Virus record (IMG/VR): IMGVR_UViG_3300044684_000176
Location: 1 to 48,510 of that record
From: a virus
Length of the DNA: 48,510 nucleotides
Direction: 5' to 3' (one strand)
Numbering within the stretch: the first letter of the stretch is position 1; each line of letters starts with the position of its first letter. The notes under the pieces were generated by a model. It did no database searches and was not told the origin of the DNA. It saw only the letters and a program-made list of their open reading frames with translations. Position numbers and translations under genes: made by a program. Of the stretch, positions 1 through 48,510 are shown piece after piece.

Positions 1-163
1 GTTTGTGTCCGTGACCGTGTAGGACACCGCCCCGGTCCCGTTATACATCGGGATTCCGGGCGGCTTCTTCGTCCAGATGGCGTTCGCGACGGCTTGGTCT
101 ACGCCCGACCCCGTGTAGCAAACGTAAATCTGGCCGGCCGGGATGGTGACGCCGCCGAGGGTC
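1..163. repeat. Terminal overlap with 48348-48510 (circular closure)
   Basis: Bases 1-163 match 48348-48510 in direct orientation with a single difference, T at 36 against C at 48383. The repeat lies inside the J gene and keeps its frame open, so it looks like assembly overlap of a circular or circularly permuted molecule and not a functional terminal repeat. The difference changes an Ala codon to Thr. Confidence 0.9.
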
Positions 164-882
164 ACGGGGGCCGCGGTCGAGTTGTCGTACACGTAGGCGT
201 CGACCACGCCCGTCACGTCCCACACGGCGGCGCGGATAGACGTCGTCGCGTTCACCGAGTTCTTAGCGACCAGAGCTTGACGGCGCGCCTCAAAGGCTTC
301 CCGGCTCTCGACGTTCGCCCCGAGATACGACGGGTTCGTGTCGGTCCCGGTCGAGTTGGTGACGCTGTCCCACCCCGGCACGACCCGATAAATCGTGTTG
401 AGCGCGCCGCTCGGGCAGGCGACGGGGCCGGTCACGGTGCAAGCGAAATTTACCGTCACCGTCCCGCCGGCCCCGATCGTCGCGTCAGCGGTCGAGGCGT
501 AGAGGTTCCCCGAGCTGTCGGCGGCCATTGAGCCGGCCGGAATGTCAGTGCCGGGGAGGCCCGAACACTTCGCGGGGATCGTGGTCGACGTCGCGGGATT
601 GCGCGACATGAAATAAATTCTTCCGAGCGCGTCTTGCATCCGGCCCGATGCGAGCGCCGGGTCTACGCCGTTGAACAGCGCGCATTTCTGGTCGTTCGCG
701 TCGCCGATAATCGCCGTCCACGAGCTTGCGAGCTGCCCTTGCGGCGTGGTCAGGGCCGGGTTGAGGCCGCCGCCAAACGCCGCGTTCGTATCCGCCTGGA
801 CGCCGGCCAGGACGTCCGACTCAGCGGGCGCGACGAAACCGGCGTCCGTGAACGAGATTGAGGGGACGCTTGTGCTGCCCAC
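1..882 (-). CDS. Baseplate wedge protein J (N-terminal 294 residues in this piece; continues at 48347)
   Basis: Baseplate J-like protein, which forms the wedge ring around the hub of contractile tails. The frame is open to base 1 and, because 1-163 equals 48348-48510, continues from 48347 to the stop at 47748, giving 493 residues in all. The start is a GTG at 882 directly after the TAA of the preceding gene, with a GGAG about 8 bases upstream. The N-terminus (VPSISFTDAGFVAP, then TPQGQLASSWTAIIGD) is typical of phage J proteins, as is the later segment with SREAFEARRQALVAKNS. It lies immediately downstream of the gp25-like gene, the usual order. Family assignment is from recognisable sequence; the joining across the ends is seen directly. 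Confidence 0.9.
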   Translation of the reverse strand, partial: MGSTSVPSISFTDAGFVAPAESDVLAGVQADTNAAFGGGLNPALTTPQGQLASSWTAIIGDANDQKCALFNGVDPALASGRMQDALGRIYFMSRNPATSTTIPAKCSGLPGTDIPAGSMAADSSGNLYASTADATIGAGGTVTVNFACTVTGPVACPSGALNTIYRVVPGWDSVTNSTGTDTNPSYLGANVESREAFEARRQALVAKNSVNATTSIRAAVWDVTGVVDAYVYDNSTAAPVTLGGVTIPAGQIYVCYTGSGVDQAVANAIWTKKPPGIPMYNGTGAVSYTVTDTN

Positions 883-1272
883 TTAGCCGGCTCCGATCGA
901 CGCGGTAAGACCGGACGAATCGCCCGTGAGCGTCAGCGTAACGGTTGAGCCGGCAACCGTCAGCAACAGGGTTCCGGACAGATTGCGACCGCTCAAGCCG
1001 GTGATCGTGCATCGAGCGTCCTGCACGTCCGGAACGGCCTTGGCGACGGTCTCAACCTTCGCCTGGATGAAGGGCGCGGGCGGCGACTGGCCGAGCGTGG
1101 TCCCGAACCAATCCACGCCCTGCGTCGTGTCGTACCACACCTCGCCAAGGAAGGTCTGGACCGCACACGCGACGTCTTGCGCGACCGCGTAGGGGTTGGA
1201 CGCGAGGGCGATGTTCCCGTTTGCGTCCTTGCAGAGGTCCCACGTCGTCCGGTCGAGAAGGAGCGAGTTCAT
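883..1272 (-). CDS. Baseplate wedge protein, GPW/gp25 family
   Basis: A 129-residue protein of the GPW/gp25 family, the small wedge component that links the central baseplate to the J ring and starts sheath assembly. Visible family signs are the N-terminal DRTTWDLCKDANGNIALA, then NPYAVAQDVACAVQTFLGE and WYDTTQGVDWF. The length is normal for the family. It starts at ATG 1272, overlaps the spike gene upstream by an ATGA junction, and is followed directly by gene J. The C-terminal half is Thr/Gly/Leu-rich beta structure. The assignment is by recognisable sequence. Confidence 0.88.
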   Translation of the reverse strand: MNSLLLDRTTWDLCKDANGNIALASNPYAVAQDVACAVQTFLGEVWYDTTQGVDWFGTTLGQSPPAPFIQAKVETVAKAVPDVQDARCTITGLSGRNLSGTLLLTVAGSTVTLTLTGDSSGLTASIGAG

Positions 1273-1958
1273 GTCGTGCCGTCCGTCCCCAGGTCGTAGC
1301 CGGTCAAAAGCGCGATAATCGACTTGAGGACGGCCTTCGCATTCGCGTCGCTCACCGAGTTGAGCGCGCCCGTGATCGTCGCCTTGCTCACCCCGGCCGC
1401 CCCGAAGAACCCGAGCGTCCCGCCGGAATTGCCGATCACCGCGGCCGGCGCTTGCAGCGTGACCTTGGTGGGCGACACGAGCTGAACGCCGCCAGAGAAG
1501 AACCGCAGGTATTGCGTCGGCGCGCCGTTGAGAAAGCCGCCCAGATACAGGCCGTCCGCCATGTCGAATTGCCGGAACGAGCCCGGGTTGGCCTGCCCCT
1601 TGTTGGCGACCACGCTCGAAATGTCGCGCGAGGCGAACACGGCGAGCCCTATGTCTCCCGCTTTCGGGTCGATCTGGACGGCGTTCGTGCCGCCCTGGAG
1701 CCGGAAGAAAGGGAGCTTGTGAAGCTGGGCATGGGGGATCGCGTTGCCGGAGCCGTCCAGCATGTTGACGAGCGGCTGGACGTCGACCGTGCCGGCGGTC
1801 ACGAGGCTGTCGTCCGAGGGGTAGACCGCGACGACCTTGACGAGCGTAGCGGTCGCCAGCTCGCCGAGGATCATCCTGACGATAAAGTCAAGCGCGTTCT
1901 TGTCGCTGGCGAGCGTCGAGAGGTCCGCTGTTCCGGCGTATGCGTCGTCACTTGGCAA
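1269..1958 (-). CDS. Membrane-puncturing spike / baseplate assembly protein (gp138 N-terminal type)
   Basis: A 229-residue protein resembling the Gp138 N-terminal / GpV spike family, which forms the trimeric needle under the baseplate hub. Residues 20-115 look like the OB-fold part (FIVRMILGELATATLVKVVAV, VDVQPLVNM, DIGLAVFASRDIS), followed by VSPTKVTLQAPAAVIGN, the short beta-helical strand repeat typical of spikes. The only in-frame start that keeps the OB fold is a TTG at 1958, with no clear ribosome site; translation may be coupled to the hub gene, which it overlaps by 11 bases. The next methionine (residue 29) would cut into the fold. Confidence 0.8.
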   Translation of the reverse strand: MPSDDAYAGTADLSTLASDKNALDFIVRMILGELATATLVKVVAVYPSDDSLVTAGTVDVQPLVNMLDGSGNAIPHAQLHKLPFFRLQGGTNAVQIDPKAGDIGLAVFASRDISSVVANKGQANPGSFRQFDMADGLYLGGFLNGAPTQYLRFFSGGVQLVSPTKVTLQAPAAVIGNSGGTLGFFGAAGVSKATITGALNSVSDANAKAVLKSIIALLTGYDLGTDGTT

Positions 1959-2826
1959 TGGAGGTGTGCCCCAACACCGAACATTGCGCCTGCGTGAACC
2001 ACTTCCCGCCCGGCGTCTCTGATTCGAGATCGTGTATAACGTCGAAGACGGTCCACGTCCCGCAAGCCGGCGTCAAGCTGCTCTGAATTTGCACGTTCCC
2101 GCCGAAGACGATCGACGGATTAAACAAGCATTGAACCAATAGCCCGTTTTGCTGGAATTGCGGATACCCCACAAGTCCAGTCGTCGGCGTAAGCGACGGG
2201 ACAGCGCCGCCGCGGCTTCCGGTCTTCGGCCAGATGGCGAGCGTGTTTTTCGCGTCGTCTATGAAGAAATTGAAGTTACCGGCCCGCGCGACCTTCTCAA
2301 GTTGCTGGCGACCCGTGCCCCATAAGTACGGGTTGACGAGCTGGACCTTTACGCCGTTGTTTTCGAAGGCGTAGCCCATTTGATTAGCGAGGCCGGAAAC
2401 GATCGTCGCCGCGTCAGCGGTCCCGGAGAAACTCGACGGCGGGAGCGGTTTGAGCCGGTCGATCAGGCCGGTGAACGCCTGGACAATGAATACGACTTCC
2501 GGTGCGTTGTTGGCGTCAACCCACGCCTCTTGAATGATCCCCGAGAAGGCGACGGCCTTTCCGTTCAGGTCGTCGCCCGCCGTGACCGTGACGGTGTTCT
2601 TGCGGCCAGAGAGGAGCGGCTTTCCGAGCGTTGAAAGCGCGTTCATTTGGCTCATGTCCATCCCGTAAACGCGGAGGTCGCAGGAGGTCAGAGACACGCC
2701 GCCGGCCTTGTGAATCGTCGCGGCCACACGGAGCCCGGTAATGTTGACCGTGTCGCCGGCCCCGCTCCCGAAAGAGCCGGTCCCGAGCGTGAAGCTTACG
2801 TCAATTGCGCGTTTCGGGAGCGTCAC
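1948..2826 (-). CDS. Baseplate hub protein
   Basis: A 292-residue protein that I take as the trimeric hub (gp27/gpD-like) between tail tube and spike. It starts at a GTG overlapping the stop of the plug gene (GTGA) and runs directly into the spike gene. Hub-like features are the beta-rich N-terminal barrel (residues 1-110, with FSGIIQEAWVDANNAPEVVF) and a second domain with ATIVSGLANQMGYAFENNGV and RQQLEKVARAGNFNFFIDD, the pattern seen in phage late control/hub proteins. Position between plug and spike supports the role. No enzymatic motif is visible. Confidence 0.75.
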   Translation of the reverse strand: MTLPKRAIDVSFTLGTGSFGSGAGDTVNITGLRVAATIHKAGGVSLTSCDLRVYGMDMSQMNALSTLGKPLLSGRKNTVTVTAGDDLNGKAVAFSGIIQEAWVDANNAPEVVFIVQAFTGLIDRLKPLPPSSFSGTADAATIVSGLANQMGYAFENNGVKVQLVNPYLWGTGRQQLEKVARAGNFNFFIDDAKNTLAIWPKTGSRGGAVPSLTPTTGLVGYPQFQQNGLLVQCLFNPSIVFGGNVQIQSSLTPACGTWTVFDVIHDLESETPGGKWFTQAQCSVLGHTSIAK

Positions 2827-3119
2827 GGGTTCGTATAAACGAGGACCCAGCGCGAGCCGAGCCCGCTATAGCTGGGGTCTTCGCTCCCCTCGGTGTCGAT
2901 GAACGCGAGGTCGCCGATGAAATTCCAGTATTTATCCCGGATGATCCGAACGCCGTTCAAGCAAAGCACGCCGCTCGGGAGCGGAACCCCGTTCATGGAA
3001 ACGTCGATATAGAGCCCCGTCGACCGCTGATACACATTGAGCGACAGCGCTTGACCGTTGAGCGTCACGCTCACGGTTTGCGACGGGACCGGGTTGAGGG
3101 GGACGATCTGGTTCGACAT
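2823..3119 (-). CDS. Baseplate plug protein (Pam3 gp18 type)
   Basis: A 98-residue protein similar to the small baseplate plug family named after cyanophage Pam3 gp18, which fills the lumen of the baseplate hub. Recognisable features are SQTVSVTLNGQALSLNVYQR, the central YIDVSMNGVPL and the GDLAFIDTEGSEDPSYSGLG stretch before the C-terminus. It starts at ATG 3119, sharing a base with the upstream gene's stop, and is followed by the hub gene through a GTGA overlap. Presence of this family points to a compact Pam3-like baseplate. The role is from family resemblance and gene order. Confidence 0.75.
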   Translation of the reverse strand: MSNQIVPLNPVPSQTVSVTLNGQALSLNVYQRSTGLYIDVSMNGVPLPSGVLCLNGVRIIRDKYWNFIGDLAFIDTEGSEDPSYSGLGSRWVLVYTNP

Positions 3120-3778
3120 TAGTTCGGCGGCCCCTCAAGCGAAGAGTCGATCGCCGCCGACTGCGCGGGGGACGGGTTGGCCGGCAAGACCGGGCCGGTG
3201 TTGGTGTTCGCCGCGCCGGCCGGCGTCTTGGTGTTGGTGAAGCTCGCCGAGGCGGTCGCCCGGATCAACCGGAAACCTAGCTCGACGCGGAGCAACGTCG
3301 CGCCCCGTTCGGCGGTGCGCTCATAGTCCAGATGGACGCAATTGCAGCTTCCGTAAGACCACTCCGGCGTCAAGACCGTAAATAGGCCGGTTGATGCTAG
3401 GATCGCCTCCGCTTCGGAAAGGAACATGCGCCGGTCGGCGTCGCTTCCGCCTTTCGTCAGCGTGATCCGAACGTCATACGGCCGCTCAACTTTGTTATAG
3501 GATTGGAACGAACCGCCCTCGACGGGGAAATCCGGCACGACAAATTCGCGCGCGTAGTCGAGCGCGGCGACGTTGTCGGCCAAGAGCGCCGGGAGGCCGC
3601 TCGCGGAGTAGACGCCCCATAGGAACGAGTCGAGCCCGAACGCGTTCGCGAGCGCCGAGACGGCCCCCGAGACCAACCCGTCAACGAAGGTGGTCGCCGC
3701 ATTGCGCAGCACGGGCGGGACGCCCGGCACATCGGGGACGTCGGGAAATTGCGGGACGGAAAGGAAGGGCAGGGCCAT
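3119..3778 (-). CDS. Dit-like tail/baseplate adaptor protein
   Basis: A 219-residue protein that resembles Dit-like tail proteins, which attach to the distal tube end and carry the hub. The N-terminus is proline-rich (FPDVPDVPGVPPV). The core has FPVEGGSFQSYNKVERPYDV and TKGGSDADRRMFLSEAEAIL, the usual signature of this group, followed by a mobile Ala/Thr/Pro-rich tail of about 50 residues. It sits between the tape measure and the plug gene and overlaps the tape measure gene by one base. Assignment rests on these motifs and on position; the C-terminal tail has no recognisable function. Confidence 0.65.
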   Translation of the reverse strand: MALPFLSVPQFPDVPDVPGVPPVLRNAATTFVDGLVSGAVSALANAFGLDSFLWGVYSASGLPALLADNVAALDYAREFVVPDFPVEGGSFQSYNKVERPYDVRITLTKGGSDADRRMFLSEAEAILASTGLFTVLTPEWSYGSCNCVHLDYERTAERGATLLRVELGFRLIRATASASFTNTKTPAGAANTNTGPVLPANPSPAQSAAIDSSLEGPPN

Positions 3779-5460
3779 CAGGACGTCCCCACGTTGCTTT
3801 GCGGGATCGCGTCACGAAGGGCCGGCGTGATCCCCTGCGCGATCCCTCGGGCGTCGGTGGCGGCGGTGTGGACGTCGACACGCCCGATCGTGACCGTCGT
3901 TTGCGCGAGGGTCACGCCCTGGCCGCCGTACTGCGACAGAGCCGCGAGGCCCCGGCGCATGTCTCCCGCCGCGCCGGCTGCGCCCGGCCGCATGAAGTTG
4001 TTCACGTAGGCGCGGAGCGCGGCCTCAGAGCTGGACGAGCCGAGCACCGAACGACCACCCGAATCGCCGCCGCGCAGCTCCCACACGAGATAGTCGAGCT
4101 GCTGGGCTTCGGTCGGGTTGGGGCCATACCGCCGGAGCAGCTCGCGCAGACGCGCGCCGCGCCATTGGCCGAGCCCATACGCGCCGTGGCCGCCTCCGGT
4201 CCCGTTGAAGGCCGCCGGGTCGAACCGGGTTTCCGCGCCGATCCCCGCCGCGATCCCCTCGGCGTCGGTGGCGCTGATTCCGCGGGCCTGGAGCGCCGCC
4301 GAGACGCGTCGGAAGCCCTCGGCTTGGTTCGGAGCCGGGGCGGCTCCACGGGCCGCGGATGGGGCTTGGCGGGGCTGCGCCGCCGGATGCGTGACGGTCG
4401 GTTGCTGGCTCGGCGAGTGGCCGCGCAGAACGTCCCACATGCGGACGGCCGCTTGGACAAGCTGATTGATGAAGCCGCCGATATCGCGCGCCGCGTCCGA
4501 GACCGTCTTTCTCGCGGTGTCCCACGCGCCGGCCCAATCGCCGGAAAGAAGCCGGGCGACGCCGCGCACGAGGCCGCCGATCAGGTCGAGCGTGAGCTGA
4601 GCCACGGACCCCGTCGCCTGGAGCGCGAAACCGGCCGCCTCCATCCCTTCGCGGAAGGTCGGGTCCTTGCCGGCGGCGATCATGCCGCGGAGGAGCGTGA
4701 GGAGCGCCGGGGCGACGTTGCCCAGGAGTTCACGGCCAAAGCCGCCGCTCTCCGTGGTGAGGTCGGCGATATTGCGTTGCAGCTCTTCGGCCGCCCGGGT
4801 GTTCGCCTCCGTGACCGGCGCGAGCTTGCGTTGCTCAGCCAGCATGGAAGCGACCGCGTCGCGCCCGCGCTCCAGCGTCGACACCGTGGCCGGCGAGAAG
4901 CCCATTTCCCGCCCCAGCTCGGCCGCTTGGCGTGGGTCCATGCGCGAGAACGCATCGGCGATTTTGAGGAGCGTTCCGCTCGGGTCTTGCAGGTCCGAAA
5001 GCGAGACGTGCAAGAGGTTCAGATATGGAATGAGCCGTGATTGCCCCGTGAGGCTGATCTCCTGCGCCGCGCTGGCGAGCAAGCTCAAGTCCTTACTCGC
5101 GTCCTCCGAAGAGCCGCCGGCCCCGCGTATGACGCCTTGCCACGCGGAAATGTCCTGCGCGCTGACGCCGATATTGCGCGAGAGACGGCCGATCGCCGCG
5201 TCACCGTTGATCGTGTCGCGAACGAAGTCCTTGACCGCCTTGCCGGCCGTAAAGACCGTCAGGAGCCCGAGAAGTTCACCCTTGAGGGCGTTGAACGCGG
5301 CGCGTTGTTTCTTCGCGGAACCTTCAATCTCGGTCCCGCGCTTGAGCGCCGCGTCTTTCTCGTTCTTCGCGCGCTTCTCTTGTTCGTTGGCGACCTTGTC
5401 GAATTGCGTCGGGTCGAGACCGAGCAAGACGACGAAGGAGTCAAGTACCGTTGCGCTCAT
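3778..5460 (-). CDS. Tail tape measure protein with phage tail lysozyme domain
   Basis: A 560-residue tape measure protein that sets tail length and carries a muralytic domain. Residues 1-60 are charged and helical (QFDKVANEQEKRAKNEKD), 60-340 are long Ala-rich helices typical of tape measures, and about 380-510 match the phage tail lysozyme family (Phage_lysozyme2), with IGAETRFDPAAFNGTGGGHG providing the likely catalytic Glu near 405 and AYGLGQWRGARLRELLRRYG. At roughly 1.5 angstrom per residue the helical part implies a short tail. It lies directly downstream of the tail chaperone genes, as expected, and overlaps the second by 20 bases. Confidence 0.88.
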   Translation of the reverse strand: MSATVLDSFVVLLGLDPTQFDKVANEQEKRAKNEKDAALKRGTEIEGSAKKQRAAFNALKGELLGLLTVFTAGKAVKDFVRDTINGDAAIGRLSRNIGVSAQDISAWQGVIRGAGGSSEDASKDLSLLASAAQEISLTGQSRLIPYLNLLHVSLSDLQDPSGTLLKIADAFSRMDPRQAAELGREMGFSPATVSTLERGRDAVASMLAEQRKLAPVTEANTRAAEELQRNIADLTTESGGFGRELLGNVAPALLTLLRGMIAAGKDPTFREGMEAAGFALQATGSVAQLTLDLIGGLVRGVARLLSGDWAGAWDTARKTVSDAARDIGGFINQLVQAAVRMWDVLRGHSPSQQPTVTHPAAQPRQAPSAARGAAPAPNQAEGFRRVSAALQARGISATDAEGIAAGIGAETRFDPAAFNGTGGGHGAYGLGQWRGARLRELLRRYGPNPTEAQQLDYLVWELRGGDSGGRSVLGSSSSEAALRAYVNNFMRPGAAGAAGDMRRGLAALSQYGGQGVTLAQTTVTIGRVDVHTAATDARGIAQGITPALRDAIPQSNVGTS

Positions 5461-5578
5461 TCGCCACCCGCCTATTGTGCGCGTCGGTGTTGATTACCTC
5501 TAGGAGGTCGTACGCGTCCTCCAGGCCGTAAACCGTGTCCAGCTCGTGCAACGTGGCGTAACGGCTGGACACGATCAC
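5441..5578 (-). CDS. Tail assembly chaperone, short second product (gpT-like)
   Basis: A 45-residue frame (SSRYATLHELDTVYGLEDAY, then DLLEVINTDAHNRRVANERN) between the main chaperone and the tape measure. It reads in the -1 frame relative to the upstream gene and that frame stays open upstream through the last 13 codons of the chaperone, so it could be made as a -1 frameshift fusion (gpG/gpGT-type) or from the GTG at 5578 behind a GGGG run. No perfect slippery heptamer is visible; a CCCC run just before the upstream stop is the nearest candidate. Composition, position and the LYGLEDAYDL pattern fit tail chaperone C-terminal parts in related phages. Confidence 0.65.
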   Translation of the reverse strand: MIVSSRYATLHELDTVYGLEDAYDLLEVINTDAHNRRVANERNGT

Positions 5579-5583
5579 CCCGA

Positions 5584-6069
5584 TTAGCCTGGGGATGTTT
5601 CGATATTCGGCGAACCGTCCTGAGTGTTCTGGCCCGTCGCCGCCCTCTTCGATTTCCAGAGGGCGGCGACCTTGGAAAAATCCACATGGAGCCGGAACAC
5701 CTCCTTACGGAGCATGAGGTACGTTCCCGGCTCTTCAATGTCGGCGTCGTCGCCCGAGGGGTCGAGCTTGCGGAAGACCGGCTTCGCGACGTCGGGCGCG
5801 ATCTCCACGCACCGGAGCATTTCGCCGAGGAGCGGCTCGGCGTCCTCATAGCGCACGCCGGCCAGCGCTTTGAGCCCGAGCGTCGCCAGCCCGGCGAAGC
5901 CCGCTTCCTCCGCGTCGTCGGGAACCTCCGCGCCGCTCGCGGCCAGGAGCAGAAACGCGCGCATGGCCCACCGCTCGGCCTGCGCCGCCGACATTTCGGT
6001 CAGCCGGAAGCGCTTCCCGTTGTCGCGGTCCTCCGACGCGTGCGTGAACTCGTGGACCTTGCGCGCCAT
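5584..6069 (-). CDS. Tail assembly chaperone (gpG-like)
   Basis: A 161-residue, mostly helical protein directly downstream of the tube gene and upstream of the tape measure, the fixed place of the tail assembly chaperone that coats the tape measure during tube polymerisation. It opens with KVHEFTHASEDRDNGKRFRL, contains EMSAAQAERWAMRAFLLLAA and ends with TYLMLRKEVFRLHVDFSKV, all recurrent in this family. It starts at ATG 6069, two bases after the upstream stop. The C-terminal end overlaps in reading with a possible -1 frameshift into the 45-residue downstream frame. Confidence 0.72.
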   Translation of the reverse strand: MARKVHEFTHASEDRDNGKRFRLTEMSAAQAERWAMRAFLLLAASGAEVPDDAEEAGFAGLATLGLKALAGVRYEDAEPLLGEMLRCVEIAPDVAKPVFRKLDPSGDDADIEEPGTYLMLRKEVFRLHVDFSKVAALWKSKRAATGQNTQDGSPNIETSPG

Positions 6070-6070
6070 G

Positions 6071-6508
6071 TCAGGCCGGAGCCCCCGGCGCGGACTCCCA
6101 CACGATCCCGAAGGTTCGCGGCTTCAGGGTCTTTCCGGCCTCCGGCGCGGGCGTGTAGCGCTTGAGGATGCCGTTGACGAGCGACCACTTGCGGCCGACG
6201 CTCGGGATGTAGAGCGAACCGGAGAGCCACAGCTTTTCGCGGTTGGTCTGCTCGTAATCGTTGACCTGATCGAAGAAAAACATGCTCACCGAATCGGCTT
6301 GCAAGGTGATCTTCTGCGGAATCTCGACGGCGACCCAGCCGGCGCTGAGCTTGCCGTCGATCCCCATGGTCGTTTCCGCGTTCTCGACTTCGTCGAACGC
6401 GAAAGCGGCGTCCGCCGCGTAGCCCTGAATCTTCTGCGGCGTCGCGAAAAGACCGGCCGCCGCCAGCATGAGCACGCTGTTTGCGGAAGTGATCGTCTTG
6501 CCGGCCAT
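6071..6508 (-). CDS. Tail tube protein
   Basis: A 145-residue protein placed immediately after the sheath gene, as tail tube proteins are in myophages. The sequence is beta-rich, with SANSVLMLAAAGLFATPQKI at the start and YAADAAFAFDEVENAETTMG in the middle; the pattern of MGIDGKLSAGWVA followed by QADSVSMFFFD is common to tube proteins of this phage group. The start ATG at 6508 shares its last base with the sheath stop (TAATG), so the two are translationally coupled, which fits the need for matched amounts of sheath and tube. Confidence 0.82.
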   Translation of the reverse strand: MAGKTITSANSVLMLAAAGLFATPQKIQGYAADAAFAFDEVENAETTMGIDGKLSAGWVAVEIPQKITLQADSVSMFFFDQVNDYEQTNREKLWLSGSLYIPSVGRKWSLVNGILKRYTPAPEAGKTLKPRTFGIVWESAPGAPA

Positions 6509-8430
6509 TATTGAACCACCTCAGACGGGATGTTGAGCGACTGGACCGACTGGCCGTCCGTCCAGATGAGAAGAATGTTCGGGGAGCCGCGCGCGGAACG
6601 CACGGTCGCGCCCGGGTCGGTGACGGACAGATACCATCCGCGCGTCTGGAGGACGCTCGAAATGTCCTGGCCGGCGAGCGCGTTCGCTTCCGCGATCTGC
6701 GCGGACGAGAGGGTCACGCCCTTGCGAATGGCCCCGTAGTTGACCGCGGCGGTGATCGGGCTCAAGAGCGCCGCCTCAATGCCGGTGTAGCCGTCCGCGT
6801 TGTAGGGCACGGACCCGACCGCGGTGAGGTAGGTGAGCGCGGCGTTCCGGAGCGAGGAGTTGAGCCACGCCTGATCCGCGTAGGTGTCCGCCCACAAGAA
6901 CTTGCCGGAGATCGACCCCGGATAGCAGAAGTTGAACACCTGGGAAGAGGTGCTCCACGACCCATAGTAGTTGTAGCCGTTCGCCTGGAGGTTGGCGGCC
7001 GTGGTCGCGTCCGTGACCCCCGCGGTCAGGCCCGACTGACCCTTAAAGGCCAGGGTGGCGCGACCGTTGAGCCGGGTGAAGTCGAGCGACGCCCAGAAAC
7101 CCAGTACGAAGGCCCCGAGGTACTGATCGGAGGGCGACCAGATGGGGAGCGTGCCGGAATAGGTGGCGGCGGTAAGCTGCGCGCCGAACGAGGTCGACGC
7201 GGAGGACGAGCCGGCCGGCGCGGGGTCGGTGTCCCACCCGGCGAAAGCCTTCGTGCCGTTCATGCCGTCGACCCAGGCGGCGAAGTTCAGGCCGTCCGAG
7301 GTCGCGGGCTCCCAAGTGGTCGTGAACCCGAACCACTGATTGTTGATCCCGTTCAGGGCCGCCATGTTGACGGACGGAACGCCCTGCGCCGCGCCTTGCG
7401 AGCTGACGGCCCCGGTCGCCGAGGTCAGGTTGAGCGAGGTGGCGATTGCGCCGGAGGGGAACGCGATCGTCCCGGCCGCGCCGGGCGTGCCGCCCGTGAT
7501 GACGAACGCCGACGACACCGAATCGAAGGTGACGGACAGCGCGCCGGAGGTGAGCGAACCGGACGCCACGGTCTGCGAATTGTTGACGTAGTACGTCCCC
7601 GCGCCGCCCGTGCCGGTCCCGGCCTGATAGATCACGGTTCCCGCGCTCGTGCCGTTGCCGGCGACGGCCTGTCCAACGTGGATCGTGCCGGAAGTCAGGG
7701 CCGAAACGGTAAGCGTGCCGTACGCGCCGGAGATCGTCTCGCTCGCGACGCTTTGCGTGCTGCTGACTTGGTAGGTCCCGACGCCGCCGGCCGTGCCGGT
7801 GAGCTGGGAAACGACGGTCGTTCCGGAGGTGACGCCGGTTCCGGAGATCGTCGCGCCCGCCACGATGGTTCCGCTCGACACGGCCGAGACGGAAAGGACG
7901 TTCCCGGTGATCGAACCCGTCGCGCTGAACGTGGCCGGCGCAATGGCCCCGGTGAACGCCGCGTCATTGGCGTTGAACGCGGTTTGGATCGCCGCCGCGG
8001 CGGCCGAGAAGCTCACGACCGCCGCGAGGTTGATCGACGCCGAGGTGTAGGCCACGCCGTTGACGGTCACGGACATGGTCCCCGGCGCAACGGCCTGGAG
8101 CTGCGCTAACGTCATGGTCGAGAGCGAGCCCCCGCGCACGAACGGGGAGACGCCGAGCACGTTGGTCGGGTACTGCGCGAAGAGCAGCGCGCCCGGCTTG
8201 GCGGTCGAATTGTCGTAGCCGCCGAAGTAGACCGTCGCCGCTGACGCCTCGTAGCTGGCCGCGCCGAAGTAGGCCGCGACCGCCGGCTGGTTCGGGAACG
8301 AGAGCACCACGCCGGTCGGGACGCGGGCGTTGTTCGTCAGGATGAGGCCGTTCAGCGACTGCGCCGCGCCGCCCGCCGGGAGGACCCCCGGGACCATCTT
8401 GACGAGCTGTTGGGCGGGAATGGCGGTCAT
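6508..8430 (-). CDS. Tail sheath protein (DUF3383 type) with inserted repeat module
   Basis: A 640-residue contractile sheath protein, DUF3383 type. N-terminal part 1-160 contains LNGLILTNNARVPTGVVLSF and AAYFGAASYEASAATVYFGG, typical of this sheath family. The C-terminal part (350-640) contains NGINNQWFGFTTTWEPA and the conserved end with GVTLSSAQIAEANAL and YLSVTDPGATVRSARGSPNI. Between them, residues about 161-294 are two tandem copies of a Gly/Thr/Ser-rich beta module also present in the decoration protein and baseplate J. Related sheaths carry surface insertions, so the module probably faces outward. Length is above the usual 450-500 because of it. Confidence 0.88.
   Translation of the reverse strand: MTAIPAQQLVKMVPGVLPAGGAAQSLNGLILTNNARVPTGVVLSFPNQPAVAAYFGAASYEASAATVYFGGYDNSTAKPGALLFAQYPTNVLGVSPFVRGGSLSTMTLAQLQAVAPGTMSVTVNGVAYTSASINLAAVVSFSAAAAAIQTAFNANDAAFTGAIAPATFSATGSITGNVLSVSAVSSGTIVAGATISGTGVTSGTTVVSQLTGTAGGVGTYQVSSTQSVASETISGAYGTLTVSALTSGTIHVGQAVAGNGTSAGTVIYQAGTGTGGAGTYYVNNSQTVASGSLTSGALSVTFDSVSSAFVITGGTPGAAGTIAFPSGAIATSLNLTSATGAVSSQGAAQGVPSVNMAALNGINNQWFGFTTTWEPATSDGLNFAAWVDGMNGTKAFAGWDTDPAPAGSSSASTSFGAQLTAATYSGTLPIWSPSDQYLGAFVLGFWASLDFTRLNGRATLAFKGQSGLTAGVTDATTAANLQANGYNYYGSWSTSSQVFNFCYPGSISGKFLWADTYADQAWLNSSLRNAALTYLTAVGSVPYNADGYTGIEAALLSPITAAVNYGAIRKGVTLSSAQIAEANALAGQDISSVLQTRGWYLSVTDPGATVRSARGSPNILLIWTDGQSVQSLNIPSEVVQ
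7549..7950 (-). repeat. Gly/Thr-rich beta module, two copies inside the sheath
   Basis: This part of the sheath gene encodes two tandem units, with signatures ATISGTGVTSGTTVVSQLTG then GGVGTYQVSSTQSVASETI, and AVAGNGTSAGTVI then GGAGTYYVNNSQTVASGSL. DNA and protein resemble 11880-12284 (decoration protein) and, more distantly, 47892-48059 (baseplate J). Confidence 0.8.
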
Positions 8431-8432
8431 AG

Positions 8433-8978
8433 CTACGGGGCTCCCGAATCAGCCGGCACGGCGAGATTGACCGTCAGGCTATCGGCGAATTGAATCGGCG
8501 TCGAGACGACCGGCGTAATTTGCAGGTTGGCGTTAAACGTCCAGCGGTTTTCTTGCTGCTCTTCGCCAGTCAGGAAGGCGAGCTGTTGCGGGTCGTCGCA
8601 GAATAGCGGCGTTACGTTACTCCCCGCGAATTGGTCGACGCCCCACGGGCTGCGGAATAGCGTTACTATGACTTGGGCCGCGTCGCCGCTATTGTCGCCG
8701 TGCACGTCAACTTGGATGACGAGCGTGTACGGCGCGGAGATATCGACGGTCGGGCCGTCCGTGGGGTTCTCCGGATTGTAGCTGGTCGACGGCTGCGCGA
8801 GCCCCTCCCGCCGTAGCGGGGTCAGCACGATATATTCGGGCTCCGGCGGCGGCGCGACGCGGTTGCTCTGGCCGAGGATGACGTTCTCCGCCGGGAGCGT
8901 CGGGTTGACCGTTCGGAGGAAGGTTCCGAGCGCGGTGATCGCCGCCGACTCGGTGACGCTGGGAACGAAAAGGGTCAT
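8433..8978 (-). CDS. Tail terminator / neck protein (gp12-like)
   Basis: A 181-residue protein just upstream of the sheath gene, matching the position and style of phage neck/tail terminator proteins of the LIC_12616 / gp12-like family. Recognisable stretches are ITALGTFLRTVNPTLPAENV followed by GQSNRVAPPPEPEYIVLTPL, and VIQVDVHGDNSGDAAQVIVT with RSPWGVDQF. Such proteins cap the tube and sheath and join the tail to the head. It overlaps its upstream neighbour by an ATGA junction. Confidence 0.75.
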   Translation of the reverse strand: MTLFVPSVTESAAITALGTFLRTVNPTLPAENVILGQSNRVAPPPEPEYIVLTPLRREGLAQPSTSYNPENPTDGPTVDISAPYTLVIQVDVHGDNSGDAAQVIVTLFRSPWGVDQFAGSNVTPLFCDDPQQLAFLTGEEQQENRWTFNANLQITPVVSTPIQFADSLTVNLAVPADSGAP

Positions 8979-9376
8979 GCCGCGGGCCTCGTCTGGAGCG
9001 TGAGCGCGACCTTACACCACCCGCCCGAGCCCCAGGTTTCGAGCACGGCGACCACGAGCCACGTCCCGGCGTCGGCGGACGTCCCGGGCACAACGAGCAA
9101 GTCGCCGCCCTTGCCCCGCGCCCGGTCGATCCCCTCAACGTTGCCTTGGAGGTAGGCCACGCGCTGCACGCCCTGGACGTTGAGCGCGTCGAGCTGGCGA
9201 ACGTCCTTGCCGCCCACGGCCTGAATGTCCGCCGTGACCGTCACGGGGGCCGCGTAGCTCGGCGTCTGTTTGAAGTCCGCGCCGGTCGTGTAGCCGGTCG
9301 AGAGCAAAAGCTGACAGCCGGGCACGGGAGGCGTTACGGCGCGCACGGCCTGCGCGGTGAGGGCCTGGAGGTTCAT
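8975..9376 (-). CDS. Head-tail connector region protein, unknown
   Basis: A 133-residue protein of unassigned family between the gp10-like protein and the tail terminator. It starts at ATG 9376 (overlap with the preceding stop). The sequence is beta-rich, with TPPVPGCQLLLSTGYTTGAD, VTVTADIQAVGGKDVRQLDA and GKGGDLLVVPGTSADAGTWL, and ends with WCKVALTLQTR. Similar sequences stand at this position in other phages with DUF4054 connectors, so a minor head completion or collar role is likely. No catalytic motif is visible. Confidence 0.6.
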   Translation of the reverse strand: MNLQALTAQAVRAVTPPVPGCQLLLSTGYTTGADFKQTPSYAAPVTVTADIQAVGGKDVRQLDALNVQGVQRVAYLQGNVEGIDRARGKGGDLLVVPGTSADAGTWLVVAVLETWGSGGWCKVALTLQTRPAA

Positions 9377-9828
9377 TCCGCGTCGTCCTGTACGTCGTGT
9401 CCCGTCGAGTGGAGCATGTGGGAGGTGTCCACGAGCGGCTTGGCGAAGCCCTTGCGCTCGATAGTGGCCGGGGCCAGGGGCGGGTCATTCGTCTGAACGA
9501 TCGCCTCTTTGAGCTGCCCCTCGATCCCCTCGCCCATAAGCTCTAGGGCGGTCTCCGCGTCATAGCCGTGCTCGGTGACGAGCTTTGCGAGCGCGTCGGG
9601 CCAAGAGGCTTTCTTCGCGGCCACCATGTTAGAGAAGAAGGGGCGGGCGGGGATGCCTCGGGACGGCGCGCCGAAGTTCTGGACCGCCGCCACGAGCGCC
9701 ACCGGGGTTCCGTTCGGGTACTTCGCGCCCTCTAGGAACCCGGCACGCAAGGACCGCTTGCCCTTGAGCTTCGCCGCCAGGGCCTTGAGCACCTTCGCCG
9801 ATCGGTCCCCGCCCCGGATCGTCGCCAT
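9373..9828 (-). CDS. Head-tail connector (HK97 gp10-like)
   Basis: A 151-residue protein with the pattern of HK97 gp10/tail-completion proteins: a basic helical start (DRSAKVLKALAAKLKGKRSL, then RAGFLEGAKYPNGTPVALVA), AVQNFGAPSRGIPARPFF and a C-terminal helix with LMGEGIEGQLKEAI and PLAPATIERKG. I place the start at ATG 9828, five bases after the stop of the preceding gene and behind a TAGGG sequence; the frame is open 20 codons further upstream but that would overlap the neighbour in the wrong style. It completes the head-tail joint between DUF4054 protein and tail terminator. Confidence 0.75.
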   Translation of the reverse strand: MATIRGGDRSAKVLKALAAKLKGKRSLRAGFLEGAKYPNGTPVALVAAVQNFGAPSRGIPARPFFSNMVAAKKASWPDALAKLVTEHGYDAETALELMGEGIEGQLKEAIVQTNDPPLAPATIERKGFAKPLVDTSHMLHSTGHDVQDDAE

Positions 9829-9832
9829 GGCC

Positions 9833-10219
9833 CTAGAGCAAGGCCCCCATTCGGTACATAGCCGACGCCTTCCAGAAGGCCGCGCCATATTGCGTCTGCA
9901 TGAACCAATCCGCGCCGCGTTCGGCCGGAGCCATTTCGAGCTTGACGCTCACGCTCCCTTGCGATGCGTCCGACACCCGGCCGACTGAGCCGATCCGGCT
10001 CGGGTCGTCCAGGGCGGCGAGGTGCGCCACGAGCATTCCCAGGAGCCGGAGGCGCGGCTGATAGGTCGCCGGGTCGCACGGGACCAAGCTGCAATCCTTG
10101 TTCTCGCAATAGGTTTGCGCTTCGTCGAAATACTCCGCGGCGAGGGTCTGGTTGACCGTCGCCGCAAGCGTGGGATAGCGGGCCGCCCACGCCGTATAGT
10201 CAAAGACGGCGACGGTCAC
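9833..10219 (-). CDS. Head-tail adaptor, DUF4054 family
   Basis: A 128-residue helical protein of the DUF4054 head-tail adaptor family, which docks below the portal. Diagnostic parts are FDYTAWAARYPTLAATVNQT, EYFDEAQTYCENKDCSLVPC, the LRLLGMLVAHLAALDD helix and WFMQTQYGAAFWKASA at the end. The start is GTG at 10219. It follows the capsid genes by one unknown gene, the standard order for this module. Confidence 0.85.
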   Translation of the reverse strand: MTVAVFDYTAWAARYPTLAATVNQTLAAEYFDEAQTYCENKDCSLVPCDPATYQPRLRLLGMLVAHLAALDDPSRIGSVGRVSDASQGSVSVKLEMAPAERGADWFMQTQYGAAFWKASAMYRMGALL

Positions 10220-10223
10220 GGGG

Positions 10224-10646
10224 TCAGTCCTCGCCTTCTTCCTCGTTGGTCGGGTTGATCGCCTTCAACTTCGCGCCGAGCTTGTCTTGCTCGATCGGGT
10301 CGGCGTTGTTCGGGAAGTCCTCGGAAATCTCGGTCGCCATGGACTTGGCCGACAGCTCATCGCCCACGGCGAAGACGAGCATGTTGCGGAAGGCCGGCGT
10401 GTCCTTGGACTCTTCGGCGATCTTTTCCCACAGGTCCTTGGGGACGTTCTTCGTGATCCCGTAGCCGCTAGTTCCGCTCGTGCGCTGGGCGACCACGTCG
10501 AACTTGTGCGTCAGCTCGCGGCCGGTCTTCGGGTGGATCGGATGGCGGTTGCCGTTCAACCGGACTTCGCGGATGAGCCCGGTCTTGTCCTTGGTCGAGA
10601 GGATGAGGCCGTTCGGGATTTTGCAGCCGACGGTGACGGTTTCCAT
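10224..10646 (-). CDS. Unknown structural-region protein
   Basis: A 140-residue protein between the major capsid protein and the DUF4054 adaptor. It has a beta-rich start (VTVGCKIPNGLILSTKDK, LIREVRLNGN), a DVVAQRTSGTSGYGITKNVP segment and a very acidic C-terminus ending NEEEGED. Similar sequences occur next to DUF2184 capsid proteins in other phages, usually unnamed. A strong AGGGG ribosome site precedes ATG 10646, and a terminator hairpin sits just upstream, so part of its mRNA may be attenuated. Function is not assignable from sequence. Confidence 0.7.
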   Translation of the reverse strand: METVTVGCKIPNGLILSTKDKTGLIREVRLNGNRHPIHPKTGRELTHKFDVVAQRTSGTSGYGITKNVPKDLWEKIAEESKDTPAFRNMLVFAVGDELSAKSMATEISEDFPNNADPIEQDKLGAKLKAINPTNEEEGED

Positions 10647-10666
10647 GGTTCGCCCCTAAATGCAAA

Positions 10667-10694
10667 GCGCGCCGTCCTATCCTGGGCGGCGCGC
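10667..10694 (-). terminator. Hairpin after the major capsid gene
   Basis: An 8-bp perfect GC stem (GCGCGCCG/CGGCGCGC), extendable inward by three pairs with one wobble to leave a 6-base loop, lies between capsid gene and next gene. On the minus strand it is followed by GCTTTGCATTT, a weak T-rich tract, so it is a partial terminator or an RNA-stabilising end for abundant capsid mRNA. Confidence 0.6.
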
Positions 10695-10721
10695 CGCATT
10701 CGATCGCGATTCGCCGGGGCC

Positions 10722-11783
10722 TTAAACCCCGATCATGCTCGCGATGGCGTAGGGAACCCGGAGGATGAACCCCCAGCCGCCTTGAGACTTCTTTTGCTTC
10801 CAGGCGGAAAGCTCCTGCACGATGTTGTGCGCCCGCATCTTCTCGGTGAAGGCGCAATAACAGACGTCTTGCCCCTCCACCTTGTCGAGGATGAGCTGCA
10901 CCACCTCGCCGGCCGTCGTGTTGTATTCGGGCGCGGTCTTGATCTCCAGGCCCGGAAACGATTTCTTCAGCAGGTCCAGAACGGACACGTTGAAGGAGTT
11001 CGTGGCGGTCATCGCCATTTCGCTTTCCGGCGACATGGCGAGGGTGAACTTGTCCGTCCGCTTGATCGTGCCGCCGCCTTGCTTCACGAGCTGGTAATAC
11101 AGCGACTGAACGTCGGTATAAATCTCGTTGGCGGTGGCGGTGATGACGCCGGAAGTCACCCACGGGCCGTGAGCCTGCGAATTGTACGCCTTCGGGCCGG
11201 GCTGGATCGACGCGGCGAGCGACGGCTCGTTCAAGATGCCGTAGTTCTGGAGACCCGCAATGCCGTTGAAGTACATGCGGTTCTGCATCTTGTCCAAGAT
11301 GAGCGCCGACGCCACGTTCAGTTGCGCCGCCCACCCGATCTTGGCGAGGCCCATCCGCTCCAGCGTCTTTTCGCCCCAGCGCGTCACCGTCTGGTAATGG
11401 AAGCTCTGACGCTGGGGGAAGTTGACGTTCGCGCCCACCGACCCGTTGTCGTTGAAATCTCCGTACGCGGAGGTTTCGCCGGTGTTTTCCACCACCGGGA
11501 AGGTCGCCGTCTCGGTGAGCCAGTCGCCCTTGCGCACCTCGCCGACGATCTCCGCGGCTTGGTTCGGGGTCACGAGGACCCGGATGAGATCGGGGTCGAC
11601 GTAGTTCGTCAGGTAGGCGGGGACGCCGGCCGAAGACGTGGTGACGAGCGTGGGCTGCGCGTCAAACGCGAGTTCGCAGTCCTGCGCGTACAGCTCGGGG
11701 AGATAGTCCACGGTCTCACGCGGCAGCGTGATTCCGTATTCCCGCTCCAGGCGAGCGAAGTCCTTGTGACGTTGGATGGTCAT
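10722..11783 (-). CDS. Major capsid protein (DUF2184 family)
   Basis: A 353-residue major capsid protein of the DUF2184 family, an HK97-fold group. Family signs are the start HKDFARLEREYGITLPRETV, VDPDLIRVLVTPNQAAEIVG (spine helix region), GSVGANVNFPQRQSFHYQTV and the C-terminal QGGWGFILRVPYAIASMIGV. It follows the decoration gene and precedes the connector genes. The stop codon lies in the loop of a 5-bp hairpin (10715-10731), followed 20 bases later by a stronger hairpin. No separate scaffold gene is seen. Confidence 0.9.
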   Translation of the reverse strand: MTIQRHKDFARLEREYGITLPRETVDYLPELYAQDCELAFDAQPTLVTTSSAGVPAYLTNYVDPDLIRVLVTPNQAAEIVGEVRKGDWLTETATFPVVENTGETSAYGDFNDNGSVGANVNFPQRQSFHYQTVTRWGEKTLERMGLAKIGWAAQLNVASALILDKMQNRMYFNGIAGLQNYGILNEPSLAASIQPGPKAYNSQAHGPWVTSGVITATANEIYTDVQSLYYQLVKQGGGTIKRTDKFTLAMSPESEMAMTATNSFNVSVLDLLKKSFPGLEIKTAPEYNTTAGEVVQLILDKVEGQDVCYCAFTEKMRAHNIVQELSAWKQKKSQGGWGFILRVPYAIASMIGV

Positions 11784-11792
11784 TTCCCGCCC

Positions 11793-12725
11793 TTACCCGA
11801 GAGGCTGCGAAGACATTTTGATGAGGTCGCCGACGTCGCCCCAGCTCTGCGCGTACCACTTCGTTTCGATTTCCGAGGTGGTGGTGAGCGCTTCGCTGGC
11901 GACGGTCTGCGACGCGCTGACGACGTAGGTTCCCACGCCGCCCGCGCCCGTCCCGAGGGCGGTGATCGCGGTGCTCGTGACGCCCGCGCCGCTGACGATC
12001 TGGCCCACGGCCAGCGCGCCCGAGGCGACGGCCGAGACGGTGAGCGTGCCGTACGAGCCCGAGACGGTCACGGCCCCGGCGGTGCTCTGGAAGGTCGACA
12101 CCGCGTAGGTCCCGACGCCGCCGGTCGTGCCGGTGAGCTGCTCGCTGATGGTCGTGCCGGAAACGATGCCCGTGCCGGAGATCACCGCGCCCGGGACCAC
12201 GGTGCCGGAGCCCACGGCCGAGACGGTCAGGACGCCCTCAGTGATCTGGCCCGTCACCGAGAAGGTCGCCGGGGCGATGGCCCCCGTGACGCTCGCGCCC
12301 TGCGCCGGGGAGCCGGCGGCCCGGAAGGCGATCGCCCCGGTGGTGTAATTGGCGTACGCCTTCATGCCCACCTGAACCGGCGAGCCCGAGGTGTTGCGGA
12401 CCCAGAAGTCGCCCGACTTGTAGACGGTGACGGGCTGGCCCTTCTGGATGGTGTACGAGCTGTCCGCCAGATAGTTGACGATGGTGGCGGACATTTGCTG
12501 GCGGCCGACGAGCCCGGTCGGAGCGCCGATACCGGAGCTGGACAGGGTCGTACCCTGGCCGGTCGCATCGGCGGGGTCCGCCCAGGCGAAATTCCCGATG
12601 GTGACGCCGGAAGAACCGGCGACGTAGCCGCCGGGGATGGTCAGGGCGACGGCGTGCGGGTTCGCCGAAGCGAAGTCGCCGGGCAGCGCCGGGGCCGGGT
12701 TCCTGTTGACGACGGTTTGGAGCAT
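11793..12725 (-). CDS. Capsid decoration / structural cement protein with inserted module
   Basis: A 310-residue protein whose first 145 residues resemble phage structural cement (Gp24-type) proteins, with the start [40 protein letters not shown] and [20 protein letters not shown]. The true C-terminus ([20 protein letters not shown]) is normally joined straight to the first half. Residues about 148-282 are an insertion of two copies of the same Gly/Thr-rich beta module that interrupts the sheath. It lies directly upstream of the major capsid gene and probably caps capsomer joints, with the insert exposed. Confidence 0.82.
11880..12284 (-). repeat. Gly/Thr-rich beta module, two copies inside the decoration protein
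   Basis: Two tandem units encode [20 protein letters not shown] with [20 protein letters not shown], and [20 protein letters not shown] with [19 protein letters not shown]. The match with the sheath insert is close at DNA level too, for instance around GTGCCGGTGAGCTG on the plus strand in both, so recent copying or gene conversion is plausible. Confidence 0.8.
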
Positions 12726-12768
12726 TGCGGCGGGTCCTTAACCTGATGCTGACGGGGCGCGCGGGGCC

Positions 12769-14136
12769 TTAGAGGCCCCGCTTGAGACGGCCGGCGGTCG
12801 GGAACCGCTCGCGGAAGTCGTCGCCCTTGCCGTCCATGGCGATCGTCTCGCGGCGCGGCTTGGGCGCGTCGCCGGTCGGAAGCGCCTTGAACAGCCCGCG
12901 GTAGGCGGATGGCTCGACGCCGTTGAGGTCGACGCCGCGTTGCTCCAGCGCGAACTTGTAGACGGCCGCGGCCGAGTCCATCGCGACCTTGATCTCACCG
13001 ACGACGGGGAACACGTCCCGCTCGGCGTCGCGAATGGCGTTCAGGCGCGCGATCGTGTTGCGCTCGATGGTGGCGGCGTCCATGGCGGGCCTGTCGTCCT
13101 TGTTCTTCTCGTCCTTGGGCTTGGGCTCACCCTCGCCCGGCTTCGGCGGCTCCTCGCCGCCGTCCTTCGCGCCCTTCGGCTTCACCATGTCGGACGCGGC
13201 GGCGAAGTCCTCATCGCCCAGCTTGCCCTTGAGGAAGGCGAGGAGCTTGGCGACCGGGTCCTCATCGCCGTCGTCCACGGCGGGGGTGTCCTCGGGCTCG
13301 GGGAGGTCGTCCGATTCGTCGGCCGGGACCGCGCCGTTGAGCGCGCCGATGACCTTGACCACGTCGTCCACGTCCAAGCTCTCGTCCTGCGCCAGGAGCG
13401 GGGTCGCGGTGCGAACCACCTTCGCGGCCAGGGCCTGCGTCTCGGCCTTGAGGTTCTTGCGCGACAGACCGGCCAGGATCGGCGACGGATCGAAAGCCTT
13501 ATCCATCGCCAGCTTCGGCCCCACGAGCGCGCGGAGGGCTCCGGCGGCGAGAAGGGCGGTCTTGGTCTTCATCGGGATAGGCCCCTCGATTTGGCTGTCA
13601 GCCACAACAACGTCAGACCCGGCGCGCCCTGATTCGACTAGCGCGACGTGATTTCCAAGGATGCTGCGCATAACTCCGTCGTAATGCAAGCCCTCGTAAG
13701 TACCGGGAGTCATATCCGGAGAATAACGGTATGCGGCGGACAGCTCGACGACTTCCCGCGATTCGATCGCGGCAATCGCTTCAGCATCCCAAAAGCAAAG
13801 GGAGTTGCGCAAATACGGGTTAGAGAAGTCCGCATCCGTCCCGAGAGACCCAATCGTCAGGTCTTTCATGGGCTTCTTGGCGTTAACCGGGACGTGGCGG
13901 CTAAGAATTTGCAGATTGTTGAACGACGCCGCGCCCTTCGCCAGCTCATCGGGGTCACGGAGCATGTAATAAACGCGAGACGGATCAAGCCCGAGGTCTT
14001 GGAAACCCGGGATTTCGTCGCCGCGATACGGGTTGACCGTCGCCTTGCTGATGTTCGACACGCGCACATGCAGCCGGCCGTCCGCGTCGTAATAGCGGGC
14101 CGAGCGATCGAAGGCGAAAAGGACGGTGGCGTTCAT
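12769..14136 (-). CDS. Prohead protease / scaffold (DUF2213)
   Basis: A 455-residue DUF2213 protein, the maturation protease of this capsid type. Residues 1-150 form the protease-like part: FAFDRSARYYDADGRLHVRV, SNISKATVNPYRGDEIPGF, NLQILSRHVPVNAKKP, ELSAAYRYSPDMTPGTYEG and SILGNHVALVESGRAG, where His, Ser and acidic residues of the usual active site reside. Residues 250-420 are acidic, Lys/Pro-rich and helical, suited to a fused scaffold. The start at ATG 14136 overlaps the preceding stop (ATGA); an upstream open stretch is not used. A 7-8 bp hairpin holds its stop codon in the loop (12761-12781). Confidence 0.85.
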   Translation of the reverse strand: MNATVLFAFDRSARYYDADGRLHVRVSNISKATVNPYRGDEIPGFQDLGLDPSRVYYMLRDPDELAKGAASFNNLQILSRHVPVNAKKPMKDLTIGSLGTDADFSNPYLRNSLCFWDAEAIAAIESREVVELSAAYRYSPDMTPGTYEGLHYDGVMRSILGNHVALVESGRAGSDVVVADSQIEGPIPMKTKTALLAAGALRALVGPKLAMDKAFDPSPILAGLSRKNLKAETQALAAKVVRTATPLLAQDESLDVDDVVKVIGALNGAVPADESDDLPEPEDTPAVDDGDEDPVAKLLAFLKGKLGDEDFAAASDMVKPKGAKDGGEEPPKPGEGEPKPKDEKNKDDRPAMDAATIERNTIARLNAIRDAERDVFPVVGEIKVAMDSAAAVYKFALEQRGVDLNGVEPSAYRGLFKALPTGDAPKPRRETIAMDGKGDDFRERFPTAGRLKRGL

Positions 14137-14504
14137 CGGACCGGGTCCATTTGCGGGGGCGTCCAGTAGGCCGAGAGCGTGACTTCCGCGGTCGCCTGAT
14201 CCGGGAAGCACAATTCGACGGTCTGCGTCGGGTTGGCCGGGTCGTCGCCAGCCCACACGCCGTCTAGCGGCGCGGCGACTTGGTACTGAGCGGCGGCTGG
14301 CGTGTTCGACAGTACGTCAGGCGTGGCGATCAGACGGTACCCGGGTTTTGGCGCATAGACCGGGTTGCCGTTGGCGTCGGTCCCGGTCTGTACGCTCGGT
14401 GAGATCGGCATGACGTTGCCGGCCCAGGTCCCAGAGGGCTGGGTCTGCGCGTGGGCCACACCCGCGAGGGTCACGGCCAGGGCGAAGGCGAGGAGGGTTC
14501 GCAT
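14133..14504 (-). CDS. Small exported protein with signal peptide
   Basis: A 123-residue protein with a clear Sec signal peptide: MRTLLAFALAVTLAGVAHAQ, positive start, hydrophobic core and AHA-Q cleavage site near residue 19-20. The mature part is beta-rich (YRLIATPDVLSNTPAAAQYQ, then DDPANPTQTVELCFPDQATA). An AGGAG ribosome site precedes ATG 14504; the longer open frame upstream is ignored for this reason. It is wedged between a fibre-like protein and the prohead protease by 4- to 8-base junctions, so it belongs to the late operon. I do not recognise the family; a virion-surface or periplasmic role is inferred only from the signal. Confidence 0.72.
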   Translation of the reverse strand: MRTLLAFALAVTLAGVAHAQTQPSGTWAGNVMPISPSVQTGTDANGNPVYAPKPGYRLIATPDVLSNTPAAAQYQVAAPLDGVWAGDDPANPTQTVELCFPDQATAEVTLSAYWTPPQMDPVR

Positions 14505-14512
14505 GGTCGCTC

Positions 14513-17080
14513 CTAGTGCGTGAGGGCTTGTTCTTGAGCGGGCGACTTGGCCTGTTGATAGACCGTGATCGCCTGTACGTAGTCGTTCAGCCACGAGTCC
14601 CCGAGGCTTTCACCGACGCCGATACTCAGTTGCGTGAACCTTGGAACTGTCGGAGCTGCGGACCCCTGATACCCGGTTGTGCCGTCCAACATACCGGACG
14701 GGGTGGCAGGCCCGGAACCGATTACCTTGTGGGTTCCGATACCCCACGAGTTGCCGCCCCCAGCGCTTAAATACACAGTCCCATTCGCCACGTACCGCAC
14801 AGCAAAGTTAGCGCCGGTATTCTGTCTGAACAGAGAGAGGCGATTGTTCAACGTACCATCGCTGAGGGACACCGCGTATTCATTCATAGGCCCTGCGACT
14901 GCTCTCGACGTGTTGACCTTCGCCCATAGAGTCACGCCCGCGCCCGGCTTGAGGCCGCCAACGCTCGCCACGTCCGCCGCCCGAGTCGCCGAGGCGGAGG
15001 TGGTGGGGGTGCAGGAGGTGGCGAAGGCGAGGGCCTCAATCTGCGAACACCACGCATACACGCCGGAGCTACCCGTCCCCGCAAAGGACGTCGTCGTGCC
15101 GTTGTTCAGGTAGTTGTTGAGCGCGACCTGCGTTCCTGCGCCTTTGGTCGAAGTGAGCGCGACCCAGCACCATCCATTGTTGACGGGCACGGCTTTCGCC
15201 GACGTCCCCGACCATGATCCGTTGCTCGTGGTCGCGTTCAGCGTGCAGGTCGACAGGTTGACTACCGTGTACGCGTCCCCAGACGTCAGGTCGCTCATGT
15301 CCAACTGAAGGAGCGAATACTCGCCAGCCTTCAGGTACTCCGAAGCAGTCACGACACCGTTCGCGATGGTGACGGGCTGCGAACGGATGTGCGTCCCGTT
15401 CGTGGTCGTGTCGAGAATGTGGGTCGCGGTCGTCGTCCCATCGGGAGCGGCTGCGGCGTTGTTGGTTGCGGTCGTGCCCCCGGTGCCCCCGCTCGCCCAA
15501 GGCGACGTACCAAGCGCGTTCGACTGCAAGGTCAGGTTCGTACTCGCCTGCTCCACCAACAGCCCCAGGTCGGTGATCCGGGGATCGTTGACGGACACCG
15601 CGCTCCCGGCGGTGGCGATGTAGGCGGTCGGGTAGCCGCCGGCCGGGGCGGGGATGCCTTGAAGCTCCTCCTGCACCTCGTAGTATCGCAAAGTGAAGTC
15701 GTAGCTCTGCCCGTTGGCGATATTGCTGCAGGTCCGCAGCGCGGGCAGAACCCGAAGCGTCGAGGCGTTCGATAGCGTGGCCGTCCACGAGAAGCGTGTG
15801 AGGGCAGAAGTCAGCGCCAGCGCCGCACTATCGTTCTCTCGGATATACGTTCCTGTGCCGCCGCCTTCTTGCTGGACGAGGCAAATTCCGCCGCTAGGAA
15901 GCGTTCCGCCAACGAGCGCGGCGCTCAGACTTTCGGTCCACGTTTGGCCCGTGGCTGCGACGATCTGATTGCTGCTTTCAAAATACGAGTAGAGGGCCGC
16001 AGCCGTGCCGGTGTTGGTCCCGAAGTACCGCACGTCCACCATGTTGCCGTTCGCGGTCGGCGTTACCGCGACGATCTGGACCGAAAGCCCCGCGCCGTTG
16101 GTACCCGGCGACGGCCATGTGGTCGGCATGGCCCCGCCCGAGCCGAGCGTTCCGACCGTCGCCCCGGTCGCGTTGCCGTTGCGGATGCTGTTCGTCCGCG
16201 TCGGGAAGTAGACGAGCGACAGGTCATAGCCGTTCGGGTCGTTGACCGTGACGGCCGAGCCCGAGGTCGGAACGTAGGTCGCAGCGGTCGGGCCGTGGTT
16301 CACCATCGGCGCGCAGATACGGAAGGTCGCATCCACTGGGAGGCCCGTTCCGGCAACGGCGGGGCTCAGAAAGAACGGCAACCCGGCGGCGGCAGCGTTC
16401 CCGACAGTGTGGGTGTTGGTCGTGCGGGTAAGTGTAGACGTCGCCGACAGGGCGACGTTGTATTGCGATCCGCTGATGTAGTTGCCGTTGCTGTTGGCTT
16501 CAGCCGTGGCGAGACTAACCCCGCTCAGGTTGTTAGTGGTCCCGCCGACAAGCGATGAGTACACCGATCCGGTAAATACTTGGCCGGTCGCTGCTGGGAT
16601 CGCGATGCCCGACGAAAAGTAGACCTGCGGAGCGCCCGTGCTAGTGGTCGTCCCATATAGCCGCTCGTCGACGCACTGAAAGCCGCCTTGCTGGCTCAGG
16701 CCGACGACTTGCCACGTCAGGCCATCGCCATTGGTCGTGGCGAGCCAACCGGTCGGCTGCGTTCCGTTTCCCCCAACTTGGGCGACCGTCTGCGCTCCCT
16801 GCATCGTCGAGTTCGGGACGAAGTTCGTACTCGTCGCGTTGTTCGCATACCCCGCGCTCGACCGGCTGAACGATGCGCCGGGGAGGGCGGAGAACGAGGC
16901 GTAATTGACACCGCGCTCGGCGAAGCTCTGCGACGTGGTCTGAAAATTCAGCGCGAGCGTCGGCGGCGGGACCGGCGACTTGAGAAGCGAAACGACTTGC
17001 GCGGGCGTCAGAGCTTCGGCGGCCGGCGCGAGAAGGAGAGCCGCGAGCGCGACCGCGGCGGCGAGCTGACGGCGGCGCAT
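14513..17080 (-). CDS. Large exported, repeat-containing fibre/head-spike-like protein
   Basis: An 855-residue protein starting with a signal peptide (RRRQLAAAVALAALLLAPAA, cleavage near AEA) and a short linker with ALNFQTTSQSFAERGVNY. The rest is three related blocks, each with a Asn-rich opening (NFVPNSTMQGAQ, NSIRNGNATGATVG, NLTLQSNALGTSPW), a jelly-roll-like carbohydrate-binding middle, and links such as YVPTSGSAVTVNDP and YIATAGSAVSVNDP. This resembles phage head spike / concanavalin-like fibres that bind glycans. It is encoded in the head operon between two other signal-peptide proteins, so a capsid-surface fibre is plausible; the secretion signal is unexpected. Confidence 0.7.
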   Translation of the reverse strand: MRRRQLAAAVALAALLLAPAAEALTPAQVVSLLKSPVPPPTLALNFQTTSQSFAERGVNYASFSALPGASFSRSSAGYANNATSTNFVPNSTMQGAQTVAQVGGNGTQPTGWLATTNGDGLTWQVVGLSQQGGFQCVDERLYGTTTSTGAPQVYFSSGIAIPAATGQVFTGSVYSSLVGGTTNNLSGVSLATAEANSNGNYISGSQYNVALSATSTLTRTTNTHTVGNAAAAGLPFFLSPAVAGTGLPVDATFRICAPMVNHGPTAATYVPTSGSAVTVNDPNGYDLSLVYFPTRTNSIRNGNATGATVGTLGSGGAMPTTWPSPGTNGAGLSVQIVAVTPTANGNMVDVRYFGTNTGTAAALYSYFESSNQIVAATGQTWTESLSAALVGGTLPSGGICLVQQEGGGTGTYIRENDSAALALTSALTRFSWTATLSNASTLRVLPALRTCSNIANGQSYDFTLRYYEVQEELQGIPAPAGGYPTAYIATAGSAVSVNDPRITDLGLLVEQASTNLTLQSNALGTSPWASGGTGGTTATNNAAAAPDGTTTATHILDTTTNGTHIRSQPVTIANGVVTASEYLKAGEYSLLQLDMSDLTSGDAYTVVNLSTCTLNATTSNGSWSGTSAKAVPVNNGWCWVALTSTKGAGTQVALNNYLNNGTTTSFAGTGSSGVYAWCSQIEALAFATSCTPTTSASATRAADVASVGGLKPGAGVTLWAKVNTSRAVAGPMNEYAVSLSDGTLNNRLSLFRQNTGANFAVRYVANGTVYLSAGGGNSWGIGTHKVIGSGPATPSGMLDGTTGYQGSAAPTVPRFTQLSIGVGESLGDSWLNDYVQAITVYQQAKSPAQEQALTH

Positions 17081-17081
17081 G

Positions 17082-17648
17082 TTACTGAACCGCGCCGGCC
17101 GTCAGGATGAGGTCGGACGAGCTGGCCGGCGTCGTGCTCGTGGAGGGCACGAGGTAGACGTAAAGGCTCGTTCCGGGCGTGGTGTCCTGGTTGACGAACG
17201 GAAGCGCGCCGGTCGTCAGGCTCGCATACGTCGCCGTATCGCCCGTTCCGCTGTTGACCGTCGCCAGGGCGAGCGGGATGGGCTGGCCGCCCACGAGATA
17301 GGGCCTGTCCGCGGCGTTGAGGCTGAACGCCGCACCGTCCGCGCAGGTCGTGACCGGCTGACGCGTGAACACGTAGGCGGAGAACGTCGCCGTCTGTCCG
17401 CCCTTGCTCTGGAGCCCGAGCGAGACGAGCGTTCCGCCCGCGCCGGGCCACCGGGTCGCGCCGCTCAGGACGATCAAGCCGCCCTCGCATTGGCCGGCCG
17501 CGTGCGAGCCCGTCCCGACCGTGATGGTGGGCGAGGGCATGGCGTAGAACCCGGCGACGGCCGGCGGCCCGGATTGCGCCGCCGCGGGGGTCACGGCCAA
17601 GGCGGCGACCGCGACCGACGCGGCCAGGGCGGAGAAGAGCTTACGCAT
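17082..17648 (-). CDS. Exported protein with signal peptide, unknown
   Basis: A 188-residue protein with a strong signal peptide (RKLFSALAASVAVAALAVTP, cleavage after AAA). The mature part is beta-rich with AGQCEGGLIVLSGATRWPG, TATFSAYVFTRQPVTTCADG (a possible disulfide pair) and TPGTSLYVYLVPSTSTTPAS near the end. I choose ATG 17648 because the signal peptide begins there; the frame extends upstream only through the terminator. The gene ends one base before the large fibre gene. Unknown family; the three consecutive exported proteins 14133-17648 look like a functional set. Confidence 0.7.
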   Translation of the reverse strand: MRKLFSALAASVAVAALAVTPAAAQSGPPAVAGFYAMPSPTITVGTGSHAAGQCEGGLIVLSGATRWPGAGGTLVSLGLQSKGGQTATFSAYVFTRQPVTTCADGAAFSLNAADRPYLVGGQPIPLALATVNSGTGDTATYASLTTGALPFVNQDTTPGTSLYVYLVPSTSTTPASSSDLILTAGAVQ

Positions 17649-17696
17649 TGGCGGCCCCCGACAGGCGAAGAGTGATTCGCCCGGGAGCGTAGCAGC

Positions 17697-17727
17697 AAAA
17701 AGGCCCCCGCGGTGAAACGGGGGCCTT
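17697..17727 (-). terminator. Rho-independent terminator
   Basis: Perfect 10-bp stem AAGGCCCCCG / CGGGGGCCTT with an 8-base loop, followed on the minus strand by TTTTT. It ends transcription from the 17802-18254 gene before the exported-protein block, so the latter probably has its own promoter or is read through. Confidence 0.85.
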
Positions 17728-17801
17728 GCGATACGCTGGCCGGGCAACAGTCAAAGTCCTGATTCGGAACAATGAACCGGCCGGCGAATGCCTGGAGGGC
17801 C

Positions 17802-18254
17802 TTAGCCCTCGGTGCTGGTGCCCTGGTCGGAGGTGTCCGCCGGGGTGTCGGTGACGGAGCCGCTCTCGGGCATGGTCTGCGCGTCGCCGCCCTGCTCGGC
17901 CGGGGCGGGGGTGTCGGTCTGATCGGCCGGCGCGGGGGTGTCGGCGGCGTCGCCCGTGTGGTCGGCCAGGGACGCGGCGATGGCGGCGGTCTCGTTGTCG
18001 ACCTTGTCGGCGAGGGCGTTGAGCTGGATCGACACGTCATCCGCGGTCGCGGCGTTGGTGGCGGTCTCCCGCATCTGCGCGGTCGCGGCCTGCGACGAAG
18101 CGATCAGCGATTGCACGCCCGCGATGAGGGCGGTGACGGAAGCGGTGAGCCTCAGAGTAGCGTCGGTGTTCTTTCCCATGGTCCTTGTCCCGATGAATAG
18201 AGCGACCGCGTAGAGGGCGACGGCCGCCGCGATTGCGTAATTTGCGAGCTGCAT
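17802..18254 (-). CDS. Membrane-anchored Ala/Thr-rich coiled-coil protein
   Basis: A 150-residue protein with one N-terminal transmembrane segment (LANYAIAAAVALYAVALFIG), a helical region with LTASVTALIAGVQSLIASSQ likely to form a coiled coil, and a low-complexity acidic Pro/Thr/Ala tail from about residue 100. A GGGGAGA ribosome site precedes ATG 18254; a second start (MGKN, 18179) behind AAGGA would remove the membrane anchor, so two forms are possible. The stop codon sits in the loop of a 6-bp hairpin, and a terminator follows 75 bases on. Function unknown; located at the head-module edge. Confidence 0.6.
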   Translation of the reverse strand: MQLANYAIAAAVALYAVALFIGTRTMGKNTDATLRLTASVTALIAGVQSLIASSQAATAQMRETATNAATADDVSIQLNALADKVDNETAAIAASLADHTGDAADTPAPADQTDTPAPAEQGGDAQTMPESGSVTDTPADTSDQGTSTEG

Positions 18255-18326
18255 TGTCTCCCCGACGTAGCGGAGCCCTGTGTCTGGAGGGCGTTGACCG
18301 ATTCGTCAACGGGACATTTTTTAGCG

Positions 18327-18355
18327 TTGACGGCCGCGTCGTCGTACCGTACGAC
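18327..18355 (+). promoter_or_regulatory. Promoter with palindromic operator over the -10
   Basis: TTGACG (18327-18332), a 17-base spacer and TACGAC (18350-18355). The -10 is part of the 15-bp palindrome GTCGTACCGTACGAC (18341-18355). The same arrangement, including the TTTAGCGTTGACGG start and AACACGGAGAC before the first ATG, occurs at 33235-33263, and the palindrome again at 45118-45132. It drives the small plus-strand gene cluster from 18382. Confidence 0.75.
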
Positions 18356-18381
18356 AGGGCATCAACACGGAGACCCCGGCC

Positions 18382-18654
18382 ATGGCCGCTCGCAAAATCC
18401 ACCTCCAGGCGAACGCCGGAATCCGCATGGCCCCTTTCGCCTTTTGCGCGTCTCGGATCAATGGCCGTGGTAAGGTCGAATTTAACGGGCGTCGCTCTTA
18501 CGCCTTCATGGCCTCCGAGATCGTCAGCGCCGAAAAGTTTATCGCGACGCCGTCCGCGAATCGTTGCGCCCATTGCTGTGACGTCCTCCGTCAGCGTCGC
18601 GACAGACACCCGAAGACCTATGCCGCTATTTGCGCCCCGGAGCCGAAACGATGA
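18382..18654 (+). CDS. Small unknown protein with Cys cluster
   Basis: A 90-residue basic protein, first gene of the plus-strand cluster, starting behind a CACGGAGA ribosome site 27 bases after the promoter. It has an N-terminal HLQANAGIRMAPFAFCASRI, then FIATPSANRCAHCCDVLRQR with Cys residues that may bind metal, and a basic end. The stop overlaps the next start by ATGA. Not recognised; the early promoter and size suggest a host-takeover or regulatory role, which is only inference. Confidence 0.6.
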   Translation: MAARKIHLQANAGIRMAPFAFCASRINGRGKVEFNGRRSYAFMASEIVSAEKFIATPSANRCAHCCDVLRQRRDRHPKTYAAICAPEPKR

Positions 18655-18815
18655 GCCGCCGAACCGTCAACGAAATGCCGCGGGGCACATGCTCGCAATG
18701 TAAGGCCGAGCCTGTGCTCCTACGCCGTGACGGTCGTTGCCGGGGCTGTCGCGACGACGAGGCTTCGGCGAAGGGACGGCGGCTCGCTTGCCTCATCCCC
18801 GGGCCGAAGCGATGA
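18651..18815 (+). CDS. Small zinc-ribbon-like protein
   Basis: A 54-residue protein with two CxxC pairs, CSQCKAEPVLLRRDGRCRGC, spaced as in a minimal zinc ribbon, and a basic tail. ATG 18651 overlaps the upstream stop, and its own stop overlaps the following start, so it is translationally coupled on both sides. The start at 18630 would overlap without need. A nucleic-acid or protein-binding role is likely from the fold only. Confidence 0.65.
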   Translation: MSRRTVNEMPRGTCSQCKAEPVLLRRDGRCRGCRDDEASAKGRRLACLIPGPKR

Positions 18816-19000
18816 GCCGCACCCGCAACCTCCTCCTCGCCAAGGCCGGCCCCGAATGGGGGCCGGTTCCCTTGCGCCGCGTCCCGAACCCCACGCTCAC
18901 GCGCCTTTGCGCCGAAGGTGTGCTAGAGGTGCGGCTAGTCCCCGGCCCGAACCAATCGGGCCTCTTGCGTGTCGAATACCGGCTCAAACAGAAGGATTGA
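18812..19000 (+). CDS. Small unknown protein
   Basis: A 62-residue protein (start RTRNLLLAKAGPEWGPVPL, then NPTLTRLCAEGVLEVRLVPG), predicted helix followed by beta strands in a winged-helix-like order: VPLRRVPNPTLTRLCAEGVL could be a recognition helix and VEYRLKQKD the wing. Coupled by an ATGA overlap to the zinc-ribbon gene and followed two bases later by the next start. I would treat it as a possible small DNA-binding protein, low certainty. Confidence 0.6.
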   Translation: MSRTRNLLLAKAGPEWGPVPLRRVPNPTLTRLCAEGVLEVRLVPGPNQSGLLRVEYRLKQKD

Positions 19001-19002
19001 CC

Positions 19003-19323
19003 ATGTTCGCGCTCGTAATCATGGTGTGCACCTCGCACATCCCGGCGCAATGCACGCGCCTTGACGATACGCGCCGTTTCGAGACGGTGCAGGAATGCCA
19101 GCACGCGGGCTACGCGCTGCCCCCGAAGCTCATCGGCCGCAACGTCCGCGATTTCGCTTGTCAGACGGTCGCGGACGAGCCGCGTGCTGGCTTAGACTTC
19201 ATGCGGGGCGACTATTGGTCCGGAGCGAAGCACTACCGTACGCCCGAGGAAGCTGGTCTCTCGTGCTCGCCGGGGCCGTGCACGATCACTAAAGACGGTC
19301 TGTACGTCGACCCGGCGAAGTGA
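19003..19323 (+). CDS. Small Cys-rich, possibly exported protein
   Basis: A 106-residue protein with a short hydrophobic start (FALVIMVCTSHIPAQC) and six cysteines, ending in EEAGLSCSPGPCTITKDG. It resembles a widespread group of small bacterial and phage proteins that begin with a hydrophobic strand, a Cys, and a second Cys about eight residues on, of unknown function. Start ATG 19003 lies two bases after the preceding stop. A periplasmic destination is possible but the hydrophobic segment is short. Confidence 0.6.
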   Translation: MFALVIMVCTSHIPAQCTRLDDTRRFETVQECQHAGYALPPKLIGRNVRDFACQTVADEPRAGLDFMRGDYWSGAKHYRTPEEAGLSCSPGPCTITKDGLYVDPAK

Positions 19324-19354
19324 GGCGCGCGGCGGCCGGGCGCGTTCTCAACCC

Positions 19355-19543
19355 ATGGCCGCATCCGAACCCCTCTTAGGCGCGCTTCAGGCGTACGTTG
19401 AGGCCGCCGTCGCGCACGCGATCGACCCCGACCGTCCCGAGCCCGTGGGCGAGGCGCGAGCCTTGTCCGCGGCGCTCGACGCTCACGTTGCCCGCTGCGT
19501 CGCCGAGACGCTCGTTAAGATGCGGGAGGCCGCCCGGCTCTAA
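19355..19543 (+). CDS. Small helical protein, unknown
   Basis: A 62-residue Ala-rich helical protein (EPLLGALQAYVEAAVAHAID, then AALDAHVARCVAETLVKMRE). It begins 31 bases after the previous gene and its stop overlaps the end of the convergent head morphogenesis gene by four bases. No family recognised. Codon use and lack of stops support coding, with moderate certainty because the frame is short. Confidence 0.5.
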   Translation: MAASEPLLGALQAYVEAAVAHAIDPDRPEPVGEARALSAALDAHVARCVAETLVKMREAARL

Positions 19544-20355
19544 AAGCCCGGGATGACCGATTTACTCACGCACCGGCAATTGATCTCGTGGCCGGGCCAA
19601 GTCCATTTCCCCTCAAGGAACGCGCCCGTCTCGACGTTGTAGCGCTTCCCGCTAAACGCGAGATGTTCCGGGCGCGGATGCTTGCCGCCGCCGGAGTGAA
19701 TCCAAATCGCCTCTGTGATCCCAAGCTCTTTTTGCCGCACGCGCTGGTAAACGGCCGTCGCCTTATTGTTCTGGTCGCGGGCGATGAACTCGGCGCGCCG
19801 CTTCGTTATCCCGTGACCCTGGCCGAGTTGTTCCGTCAGGGCGTGAAGGTCACGGCCAGCTTGGACGGATTGCATAACGACCGTCTCGACGTTTTGCATA
19901 TACCGTTGCGGGATGCTCTTAATGAGCCCGACGTTCTCGCCGATGATTGCTTGTTGCGCGTCGTTCTGCATCCGTGTCGGCCGGAACCTGACGGACATGC
20001 CCCGCTTCCGGAGCATCGCGGCGAGCTGCGCGTCCGAGCGCTCCGCGGCGGCCTTGGCGAAATACTCGGCCAGCTCCTCGGATAGCTTGTCGAAATCCCG
20101 TTGCCAGCGCCGGGCGAGCCGCCGCACCTCGCGCCGCAGCTCGACGGCCGGCGAGGCGTCCGCGGCCATTTCCGGCTCGTTCGCCCGGTAGCGCGCCTTG
20201 AGCCAGAACGACACGCTTCGCGCCATGGCGTCGATCCGGGCCTCAAGCTTGCGCTGATATGCGAGCTGTAGGCCGACGTTCGGTCGAACCGGGTCGAGCG
20301 TGCGGACGCCCTCCCGGGTGAGCTGCGCTTGGCGCGCTCGGGCCTCCCGGCTCAT
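19540..20355 (-). CDS. Minor head protein (SPP1 gp7 / Mu gpF type)
   Basis: A 271-residue minor capsid protein of the SPP1 gp7-like head morphogenesis family, which binds portal and entering DNA. The N-terminal half is helical (RREVRRLARRWQRDFDKLSE); the C-terminal signature is well conserved: HGITKRRAEFIARDQNNKAT, AIWIHSGGGKHPRPEHLAFS and WTWPGHEINCRCVSKSVIPG. It overlaps the portal gene by an ATGA junction, the usual portal-minor head order. Confidence 0.88.
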   Translation of the reverse strand: MSREARARQAQLTREGVRTLDPVRPNVGLQLAYQRKLEARIDAMARSVSFWLKARYRANEPEMAADASPAVELRREVRRLARRWQRDFDKLSEELAEYFAKAAAERSDAQLAAMLRKRGMSVRFRPTRMQNDAQQAIIGENVGLIKSIPQRYMQNVETVVMQSVQAGRDLHALTEQLGQGHGITKRRAEFIARDQNNKATAVYQRVRQKELGITEAIWIHSGGGKHPRPEHLAFSGKRYNVETGAFLEGKWTWPGHEINCRCVSKSVIPGF

Positions 20356-21881
20356 GGCGCTTTGGGCGGCGGGTTCTCGCCCTCGGGCTTGCCGTTCCCG
20401 TCGTCTTCCTCGTGCATCCCGTCGTCCGGTACGTCGTCACTCGGCGGGGTGGGTAGGGGCTTGGATAGGTCGAGCCCGTGGTAGGGGCTGGATTCGTCCC
20501 GGGCGAGCTTGGTGCGTACTTCCTCGCCGTCGATAGCCCCCATTTGGAAGTACAGGTTGTCCGTCTCGGCTTCGGTCTTGCGGTTGGTGATCTTCGCCGT
20601 CTCGTCCAGCTCCCACAGGTCGACGAACTCGAAACCGATATCCCGATCAATCTCGCCCCACAGATGCAACATGAGCATGTGAAGCGCGCGGGTGAGGTGC
20701 GAGGTGAAGAGCGCCTCTTGCTGCGCCTTGATCCACGCAAAGAAGACCTTGATCTCGCCGTCGCTCGACGCGTTGAGACCGCTGGGCGTGATCCCGAAGA
20801 GCACCACGAGCGGAATCCCGAACACGGCCGCCATGTGCTCTTGCGCCTGCGCCTGGAGCTTGTCGAGCGTCCCGAGCGGCGTCGCGATGTTCGCCAGCTC
20901 CTCGCGCTCTTTGTCCATCACGGCCACGCCGCGCTTGTCACGGGCGAGCTTGTAAAGCTCAATCCGCTTGCGGAGCTGCGCAACCGCGCCGTCATTCAGT
21001 ACCGACGAAAGGTCCGTCTTCAGGACGTCTTTCGAGAAACTGTTTACCGTCCCGTTGACGTTGCTGCGCGTTTCAAGCCAGTTGTCGACATACTCAAGGG
21101 CGATCTGGATTAGCGACAGACCGCCGAAGCTATACGCCGGCTTGAGGATATCGGAGACGGGCCGGCTTACGAACGTGAGGAGCCGGGAGGCGTGGACCTT
21201 CCGGCCCATCACGAACCACGACTGAGGCTTGTAGAACTTGGCGCTAAGCGGGTTCGTGGTGTTGTAGTCGTTCGGGTAGGTCCAAATGGGCTCGACGACC
21301 CGGAAGCCCTTGAGCGAGCCTTTCGGGAAGGTGCGCGGGTCGAGGATCAGCGGCGTCGCGAGGACGTCGTCCCGGTCGGCGTCGCCCGTGTCGGGGTAAA
21401 TGTGCGAGCGGCCGAACCACCCATCTAGCTCGGCCCCCGCGCGGAAGGCGTCGCGAAGCCGAAAGTTCTCCATGGCCGTCTTCAGCTCGTCGAGCCGCTC
21501 GGCCTTGTCCTCATCGCCCGCGCTCGTGAGCTTGACCCACTTCCGCGTCATTTCCTTAGCGATGATCTCCGCCGGCCGGCGAAACTCGGCGCGCTGCGAC
21601 AGCTCGGCGAGGAGCGGATATCCGAGAAAGCCGATTCCGGCGTGATGCGTCCCGCCGTTGGCCCACCGATAGACGTCATTGATCCGGGGGTCGGAGTCCA
21701 TCGCGAAGCGCGACAGCTCGCGCCCGTTGATGTTCGACGGCAGGACGCCCGGCGGCGGCTCGGGGATGACGAACGCGGAGCGCGACGTCTCGGCCGCCGC
21801 TTCGGCGCGCAGCTCGGCCAGGGCCAAATCGTTAATTTTGAGGCCGCGGCGCTTCGGCTGGGCGGTCACGGCTTCGCTCAC
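20352..21881 (-). CDS. Portal protein (DUF1073 type)
   Basis: A 509-residue portal protein that forms the dodecameric DNA gate of the head. Features include FVIPEPPPGVLPSNINGREL, RWANGGTHHAGIGFLGYPLL, FGRSHIYPDTGD, NPLSAKFYKPQSWFVMGRKV, SDILKPAYSFGGLSLIQIAL and the tunnel-loop region FGIPLVVLFGITPSGLNASS, all standard in DUF1073 portals. The start is a GTG overlapping the terminase stop. The C-terminal tail is acidic and proline-rich. Databases sometimes label this family as Acb1-like; the gene order and full length favour portal. Confidence 0.88.
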   Translation of the reverse strand: MSEAVTAQPKRRGLKINDLALAELRAEAAAETSRSAFVIPEPPPGVLPSNINGRELSRFAMDSDPRINDVYRWANGGTHHAGIGFLGYPLLAELSQRAEFRRPAEIIAKEMTRKWVKLTSAGDEDKAERLDELKTAMENFRLRDAFRAGAELDGWFGRSHIYPDTGDADRDDVLATPLILDPRTFPKGSLKGFRVVEPIWTYPNDYNTTNPLSAKFYKPQSWFVMGRKVHASRLLTFVSRPVSDILKPAYSFGGLSLIQIALEYVDNWLETRSNVNGTVNSFSKDVLKTDLSSVLNDGAVAQLRKRIELYKLARDKRGVAVMDKEREELANIATPLGTLDKLQAQAQEHMAAVFGIPLVVLFGITPSGLNASSDGEIKVFFAWIKAQQEALFTSHLTRALHMLMLHLWGEIDRDIGFEFVDLWELDETAKITNRKTEAETDNLYFQMGAIDGEEVRTKLARDESSPYHGLDLSKPLPTPPSDDVPDDGMHEEDDGNGKPEGENPPPKAP

Positions 21882-23494
21882 AGGAGCCCCCTCAAGGCGT
21901 CGTCACTGATTCGCATAGGCTGACGGCTGGTCGAGCTGTACGCAATCATCACGGCGTCGGCCAAGTTGGGCGATTTCGTCCCGTCAGGTTGCTTGTTCAC
22001 CTCAATTTTTCCGTCCGTGGTGAGCTTATACGTGGGCTGGGAAAGTTCGCCCTTGAGTTTCGCCAAGATCGGAAGAGACGAGGGGATACAAATGATGTGG
22101 TTGATATCGAACGGCCCGCTCTTCGTGACCGCCCGATACGTGTTCTGGAAACGCAAACGCAGCGACCACCACGCTTGAGGTTTGAGCCGCGCGAAGTAGT
22201 CCTTATTTTTGCGGCCCTTGACGTCCTCGCCCTCGGGATCGAACACCTCGCCCGAGCCCCGGAACGGCGAGGCCGTGAGCTGGCGACGGCCCGCGGCGGC
22301 CCGGCCCTCGTTGATGACCCGGGCGTCCCCGCGGCAACCCGCGCCCAGGCCGTCCGCGTCGTACTTGAAGCCGTCGAGCTGGAGCGTGTCGCAAATGTCG
22401 AACGCCTTAACCGTGGTGGCGAAGGTGTCCGAGCCCTTGCCGCTCCACTCCTCCAGATGCTCCAAGAGCGGGCCGTAGCGGGCGCAGAACGCGTTGAGGT
22501 CTTTCCCTTCGTCGGCCACGTCCAGGCCCCCCGCGCGAACGCCCGTGGGCGCAACGCCGAGCTTCGCGAGGCTGTCGATCGCCGCCTCAACCCATTCGCT
22601 CGGGATCAGGACGCCGAGCGCCGACGCGTTGTAATTGCGGTCAACCTCCTGCGCGACGGTCACGGGGTCGTGCTCTTCGCAGAAAGCGTCATACCACGCT
22701 TGATCTTTGCGGGGGTCGTCTCGCCAGTCGAAAATAAAGACGCGGAGTTTCCCGCCCCAACGCTTGAGCGCGAAGGGGTTGTTCATGCCGTTAACCGACG
22801 AAATGTCTATCCGACAATTCGTCGTCGCCGATAGCGAGGCGTCGATTAGTTGCGGGTGGTCAAGGTGCGCGGCTTCGTCAACGAAATAGATCGAGTTACG
22901 GCCGCCGCGCCCGACTTGGTCGCCGCCTTCGCCAGTAATCACCGCGCCCGTACCCGGGAATTTGATGAGCATGGCCGGCGCGTCGCGCTTCTCATCCCAG
23001 CCGTCGAGAAACTCGGGTGGGAGGTTGCGCAAGAACATGCGCGCTTTGAAGAAGAGCGATTTCGGCTCGCCGATCTTATCGACGTTCCGTTCAAGGTTCG
23101 ACCCGAAGCCGATCGCGAGGCCGCGGTTGAACAGACAGAGCGTACAGGCCAGCGCGACGGCTACCCACGAAATGCCGCAGTCCCGCGACTTCTCGGTGAG
23201 CATCCCTTTACGCTTACGCCATTGCTCAAGTACCGCGTCGATCCATTCCCGCTGTTTGGGGAACAGACGAAAGGGGATTTCCGCCGGCAACCCGATCTCG
23301 GGATTTCGCGGGTCGAACGTTATTCCCCAATCGTCGATAAAGTCGGCCGGGTGCTCGCGATACCATGCCTTGAGCTGGGCGAGACGCGTCCCGGTCTTGT
23401 CCTCCCGAATCCAGGCGAGACGCCGCATACGCGCCGCAAATTCGGCCGCGTAGTCGGGTTTCGTCCAGTTGAACGGGCGGACGTGGGCGTTCAC
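21878..23494 (-). CDS. terL: Terminase large subunit
   Basis: A 538-residue packaging ATPase-nuclease. Visible motifs: adenine-binding Q motif region FPKQREW (about 79-85), an atypical Walker A EKSRDCGISW (101-110), Walker B with catalytic Glu SIYFVDE (201-207), coupling motif DISSVNG (230-236), and nuclease acidic residues in GGLDVADEGKD (323-331, D325), KYDADGLGAG (378-387) and NLADAVMIAYS near the end. The GTG start overlaps the preceding stop. Unusually, it is separated from the small subunit gene by about 4 kb holding the lysis genes. Confidence 0.93.
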   Translation of the reverse strand: MNAHVRPFNWTKPDYAAEFAARMRRLAWIREDKTGTRLAQLKAWYREHPADFIDDWGITFDPRNPEIGLPAEIPFRLFPKQREWIDAVLEQWRKRKGMLTEKSRDCGISWVAVALACTLCLFNRGLAIGFGSNLERNVDKIGEPKSLFFKARMFLRNLPPEFLDGWDEKRDAPAMLIKFPGTGAVITGEGGDQVGRGGRNSIYFVDEAAHLDHPQLIDASLSATTNCRIDISSVNGMNNPFALKRWGGKLRVFIFDWRDDPRKDQAWYDAFCEEHDPVTVAQEVDRNYNASALGVLIPSEWVEAAIDSLAKLGVAPTGVRAGGLDVADEGKDLNAFCARYGPLLEHLEEWSGKGSDTFATTVKAFDICDTLQLDGFKYDADGLGAGCRGDARVINEGRAAAGRRQLTASPFRGSGEVFDPEGEDVKGRKNKDYFARLKPQAWWSLRLRFQNTYRAVTKSGPFDINHIICIPSSLPILAKLKGELSQPTYKLTTDGKIEVNKQPDGTKSPNLADAVMIAYSSTSRQPMRISDDALRGLL

Positions 23495-23952
23495 TCTTCG
23501 GGCTCGACGTCCGCGACCGGCTCAATCTGCGCGTACAGCTCGGCGAGGTGCGCGTTGTCGACGGTCACGGGTACGGCCGGCAAGCCGATCGACACGAAGT
23601 AGTCGGCCAGCTTCTCGGCGAGCCCGCGCCGCCACTCGTAGCGCTCAGCCCGCGCCTTCTCGCGTTCCCGTTCCGCCGACGCGACCATGTCGCGCGCCCG
23701 GCCGATCGCGGCTTCCGCCGCGTCGAGAAGCTCCACGGCGGACTTGGCGTCGTCGGCCTTCTCGGTCTGCCGCTGCGTCGCCTCCAGCTCGGCGACCCGG
23801 GCGCGCAGCCGCGGAAGCTCGGGATCGTCGCAGAGGGCCGCGATCGTGCGGTCCCGTTTCTGCATGTTCTCGGGCGTGCAGCAAACGCACGGGCCGAGCG
23901 CTGGGGTGTCGGAAAGATAGTGTGTGCCGGTGCAGAAATCGCAAGCCGCCAT
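23491..23952 (-). CDS. Zinc-knuckle coiled-coil protein, unknown
   Basis: A 153-residue protein with Cys pairs at the start (ACDFCTGTHYLSD, then GPCVCCTPENMQKRDR), a long coiled coil at residues 45-110 (LRARVAELEATQRQTEKADD, RDMVASAEREREKARAERYE) and an acidic end. ATG 23952 follows an AGGGGGCG site; the 25-codon extension upstream overlaps a repeat element and is rejected. Located directly before the large terminase and coupled to it by GTGA, so it may serve in packaging or regulation. Not a known family to me. Confidence 0.6.
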   Translation of the reverse strand: MAACDFCTGTHYLSDTPALGPCVCCTPENMQKRDRTIAALCDDPELPRLRARVAELEATQRQTEKADDAKSAVELLDAAEAAIGRARDMVASAEREREKARAERYEWRRGLAEKLADYFVSIGLPAVPVTVDNAHLAELYAQIEPVADVEPEE

Positions 23953-23967
23953 AGGTCGCCCCCTATT

Positions 23968-23997
23968 GGTTCGAAGCGTAGCGCTATGCTGATTCGC
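23968..23997. repeat. 30-bp element A, copy 1, upstream of an RBS
   Basis: A 30-bp sequence with near-palindromic core GCGTAGCGCTATGC, identical to 27304-27333 and partly repeated at 26636-26648. In each case a GGGGGCG ribosome site and a minus-strand start follow shortly, so it could be a late promoter or a binding site. At the second copy it overlaps the end of the small terminase gene. Confidence 0.6.
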
Positions 23998-24010
23998 GCC
24001 CGAAAACGAC

Positions 24011-24045
24011 AGAGCCGCCGCGCCCATGGACGACGCGGCGGCTCT
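24011..24045 (-). terminator. Strong hairpin after the 24100 gene
   Basis: A perfect 12-bp stem (AGAGCCGCCGCG / CGCGGCGGCTCT) with an 11-base loop, followed on the minus strand by GTCGTTTTC. The T tract is interrupted, so termination may be partial. Confidence 0.7.
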
Positions 24046-24099
24046 TCCCGGTGGTCGAAGCCGGGCATGGACCGGGGGCGACCGGACCCAAGGTCGGCG

Positions 24100-24408
24100 T
24101 TAAGCCGCTTCGATCTGCGCCGCAAGGGCGTCGTTCTTCTCCCGGAGGCTGGCGGCCATGGCCTGGACGGTGGCGAGGTCGGTCGCGTCCAGAACGGCCT
24201 TGCCGTCCTCCACGGCCTGCACGACGACTTGAGCGAAGCCGAGCACCTCGGTCGCGATGTTGACCGCGCTGGAGACGGCCGGGCCGCCGAGGGAGGCGGC
24301 GACGGGGCCGATCGACTCCACGAGCTGCAAGCCCGTCTGAAGCCCGTTGATGATCTTTTGACCCAGGCTCTCGCTCGTGGGCGCGGTCGCGGTGGTGGCG
24401 TCGGTCAT
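24100..24408 (-). CDS. Small hydrophobic helical protein, unknown
   Basis: A 102-residue protein with a hydrophobic centre of Gly/Ala/Val-rich helices (LVESIGPVAASLGGPAVSSA, VNIATEVLGFAQVVVQAVED) flanked by a Thr-rich start and a charged helical end. The middle could be membrane-active but is not a clear transmembrane segment. It lies alone between two terminators next to the lysis genes, preceded by GGGGGAGA, and so has its own short transcript or is read through. Function unknown. Confidence 0.6.
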   Translation of the reverse strand: MTDATTATAPTSESLGQKIINGLQTGLQLVESIGPVAASLGGPAVSSAVNIATEVLGFAQVVVQAVEDGKAVLDATDLATVQAMAASLREKNDALAAQIEAA

Positions 24409-24555
24409 GGTCTCCCCCTTCGGGTTGGGTTTGGACAGAGCGGAGGGGGACGCTCCGCCCCCGCTCCGCCCCTGGCGAACGTCTCGGGCGGGACGCCCCC
24501 TATCTGAACGGGCGACCGCCTAGCTCGCGTAAAACACCGCTACCATGATTCGGCA

Positions 24556-24592
24556 AAAAGAAGCCGCCGGGGCGCATCCGACCGCGGCGGCT
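24556..24592 (-). terminator. Rho-independent terminator (second of tandem pair)
   Basis: Stem AGCCGCCG / CGGCGGCT with a 15-base loop, followed on the minus strand by TCTTTTT. It backs up the terminator at 24654-24688. Confidence 0.75.
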
Positions 24593-24653
24593 AGGGGGAT
24601 GTGAGGGGAGGAAAAACACCCGTCGAGCAAGGTTCGACGATTCGCGCCCAATG

Positions 24654-24688
24654 AAAAGGGCCGGCGCTCGCCTCTCTGCGCCGGCCCT
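24654..24688 (-). terminator. Rho-independent terminator after the lysis cassette
   Basis: A perfect 11-bp stem AGGGCCGGCGC / GCGCCGGCCCT with a 10-base loop, followed on the minus strand by TTTT. It lies 56 bases after the last lysis gene. Confidence 0.85.
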
Positions 24689-24743
24689 CCCCGTAAGCCC
24701 CAACGATGCTCACACTACGCGGGTTTTTGACCGTCGTAAAGGC

Positions 24744-25334
24744 TCAGCTTCCGCCCGAGTTCAGCGGCTGTTGCATCGTCGGCGCGGCCGGGAGCTGGGC
24801 GAGGATTTGCGACACGAGCGTCTGAAGCGCCGCGGTCTTGGCCGTGACCCCGGCCGCGTCTCCGATCGCCTGGGCGGCGCGGGCGTCTTTGACGATCGCG
24901 TACGCCTGCTCAAGCATCGGCTTGACCTTCGCCTTGGTCGCCGCCGGGAGGCCGGCATGGACCGCGGCGAGATAGGCGTTGCCGGCGACGTTGTAGCTCT
25001 GCTCGAAACCGTATTCCGCTTTCGCGATGGTCAGCGGGATCGCGGAGGGGTCGGAGACGGCCGGCCCGCCCGCGCACGCCGCGAGGCCGAGCGCGAAGCC
25101 ACCGAGCGCCAGCACGGCGAGCTTGCGGCTGTGGCGTCGGATGAACGCGGCGAGGCGTCCGCGTTGAGCCAGCCCGAAGAACAGGACGACGGCCAGAACG
25201 ACGAACGCGGCGGCTGACCATGGAAACGACGGCGGCGGCCCGGCCGTCAGGAGCGGGGCGAAGGCCGGGTTGGTCGCGAGGGTCACGGCAACCGCAGCCG
25301 CGGCGACGATTGCCGGTAAGAGAAAGCGATACAT
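24744..25334 (-). CDS. Membrane/lipoprotein-like protein of the lysis region
   Basis: A 196-residue protein with three N-terminal hydrophobic stretches (YRFLLPAIVAAAAVAVTLAT, FPWSAAAFVVLAVVLFFGLA, LAVLALGGFALGLAACAGG); the last ends in a lipobox-like LAAC. A helical domain follows, with AKAEYGFEQSYNVAGNAYLA and KPMLEQAYAIVKDARAAQA, a pattern common in small phage proteins near endolysins. It stands just downstream of the endolysin, so a spanin-like or regulatory lysis role is possible but unproved. A GGGGAGA precedes the ATG at 25334. Confidence 0.65.
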   Translation of the reverse strand: MYRFLLPAIVAAAAVAVTLATNPAFAPLLTAGPPPSFPWSAAAFVVLAVVLFFGLAQRGRLAAFIRRHSRKLAVLALGGFALGLAACAGGPAVSDPSAIPLTIAKAEYGFEQSYNVAGNAYLAAVHAGLPAATKAKVKPMLEQAYAIVKDARAAQAIGDAAGVTAKTAALQTLVSQILAQLPAAPTMQQPLNSGGS

Positions 25335-25360
25335 TTCGGGTGTCTCCCCTGTTGAGCGGA

Positions 25361-25837
25361 TTATCCGCGGTAGAAATCGTGCTGGCCGACGACCGCAACG
25401 AGGTTCTCTTGCGTTGCCCACGACGGCGAGCAAAGGCGCGGGTTGCAGTAGAGCAACGTCCGCGGATCGGCCTTGATCTTGGCGAGCGCCGGATTGCCGC
25501 CGATGATGACGGACGCCGGGTCGCCGCTCTCCGCCCACGCCGCGACGCATTGGCCCCACACGAGCCGTTGCGCCTGGAATTGCTGGAGAAGCTGGACGGC
25601 GCGCGCCTGGGCGTCGGCGAGGGTGTGGCAAATCTCCTCGTAATGCCCTTGCTCCATTTCGCACCAAAAGCCCGAAAACTGGAGCTTCGCGAGCACCGTC
25701 CCCGCGACCGTGCCGTCCGATCGGTAGCCGGCGGCCATGCGATGACGGATGACGAGCCCCACGGCCACCTTCCCGGCGAAGGGCTCGCCCGCGGCTTCGT
25801 CCGCGATGCAGAGCGCGGCAAGCGTCGCGTCATCCAT
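25361..25837 (-). CDS. Endolysin, cell wall hydrolase SleB/CwlJ family
   Basis: A 158-residue peptidoglycan hydrolase of the SleB/CwlJ (Hydrolase_2) type. The start LAALCIADEAAGEPFAGKVA has the likely catalytic Glu in the ADEAAGEP motif, followed by VAVGLVIRHRM, then QFSGFW and the C-terminal ATQENLVAVVGQHDFYRG equivalent to the family GNHxFY end. The domain fills the whole protein, and no signal peptide is present, so export depends on the holin. It lies between the holin-like gene and the lipoprotein-like gene. Confidence 0.85.
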   Translation of the reverse strand: MDDATLAALCIADEAAGEPFAGKVAVGLVIRHRMAAGYRSDGTVAGTVLAKLQFSGFWCEMEQGHYEEICHTLADAQARAVQLLQQFQAQRLVWGQCVAAWAESGDPASVIIGGNPALAKIKADPRTLLYCNPRLCSPSWATQENLVAVVGQHDFYRG

Positions 25838-25839
25838 GG

Positions 25840-26265
25840 TCAGAGCCCCGCGCCGGGCGGCATGGTGACGGAGCGGATAGCCTCGCTCATGGCGGCGGTA
25901 CGCGCCGCGTCCACGACCGGGTCCACGCCGGGCGCGGGGGGCGGAGCCCTGACCACGAGCGACGGGGCCGGCGAGGGCGGAGGCGTGTAGAGCGCGTCGA
26001 ACCAATGGTTCCGCTGCATTTCCTTAGCGAACCACCCCCAAGCGAAGGTGAACGCGAAGACGCAGAGCCCGGCGACAATGTCGGTGAACGGGCCTTCATC
26101 GCTCGGGCTCATCGCGCCCTTAGCCACGAGCCACACGCCGAGGCCCGTAACGACGTGACGGACAGCCATGCCGTAGAGCTGTTTCACCATGCTCGGCGGC
26201 TGAGGCGCGGAACCAAGCGCGGCCGGAGACGTTACGGCCCCGGTCGTCGTGTTCGTGTCGGTCAT
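25840..26265 (-). CDS. Putative holin (Pam3 gp28-like)
   Basis: A 141-residue protein with two transmembrane segments: AVRHVVTGLGVWLVAKGAM (about 33-51) and DIVAGLCVFAFTFAWGWFAK (about 62-81). The RHxxTGxGxxLVAKG pattern and the WxWFAK end match a small holin-like family known from Pam3-type phages. The C-terminal 50 residues are proline-rich and then acidic/neutral, probably cytoplasmic. It lies two bases upstream of the endolysin, supporting a lysis role. Confidence 0.75.
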   Translation of the reverse strand: MTDTNTTTGAVTSPAALGSAPQPPSMVKQLYGMAVRHVVTGLGVWLVAKGAMSPSDEGPFTDIVAGLCVFAFTFAWGWFAKEMQRNHWFDALYTPPPSPAPSLVVRAPPPAPGVDPVVDAARTAAMSEAIRSVTMPPGAGL

Positions 26266-26275
26266 GGGAAGCCCC

Positions 26276-26605
26276 CTAGTGGTGCGGAAATTTGGTGATC
26301 GCCAGCGCGCCGCCCGCTGCGGCCACGAGGATTTTGGTCGCCTCTTGGACGATGAAGACCCACGGCTTGCGCTGCGCGAGATCGGCCCGGCGTTGCGACT
26401 CCAGCTCGCCAACCCGGGTCTTGAGGCTGTTCAGCTCGGCTGTCAGCTCTTTGAGCCGGCCGTCGAGGTTCAACCCCTCGATAAACGCCGCGCCCTTCTG
26501 GAGCGCCGCTACATCGGCGCGCATCGCCGCCATATCCTGAGCGATTTGCTGCAAGAGCATCAACGCGGGATCGGTCGGCGTGAACGCCGGCTTGGGATCA
26601 GACAT
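26276..26605 (-). CDS. Coiled-coil protein with C-terminal membrane anchor (XhlA-like)
   Basis: A 109-residue protein with a coiled coil at 18-75 (LMLLQQIAQDMAAMRADVAA, KELTAELNSLKTRVGELESQ) and one transmembrane segment at the C-terminus (WVFIVQEATKILVAAAGGAL), the layout of XhlA haemolysin-type lysis proteins. Start ATG 26605 lies behind GGGGGCGCG; a longer frame is ignored. It heads the lysis genes and could be an accessory holin or a spanin-like partner. Confidence 0.65.
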   Translation of the reverse strand: MSDPKPAFTPTDPALMLLQQIAQDMAAMRADVAALQKGAAFIEGLNLDGRLKELTAELNSLKTRVGELESQRRADLAQRKPWVFIVQEATKILVAAAGGALAITKFPHH

Positions 26606-26635
26606 AGACGCGCCCCCGAGCGCTGCAATCGTGCC

Positions 26636-26648
26636 GCATAGCGCTACG
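26636..26648. repeat. Element A, degenerate third copy
   Basis: GCATAGCGCTACG, the 13-bp near-palindromic core of the 30-bp element found at 23968 and 27304, placed about 30 bases upstream of the start of the 26276-26605 gene. Confidence 0.45.
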
Positions 26649-26685
26649 GTGGTTCGCCCGTCTTGCCTAGCGCCGGTCTGCATGG

Positions 26686-26961
26686 TCAGGCCCGCGGGAG
26701 CGTGACCGGTACGCCGCATTCCGCACACCACCACCGCGAGCCGTCGCCGCTGGCCGGTGTGTCGCAGCGGGTGCAGCTCGGAACGGCGGCGAGCGGCTTG
26801 GTGGGCGTGCCGTGTGGAACGACCGCCCTTTGCGGGGGCATGACGTCCGGTACGACGCGCAGCGGAGGGGGCGGCGCGGTGTTGGCCCGCTTGCGCGGTG
26901 CGCGGCGCTCTACGGCCTCGCCAAACGCCCCGAGCGCCGTCGCCAAGGTCGCCCGACCCAT
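26686..26961 (-). CDS. Small zinc-ribbon protein, unknown
   Basis: A 91-residue protein with a basic proline-rich middle (APRKRANTAPPPPLRVVPDV) and a C-terminal zinc ribbon with two CxxC pairs (PSCTRCDTPAS, then WCAECGVPV). ATG 26961 lies three bases after the stop of the TetR-like gene, so the two are coupled. The ribbon suggests nucleic-acid or protein binding; together with its HTH neighbour it may be a regulatory pair for late or lysis genes. Confidence 0.6.
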   Translation of the reverse strand: MGRATLATALGAFGEAVERRAPRKRANTAPPPPLRVVPDVMPPQRAVVPHGTPTKPLAAVPSCTRCDTPASGDGSRWWCAECGVPVTLPRA

Positions 26962-26966
26962 GGCGC

Positions 26967-27290
26967 TCACGCGGCGACAGCGGGCGCGCCGGCCCACAGG
27001 CTGCGGAAGTAGGCGGCGCGCTTCGGGGCGACTTCGTCGAGCACGGCCAGCAGCTCCGCGCCCCGCGCGTCGTTCAGGTACGGCCGGCCCATCGCGGCGG
27101 CGAAGAGGTCTTCCTTGTCGCGGAAGTGAACGAAAATCGAGCCGGTCGACCGCTCGGCCGCAAAAGCGACGTCGCGGACGGTCACGGCTTCAAAGCCGCG
27201 CGCCTCGAAAAGCGACCGGGCGACGGCGACGATGCGCGCCCGGTTGGCTTCGCCGCGCTCGCGACGCTTGCCGGTGGTGGTGGTCTTCAT
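26967..27290 (-). CDS. Short TetR-type HTH protein
   Basis: A 107-residue protein with a TetR/AcrR N-terminal DNA-binding domain: ARIVAVARSLFEARGFEAVT, VRDVAFAAERSTGSIFVHFR, then DKEDLFAAAMG, the full classic helix-turn-helix with its flanking helices. Normal TetR repressors have about 190 residues; here the ligand-binding part is reduced to about 40 residues. It starts at ATG 27290 behind GGGGGCG, between small terminase and lysis genes. Likely a transcription regulator without the usual effector pocket. A similar mini protein is at 35683-36000. Confidence 0.78.
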   Translation of the reverse strand: MKTTTTGKRRERGEANRARIVAVARSLFEARGFEAVTVRDVAFAAERSTGSIFVHFRDKEDLFAAAMGRPYLNDARGAELLAVLDEVAPKRAAYFRSLWAGAPAVAA

Positions 27291-27303
27291 CAACGCCCCC
27301 GAT

Positions 27304-27333
27304 GGTTCGAAGCGTAGCGCTATGCTGATTCGC
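27304..27333. repeat. 30-bp element A, copy 2, overlapping the end of terS
   Basis: Identical over 30 bases to 23968-23997; contains the small terminase stop codon and lies directly before the ribosome site of the TetR-like gene. The matching stop at copy 1 has no gene in front, which suggests duplication from here or a selected regulatory site. Confidence 0.6.
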
Positions 27334-28081
27334 CGTTTTTCAAAAAGTCGGCGTAGGCCGCCGCCGCGTCCATGGCGTCGCCGCTCTCGACTTTCGCAAG
27401 GGCCGCGGCCAGCCCGACTTGTCCGGTGAGCGAGACTTTCACCGAGTCGTTAAATGCGCCGATGATCCGGCCGAGCGTCTCTAGGCATTTGGTCTTGTCG
27501 GCGAAGAGAACCTCAATCCCGTTCTTCGTCCGCTTGACGCCTTGGAACAGGAATTTAGCGCCGGAACTCAGATAACGCGTGTCCTTATACACGTCGCGCT
27601 CGACGCCCTCGCCGCCGCATTCGGGGCAATCCTCATTCGGCTCGCGGAAATGCTGATACCCGAAGCCGCCGGCGATCTCCGGCAACTTGCCGCCGTCGCG
27701 CTCGGCCTTCTCAAGAGCCGCTAGGTACTCGCGCTCGCGCCATTGGTAGGCGTGCCCCTCGCCCCAGCAATGACGGCAGCAACCAACCCGCAAGCTCGTC
27801 AGCTCGTTCGGGTCGACTAGAGAGACCTCGGTATAGATTTGCTGAAGACGCGCGAGGTCTATCACACCCGCCGTCTGCGCCGTCGCTTCCCGCTGAATTT
27901 GTGTAATTCTCGCGGTAATTTTGCGGTCTGCTAAGAGGCGGCTCGCCTCGCTCGCCATCCAGCTCTTGAGCTGGGCGTTCTCGTCGCCAACGTACGCCGC
28001 CCGATACGCGCTCGGTCCCGAGCGATGCACGGCGAAGTGCTGGCAAAAGGCTTCCTGTTTAGCGGTGAGTAGCTCGTCCAT
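27320..28081 (-). CDS. terS: Terminase small subunit
   Basis: A 253-residue small terminase, which recognises phage DNA for packaging. The N-terminal helical domain (LTAKQEAFCQHFAVHRSGPS, YRAAYVGDENAQLKSWMASE, RLLADRKITARITQIQREAT) is typical. It also contains a zinc ribbon, CCRHCWGEGHAYQW and CPECGGEGVERDV, seen in a subset of phage small terminases. It begins the late operon immediately next to the origin-like region and is about 4 kb from the large subunit. The start is ATG 28081. Confidence 0.82.
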   Translation of the reverse strand: MDELLTAKQEAFCQHFAVHRSGPSAYRAAYVGDENAQLKSWMASEASRLLADRKITARITQIQREATAQTAGVIDLARLQQIYTEVSLVDPNELTSLRVGCCRHCWGEGHAYQWREREYLAALEKAERDGGKLPEIAGGFGYQHFREPNEDCPECGGEGVERDVYKDTRYLSSGAKFLFQGVKRTKNGIEVLFADKTKCLETLGRIIGAFNDSVKVSLTGQVGLAAALAKVESGDAMDAAAAYADFLKNGESA

Positions 28082-28838
28082 GGTGAGCGCAGAGCTAGGG
28101 CCGTTCGTTAATTAGCGCAACGCCCCCGAGGGTCACGGGTTGAGCGAACCGTGTGAGGATGCAACTTGCCAGTATCAAAGCGCGTACTGGCCTGAAATTT
28201 CGCCTTATAGATCAATCGTTTACAGGATGTTCTCGTTATGTCCGAGCCAGTACGTACTGGCTTTCGAAATTCGCCTGTTAGATCAAGGACTTAACCCGTT
28301 TTCAGAACATCGTTCAGGCCAGTACGTACTGGCTTCATAAGTCATTGAACCGTAAGGGCTTTTTCGGGTTATCCACAGAAACGGGCCAAAAATTGAAAAT
28401 CATACGCGAGCGCGCTCCCGCCCCTGCATGCGTACGTGCGCGCCCGCGCCTCTGTGTGCGCCCGCACGGACTTTGCGGTTTCATACTGGCCGCTGTGGAT
28501 AACGTTCGAATTTCCCTTACGGTTCAATGACTTATGAAGCCAGTACGTACTGGCCCACACCGCCGCTATTTTAGGGGTTAAGTCCTTGAACCGTAAGGGT
28601 TTTTCGGAAAGCCAGTACGTACTGGCCGCCTACTGGCGGTTGTGCGCGCCTACTGCCAGTTGAGCCGCCACCTCCGTTAATTAACGAACCCTTACGCAAT
28701 AAGGGGTTATAATTTAACGAGGCCCTCCCGAGCGCCGCCGGTAATTATAGAGGGCCGGGACGGGCGGCTCCGGAAAAATAAAAAGCCGCCCCGGAATTAC
28801 CGGAGCGGCCTTAGACGTTCGTTATTTTTGCCGGTAAT
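28082..28838. other. Noncoding region with dyad-symmetric iterons and DnaA boxes: candidate replication origin
   Basis: No gene; base composition is visibly more AT-rich than the rest. Four perfect copies of the palindrome GCCAGTACGTACTGGC lie at 28246, 28318, 28539 and 28611, with a degenerate pair at 28168-28191. The inner two belong to a 41-bp perfect inverted repeat (28318-28358 / 28514-28554). Two perfect DnaA boxes TTATCCACA face each other at 28369-28377 (+) and 28494-28502 (-). All are symmetric about 28436; the outer palindromes stand 72 bp from the inner ones on both sides. CGTTAATTAACG and an AACCC/GGGTT hairpin lie to the right. Typical of an origin with an iteron-binding initiator. 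Confidence 0.78.
28774..28809 (-). terminator. Rho-independent terminator at the end of the accessory operon
   Basis: A 10-bp stem (GCCGCTCCGG / CCGGGGCGGC on the minus strand, one mismatch) with a 5-base loop, followed by TTTTTATTTTT. It insulates the origin region from the minus-strand accessory operon. Confidence 0.8.
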
Positions 28839-29147
28839 TTAGACAGTCGTTCCCGGCTGCGGCCCGTCGTTAATTAACGGGAGCGATTTCGCCCCGTACC
28901 GGTCGCGAACCGGCGTGACCTTCGCGCCCAGCCGGCGGCCGATCGCGGCGAGGTTCCGCAAGTCGTCGACCGTCAGGCCGTGGCCCACGCTGCGATGACC
29001 GGGCACGCTCTCGGGGAACATATCCGCGGCGAGCTGCACCATTTCGAGCGCGTCTTGCTCGCGGTCGGTGAGGGCTTGGCGGCGCTCGGCGGCCATCCAG
29101 CCCCAGGCGCACACGAGCGCCGCTATCAAGAGGATGCCTTCAGCCAT
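28839..29147 (-). CDS. Small membrane protein, last gene of accessory operon
   Basis: A 102-residue protein with an N-terminal transmembrane segment (EGILLIAALVCAWGWMAAER) and a soluble part with QDALEMVQLAADMFPESVPG and GLTVDDLRNLAAIGRRLGAK. It overlaps the preceding gene by eight bases and is followed by a terminator. Not recognised; a host membrane-targeted early function is conceivable. Confidence 0.65.
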   Translation of the reverse strand: MAEGILLIAALVCAWGWMAAERRQALTDREQDALEMVQLAADMFPESVPGHRSVGHGLTVDDLRNLAAIGRRLGAKVTPVRDRYGAKSLPLINDGPQPGTTV

Positions 29148-29343
29148 TGCCGCGGTCCCCCGGGGAAGCCTGATCCTTCGGCTGGGACAGGAGCGCTTCG
29201 ATGATCTCGGCCGACTCCGCGTGCTTGTTGCAGTCGGCGCAGGAGCAGCTTCCCTCGTGCTCCTCCAGGGCGCGCAGATGGTTTCGCGCGCGTTCCTCGA
29301 TCTCGCGTCGCCCCTCTAAGGCGGAGTCATTTCCTTCAGCCAT
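29140..29343 (-). CDS. Small Cys-rich helical protein
   Basis: A 67-residue acidic protein with a helix EGRREIEERARNHLRALEEH, a Cys cluster SCSCADCNKHAESAE that probably binds metal, and a second helix EIIEALLSQPKDQ. ATG 29343 is used; a TTG just before would add one residue. It overlaps both neighbours by eight bases. Unknown family. Confidence 0.62.
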   Translation of the reverse strand: MAEGNDSALEGRREIEERARNHLRALEEHEGSCSCADCNKHAESAEIIEALLSQPKDQASPGDRGNG

Positions 29344-29617
29344 CAATGAGCCCTCCCATGCCCGGCAGGTAGCCCGCCAGCCGCCACGCCACCACGTCGG
29401 TCTTGGAGCCCGTGAGCGTCCAGTCGAGGCCGAACGCCTCCATCTGCGCGAGGATATGGCCGTCAGCCTGCATCACGTCCACGAGCGCGCCCCGTACGAG
29501 GCCCGGGGGCCGCGCGCCGTAGGACTCGCGGTAGCCCGACGCCACCGCGACCCGTCTCGCCGTGACCCCGTGGCCCGGCCGTTCGAAAGCGGAGAGGATC
29601 ACGCGCCGGCCCTCCAT
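29336..29617 (-). CDS. Small protein with LDW-DVVAWR motif (paralogue of next gene)
   Basis: A 93-residue protein ending with EAFGLDWTLTGSKTDVVAWR, a motif frequent in unnamed phage proteins. The same motif, LDWSHMGRASDIVAWR, ends the protein of the adjacent upstream gene (29599-29877), so the two arose by tandem duplication. Start ATG 29617 overlaps the stop of the neighbour; the longer frame from 29632 is less likely. Function unknown. Confidence 0.65.
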   Translation of the reverse strand: MEGRRVILSAFERPGHGVTARRVAVASGYRESYGARPPGLVRGALVDVMQADGHILAQMEAFGLDWTLTGSKTDVVAWRLAGYLPGMGGLIDG

Positions 29618-29877
29618 GCGGTGAAACGCCACGCCACGATATCGGAGGCGCGGCCCATGTGCGACCAGTCGAGCGAAAGCGGGTAAACGGCGTTGAGCCG
29701 GCCGCCGTCACGAAGGCGCGCGTCGACCGCCCAGCCCGCGCCCAGGTAGCCCGGGAAGCGGCCGTCTGAGATCGTCCAGCCGCGGAACGCGAGCCGGCTC
29801 GGGATTTCGTCGAGGTTGGTTTCAGGCGGCGAACCGCCCCAAGCGAGGCGGTCCCGCGCCTCCCGTATGTGTGTCAT
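29599..29877 (-). CDS. Small protein with LDW-DIVAWR motif (paralogue)
   Basis: A 92-residue protein (start THIREARDRLAWGGSPPETN, then SRLAFRGWTISDGRFPGYLG) whose end YPLSLDWSHMGRASDIVAWR matches its downstream neighbour. In both, about 50 residues of variable sequence precede the LDW motif, which is a short beta-rich module. It overlaps the C2H2-like gene by 56 bases, an unusually long overlap. Confidence 0.65.
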   Translation of the reverse strand: MTHIREARDRLAWGGSPPETNLDEIPSRLAFRGWTISDGRFPGYLGAGWAVDARLRDGGRLNAVYPLSLDWSHMGRASDIVAWRFTAWRAGA

Positions 29878-30034
29878 CTGTCGCCCCCTGGCGTTGGTGA
29901 TGCAGCTCGGCGGGGTGCTCCCGCTCTATGTGTTGGGAGATCGCCCGCACGGCCAGGACATGACCGCGGAGCGTCTCCGCGACGGGCCGCTCATATCCAC
30001 AGACCGGACAGCGGAGCGGCGACGTCTGACGCAT
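29822..30034 (-). CDS. Small C2H2-like zinc finger protein
   Basis: A 70-residue protein with the zinc finger pattern RCPVCGYERPVAETLRGHVL followed by SQHIEREHPAELH, that is two Cys three residues apart and His residues with finger spacing. It may bind nucleic acid. Its C-terminus (GGAGPPRLGRFAA) lies in the overlap with the next gene. A possible promoter precedes it by 30 bases. Confidence 0.62.
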   Translation of the reverse strand: MRQTSPLRCPVCGYERPVAETLRGHVLAVRAISQHIEREHPAELHHQRQGATDDTHTGGAGPPRLGRFAA

Positions 30035-30063
30035 GGTGTAGCCTCACAAAAGTTGACGGACCA

Positions 30064-30092
30064 TTACTAGGCCCGCGGCGATGCGACGTAAA
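30064..30092 (-). promoter_or_regulatory. Possible internal promoter
   Basis: On the minus strand TTTACG, a 17-base spacer and TAGTAA precede the start at 30034. The 66-base gap is the longest inside the accessory operon. The match to consensus is moderate. Confidence 0.35.
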
Positions 30093-30100
30093 TAGTAACG

Positions 30101-30310
30101 TTATGCTTCCCGGGCGAGCCGCTCGGTGTCGACCCACACGCCCCAACCGGTCGCGACGCCCAGGACGCCGGGAAACTCGACGACGACCATTCCGCCCGGT
30201 ACGGCCCCGGGGTGGTCTATGACGACGCCTGCGGCCCCCGCCGGGAGGGTGAATGTCGTTCCGTTGATGGGCAGCGGACGCGTGAGGTAGACGCGGTCCC
30301 CGGGCTTCAT
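30101..30310 (-). CDS. Small beta-barrel-like protein, unknown
   Basis: A 69-residue protein (KPGDRVYLTRPLPINGTTFT, then LPAGAAGVVIDHPGAVPGGM and VVVEFPGVLGVATGWGVWVD). The KPGDRVYL and GVVIDH strands resemble small SH3-like barrels found in many phage proteins. ATG 30310 overlaps the stop of its upstream neighbour. Unknown role. Confidence 0.65.
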   Translation of the reverse strand: MKPGDRVYLTRPLPINGTTFTLPAGAAGVVIDHPGAVPGGMVVVEFPGVLGVATGWGVWVDTERLAREA

Positions 30311-30585
30311 ACGCGCCGCCCGCGCACGTCCACCACGGCGAGGACGTTGGGGATTTTGACCGTGGGCGTCTGGTAGACGAGCACGTGCGCCCACCGGCCG
30401 CCCTCGTGCGTCGTGACGATCGAAAAACGGCCCCCGTCCGCATTCTGCGGCTCGCCGTCGAGCCAGCGCAGCGCTCGGCGATAGATCACGGATTCGAGGG
30501 TCTTCCCGTGTTTGGCGTGTCGGGCCGCGAGCACGGCGACGACGCGGCGAAGGCGTCGGAAATAGGCGGGTTCCTCCACGGTCAC
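30307..30585 (-). CDS. Small unknown protein
   Basis: A 92-residue basic protein (YFRRLRRVVAVLAARHAKHG, KTLESVIYRRALRWLDGEPQ, then RFSIVTTHEGGRWAHVLVYQ). Start GTG 30585 overlaps the stop of the preceding gene (GTGA); the stop overlaps the next start. A helical DNA-binding-like first half followed by strands; no family recognised. Confidence 0.62.
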   Translation of the reverse strand: MTVEEPAYFRRLRRVVAVLAARHAKHGKTLESVIYRRALRWLDGEPQNADGGRFSIVTTHEGGRWAHVLVYQTPTVKIPNVLAVVDVRGRRV

Positions 30586-31037
30586 GCCCCCGGGTTCGCT
30601 TGGCGGAATAGCGCCATGAAGCGCCGGGCCGCCTCGGGGGAGTGGAACGAGACGGAGACGACCTTGTAGCCCCCGGCCGGGCCGGCCGTGGTGAGCTGCG
30701 CGTCCCTGGCCGCGTTGAGCGCGCCGCGGAGCTGGACGGCGAGGCTGGGGGTGTCGGTGATGCTCTTCGCCCAGGCGGGGGCGACCCGCTTTCGATAGTC
30801 CGCGTCGAGGTCACGCCCGGTCGCGTAGTGGGGATTCAACGCCGGTACTTCCTCGGCTCTGGCCGGCGGGGGAGTGGTCATCGCACGCCGGAGGTCTTCC
30901 GGGTCGACGGCGACGCCCGTTGCAGACGTAAGCTCGTCCAGAGCCGCGAGAAGGCGGCGCAGCGTGGCGCGCCGGATCATAACGAGGCCGTTGTCTAGGT
31001 CAGTCTGCGCCTCTTGACGCGCTTCGTCCAAGGTCAT
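30582..31037 (-). CDS. Unknown accessory protein
   Basis: A 151-residue protein with an N-terminal helical part (ARQEAQTDLDNGLVMIRRAT, LRRLLAALDELTSATG) and a C-terminal part with AVQLRGALNAARDAQLTTAG and YKVVSVSFHSPEAARRFMAL. Several related phage proteins carry the SFHSPEAARRF-type ending, all unnamed. It is coupled to the next gene by a GTGA overlap. Confidence 0.6.
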   Translation of the reverse strand: MTLDEARQEAQTDLDNGLVMIRRATLRRLLAALDELTSATGVAVDPEDLRRAMTTPPPARAEEVPALNPHYATGRDLDADYRKRVAPAWAKSITDTPSLAVQLRGALNAARDAQLTTAGPAGGYKVVSVSFHSPEAARRFMALFRQANPGA

Positions 31038-31043
31038 CGTCTC

Positions 31044-31238
31044 TCACTTTCTGCAATTGCCGCAAAAGTCGTGCGGGTAGTCGTCTGTTTGAGGGTTGTT
31101 ATCCGAAACCTCTAAGAAGTCCTGGTGATGCTTCGGAATACCCCGCCCGCACAACGTACGGCGGCGGTCCCCGATCACGGGGCGGATATGCCATTTCTTC
31201 CCGCCCCATCTAACGAGCTGCACGTTTCTTGCCTCCAT
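31044..31238 (-). CDS. Small zinc-binding-like protein
   Basis: A 64-residue protein with WHIRPVIGDRRRTLCGR and FCGNCRK at the end, one Cys plus a CxxC pair and nearby His residues, which suggest a metal site. The motif KKWHIRP...LCG...FCGNCRK is frequent in tiny phage proteins of unknown role. It overlaps its neighbour by 29 bases. Confidence 0.65.
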   Translation of the reverse strand: MEARNVQLVRWGGKKWHIRPVIGDRRRTLCGRGIPKHHQDFLEVSDNNPQTDDYPHDFCGNCRK

Positions 31239-31404
31239 TGTCTCGATACAGCGCGACTTTCTCAGTCCGCGCCTCTAGGTACGCCAGGAATAGGGCCGCC
31301 CCGCGCTGGCGTCGAAACCCGTACGCCTCGCCGTCCACCGTGACCGTGTAGCGGCCCGGGGCGTTCAAGGCGTCGAGCGGCCACCACGCGGGGCGGGCGG
31401 TCAC
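31210..31404 (-). CDS. Small unknown protein
   Basis: A 64-residue basic protein (PAWWPLDALNAPGRYTVTVD, then GFRRQRGAALFLAYLEARTE) that starts with a GTG overlapping the preceding stop. The APGRYTVTVDGEAYGF segment is a likely beta hairpin. Unknown function. Confidence 0.6.
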   Translation of the reverse strand: MTARPAWWPLDALNAPGRYTVTVDGEAYGFRRQRGAALFLAYLEARTEKVALYRDNGGKKRAAR

Positions 31405-32084
31405 GACGGAAGCTCGGTTTCGATCGCGTCAAAGAGGGCTTGCGCGAGGTCACGATAAGCCCACGCCGCCTCCGCCGCCGCCCTCGCCGCCGTCGCCGCC
31501 GTCGCCGCCTCCGTCGCCGCCTCCGCCGCCCACGCCGCCTCCGCAGCCTCCGCCGCCGCCTCCGCCGCCGCCCTCGCCGCCCACGCCGCCTCCGCCGCCG
31601 CCACCCTCGCCACCCACGCCGCCTCCGCCGCCTCCGTGACCGGTCGTCCGGTTTCGAGCGCGGTAATCATCTGGCCGCAAGCGTCTTGCACCTTGTCCCA
31701 ATAATCGGGCCTCGGCGTCGGTTGCACCTTCTCAGCTGCGGCTAGTGCTTGCCGGATCGCGGCGGCGAGGAAGCGGTTACGCACGCGGCCCCACGCGTCG
31801 GCGTCCAGCGCGCCCCAGCGGTTCGCCCGCGCGATCAGTTCGCCCGAGAACCACGGCACATCCGAAGCGCTCACACCGTCGTCAAGCGTTGGCACGAGTT
31901 CGGCCAACCACGCCGGCATGAGGTCCGCGGGGCAATCCGACGCCGAGTTGATATCGGGGCCGAACGCGGCGAGCGCGCACACGAGTTCGCGGCCCGGCTC
32001 TTTGCGCCTCCACGCGCCTTGTATAATGCGGCCCTCGGCGTGTGCGCGTGCGGCCTGTTCGATTCGTTCTTTGGTGGTGAGCAT
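31401..32084 (-). CDS. Alanine-rich repeat protein with conserved N-terminal domain
   Basis: A 227-residue protein. Residues 1-145 form a globular part (RIEQAARAHAEGRIIQGAWR, ELVCALAAFGPDINSASDCP, VPWFSGELIARANRWGALDA) resembling phage proteins that keep a helical GxW start and the CPADLMPAWLAELVPTLDDG segment. Residues about 150-210 are repeated AAEAAWAARAAAEA units, encoded by a GCC/TCC/GTC microsatellite at 31455-31640 that would form a long Trp-studded helix. Slippage may vary its length. Function unknown. Confidence 0.7.
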   Translation of the reverse strand: MLTTKERIEQAARAHAEGRIIQGAWRRKEPGRELVCALAAFGPDINSASDCPADLMPAWLAELVPTLDDGVSASDVPWFSGELIARANRWGALDADAWGRVRNRFLAAAIRQALAAAEKVQPTPRPDYWDKVQDACGQMITALETGRPVTEAAEAAWVARVAAAEAAWAARAAAEAAAEAAEAAWAAEAATEAATAATAARAAAEAAWAYRDLAQALFDAIETELPS

Positions 32085-32108
32085 AGGTTTTGCCTCTTTG
32101 GTTAAGGG

Positions 32109-32294
32109 TCACGGGAGCCTCACGAAGTAGCCGAGGAGCCGCACGTGAGGCGTCCCCAGCTTCTCCCGTGCGAGCGAGAGAGCCCACCGCGCGATTTGGT
32201 CGGCGGTCATGTCTGGGAAGGCCGCCGAGTTGATAATCACGGTTCGCACTCGCCCCGCGCCGGCCGCCGCGGCGAAATCGAGATAGAGGATCAC
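32109..32294 (-). CDS. Small unknown protein
   Basis: A 61-residue protein (ILYLDFAAAAGAGRVRTVII, then FPDMTADQIARWALSLAREK) beginning at a GTG that overlaps the stop of the preceding gene. The TVIINSAAFPDMTADQIA pattern is a strand-turn-helix. The frame is open further upstream but would run through two genes. Unknown. Confidence 0.55.
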   Translation of the reverse strand: MILYLDFAAAAGAGRVRTVIINSAAFPDMTADQIARWALSLAREKLGTPHVRLLGYFVRLP

Positions 32295-32467
32295 CGCCGA
32301 CGCTCCGGCTTCGGCCGCACGAAATAGACGACGGGCTCGGGGACCGGCAGCTTGACCATGGAGGCCCGATCCTTCGCGTTTTTGGCCGCACACGCCTTCT
32401 CTGCGTCTTCGCGGCGCTCGTGCTCGGAGTGTATGTTTCCGAGTTCGTTGACGACTTGGAAAGTCAC
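32291..32467 (-). CDS. Small unknown protein
   Basis: A 58-residue protein (TFQVVNELGNIHSEHERRED, then AEKACAAKNAKDRASMVKLP) beginning at GTG 32467 over the preceding stop (GTGA). A strand then helix with DAEKACAAKNA is a small alpha/beta unit common in phages; the C-terminal end is basic. Unknown function. Confidence 0.58.
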   Translation of the reverse strand: MTFQVVNELGNIHSEHERREDAEKACAAKNAKDRASMVKLPVPEPVVYFVRPKPERRR

Positions 32468-32814
32468 GCCCGCACCTCGCACGACGCGAGCCGCTCGGCC
32501 TCATCCGCGGCCTTCAGCAAGTAGGCGGCCAGCTCGCGCGCTTGGTCGGCATTCAGGACCGGGAACATCACTTCCCGCCGGGCACGGCCGCTGAGCCGAT
32601 AGTTGGTGTCGCGGACGATCCCGATTTCCACGCAGCCCTCGCGCACCGGGCGGGCGGTAATGTTCGTCAGCGTGTCGCGGTCGGACCCGTGGAACCGGGC
32701 GGGGAGCGCCGGAGAGACGACGCTCCTTGCGCGCGAGTCCTTGGCGCGGGCCACGTCCATTTTCGTCTGATAGGCCGCGTAGAAGGCGGCGGCGGTCGGG
32801 TGCAGGCTCTTCAT
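32464..32814 (-). CDS. Unknown accessory protein
   Basis: A 116-residue protein starting SLHPTAAAFYAAYQTKMDVA, with an alpha-helix-rich start, a RDTNYRLSGRARREVMFPVL region of strands and an ending NADQARELAAYLLKAADEAE. The last helix pattern is found in several unnamed phage proteins. Ribosome site is weak (GAGACA). Confidence 0.6.
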   Translation of the reverse strand: MKSLHPTAAAFYAAYQTKMDVARAKDSRARSVVSPALPARFHGSDRDTLTNITARPVREGCVEIGIVRDTNYRLSGRARREVMFPVLNADQARELAAYLLKAADEAERLASCEVRA

Positions 32815-32861
32815 TGTCTCGTGTCCATGCGAGAGGGGTTGGAGGGGCGCGAGGCCCCCGG

Positions 32862-33209
32862 TTACTTGCCGGCCGCGACGGTCTTTTCCGCGCGCTTCCG
32901 GGCGTCCTTGAAGTATTTCGCAACCGCAGCGTCGCGCTCCTCCGCCGTGGTGAACGAGCTGGACGATTGAATCGCGCCATAGGGCTCGCCACCGCGCGTC
33001 GCGCACGGGTGGAACATGAAGAACAGGCCGGCGGGGTGCCGGTAGCCGCCGCGCGTCCCGTTAGGGGTGAAGGTCGCTTCAAAGGTGTATGCCCGAGCGC
33101 CGATTTCGCGGCCGAAGCGGTCGAACACGCCGAAGCTTTGCTCTAACGTGGTGCGCTCACCGTCCTTGCGGTCGCACAATGGGGCGGTCGGGTCGTTGGA
33201 ATGGCACAT
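32862..33209 (-). CDS. First gene of accessory operon, unknown
   Basis: A 115-residue protein (CHSNDPTAPLCDRKDGERTT, FGVFDRFGREIGARAYTFEA, FFMFHPCATRGGEPYGAIQS) with a C-terminal helix EERDAAVAKYFKDARKRAEK. It is the first gene after the promoter-operator at 33235, with GGAGACGCGCC before ATG 33209. A longer frame upstream would cross the promoter and is rejected. Not recognised. Confidence 0.65.
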   Translation of the reverse strand: MCHSNDPTAPLCDRKDGERTTLEQSFGVFDRFGREIGARAYTFEATFTPNGTRGGYRHPAGLFFMFHPCATRGGEPYGAIQSSSSFTTAEERDAAVAKYFKDARKRAEKTVAAGK

Positions 33210-33234
33210 GGCGCGTCTCCGTGTTGGTGTGTCT

Positions 33235-33263
33235 GTCGTACGGTACGACGACGGCCCCGTCAA
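33235..33263 (-). promoter_or_regulatory. Promoter with palindromic operator over the -10
   Basis: On the minus strand TTGACG (33263-33258), 17-base spacer and TACGAC (33240-33235). The palindrome GTCGTACGGTACGAC (33235-33249) covers the -10. Flanks match the promoter at 18327: TTTAGCGTTGACGG before and CAACACGGAGAC after. It drives the accessory operon from 33209 to 28839. Confidence 0.75.
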
Positions 33264-33270
33264 CGCTAAA

Positions 33271-35667
33271 TTACGCAGCCCGCGCGTTGGCGATCCCCTG
33301 CGCCTTGCTATAGAGCCGCGCCACCTCCGCCGGGTCCTGGACGTTCAGCGCCAGATGGCCACCGCGCACGTAGAGCTTGGGCTTGCCGTTGTCGGGCGTG
33401 ACCACCTCGGTCACGCGGCCGTCGCGTAAGGCCGGATGCCAGTCGTAGCCGAGCCGCTGCATGAGGTCGCGGCGCTTGTTGCGGGGGACCGGGGCCTTGA
33501 TCGTGTCGAGGAGCGCGTCAAGGTACTTGCTCGACACCCAGCCGCCCGCGAACCCCGGCCGCCCCTCTTCGATCGCCTCAAGAACCTCCTGCTCAGCCTT
33601 GCCCAGGCTCTGCCGAATCGCCTCGCGCGTGCTGGTCGTCTCCGGAGCCCGTGACGGCAGAGACGCGGGGAGGGCGTACGCCTTGAGATAGCCGGCGACG
33701 ATCGCCCGGCCCTCGCCGTAGAACCAAGCCCGGAACGCGTCGAAATAGGCTTCCGTCAGACCGTCACGGGTCAAGTCCGCCTTGCGCTGCTGCGCGGTGA
33801 AGAAGACGCAATAACGGCGCTCGTTGTCGTCGATCGGGACGCCGTCCTTATGGTTCGTAAAGATGATCCCGTTTGCCCGGTTGTCGCCGGTGATCTGGTC
33901 GACGCCTTTACCTTCGATCGGAATGCGCGGGTTCGTGACGATCGGCTTAAATTCCTCAAGGAAGTCCCGTTTATTACTGAGGGAGACTTCCTCGATACAT
34001 ACCCACGTCTTGCGTAGAACCCACTTATTGAACTTCATCCCGTCTTTAGCCAGCGCCGCGGCGTTCGGAAGGTGCGAATACTGCTCGCCCGCGATGAACA
34101 CCATGAGATCGGCGAGCATGGTCTTACCGTTGCCCTGGACGCCCTGGACGACAGGCCACCACGGAATTTTGACGCCGGGCCGCTGCGCGACGTGCGCGAG
34201 GTACTCGATCAGGATGCGGCGATCATTGGCGTCGGGGAGCATGACGGCCAGATGGTTAAGCCAGGGCGACGGGTCGCCCGCGATCGTTGGGCAATGGTAC
34301 GGCTGATACGTGTTGACGTATTTGTAACGGTCCTCAAAGACCAACGCGCCCGGGGCCAGCTCGGGCCTAAAACAAAGGTCGTCCACGATCGCCGGGACGT
34401 TCACCCGTGACCGTGTGAACGCGAGCCAAGCGCTGTCTGTGGTCTTCTGGCCCATCGGGTCGACGACGAACATATGACCGCCGTACTCGACGTCGAACGC
34501 CTCGCGACTATAGAGCTTGTTGCGATGGACGCTGTAAATCTTAAGGTGGTCGGTGATGAACGTGCAGCCGTCGAAGTGGTCTTGCTGGTCGTGCGCGGCC
34601 ATGTATTCCCGGCCGATATCGCGCAGCGTGGTTCCGGTCGCCTGCGCCGACGCCTGGAGCTGTTCCGGGGTCGAGGTCGGGAGCGGCGCGGCGGCCTTGG
34701 GCTCGGGCTTCTGGCCGAGCTGCGCAACGCTCGTCACGAAGCGGCACGCCTTGAGGATGGTTGTCGTCAGATAGTGGACGTGGTGGGGGCTGTCCCACTT
34801 CTCCCGCACGAGCGCCGAACGGCGCATGATGCGTTCTATCCGTTCGCAGTCCTTGCCGGTCCACCACGCGAGGTGATTCGCGAGCGTCTGGTCCGCTTGG
34901 CTGGCGTCGTACGCCGCGTGGGGGTGCGGCCACTTCTGCGCCAGCTTCTCGACATTGCCGGTGAACAGGTCTTGGAAGGTCACGCCGTGGCCGAACGCAC
35001 CGGCCACGCTGCGCGCCGCCGCGGCGACCGCCTTCGCAATCAGCTCGTCGTCGTCCTCCGGCCCGCTCCACTCGGCCGCCGGCTCGGTCGTCCACTCCTG
35101 CGGCCCGTCGTCCGGTACGACGACCGGCGGGAAGAATTGCGAGACCGTGGCCGCGAAAGCCGCGGAACAGTCGTGAGCGGCGTTCCCTTGGGCGTGAATG
35201 CCGGTGAGGGCGACGAACCGGAGCTTCGTGTAAAGCTCAAGGTGCTCGGGCGCGTACTTCGTCCCGTGCGGGACCGGCGCGGCCATGCCGATGATGTGCA
35301 GACCCCGGCCCGACTGCGACACCTCCACGGCCGCCCCGGCGAACCGGGCGCACAGCTCTTGCGCGCGCGGGCTCCAGCCGTTCGGGCCGAGCGCTTCGTC
35401 AATGTCAAGGAAGAAGAACGGGTCCGCCTCGGTGAAGACGAAGCCCACGCCGGAACCGTGGCCGGCGTTGATGCGTTTAGCCGTCGCCGCAGCCGTGGCG
35501 AAGTCGCCCCAGGCGGCCGGGTCGTGCGCGCTGCACATGGCCCCGGTGCGCGCGTTGCACGGGAGCTTGTCCAGCTTGGCGGGGTTCTTCTCGCTCGGCC
35601 AAGCGAACCACGCGACAAATTGTCCCCACGCGCCGAGGGGCGCGAGGGCCGCCGGTAAGGCGTCCAT
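33271..35667 (-). CDS. Primase-helicase (N-terminal primase-polymerase-like, C-terminal SF3-type helicase)
   Basis: A 798-residue replication protein. The N-terminal 1-170 resembles the bifunctional primase-polymerase part of phage NrS-1-like proteins: VAWFAWPSEKNPAKLDKLPC, PFFFLDIDEALGPNG with acidic residues, and VEVSQSGRGLHIIG. The C-terminal DUF5906 helicase has Walker A GVQGNGKT (about 509-516), Walker B WVCIEEVS and motif C IIFTNHKDGVPIDDNERRY. It should prime and unwind at the fork together with the family A polymerase. It is the first gene of the minus-strand replication block's far end and is separated by 60 bases from the accessory promoter. Confidence 0.87.
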   Translation of the reverse strand: MDALPAALAPLGAWGQFVAWFAWPSEKNPAKLDKLPCNARTGAMCSAHDPAAWGDFATAAATAKRINAGHGSGVGFVFTEADPFFFLDIDEALGPNGWSPRAQELCARFAGAAVEVSQSGRGLHIIGMAAPVPHGTKYAPEHLELYTKLRFVALTGIHAQGNAAHDCSAAFAATVSQFFPPVVVPDDGPQEWTTEPAAEWSGPEDDDELIAKAVAAAARSVAGAFGHGVTFQDLFTGNVEKLAQKWPHPHAAYDASQADQTLANHLAWWTGKDCERIERIMRRSALVREKWDSPHHVHYLTTTILKACRFVTSVAQLGQKPEPKAAAPLPTSTPEQLQASAQATGTTLRDIGREYMAAHDQQDHFDGCTFITDHLKIYSVHRNKLYSREAFDVEYGGHMFVVDPMGQKTTDSAWLAFTRSRVNVPAIVDDLCFRPELAPGALVFEDRYKYVNTYQPYHCPTIAGDPSPWLNHLAVMLPDANDRRILIEYLAHVAQRPGVKIPWWPVVQGVQGNGKTMLADLMVFIAGEQYSHLPNAAALAKDGMKFNKWVLRKTWVCIEEVSLSNKRDFLEEFKPIVTNPRIPIEGKGVDQITGDNRANGIIFTNHKDGVPIDDNERRYCVFFTAQQRKADLTRDGLTEAYFDAFRAWFYGEGRAIVAGYLKAYALPASLPSRAPETTSTREAIRQSLGKAEQEVLEAIEEGRPGFAGGWVSSKYLDALLDTIKAPVPRNKRRDLMQRLGYDWHPALRDGRVTEVVTPDNGKPKLYVRGGHLALNVQDPAEVARLYSKAQGIANARAA

Positions 35668-35682
35668 GTCCAGCCTTACAGA

Positions 35683-36000
35683 TTAGGCGTCGAGGGAGGC
35701 GAGCGCGGCGCGCTTCAGGTCATCCGGGGCATTCCGGGCGATTCGATTACCGAGCGCAAGCCCCTGCGCGATAATGCGCAATCGTCGTTCTTTCACCGCC
35801 GCCCCCATGACCAAGTCATAAAACGCGCCCATCCCGCCATGAGCCATGCTCACGGTTGACGGCTTCATGCCCGCTCGCGCCGCCACCTTGGCCCGGCTCA
35901 GCGCGGCGAAACCGTCTCGCTCGGCGATCTCCAGGGCGGCGGCGATCAAACGGGCGTCTCGCCGCTCGTTCATCGCCCGATATCGTGCCTCTCGCCCCAT
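35683..36000 (-). CDS. Short TetR-type HTH protein
   Basis: A 105-residue TetR-like protein: NERRDARLIAAALEIAERDG, FAALSRAKVAARAGMKPSTV, SMAHGGMGAFYDLVMGAAVK give the HTH and the following helices, though the typical YYHF segment is changed to SMAHGGMGAFY. The effector-binding domain is absent. It begins at ATG 36000 in a weak ribosome context. Together with 26967-27290 the phage has two such mini-regulators. A candidate binder of the 15-bp palindrome, whose one-base-centre shape suits TetR dimers. Confidence 0.72.
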   Translation of the reverse strand: MGREARYRAMNERRDARLIAAALEIAERDGFAALSRAKVAARAGMKPSTVSMAHGGMGAFYDLVMGAAVKERRLRIIAQGLALGNRIARNAPDDLKRAALASLDA

Positions 36001-36037
36001 AGCCGCCGAATCACTTCCTTTGACCAAGGTGTCAGCG

Positions 36038-36415
36038 CTACAACGTGCCGGGGCCGGTTGCAAACGCCGCATCGCCTCCGGCCCGGTTCACGAGGTCGAT
36101 CCACGCCTTTTGCGCGATCTCCCGTTCCGTGCCGCGGAAGACCCACCCAGGGTGTTTGCACTCCCGCGACAGGAACACGGCGACCGTTCGTCCCACCATG
36201 TCGGGCGTGATGAGCACCGAGCGCCAGCCTATGAGGTCGCTCGACTTGAGGACCCGGTTGAGCTGCGCTGAATCGTTGGCGAGCCCGTACCGCACCGGCC
36301 GCCCGGTCTCCGGGTTCGGGAGGACCCCCACGTTATTGCGCCAGAGGGTCACGCCGGGAAGGCCGCCCGCCTCCAGCCGCACGGCGCTTTGTGCGAAGCC
36401 TTCGGACGCGCTCAC
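36038..36415 (-). CDS. VRR-NUC-type endonuclease
   Basis: A 125-residue nuclease of the VRR-NUC (PD-D/ExK) group, structure-specific endonucleases. Visible are LWRNNVGVL, GRPVRYGLANDSAQLNRVLK, SSDLIGWRSVLIT with the catalytic Asp in the SSDLIG motif, VFLSRECKHPGW with the E-x-K pair (ECK), and the closing AQKAWIDLVNRAGGDAAFAT. The GTG start overlaps the stop of the methyltransferase gene. It probably resolves branched replication intermediates. Confidence 0.85.
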   Translation of the reverse strand: MSASEGFAQSAVRLEAGGLPGVTLWRNNVGVLPNPETGRPVRYGLANDSAQLNRVLKSSDLIGWRSVLITPDMVGRTVAVFLSRECKHPGWVFRGTEREIAQKAWIDLVNRAGGDAAFATGPGTL

Positions 36416-37011
36416 CGCAACCACCCCTTCTGAGCTAGCTCGCCCGGCTTGCGTCGCTCGGGCTTGGCGTCCCACACGAGCCATACGAAATCGACCTTCC
36501 CGCCCTCCGGCTTCCCGCCGGCCTGGAGATAGGCCCCCGGCGGACACGACGGCCGCGGCGTCACCTCCCACTCGCGGGAGGGCGGGTGTTCTCGGAACAG
36601 GCCGTTCGCCCGCGTCTCGCTTCCGGTGAAGCGCTTCTCAACGAAGGCGGCGACCTTGCCCGGGGCTAACTCCAGGGCGCGACGGATACAAGCCTCGGCT
36701 CCCCGCGCTCGGTAGAAAGGCGGGTTGAAGATACAGTTATCCGCGCCGAATAAGCCGTTTGGGCCGTGGAGGAAATCCGACACGCCGAGGAACCAAGGGG
36801 CGTCGCTGACCCGCTGGATAATGTCAGAGCCGGTCGTCGTGAACCCGTGACTGTTAAGGGTCCGGACAATGTTGCCGCCGCCGCAACAGGGATCGTGCGA
36901 CCATCCAGGGAAGCGCTCGACAGTAAGTAGTTGCGCCGTGCAGCGCTCCGGTTCGACATACCAATCATGGTCCGACCGCTCCCATATGTGGGCGTTCATT
37001 TCTTCAGGCAT
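36412..37011 (-). CDS. Adenine-type DNA methyltransferase-like protein
   Basis: A 199-residue protein with an S-adenosylmethionine-binding motif I HDPCCGGGNIV (about 40-50), followed by TGSDI, and a catalytic NPPF motif with FNPPFYRARGAEACIRRALE. This is the N6-adenine (D12/Dam-like or N6_Mtase) arrangement. It is shorter than average and has no clear target-recognition domain, so it could be an orphan phage methylase protecting DNA. It starts at ATG 37011, overlapping the next upstream gene by eight bases. Confidence 0.78.
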   Translation of the reverse strand: MPEEMNAHIWERSDHDWYVEPERCTAQLLTVERFPGWSHDPCCGGGNIVRTLNSHGFTTTGSDIIQRVSDAPWFLGVSDFLHGPNGLFGADNCIFNPPFYRARGAEACIRRALELAPGKVAAFVEKRFTGSETRANGLFREHPPSREWEVTPRPSCPPGAYLQAGGKPEGGKVDFVWLVWDAKPERRKPGELAQKGWLR

Positions 37012-37270
37012 AGCCCATGGCCTTTAACATTCGAGCAACAAGGTTCCAGACGTGGAGCGAGACGCGCGGGTAATTCTCCACGCGACCCGTCTTCTGTATC
37101 GCGTGCCGGTTCAAGGCGAAGCGATCACGGCCCCGGAACGTGCTCCTGTAGTAAGAGCCCTTGCGCGGGTTCTTGATCGTCGTGTCTCCGTCATTGCAAA
37201 TGTGCATTCGAGCAAGCTCGGTGACTTTGCCGGTAACGGCGCTCCAAAGCTCAACCTTTACAACGATCAT
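37004..37270 (-). CDS. Conserved small phage protein
   Basis: An 88-residue protein with the conserved opening IVVKVELWSAVTGKVTELAR followed by MHICNDGD, seen in many phages and prophages of alphaproteobacteria, and a basic middle (SYYRSTFRGRDRFALNRHAI). Unnamed family, perhaps RNA- or DNA-binding. It overlaps both neighbours, so it belongs to the helicase-nuclease operon. Confidence 0.8.
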   Translation of the reverse strand: MIVVKVELWSAVTGKVTELARMHICNDGDTTIKNPRKGSYYRSTFRGRDRFALNRHAIQKTGRVENYPRVSLHVWNLVARMLKAMGYA

Positions 37271-38912
37271 CTATGCGCCCCCTTAAGGTGTCCGCTTCTT
37301 CCCCGCTCATCGCCCAGGCCGTCAGCACATCCACGCCGAAGGTCAGGAAGAACTTGCGTTGCATTTGGCTGTCCGTGAGCCCGGCCGCTTTCTGATAGCC
37401 GCCCCAGGCCCCGACCGCCGCGCGCAATGCGTCGCGCCCGGCACGGGCCGCGTCGTGGCGCTTGACCTGCGCGAGCTGGCCGATGAGGGGGACGTTCCGG
37501 GCCGCGAGGTGCGCCCGATAGTCCTCGTTGCTCATGTCTGCGACGGTCACGGCCCCGCGGAGCTTGGCGAGCGTCTCGGCGTCCAGCTCCTCAAGGTCGC
37601 CGTCGACCATGGCCGGCGCGTCACGCGCGACCGGCGCGGGGATGGGCGCGCCGCAATAGGGGCATTCCTTGTAAATCCGTTCGAACGGCTGGAAACACCC
37701 CGGATAATAGGGGCTCTCCTCGCTCGTCACCGTGCAGACGCGAAGCGGGATTTCGTCATTGACCTTCTTCGCGCGCTTGTCGCGGCGCTCCAGCGTCCAG
37801 GGCCGCTCTCGGTCGGGCGGCCCGTGACGGACGAAGTTGCCCACATGGTCGATCAGGAGGGCTTTCCCCTTGCCGTCCATGGGCCGCAGCATCCGGCCGA
37901 ATTGCTGCATGTATGTCGCGAGGCTGGCCGTCGTGCGCGCCATGCTCCCGCCTTCGATCGCCGGGAGGTCGAACCCTTCCGAGACGATATCGACGACCAC
38001 GAGCTGCATGATCTCGCGCGCGGCGTAGCGCCGCAGGATGTTCCGGCGTAGGCCCGGGTCCGTCGTGCCGGTGAGTAGGGCGGCGCGTACGCCGGCCGCG
38101 AGGTACGCGCGCTCTATCTCGGCGGCCGTCTCGGTGTCGGGGCAGAACGTCACCCAAAGCTTACCCGCACCGAATCGCAGGTAGTTGGACACCACGTCGC
38201 CGACAATGTGGCTGTCCCGGGCCGCCGCGCGAAGTTTCGCGGTGCTCCAGTCGCCGGAAGCGCCTATGTCTTCCTCTAGGAGCTGCATGTCTGAGGGCGG
38301 ACAAACGACCCGGTAGTCCGTCAGATAGCCTTGCTCGATTAGCCACCGCATCGGCGGCCCTTGCACCATTACGTCCGCGATGCCGTCGAAGTCACGGCCG
38401 AGCCCCTTTCCGTCCGCGCGCGTCGGCGTGGCCGTGGGGAGAAGCCCGCGGACATGCGGGTTCGTGAATAGCTCAACGCCCGTATGCCATTTGTTATCTT
38501 TGACGAGGTGGTGGCCCTCATCCACCGTAAAGAGCGTGACTTGACGCGCCCAGCTTTCGAGCCCGGTCGCGCGGACTAACGTGTCGATACTGATAACCGC
38601 GTGCGGGCTCGACGGATCGTAGAAGCTCCGGCCGATCAATTCGGAGTGGTCTTGCACGATACCGCGGATTGTCTTGTCGGCGGCGATGATCCGATGACGG
38701 ACGCCCTCGCGGGCGAGCGCAAGCGAGAGCTGGCCGACAAGCTCCTGACGGTGCGCAATGGTCGCCGTCGCGCCCACGTTGTCCCGCGTGATCGTCGCGA
38801 GACATTTTGTCTTGCCGCCGCCCGTGTCCAGGCGGCCCACGACGTTGCGAGCGCCTTGGTTCCAGGCGGCGTGAATGTCGCCAACGAATTTCGTTTGATA
38901 CGGTCTAAGCAT
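37251..38912 (-). CDS. SF2 DEAD/DEAH-box helicase
   Basis: A 553-residue superfamily 2 helicase. Motifs: start LRPYQTKFVGDIHAAW (Q-motif), Walker A LDTGGGKT (about 29-36), DEGHH box TVDEGHHLV, TATPTRADGKG motif III, and motif VI in QQFGRMLRPMDGKGKALLID. A zinc ribbon CPYCGAPIP follows near residue 420, after ECPYCG. It resembles type III restriction-related helicases in phage replication modules. The gene is transcribed away from the plus-strand replication genes from the divergent promoter region. Confidence 0.9.
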   Translation of the reverse strand: MLRPYQTKFVGDIHAAWNQGARNVVGRLDTGGGKTKCLATITRDNVGATATIAHRQELVGQLSLALAREGVRHRIIAADKTIRGIVQDHSELIGRSFYDPSSPHAVISIDTLVRATGLESWARQVTLFTVDEGHHLVKDNKWHTGVELFTNPHVRGLLPTATPTRADGKGLGRDFDGIADVMVQGPPMRWLIEQGYLTDYRVVCPPSDMQLLEEDIGASGDWSTAKLRAAARDSHIVGDVVSNYLRFGAGKLWVTFCPDTETAAEIERAYLAAGVRAALLTGTTDPGLRRNILRRYAAREIMQLVVVDIVSEGFDLPAIEGGSMARTTASLATYMQQFGRMLRPMDGKGKALLIDHVGNFVRHGPPDRERPWTLERRDKRAKKVNDEIPLRVCTVTSEESPYYPGCFQPFERIYKECPYCGAPIPAPVARDAPAMVDGDLEELDAETLAKLRGAVTVADMSNEDYRAHLAARNVPLIGQLAQVKRHDAARAGRDALRAAVGAWGGYQKAAGLTDSQMQRKFFLTFGVDVLTAWAMSGEEADTLRGRIDDRCKG

Positions 38913-38942
38913 GTCGCCCCGAATCAGCGCACAAACGGTGCG

Positions 38943-38971
38943 TTGACGCCTTGGTCATAGCGGCTTAGGTA
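38943..38971 (+). promoter_or_regulatory. Promoter for the plus-strand replication genes
   Basis: TTGACG (38943-38948), 17-base spacer, TAGGTA (38966-38971), 33 bases before ATG 39005. It overlaps the opposing promoter at 38954-38981, so the two probably exclude one another or share a regulator. Confidence 0.65.
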
Positions 38972-38981
38972 CGATCGTCAA
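38954..38981 (-). promoter_or_regulatory. Promoter for the minus-strand helicase operon
   Basis: On the minus strand TTGACG (38981-38976), 16-base spacer, TATGAC (38959-38954), 41 bases before ATG 38912. A 9-bp inverted repeat TCGCCCCGA / TCGGGGCGA (38914-38922, 38989-38997) brackets the two face-to-face promoters. Confidence 0.65.
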
Positions 38982-39004
38982 TAACTCGTCGGGGCGATTC
39001 CCAT

Positions 39005-39910
39005 ATGCTCGAAATCAAGTTTGACGCGGGCTCCCTGTCCGCGGAGGAAGCCGCCGCGCTCGTGGCGTTCCTCACCACCATTCACCCGTCCGCCGCGGAG
39101 CACGCGACCCGTGCTCACGGTAAGTCGCTCCACACAGGCGCGGCCCTCGCGGCTTTGACCGGCGCGACGGAAGGCGCCTGTTTCGTGGCCTCCGGTTCTC
39201 TCGGGGCGGCGGTCGAGTTTCCGGGGACGGATGAAGGGTCGCATTTCACCGTCCAGCGTTTCCACGAAGACGACCGCCCGGCCGAACCCGCCCCCGTGAC
39301 GGACCCGGCCGTCGCCTTCGCCCCTTTGGCGGCCCCTGCTGTCGCCTCTGCCGCGGCTCCGGCCGCTCCGCCGCCTCCGTCCCCTGCGTCTGTCGCGACG
39401 CAATCCCCCTCGGTTAATCCGGCCGGGGTCGCGCTGGACGTGACCGGCATTCCGCACGACGCCCGAATCCACTCGACGCCCGCGAAAAAGAATCAAGACG
39501 GGACGTGGCGTCAGAAGCGCGGCGTCGCCGCCGATCTGGTCGCGGCGGTCACGGCTGAGCTTCGCGCCGCCCAAGGCGCGCCGGCTCCCGCCGCCGCCGC
39601 CGCCGCCGCGCCGCCCCCGCCGCCCGTCGCCGCCCCGGCTCCGCTGCCGCCGGCCGCGATCGAAGCCGCCCAAGCCGCGGCCCTCGCCGAAGCCGCAACC
39701 GCGTCCGTGGCGCTTTCTCCCGCCCAGGTCTTCGCCGGCCTGATGAAGAAGGTTGCCCCCGCCCAGGCGGCCGGCAAGCTGACCACGGACGAAATCAACG
39801 CGATCCTCAGCCCGCACGGCCTGACGAGCCTTTCCCAACTCCTCACCCGGTCGGATATCGTTGCGGTGGTCGAGCCGCAATTTGACGCCTTGATCGCGTC
39901 CAAGGGCTGA
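39005..39910 (+). CDS. Conserved phage replication-region protein, unknown
   Basis: A 301-residue protein. Residues 1-80 are a small domain (LEIKFDAGSLSAEEAAALVA, then FLTTIHP). A Pro/Ala-rich linker is followed by the well-conserved segment DVTGIPHDARIHSTPAKKNQ with GTWRQKRGV (about 146-172), a second low-complexity run, and a C-terminal helical part. The middle motif occurs in many phages in the same place, before DUF2800 genes, so it belongs to a recombination-replication module; its activity is not known. Confidence 0.7.
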   Translation: MLEIKFDAGSLSAEEAAALVAFLTTIHPSAAEHATRAHGKSLHTGAALAALTGATEGACFVASGSLGAAVEFPGTDEGSHFTVQRFHEDDRPAEPAPVTDPAVAFAPLAAPAVASAAAPAAPPPPSPASVATQSPSVNPAGVALDVTGIPHDARIHSTPAKKNQDGTWRQKRGVAADLVAAVTAELRAAQGAPAPAAAAAAAPPPPPVAAPAPLPPAAIEAAQAAALAEAATASVALSPAQVFAGLMKKVAPAQAAGKLTTDEINAILSPHGLTSLSQLLTRSDIVAVVEPQFDALIASKG

Positions 39911-39912
39911 CA

Positions 39913-41043
39913 ATGAGCGGGGGACCATGGACGGACCCGCCGCCGGGCACGCTCCGCCCGTCGAGCGCCTACGCGTGGAGCAATTGCCCGGGAAGCTTCC
40001 GTCTCGCCGGCATGTACCCGGAGCCGGAGAGCGAGGAAGCTCGCGAGGGCACGGCCGCGCACCACTACGTCACCGAGGCCATGCAAGGCCGCGTGTGGCC
40101 GGTCGGGACGCTCGCGCCCAACGGGGTCACGCTCACCGAGGAAATGCACGACTGCGGCGAGGTCTTCCTAGACTACGTCGCCGGTTGGGGCGCGGTGCAA
40201 TGGTTCGTCGAGCGCAAGCTCACCATGCACGCGCTCGTGCATCCGGAATGCGAGGGCACGCCCGACGCCTATCACGTCGACTTCGCGGCCCATCGCATCG
40301 CCATCGTCGATTACAAGTACGGCCACCGATACGTTGACCCGTGGCGCAACGCCCAAGGGGTCAACTACATCGCGGGCGTTCTGGAGGCGCACGGGCTCAC
40401 CCGTGACGACGTGAAGGGTTGGGAGATCGTCTTCGCGGTGATCCAGCCCCGCAACTTCCATTCTTCCGGCCCGGTGCGTGAGTGGCGCGCCCTCGGCTGG
40501 CAAGTGTGGGAGGCGATCGACGCGATGCGCGAGGCGGCCTACCGGGCGAAGGAGCCCAACGCCGCGACGAAGACGGGGCCTTGGTGCCGTGACTGTTCCG
40601 GCCGTCACGCCTGCGAAGCCCTGCGCCGGGTCGGGGCCTATGCGCTCGACTTGGCCGGCTCGTCCATCCCGTCCGAGCTGAGCGACGACGCGCTCGGGCT
40701 CCAGCTCCGCCACATCCGCGCTGCGCAGAAACGCCTTGAAGCGCTTCTCTCCGGCCTGGAGGCGGACGCCCTGGCCCGCATCCGTCGCGGAGAGAAGCTC
40801 GCCGGGCTCGCAATCCAGCACGGCCAGGGCCGCGAGACGTGGAACACGACCGCGGAGACGGTGCTCGCCACCGCCGACGCGTTCGGGATCAACCTCCGCA
40901 AGGAAGCGCTCCTCACGCCCAAGCAAGCCCTCAAGGCGGGGATGGACCCCGACCTAGTCAAAGCTTTCGCGCATACGCCCTCGGGCGAGGCGAAGGTGGT
41001 TGAAGTAGACGCGTCGGCGGTCGCCCGCGCGTTCAGTCGCTAG
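39913..41043 (+). CDS. RecB-like / DUF2800 PD-(D/E)xK nuclease
   Basis: A 376-residue DUF2800 protein related to RecB/Cas4 nucleases. Visible parts: RPSSAYAWSNCPGSFRLAGM (first Cys), REGTAAHHYVTEAM (His), GTPDAYHVDFAAHRIAIVDY followed by KYG with the D-x-K catalytic pair (VDYKYG), and CRDCSGRHACEALRR, whose Cys cluster would bind iron-sulfur as in Cas4. It probably acts as the phage exonuclease in recombination, with the following SSB. Coupled closely to both neighbours. Confidence 0.87.
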   Translation: MSGGPWTDPPPGTLRPSSAYAWSNCPGSFRLAGMYPEPESEEAREGTAAHHYVTEAMQGRVWPVGTLAPNGVTLTEEMHDCGEVFLDYVAGWGAVQWFVERKLTMHALVHPECEGTPDAYHVDFAAHRIAIVDYKYGHRYVDPWRNAQGVNYIAGVLEAHGLTRDDVKGWEIVFAVIQPRNFHSSGPVREWRALGWQVWEAIDAMREAAYRAKEPNAATKTGPWCRDCSGRHACEALRRVGAYALDLAGSSIPSELSDDALGLQLRHIRAAQKRLEALLSGLEADALARIRRGEKLAGLAIQHGQGRETWNTTAETVLATADAFGINLRKEALLTPKQALKAGMDPDLVKAFAHTPSGEAKVVEVDASAVARAFSR

Positions 41044-41061
41044 TCGAGAAAAGGAAAGACT

Positions 41062-42084
41062 ATGCCTCGTAACCTTACCTCACCGGTCGGTCGCTTCGTT
41101 CAAGGCGACTGTTTCGAAATGCAGACGACGGACCAACAGGGCCGCCCGCGTCTCGTGCAATCCGGCCCGAACGCCGGCCAGCCCGCGCCTCAACTTTACA
41201 TCGGCGTTGCGTTCCATAAGCAAGACCCCGCGTGGCCGGCCTATTACGCCGAGTTGGTGCGCGAGGCGGCCGAGGGCTTCCCCCAGCTCTTCCCGAACGG
41301 CCCGCGCCCCGACATGCCCAACGGCGGGTGCGTGCTGCCCACTTTCGCCTTTAAGATCGTGGACGGCGACGGGTTCGACACGACCGGCAAGAGCAACGCG
41401 ACCAAGGAAGGGTTCGCCGGCCACTGGATCGTCCGTTACACGGGTGGCTTCGCGATCAAGGTCTTCCGCGCCGCGGGCGGTGGTCACACCGAGATCACCA
41501 ACCCGGCCGACATGAAGCGCGGCTATTTCGTCCGCGTGGCGCACACCGCCAAGGCGAACGGCAACGCGCAGAAGCCGGGCCTCTATCTGAGCCCGTCGCT
41601 GGTCGAGCTGACGGCCTACGGCGAGGAGATCATTTCCGGCCCGAGCCCGTCCGAGGCGTTCGCCGCTCCGGCCGCGCTGCCGCCGGGAGCCTCGCCCGTC
41701 CCGCTCGCACCGGCCGCCATGCCGGGAGCTGCCGCCCCTTTGGCCGGTGCGCCGCCGGCCATGCCCCCGAGTGGCGCACCGGGTGGTACGCCGGGCGTTG
41801 GTGCGCCGCCCCCTTCGCACACTGGCCCCGGTGTTCCGCCGACTGCATACCCCTCTAGCCCGGCTCCGGCCGCCTACGCGCCGCCCCCGGCGACCGCTGC
41901 GGCTCCGCCGGCCTACACGGGCTTTGTCGCTGCCCCGCCGGCCGCCCCGATGGCCCCGCCGCCGGCTCCGGCCGCCCCCGTGCGCCAGATGACCGCGGCG
42001 GCCAACGGCACGACCTACGAGGCTTATATCGCCGCCGGCTGGACGGACGCCCAGCTCGTGCAGCACGGGCTGATGCTGGCCTAA
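41062..42084 (+). CDS. Single-strand DNA-binding protein (DUF2815-like)
   Basis: A 340-residue protein whose first 195 residues match DUF2815 phage SSBs with an OB-like fold: NLTSPVGRFVQGDCFEMQTT, YIGVAFHKQDPAWPAYYAEL, FAFKIVDGDGFDTTGKSN, GHWIVRYTGGFAIKVFRAAG, ADMKRGYFVRVAHTA and LYLSPSLVELTAYGEEI. The remaining 140 residues are a Pro/Ala/Gly-rich disordered linker ending with ANGTTYEAYIAAGWTDAQLV, a short conserved tip. The linker-tip plan resembles bacterial SSB tails that recruit partners. Preceded by AAGGAAAG, followed by a terminator. Confidence 0.85.
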   Translation: MPRNLTSPVGRFVQGDCFEMQTTDQQGRPRLVQSGPNAGQPAPQLYIGVAFHKQDPAWPAYYAELVREAAEGFPQLFPNGPRPDMPNGGCVLPTFAFKIVDGDGFDTTGKSNATKEGFAGHWIVRYTGGFAIKVFRAAGGGHTEITNPADMKRGYFVRVAHTAKANGNAQKPGLYLSPSLVELTAYGEEIISGPSPSEAFAAPAALPPGASPVPLAPAAMPGAAAPLAGAPPAMPPSGAPGGTPGVGAPPPSHTGPGVPPTAYPSSPAPAAYAPPPATAAAPPAYTGFVAAPPAAPMAPPPAPAAPVRQMTAAANGTTYEAYIAAGWTDAQLVQHGLMLA

Positions 42085-42090
42085 GCTTAG

Positions 42091-42114
42091 GGGCTCCCTT
42101 CGGGGAGCCCTTTT
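42091..42114 (+). terminator. Rho-independent terminator with UUCG loop
   Basis: Perfect 8-bp stem GGGCTCCC / GGGAGCCC closed by TTCG and followed by TTTTCTCTT, just after the SSB gene. It may adjust SSB against polymerase expression. Confidence 0.9.
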
Positions 42115-42135
42115 CTCTTACAGGTCGGGGGACCA

Positions 42136-42345
42136 ATGCTCGCGCACATGATTCGCGCCCGCGGGGGCGTGACCGTCGAGACCGCTTGCGGCAAACGCGG
42201 GAAGATCACGGGGTCGCTCGGCGGTCGCCTGATGGCGCGCGGCTCGCCCAAGACCGGCCCGCTCGCGTGCGTGAAAGAGAACGCCTTCGGCGCGCAGCCG
42301 GAGCGCTGCGTTCATTGCGAACGGCATTGGGCGAGGGGCCTTTGA
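42136..42345 (+). CDS. Small zinc-binding-like protein
   Basis: A 69-residue basic protein (GVTVETACGKRGKITGSLGG, then CVKENAFGAQPERCVHCERH) with a terminal CxxC and two more Cys. GGGGGACC precedes ATG 42136. Its stop overlaps the presumed TTG start of the polymerase gene, so it may be a polymerase partner. Confidence 0.65.
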   Translation: MLAHMIRARGGVTVETACGKRGKITGSLGGRLMARGSPKTGPLACVKENAFGAQPERCVHCERHWARGL

Positions 42346-44597
42346 GCCTTCAAATCGCGTCCATGGACTGCGAAACGTACTCGGAGGCTGGGTGCGTTTG
42401 GAACGAGGCGCGCCAGCGGTGGGAGCCGCCTCCCGGCGCGAAGAAGCGCGGCATTTCGGCGTGTGGAACGGCCGCCTACGCTGAGCACGAAACTACGGAC
42501 GTTCTGACGCTGACGTACCGCCTCCCGGTGTGGTGGGACGGCGACGGGGGCAAACACCGATGGAAGCCCGGCGATCCCCCGCCGTATCGGCTTTTCGCCT
42601 ACCTCGCGGCCGGCCACCCGATCGAGTCGCATAAGGCGATGTTCGAACGGCTGATTTGGGAAAACGTGCTCGTGAAGCGGTACGGCTTCCCGCCGCTGAA
42701 CCCCTATCAGCAGCGGTGCAGCATGGCGACGGCTCGGGTCAATCAGTACCCGGGCGCGCTGGTCGATCTCTCCGCCGTGCTTCGTCTCCCGACGCCCAAG
42801 GACGCGGACGGCAAGCGCTTGCTGGAAAAGTTCAGCGTCCCGCGCAATCCGACGAAGAAAGACCCGCGCCGCCGGGTGCGCCCGGAAGACGATCCGGCCG
42901 ACTTCGAACGCCTTCGCGGCTACTGCGACACCGACGATGAGGCCGAAGACCAAGCGTCGGAACGCATGTGGCCGATGACAGAGGCGGAGCTTCTGTTTTG
43001 GTGGATCGACCAAGAGATCAACTATCGCGGCCTCGGGGTCGATCGCGCGGGGGTTCGCGCTTGCATCGTCATCCTCAACCAAGCGCTCGCGAAGTATGGC
43101 GAGGAGTTTCGCACGATCACGGGGGGCCTTGAGCCGTCGCAGCTCCAGGCGTTCCAAGGCTGGCTTTCGGCCCACGGCGTCCGTCTCCCGAACATGCAAG
43201 AGGAGACCATAGACGACGCGCTCAAGACGCTTCCGCCGCATCCGGTCGGCGGCTACTGGCCGCCGCGGCGCGCCCTGGAGATACGCCAGCTCACGGGCTC
43301 GGCGAGCGTAAAAAAGCTCTTCGCCATGGAGAACCAAGCGTGCCGGGACGACCGGCTCCGCGATCTCCTCCAGCACCACGGGGCGCGCACCGGCCGCCCG
43401 ACCGGCGAAGGCCCCCAGCCCCTCAACCTGCCCAAGGCCGGCCCGAAGCTGGCGACGTGCGGCGCGTGCGCCCGGCCGTTCCGCCCGGCGCTCGACGCCT
43501 GCCCGTGGTGCGCCAGCAAGGACCGCAAGGACGGCAAGCCCAAATGGGCGGCCGACATGGTCGACCACGTCCTTGAGGTGATCGGCCACGGCTCGCTTGA
43601 GCTGGTCGAGTGGTTCTTTGGCGACGCGCTCCTCTGTATTTCGGGCTGCATCCGCGGGCTGTTCCAGGCCGCGCCCGGTCACGAGCTGATCGCGTCGGAT
43701 TACAGCGCGATTGAGGCTGTCGTCATCGCCATGCTCGCGGGCGAGGAGTGGCGCATTCAGGCGTTCCGCGAGAACAAACCCATATATCTCCTCTCGGCGT
43801 CTAAGATCACTGGCCGCTCGCTTGAGGAGTATGAAGCATACCACGCCGCAAACGGCGAGCATCACCCCGACCGTCAGGATATCGGCAAGGTCGCCGAGCT
43901 TGGTCTAGGCTTCGGCGGGTGGATTAACGCATGGCTCGCTTTCGACGACTCCGGGAAATACACCGACGATGAGATCAAGCGCCTCATTCTGGCGTGGCGC
44001 GACGCGAGCCCGGCGATTGTCGAGTTTTGGGGCGGCCAGCACCGGGGCCGTCCGTGGGACCGTGACCGCCGGCAAGAGTATTACGGCGTTGAGGGTCACG
44101 CGGTCTTGGCCCTCTTGCACCCGGGGACCGTGTTTACGTTCCGGGGCCTGCAATTCTACACGAAGGTTACGCCGGTCGGGACGCAAGCGCTCGTCATCCG
44201 TCTACTCTCGGGCCGCGAGCTGATCTACCACGACGCCAGCTTGAGCCCGTCGCCGCGCGACCCGTCCGAATACGCCATTACCTATTGGACGTGGAACAGC
44301 AATCCGAAATACGGCGCGCAGGGCTGGGGGCCTATGGCGACGTTCGGCGGTCGCCTCACGGAAAACATCGTCCAGGCGACCGCGCACGACATTATGCGTC
44401 ATGCCGTGATCCAACTCCGCGCCGCCGGCTACCCGACCGTTTTGCACGTCTATGACGAGATTGTCGGGGAAATCCCGATCGGCACGGGCTCGCTTGAGGA
44501 GTTCGAGCGGATTATGTCGCTCATGCCGTGGTGGTGCGCCGATTGGCCCGTGAGGGCTTCCGGCGGCTGGCGAGGCCGCCGGTATCGCAAGGGCTAG
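42342..44597 (+). CDS. Family A DNA polymerase with 3'-5' exonuclease domain and inserted zinc ribbon
   Basis: A 751-residue DNA polymerase. Exonuclease domain: MDCETYSEAG (about 8-17, D-x-E), SHKAMFERLIWE, and YCDTDDEAEDQA. Polymerase motif A LIASDYSAIEAVVIAML (about 449-465), motif B region GKVAELGLGFGGW, motif C HVYDEIVGE (about 701-709). Motif C has VYDE where most family A enzymes have VHDE. A zinc ribbon with CGACARPFRPALDACPWC (about 372-389) sits between exonuclease and palm. I use the TTG at 42342 behind GAGGGG; ATG 42363 is an alternative. Confidence 0.92.
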   Translation: MSLQIASMDCETYSEAGCVWNEARQRWEPPPGAKKRGISACGTAAYAEHETTDVLTLTYRLPVWWDGDGGKHRWKPGDPPPYRLFAYLAAGHPIESHKAMFERLIWENVLVKRYGFPPLNPYQQRCSMATARVNQYPGALVDLSAVLRLPTPKDADGKRLLEKFSVPRNPTKKDPRRRVRPEDDPADFERLRGYCDTDDEAEDQASERMWPMTEAELLFWWIDQEINYRGLGVDRAGVRACIVILNQALAKYGEEFRTITGGLEPSQLQAFQGWLSAHGVRLPNMQEETIDDALKTLPPHPVGGYWPPRRALEIRQLTGSASVKKLFAMENQACRDDRLRDLLQHHGARTGRPTGEGPQPLNLPKAGPKLATCGACARPFRPALDACPWCASKDRKDGKPKWAADMVDHVLEVIGHGSLELVEWFFGDALLCISGCIRGLFQAAPGHELIASDYSAIEAVVIAMLAGEEWRIQAFRENKPIYLLSASKITGRSLEEYEAYHAANGEHHPDRQDIGKVAELGLGFGGWINAWLAFDDSGKYTDDEIKRLILAWRDASPAIVEFWGGQHRGRPWDRDRRQEYYGVEGHAVLALLHPGTVFTFRGLQFYTKVTPVGTQALVIRLLSGRELIYHDASLSPSPRDPSEYAITYWTWNSNPKYGAQGWGPMATFGGRLTENIVQATAHDIMRHAVIQLRAAGYPTVLHVYDEIVGEIPIGTGSLEEFERIMSLMPWWCADWPVRASGGWRGRRYRKG

Positions 44598-44779
44598 GAC
44601 GCGCGACCGTTGAGGCGATCGACGGCCTTCCGGCAAGCCTTCTCGGTGCTGTAGGAAAGGAGCCGTCCGTTCCCTTTGACCCGCGCCAAGCCCTCGCCGG
44701 GTTTGGTGCGCGGAAGCGAGTGATCGCGGATGAACCATAGGCCCCCGTCGTCGGGGTAAAACGGCGTGAAACGGGCCAT
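44594..44779 (-). CDS. Small unknown protein
   Basis: A 61-residue protein (ARFTPFYPDDGGLWFIRDHS, then TEKACRKAVDRLNGR). A strand-helix layout with GLWFIRD and a C-terminal ACRKAVDRLN helix is frequent in small phage proteins. The stop overlaps the end of the convergent polymerase gene by four bases. It is the second gene of a two-gene unit under the palindrome at 45118. Confidence 0.65.
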   Translation of the reverse strand: MARFTPFYPDDGGLWFIRDHSLPRTKPGEGLARVKGNGRLLSYSTEKACRKAVDRLNGRAS

Positions 44780-44782
44780 AGC

Positions 44783-45115
44783 TCAGGTCTCCGCGTCCAC
44801 GTATTGCCAAAGGGCCTCTTGCCGCTCGGCGGTCACGAGGTCGCAATTCCGGGCCGCCGCCCTGTCCTCGGCCGCCCACTTCCGCAAGAGGCCGTCCTTT
44901 TGGTTGCGGGCGTACTTGGCGAGCGCGGCGCGCTTCTCGTCCGTGCTGCGGCAATTGGCTTGCCACGAGATCGCGATAGGCGTGAGGAGCCGGCCGCGCT
45001 TCTCCATAAGCCTATGGAAGCGCTGTTTGTGCTCGGTCGAGCAAAAGCGCTGCCTTCCGTTTTCTTGCCGGAACGTCGCGCCGCATTCGGGGCAGATGAG
45101 CGTTTTGTTCGTCAT
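44783..45115 (-). CDS. Small zinc-finger protein
   Basis: A 110-residue protein opening with TNKTLICPECGATFRQENGR and QRFCSTEHKQRFHRLMEKRG, a zinc finger of the type found in phage and bacterial proteins annotated as recombination-like or DNA-binding, followed by a basic helical part. It begins directly behind the 15-bp palindrome (two bases before ATG), so the leader is very short. Likely an early DNA-binding protein. Confidence 0.7.
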   Translation of the reverse strand: MTNKTLICPECGATFRQENGRQRFCSTEHKQRFHRLMEKRGRLLTPIAISWQANCRSTDEKRAALAKYARNQKDGLLRKWAAEDRAAARNCDLVTAERQEALWQYVDAET

Positions 45116-45117
45116 GG

Positions 45118-45152
45118 GTCGTACGGTACGACGACCCGGGACGGTGCGTCAA
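45118..45152 (-). promoter_or_regulatory. Third copy of the palindromic operator, with -35-like box
   Basis: GTCGTACGGTACGAC at 45118-45132 next to the start of the zinc-finger gene; TTGACG at 45152-45147 lies upstream on the minus strand, but 23 bases from TACGAC, so the promoter geometry differs from the other two copies. It may act mainly as an operator or as a translational/leaderless start region. Confidence 0.5.
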
Positions 45153-45206
45153 GCCCCAAGACAGCGGCGGGGCGTTCGGGGCGGCTCCAGGGCCGCCCCT
45201 TGGGCC

Positions 45207-47174
45207 TTAGTTGATCTTCACGAGCATTACGCTTGCGTAGACTTCAACGGACCCGTCGCTATCCGCGCCGCCTCCGCTGACGGCCGCGCCGACGTACTGC
45301 ATGAGCGATATCGTCTTCGTCCCGGAGATCGTGAACACGCCGGCCAGGGTCGGGGACCAACCCGTCGCGCCGTTGTTCGAATTGGTCACGGTCCCGAGCA
45401 CGAGATCGGTCGAGTCGGTGACGTCATAAATTTTGACCCGGGTGCGGTAGCCGTTGGAGCTGCCCGCCGACGCCCCTTGCGCGAAGACCTGATAGGTCCC
45501 CGCGGGGAGCCCCGTGATCTGATTTCCCGAGAGCGTGGCTCCCGGGATGTTGCAGAAGACGGTCGTGTTGAGCGTCCGCGTGTTCCAGGCGATCGACAGG
45601 CTATCGGGCGACCCCGTCCCGCTCGGCTCCTGCTGTTGGAACAGCGCCGACGCCGGGGCCTTGGCGATGCCGGCCGCGGAGACGGTGGCGGCCGTGAAGT
45701 TGGACCCATCCGTGTAGGCCAGGGTCTTGCGGGTCGGTCCTGACGCCTGGGTGTAATAGAGGTTTGTCCCGTCGCTCTCAACGGCGTTCGCCGAGGGCGT
45801 CGCCAGAAGCGAACCGCCGTTGAACTTCAGCGGCGCGGATGACGTCGTTCCTGCCGCGAGAAACACCGTCGAAGGGCTCGCCATCGTCAGCGCGCCGGTA
45901 ACGAAGAGTTGCCCCGGGACGTGGAAACCACCCGTCGTGTCGAGCCACACCGAGGAGCTTGCGCCGTTGAAGAGGAGCACGCCGCCGGTCGTGTTATACG
46001 TCGGATTGTATTGGAGGGAGACGCTTGAGCCGAGATTGTATGTCGTCACGCCGCCGCTAACCTGGGCGTACATCCCCGACGCCGCGCCGCCGAAGTAGGT
46101 CACGCCGCCCACCGTGAGGTTGTCCGCGATGCTTACCGCGCCGGTTGAGCGCGTGATCGACAGCGGCGTGTCGATATATGCGCCGTTGTCCGCGAACCGA
46201 TTGAAGTAGAAATCGGAACCGACGTTGGAGCCGCTCTCGGCGGTGCTATTGGTCCCGACGTCCCATCGAGTTACCCCGGCGCTCTGATATTGAGTGCTTC
46301 GCGTTTGACCCGCCGGCGCGTTTAGGGTCATGTGGGACGCGCCTGACGAACTATTTGCCAGGACATTGCCGAAGACTTGGAGGCCGTCTTGCACCGTGAC
46401 TTGACCGGTCGCGCGGCTGATGGTGAGCGGGTTGTCGATCCCGGTTCCGTTGTCCGCGTACCTGCCGATTTCGAGATTCGACCCGTTATTGCTGCCGCTC
46501 TCGGCCGAGTTATCGGCGAAGAACGTCCAACGAGGGTTCGCGCCCGTATAGAAATACTGCGTCCGGTAGGACCCGGCCGGCCCGTTCAACACGAGGCCCG
46601 CGGTCGCGCTGTTCGTGCCGACGTTGACGTTACCGGTGAACGTGTCGCCCGCCTTGTTGGCCGGCGTGTAGCCGAGCGAGGCGACGATTTCGCCCGTCCA
46701 GCCCGCGCCGCCCGTGTCGGGGTTAGTGGTGTTGTTGTCGGTCGTGCTGAGCCAGAGAAGCCCGTTCGTCGTGGCGCTCTGGACGATCGCGCCTTTCGGA
46801 TACCCGCCGATGGCCGAGGAGAACGACGACGACCACACGACCGGGCCGCCCGCGTCGAACCATCGGGCGTTGGCCGACAGCTCTTGCAATATGCCGTTCA
46901 TGTCCTGGCCGAACGGGGGAACGCCGCCTTGCGAGAGCGGCGTGAAGTTCAGCGGCGGGAAGCCGTCCGTCAGGCTGGCCGCGCCCGCTTGCACGCCGAT
47001 TTGCGACGCCTGGGGGATCGCCCGCACGTACGCCGAGGCGGCCCCGTTCGCCCAAGGGATCGGGAACGTCGGCGGCGCGCTGGAGGCCGGGAGCGCCGGG
47101 GCCGAGCCGGGCGTGAGGGTCACGGAGACCAGGGCCAGGACGAGCCCGGCCAGGGCGGAACGGAAGAGCTTCAT
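45207..47174 (-). CDS. Tail fibre protein with N-terminal signal-like sequence
   Basis: A 655-residue fibre. The baseplate-attachment part FPIPWANGAASAYVRAIPQA, DGFPPLNFTPLSQGGVPPFG and MNGILQELSANARWFDAGGP is typical of phage fibres, but here it follows an extra LFRSALAGLVLALVSVTLTP signal-like segment. Two shaft repeats share AESGSN, RFADNG, DTPLSI and TRSTG elements about 100 residues apart. The C-terminal 150 residues (SLSIAWNTRTLNTTVFCNIP, GATLSGNQITGLPAGTYQVF) look like a C1q-type receptor-binding beta sandwich. AGGGGGA precedes ATG 47174, so the signal is truly translated. Confidence 0.85.
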   Translation of the reverse strand: MKLFRSALAGLVLALVSVTLTPGSAPALPASSAPPTFPIPWANGAASAYVRAIPQASQIGVQAGAASLTDGFPPLNFTPLSQGGVPPFGQDMNGILQELSANARWFDAGGPVVWSSSFSSAIGGYPKGAIVQSATTNGLLWLSTTDNNTTNPDTGGAGWTGEIVASLGYTPANKAGDTFTGNVNVGTNSATAGLVLNGPAGSYRTQYFYTGANPRWTFFADNSAESGSNNGSNLEIGRYADNGTGIDNPLTISRATGQVTVQDGLQVFGNVLANSSSGASHMTLNAPAGQTRSTQYQSAGVTRWDVGTNSTAESGSNVGSDFYFNRFADNGAYIDTPLSITRSTGAVSIADNLTVGGVTYFGGAASGMYAQVSGGVTTYNLGSSVSLQYNPTYNTTGGVLLFNGASSSVWLDTTGGFHVPGQLFVTGALTMASPSTVFLAAGTTSSAPLKFNGGSLLATPSANAVESDGTNLYYTQASGPTRKTLAYTDGSNFTAATVSAAGIAKAPASALFQQQEPSGTGSPDSLSIAWNTRTLNTTVFCNIPGATLSGNQITGLPAGTYQVFAQGASAGSSNGYRTRVKIYDVTDSTDLVLGTVTNSNNGATGWSPTLAGVFTISGTKTISLMQYVGAAVSGGGADSDGSVEVYASVMLVKIN

Positions 47175-47183
47175 GCTGTCCCC

Positions 47184-47747
47184 CTAGTTCGAAACGACAG
47201 TGAACCGGACGCCGGCCGGCTTGGGCACGGCTCCCGATTGAAAGATGATCGCAAGCTCAACGGCGGTGAGCGAGAAGCTGAACGTGTAGGTCATCGTCCC
47301 GTCCAGGCCGTCCGTGCAGTAACAATTCCCCCGGCCCGGGAAGAGCTGGAGGAGGATATTGTTAATCGACGGAATAGAACAGTCCGAGATATTGGCGAGC
47401 GCCTTCGCGTAAATCAGCGTCCGGAAGTCGCTGTCTTGGAGCGCATAGCTCACCGTTGTCGGGCCGCCGGTCCCGAACACGCCTTGACCGAAGCCGGCCA
47501 CGCCCGGCCGGGCTTCCGCGAAGCCGAAAGCCCCGTCGTTCGCCACTTGCAGCACGCGCGAGACGCCGACGATCCGGCCCCACACGTCGAGCCCGTAACC
47601 CTGCGCCGTGGCGACGTTCCAGACGTAGTTGTAGAAGTTGTCGATATCCGGCCCGGGGTCGAGGTACGTGTTCGCGTTCTCGATGAGCTGACGAAGCGTC
47701 GGCGAGTTCTGGAATTGCGCGATGATCGTTTGGTCAACGTTCTGCAT
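47184..47747 (-). CDS. Baseplate/tail protein, DUF2612 family
   Basis: A 187-residue DUF2612 protein, a gpI-like component joining J to the fibre. Characteristic parts: QFQNSPTLRQLIENANTYLD, NFYNYVWNVATAQGYGLDVW, GRIVGVSRVLQV, DSDFRTLIYAKALANISDCS, INNILLQLFPGRGNCYC. It lies directly after J (start next to the J stop) and before the fibre gene, the common order. Confidence 0.87.
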   Translation of the reverse strand: MQNVDQTIIAQFQNSPTLRQLIENANTYLDPGPDIDNFYNYVWNVATAQGYGLDVWGRIVGVSRVLQVANDGAFGFAEARPGVAGFGQGVFGTGGPTTVSYALQDSDFRTLIYAKALANISDCSIPSINNILLQLFPGRGNCYCTDGLDGTMTYTFSFSLTAVELAIIFQSGAVPKPAGVRFTVVSN

Positions 47748-48510
47748 TTACTGCAACACGACGTTGACCCGGTCCACCGACGTCACCGGAAACTGATTAA
47801 TGTTGACCGCGACCGTGTCGGAGTTGGCCGTCACCGCAATCATGGACGTGCTCGCGACGCTCACGCTCGACATGGTGACGTTCGGATCGTTGCAGGCGAG
47901 CGTGTAGGTCCCGGTCCCGCCCGTGCCGGTCCCGAGCGCGGTGATGACGTAGTTCTCCCCGCCGCTGGCGACGCTCACGAAGTCGCCCACGGCCAGCGCG
48001 CCCGAGCTGACGGCCGAAACGGTGAGCGTGGTTCCGCTGATCGACCCCGTGAATTGGCCGTGCGGGCTGTTGGCCGAACCCACCTTGACGCTGACGAGCG
48101 CCGACGCCCATGGGCCGAGCGCGACGATCGGGGCGACGTAGCGGGCCGCGTACTGCGTCCCGCCGATCCGGGCGCGCGGGCCGCCGTCGCCGCCCGGGAG
48201 CGCGGAGTTGATCGCGTTCGCAATCTGCGTCTGGGCGTCGGAGGGAATGGCGGCGCTGTTGGTGAGCGTCACCGTGAACTTGACGCCGAGGTTCGCGGCC
48301 GGGACTTGCCAAATCGTATAGGTCGGGAGCGGCGCGGCGAGAAGCGGGTTTGTGTCCGTGACCGTGTAGGACACCGCCCCGGCCCCGTTATACATCGGGA
48401 TTCCGGGCGGCTTCTTCGTCCAGATGGCGTTCGCGACGGCTTGGTCTACGCCCGACCCCGTGTAGCAAACGTAAATCTGGCCGGCCGGGATGGTGACGCC
48501 GCCGAGGGTC
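47748..48510 (-). CDS. Baseplate wedge protein J, C-terminal part (joins 1-882)
   Basis: The frame reads from the end of the window to TAA 47748, next to the start of the DUF2612 gene. Through the terminal overlap it is the same gene as 1-882 (493 residues in total). It contains SDAQTQIANAINSALPGGDG and QYAARYVAPIVALG typical of J C-terminal domains, then an inserted Gly/Thr-rich module, and the end VNINQFPVTSVDRVNVVLQ. The single-base difference makes it Ala here and Thr in the copy at the start. Confidence 0.88.
   Translation of the reverse strand, partial: TLGGVTIPAGQIYVCYTGSGVDQAVANAIWTKKPPGIPMYNGAGAVSYTVTDTNPLLAAPLPTYTIWQVPAANLGVKFTVTLTNSAAIPSDAQTQIANAINSALPGGDGGPRARIGGTQYAARYVAPIVALGPWASALVSVKVGSANSPHGQFTGSISGTTLTVSAVSSGALAVGDFVSVASGGENYVITALGTGTGGTGTYTLACNDPNVTMSSVSVASTSMIAVTANSDTVAVNINQFPVTSVDRVNVVLQ
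47892..48059 (-). repeat. Gly/Thr-rich beta module, one copy inside baseplate J
   Basis: Residues about 391-446 of J (GSISGTTLTVSAVSSGALAV, NYVITALGTGTGGTGTYTLA) repeat the pattern of the modules in sheath and decoration protein, interrupting the usual J C-terminal domain. Confidence 0.72.
48348..48510. repeat. Terminal overlap with 1-163
   Basis: Direct repeat of bases 1-163 with C at 48383 in place of T at 36. It closes the genome into a circle of 48347 unique bases. Confidence 0.9.

Follow-up and report, generated by a model that had tools for sequence, protein, structure and literature searches.

Mirrored half-site arrays upstream of terS as a probable replication origin in PrimPol-encoding tailed phages

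The pri-rep-ori origins of PICI/SaPI elements, which are experimentally functional, always comprise two sets of iterons around an AT-rich region (PMC6092414). For replication proteins that join an AEP primase to an SF3 helicase, such as those of pRN1, NrS-1 and BIP-1, the bound DNA motifs had previously been lacking (PMC4234260). The pRN1-type origin is an inverted repeat (stem-loop) downstream of an AEP-SF3-winged-helix protein and has been proposed for Bordetella phage BIP-1 too, with a bidirectional start proposed for both; the motifs bound were referred to as 'not yet identified sequence motifs', and that work saw no iterons that serve as origin (PMC4234260). De novo priming by the NrS-1 polymerase depends on an 8-nt motif in the template, TTTGGTTA (PMC8718748; PMC7102993), and such primase sites have been suggested as the origin, in a proposal limited to the 8-nt sites (PMC7102993). 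An origin family with mirrored arrays in PrimPol phages was not found described in our literature search.

The window analysed here is the whole 48,510-nucleotide IMG/VR record IMGVR_UViG_3300044684_000176, the 48.5-kb genome of a contractile-tailed phage (Table 1). Its PrimPol matches PF22763 HBD (1.8e-19), PF19263 (3.7e-17) and the PDB chains of NrS-1 (2e-32). The replication genes and terS, all leftward, are separated by 757 bp of intergenic DNA (28082-28838). This DNA contains a dyad of about 460 bp (28168-28637) that lies ~4.6 kb from the PrimPol stop. The terS product shows a weak match to a DnaJ-like CxxCxGxG zinc finger (E 0.019), and terS is followed by the gene of a second small TetR-type HTH protein, phrog_25642 (26967-27293, minus strand), which overlaps a plus-strand ORF and has counterparts at L012:16705-16992 and L103:10983-11243 (L numbers denote the loci of other phages). 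The record ends, 1-163 and 48348-48510, share a near-identical 163-bp stretch inside tail-fibre repeats; a circularly permuted genome, or one that is circular in assembly, of about 48.35 kb is possible.

Table 1. Coordinates of the dyad elements and of selected genes in the window.
Feature	Position	Strand	Remark
Split copy GCCAGTA-N10-TACTGGC	28168-28191		Beyond the dyad, terS side
IHF-like core TCAANNNNTTR	28212-28222	+	
Left outer arm	28246-28297	+	79% complementary to 28575-28626; includes TCAAGGACTTAACCC
Outer palindrome 1	28246-28261		GCCAGTACGTACTGGC, two GTACTGGC half-sites
IHF-like core, left outer spacer	28283-28293	+	
Left arm, perfect 42-bp inverted repeat	28317-28358	+	100%
Inner palindrome 1	28318-28333		GCCAGTACGTACTGGC
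IHF-like core, left inner arm	28338-28348	-	
Perfect DnaA box	28369-28377	+	TTATCCACA
Central core, GC-rich	28378-28493		Includes alternating purine-pyrimidine tract 28425-28443
Lone half-site TACTGGC	28484-28490	+	Adjoins core
Perfect DnaA box, opposed	28494-28502	-	TTATCCACA
Right arm, perfect 42-bp inverted repeat	28514-28555	-	100%
IHF-like core, right inner arm	28524-28534	+	
Inner palindrome 2	28539-28554		GCCAGTACGTACTGGC
Right outer arm	28575-28626	-	79% complementary to 28246-28297
IHF-like core, right outer spacer	28579-28589	-	
Outer palindrome 2	28611-28626		GCCAGTACGTACTGGC
Lone half-site TACTGGC	28631-28637	+	Immediately beyond outer palindrome 2
Tail sheath	6508-8430		
Major capsid	10722-11783		
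Portal	20352-21881		
TerL	21878-23494		
terS, small terminase, first late gene	27320-28081	-	PF03592/phrog_51
PrimPol, NrS-1-type, proposed initiator	33271-35667	-	AEP, HBD and SF3-like helicase parts; C-terminal domain of predicted winged-helix topology
Codon of PrimPol residue E754	33406-33408	-	Tip of predicted wing
Small TetR-type HTH protein, phrog_8723	35683-36072	-	Directly upstream of PrimPol; conserved partner gene
Helicase	37251-38912		
Exonuclease	39913-41043		
Gp2.5-like SSB	41062-42084		
Family-A DNA polymerase	42186-44597		

A preliminary description of this DNA had pointed to a symmetric dyad built from four palindromes, an inverted repeat and two DnaA boxes. Indeed, the four copies of the palindrome lie exactly at the positions it gave, and the sequence is absent elsewhere in the record even when three mismatches are allowed (0.08 expected). 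The claimed mirror symmetry about 28436 is real, with a score of 77; the intergenic region scored 15 at most when its dinucleotides were shuffled 300 times, and shuffled whole genomes scored 13-15. The inverted repeat is perfect but measures 42 bp instead of the 41 bp described, its arms being ~155 bp apart. Both DnaA boxes are perfect and opposed, and the record has no further perfect copy (0.08 expected from base composition), but they are centred on 28435.5 and not on the supposedly shared 28436, so that their mirror is off by half a base. The mirrored outer spacers with their common motif are likewise present within the partly complementary outer arms. Overlooked had been the split copy, the lone half-sites and five IHF-like cores, to which the rest of the record adds only a sixth. 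Also overlooked was an alternating purine-pyrimidine tract of 19 nt, which spans the dyad centre and ranks by longest run at the top of the genome's windows. The 60-bp windows at 28402 and 28442 contain 25% and 35% AT, respectively, compared to 48-57% in the flanking windows; with its core GC-rich, the dyad of this phage has no evident AT-rich melting element. The cumulative GC-skew minimum suggested as a check does not occur at the site: the skew peaks (maximum) near 26.9 kb, third-position skew does not change sign across the site, and GC skew is uninformative for origin mapping here. The record's only two exact copies of another palindrome, CGTTAATTAACG (28675-28686 and 28868-28879), together with a variant at 28106-28117, bracket the origin-like site and are possibly operators.

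A scan of viral contigs for the 16-bp palindrome returned seven contigs with one copy each, about the chance level, and yielded no relatives; DNA similarity to phage records and a PrimPol scan of bacterial genomes gave no matches. Relatives were gathered by PrimPol similarity instead. The nearest one with a clear site, L012, whose PrimPol is 62% identical, carries two copies of TTCCGGTATATACCGGAA at a distance of 224 bp; they belong to an inverted repeat of 98 bp that lies upstream of terS. The same layout with yet other half-sites was found upstream of terS in L103 (arrays of TACCCCGA), L109 and L111 (TACCCCGTA), L112 (TACTCCCGA), L014/L018 (ATACGGGGA), L114 (ATACACCTA), L151 (TACCCCAA) and L110. 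The order is stereotyped: outer sites, a spacer with an IHF-like site, inner sites and the core, then the mirror image. In PrimPol phages the mirrored half-sites are usually TACCCCG and surround a core where the late genes begin; cultured Klebsiella phage JD001, Pectobacterium phage PEAT2 and Acinetobacter phage Scuro show this layout with TACCCC half-sites and an AT-rich core, and AT-rich centres also occur in L103 and L164. The preliminary description had held that a palindrome absent or unordered in relatives would speak against its reading; taken literally this is what was found, as the sequence is absent, but the order is kept with other half-sites. Judged from the sequences compared, the palindrome is private to this phage and the architecture is common to PrimPol phages. 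In L012, the TerS (L012:16111-16662) has no N-terminal HTH, and across the site from it lies the gene of a small protein with two HTHs (15227-15487).

Comparing PrimPol phages with controls, namely 26 phages with related TerS/TerL and without PrimPol, supported this association. In an uncurated count over 42 PrimPol phages, TACCCC/GGGGTA occurred 5.74 times per kb in the 560 bp upstream of terS vs 0.29 elsewhere, a ~20-fold enrichment, while the controls had 0.14 upstream of terS vs 0.27 elsewhere. The IHF core followed the same pattern (1.70 vs 0.27 per kb in PrimPol phages; 0.07 vs 0.18 in controls), and 22 IHF-like cores were present in 15 of 22 sites, compared to 1.4 in shuffles. Alternating purine-pyrimidine tracts reached at least the 98th percentile in 12 of 18 phages; such long, Z-DNA-prone tracts lie in the cores of 12 of 18 sites, GC-rich cores included. 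The DnaA box TTATNCACA is not conserved, with no copy in 21 other sites, and its co-occurrence with a primase-helicase, called unusual in the preliminary description, is a peculiarity of this phage. In many PrimPol phages only a degenerate array is present. A strict 7-mer array statistic upstream of terS, positive in 16 of 42 PrimPol phages and in 7 of 29 controls, is too coarse a measure, since the true arrays are degenerate and the control matches are mostly coding or operator-like. Two candidate arrays were rejected: the AAGGTTCGC arrays after PrimPol in L120/L124 are coding pentapeptide repeats and not iterons, and the CTGCGCA repeats upstream of terS in L034/L040/L098 lie within coding sequence. 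A similar inverted array (GCATCCTATGC) is located upstream of terS at L043:3138-3448, beside a different, 906-aa primase-like protein, and the layout may extend to other primases.

The NrS-1 genome contains one exact copy of TTTGGTTA, although two, one per strand, are stated in PMC7102993, and this copy is inside an inverted GGTTACACTTT array that fills the gap between the primase gene and terS. Thus, the array coincides with the only place in the family where initiation is backed by biochemistry. The annotated hypothetical ORF NRS1_29 (L182:17055-17456) coincides with the iteron array as well and may not be a gene. In the phage analysed here, the single TTTGGTTA copy is at 32097, outside the dyad site, and enrichment of GTG/CAC, the second NrS-1 primase motif, was inconsistent in the core.

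The first expected reader of the half-sites was the TetR-type HTH protein phrog_8723, whose model matches TetR-family structures. However, its recognition helix did not covary with the half-sites (Mantel r=0.035, p=0.38), and its top columns in the column scan remained within the permutation range. The scan instead singled out PrimPol residue 754, which ranked first of 600 columns (partial Mantel r=0.70, p=0.0002; next column 0.46) in an analysis of 30 hand-curated half-sites that was controlled for PrimPol core identity and in which the half-sites were chosen by eye, part of them once column 754 was known. In a tree that leaves out the C-terminal domain, the label Asn or non-Asn at this position changes six times, five of them forced, and residue 754 has switched independently at least five times, the half-sites changing along: L103 (Asn, TACCCC) sits among phages with Glu, Thr, Ser or Arg, and the sister of L116 (Asn, TACCCC) is L112 (Ser, TACTCCC). 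L015, which was outside the column-discovery alignment, has Glu at 754, as expected because it shares the TGCTGGAAG repeat with L013. In a first blind test of 74 new loci, the predicted hexamers formed the top three arrays in Asn phages, a result that is directional only (Fisher 0.12). No array was detectable in L184, the one phage with Glu754 among the new loci, and L234 and L224 do not follow the link. With an automatic label restricted to the TACCCC class, Asn was present at 754 in 35 of 36 TACCCC-array phages among 120 non-redundant phages, and the array in one of 35 non-Asn phages (Fisher 7e-6, rank 1 of 185 columns, uncorrected for phylogeny and including the column-discovery phages).

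The PrimPol C-terminal domain spans about residues 626-798, and its AlphaFold model has the winged-helix order H1-S1-H2-H3-S2-wing-S3, with residue 754 at the hairpin tip; since Foldseek gave no significant match for this domain, the winged-helix call relies on how helices and strands succeed one another in the model. The covariation across aligned sequences suggests that residue 754 is a candidate specificity residue that changes with the half-site, and makes a recognition code testable. We give even odds to a general version of this reading, in which self-sufficient NrS-1-type PrimPols recognise their origin with specificity coming largely from the wing of the C-terminal domain, residue 754 having switched at least five times together with the iterons. 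The same balanced judgement covers, jointly, the proposed code as part of the wing reading: Asn for TACCCC-like, Glu for TACT/TGCT-like and Arg for several G-rich half-sites.

With a probability of roughly three in four, the dyad is a bidirectional origin of a PrimPol tailed phage that is read by the PrimPol C-terminal domain. This reading is based on the anatomy of the site, its conservation in PrimPol phages, its independence from the downstream gene, the enrichment of IHF motifs, the NrS-1 primase site and the covariation of residue 754. Counted against it were the GC skew, the GC-rich core, the ~4.6 kb to PrimPol, the lack of a significant fold match for the C-terminal domain, the outcome of the blind test, the exceptions L234 and L224 and the degenerate arrays. 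We consider it unlikely that the site is instead a control region for the switch from early to late expression, in which the palindromes would serve as operators and bind either the TetR-type protein encoded next to PrimPol or the second such protein, encoded after terS. The location at the early/late boundary, the fit of 16-18-bp palindromes to TetR dimers and the presence of a TetR-type gene directly upstream of PrimPol in nearly all relatives agree with such operators, but the covarying residue is in PrimPol and not in the TetR-type recognition helix, and an operator needs neither mirror symmetry over 460 bp nor IHF sites. In addition, the NrS-1 primase site lies in a homologous array, yet NrS-1 has no phrog_8723-type gene, and a crude scan found no sigma-70 promoter at the site.

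A packaging site (pac or cos) read by TerS is less probable still. In most phages the site is ~50-350 bp upstream of terS at any distance from PrimPol, which is the usual place of cos or pac. However, it precedes a minor tail gene (phrog_4688) in L113, L118 and L144 and is followed by other TerS families in L138 (Sf6-type) and L152 (another small terminase), and it is absent from the 26 control loci as well as from temperate Magia, SEN34 and yong1, which have the same TerL with other annotated replication proteins. The sites of L012 are among the best although its TerS lacks the N-terminal HTH, and mirror symmetry is ill-suited to one-way headful packaging. A partition (centromere-like) or anchoring site of a plasmid prophage, to which the general resemblance of palindrome arrays to parS-type sites would point, is very improbable, given that the scanned proteins of the record include no partition-family match and that the site family is tied to PrimPol and a lytic gene order.

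If the dyad is an origin, the PrimPol C-terminal domain would bind the repeated half-sites, doubled here into the 16-bp palindromes, with the predicted wing tip, residue 754, contributing to sequence choice. The two mirror-image sets of sites would place two SF3-helicase rings head to head on either side of the core, IHF would bend the spacers, and the core would open for PrimPol to prime both strands, giving two divergent forks. A scheme of this kind has been put forward for pRN1 and phage BIP-1 (PMC4234260), and it resembles the PICI origins (PMC6092414). We infer each of these steps: PrimPol binding, double-hexamer assembly, IHF binding, melting and bidirectionality, as well as any role of DnaA or the TetR-like protein. 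The TetR-type protein may regulate the operon, by analogy with orf56 in pRN1. Of the preliminary reading, a bidirectional-type origin with a phage initiator is thus well supported by comparison, through the mirrored arrays of PrimPol phages, the NrS-1 priming site within an array, the IHF-like sites and the covarying PrimPol residue; its host-DnaA half is weak, and help from host DnaA, in this phage only, is possible and unsupported by comparison.

Motifs, an origin layout and a candidate specificity residue are hereby proposed for a large phage group with cultured members from Klebsiella, Pectobacterium and Acinetobacter, and the question is thereby reduced to a simple binding and copy-number experiment. 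If the reading is true, the origins of many uncultured phages would become readable from sequence, and if the wing reading is also true, one residue switching with its iterons would give hundreds of cultured phages a readable origin code.

Compared with known systems, the site resembles DnaA/iteron origins of plasmids and chromosomes in that a single region brings together iterons, IHF-like sites and DnaA boxes, but its DnaA boxes are restricted to this phage, it is mirror-symmetric and no plasmid-type Rep protein is present. As in PICI origins, two iteron sets flank a centre, the initiator is an element-encoded primase/SF3-type protein and the iteron sequence varies between elements. PICI origins, in contrast, have an AT-rich centre instead of a GC-rich one with purine-pyrimidine alternation, and they are located immediately 3' of the initiator gene pri/rep, a placement seen in NrS-1 and nearly so in L014, L114 and L151, whereas the site described here is at the start of the late genes; in addition, its half-sites are doubled into perfect palindromes, DnaA boxes are added and the initiator is an AEP PrimPol. 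NrS-1 has a homologous PrimPol and an inverted TTACACTTT repeat array between PrimPol and terS with the measured primase site, but its array is less symmetric and directly follows PrimPol, and an unrelated putative regulator takes the place of the TetR-type gene upstream. The pRN1 and BIP-1 systems likewise combine an AEP primase, an SF3 helicase and a C-terminal winged helix (here predicted) in one protein, with a small regulator gene upstream in the operon and a symmetric element conserved in form and not in sequence. In contrast to their closed 100-nt hairpin, the arms of the dyad are widely separated, and here both the repeats and a candidate specificity residue are identified.
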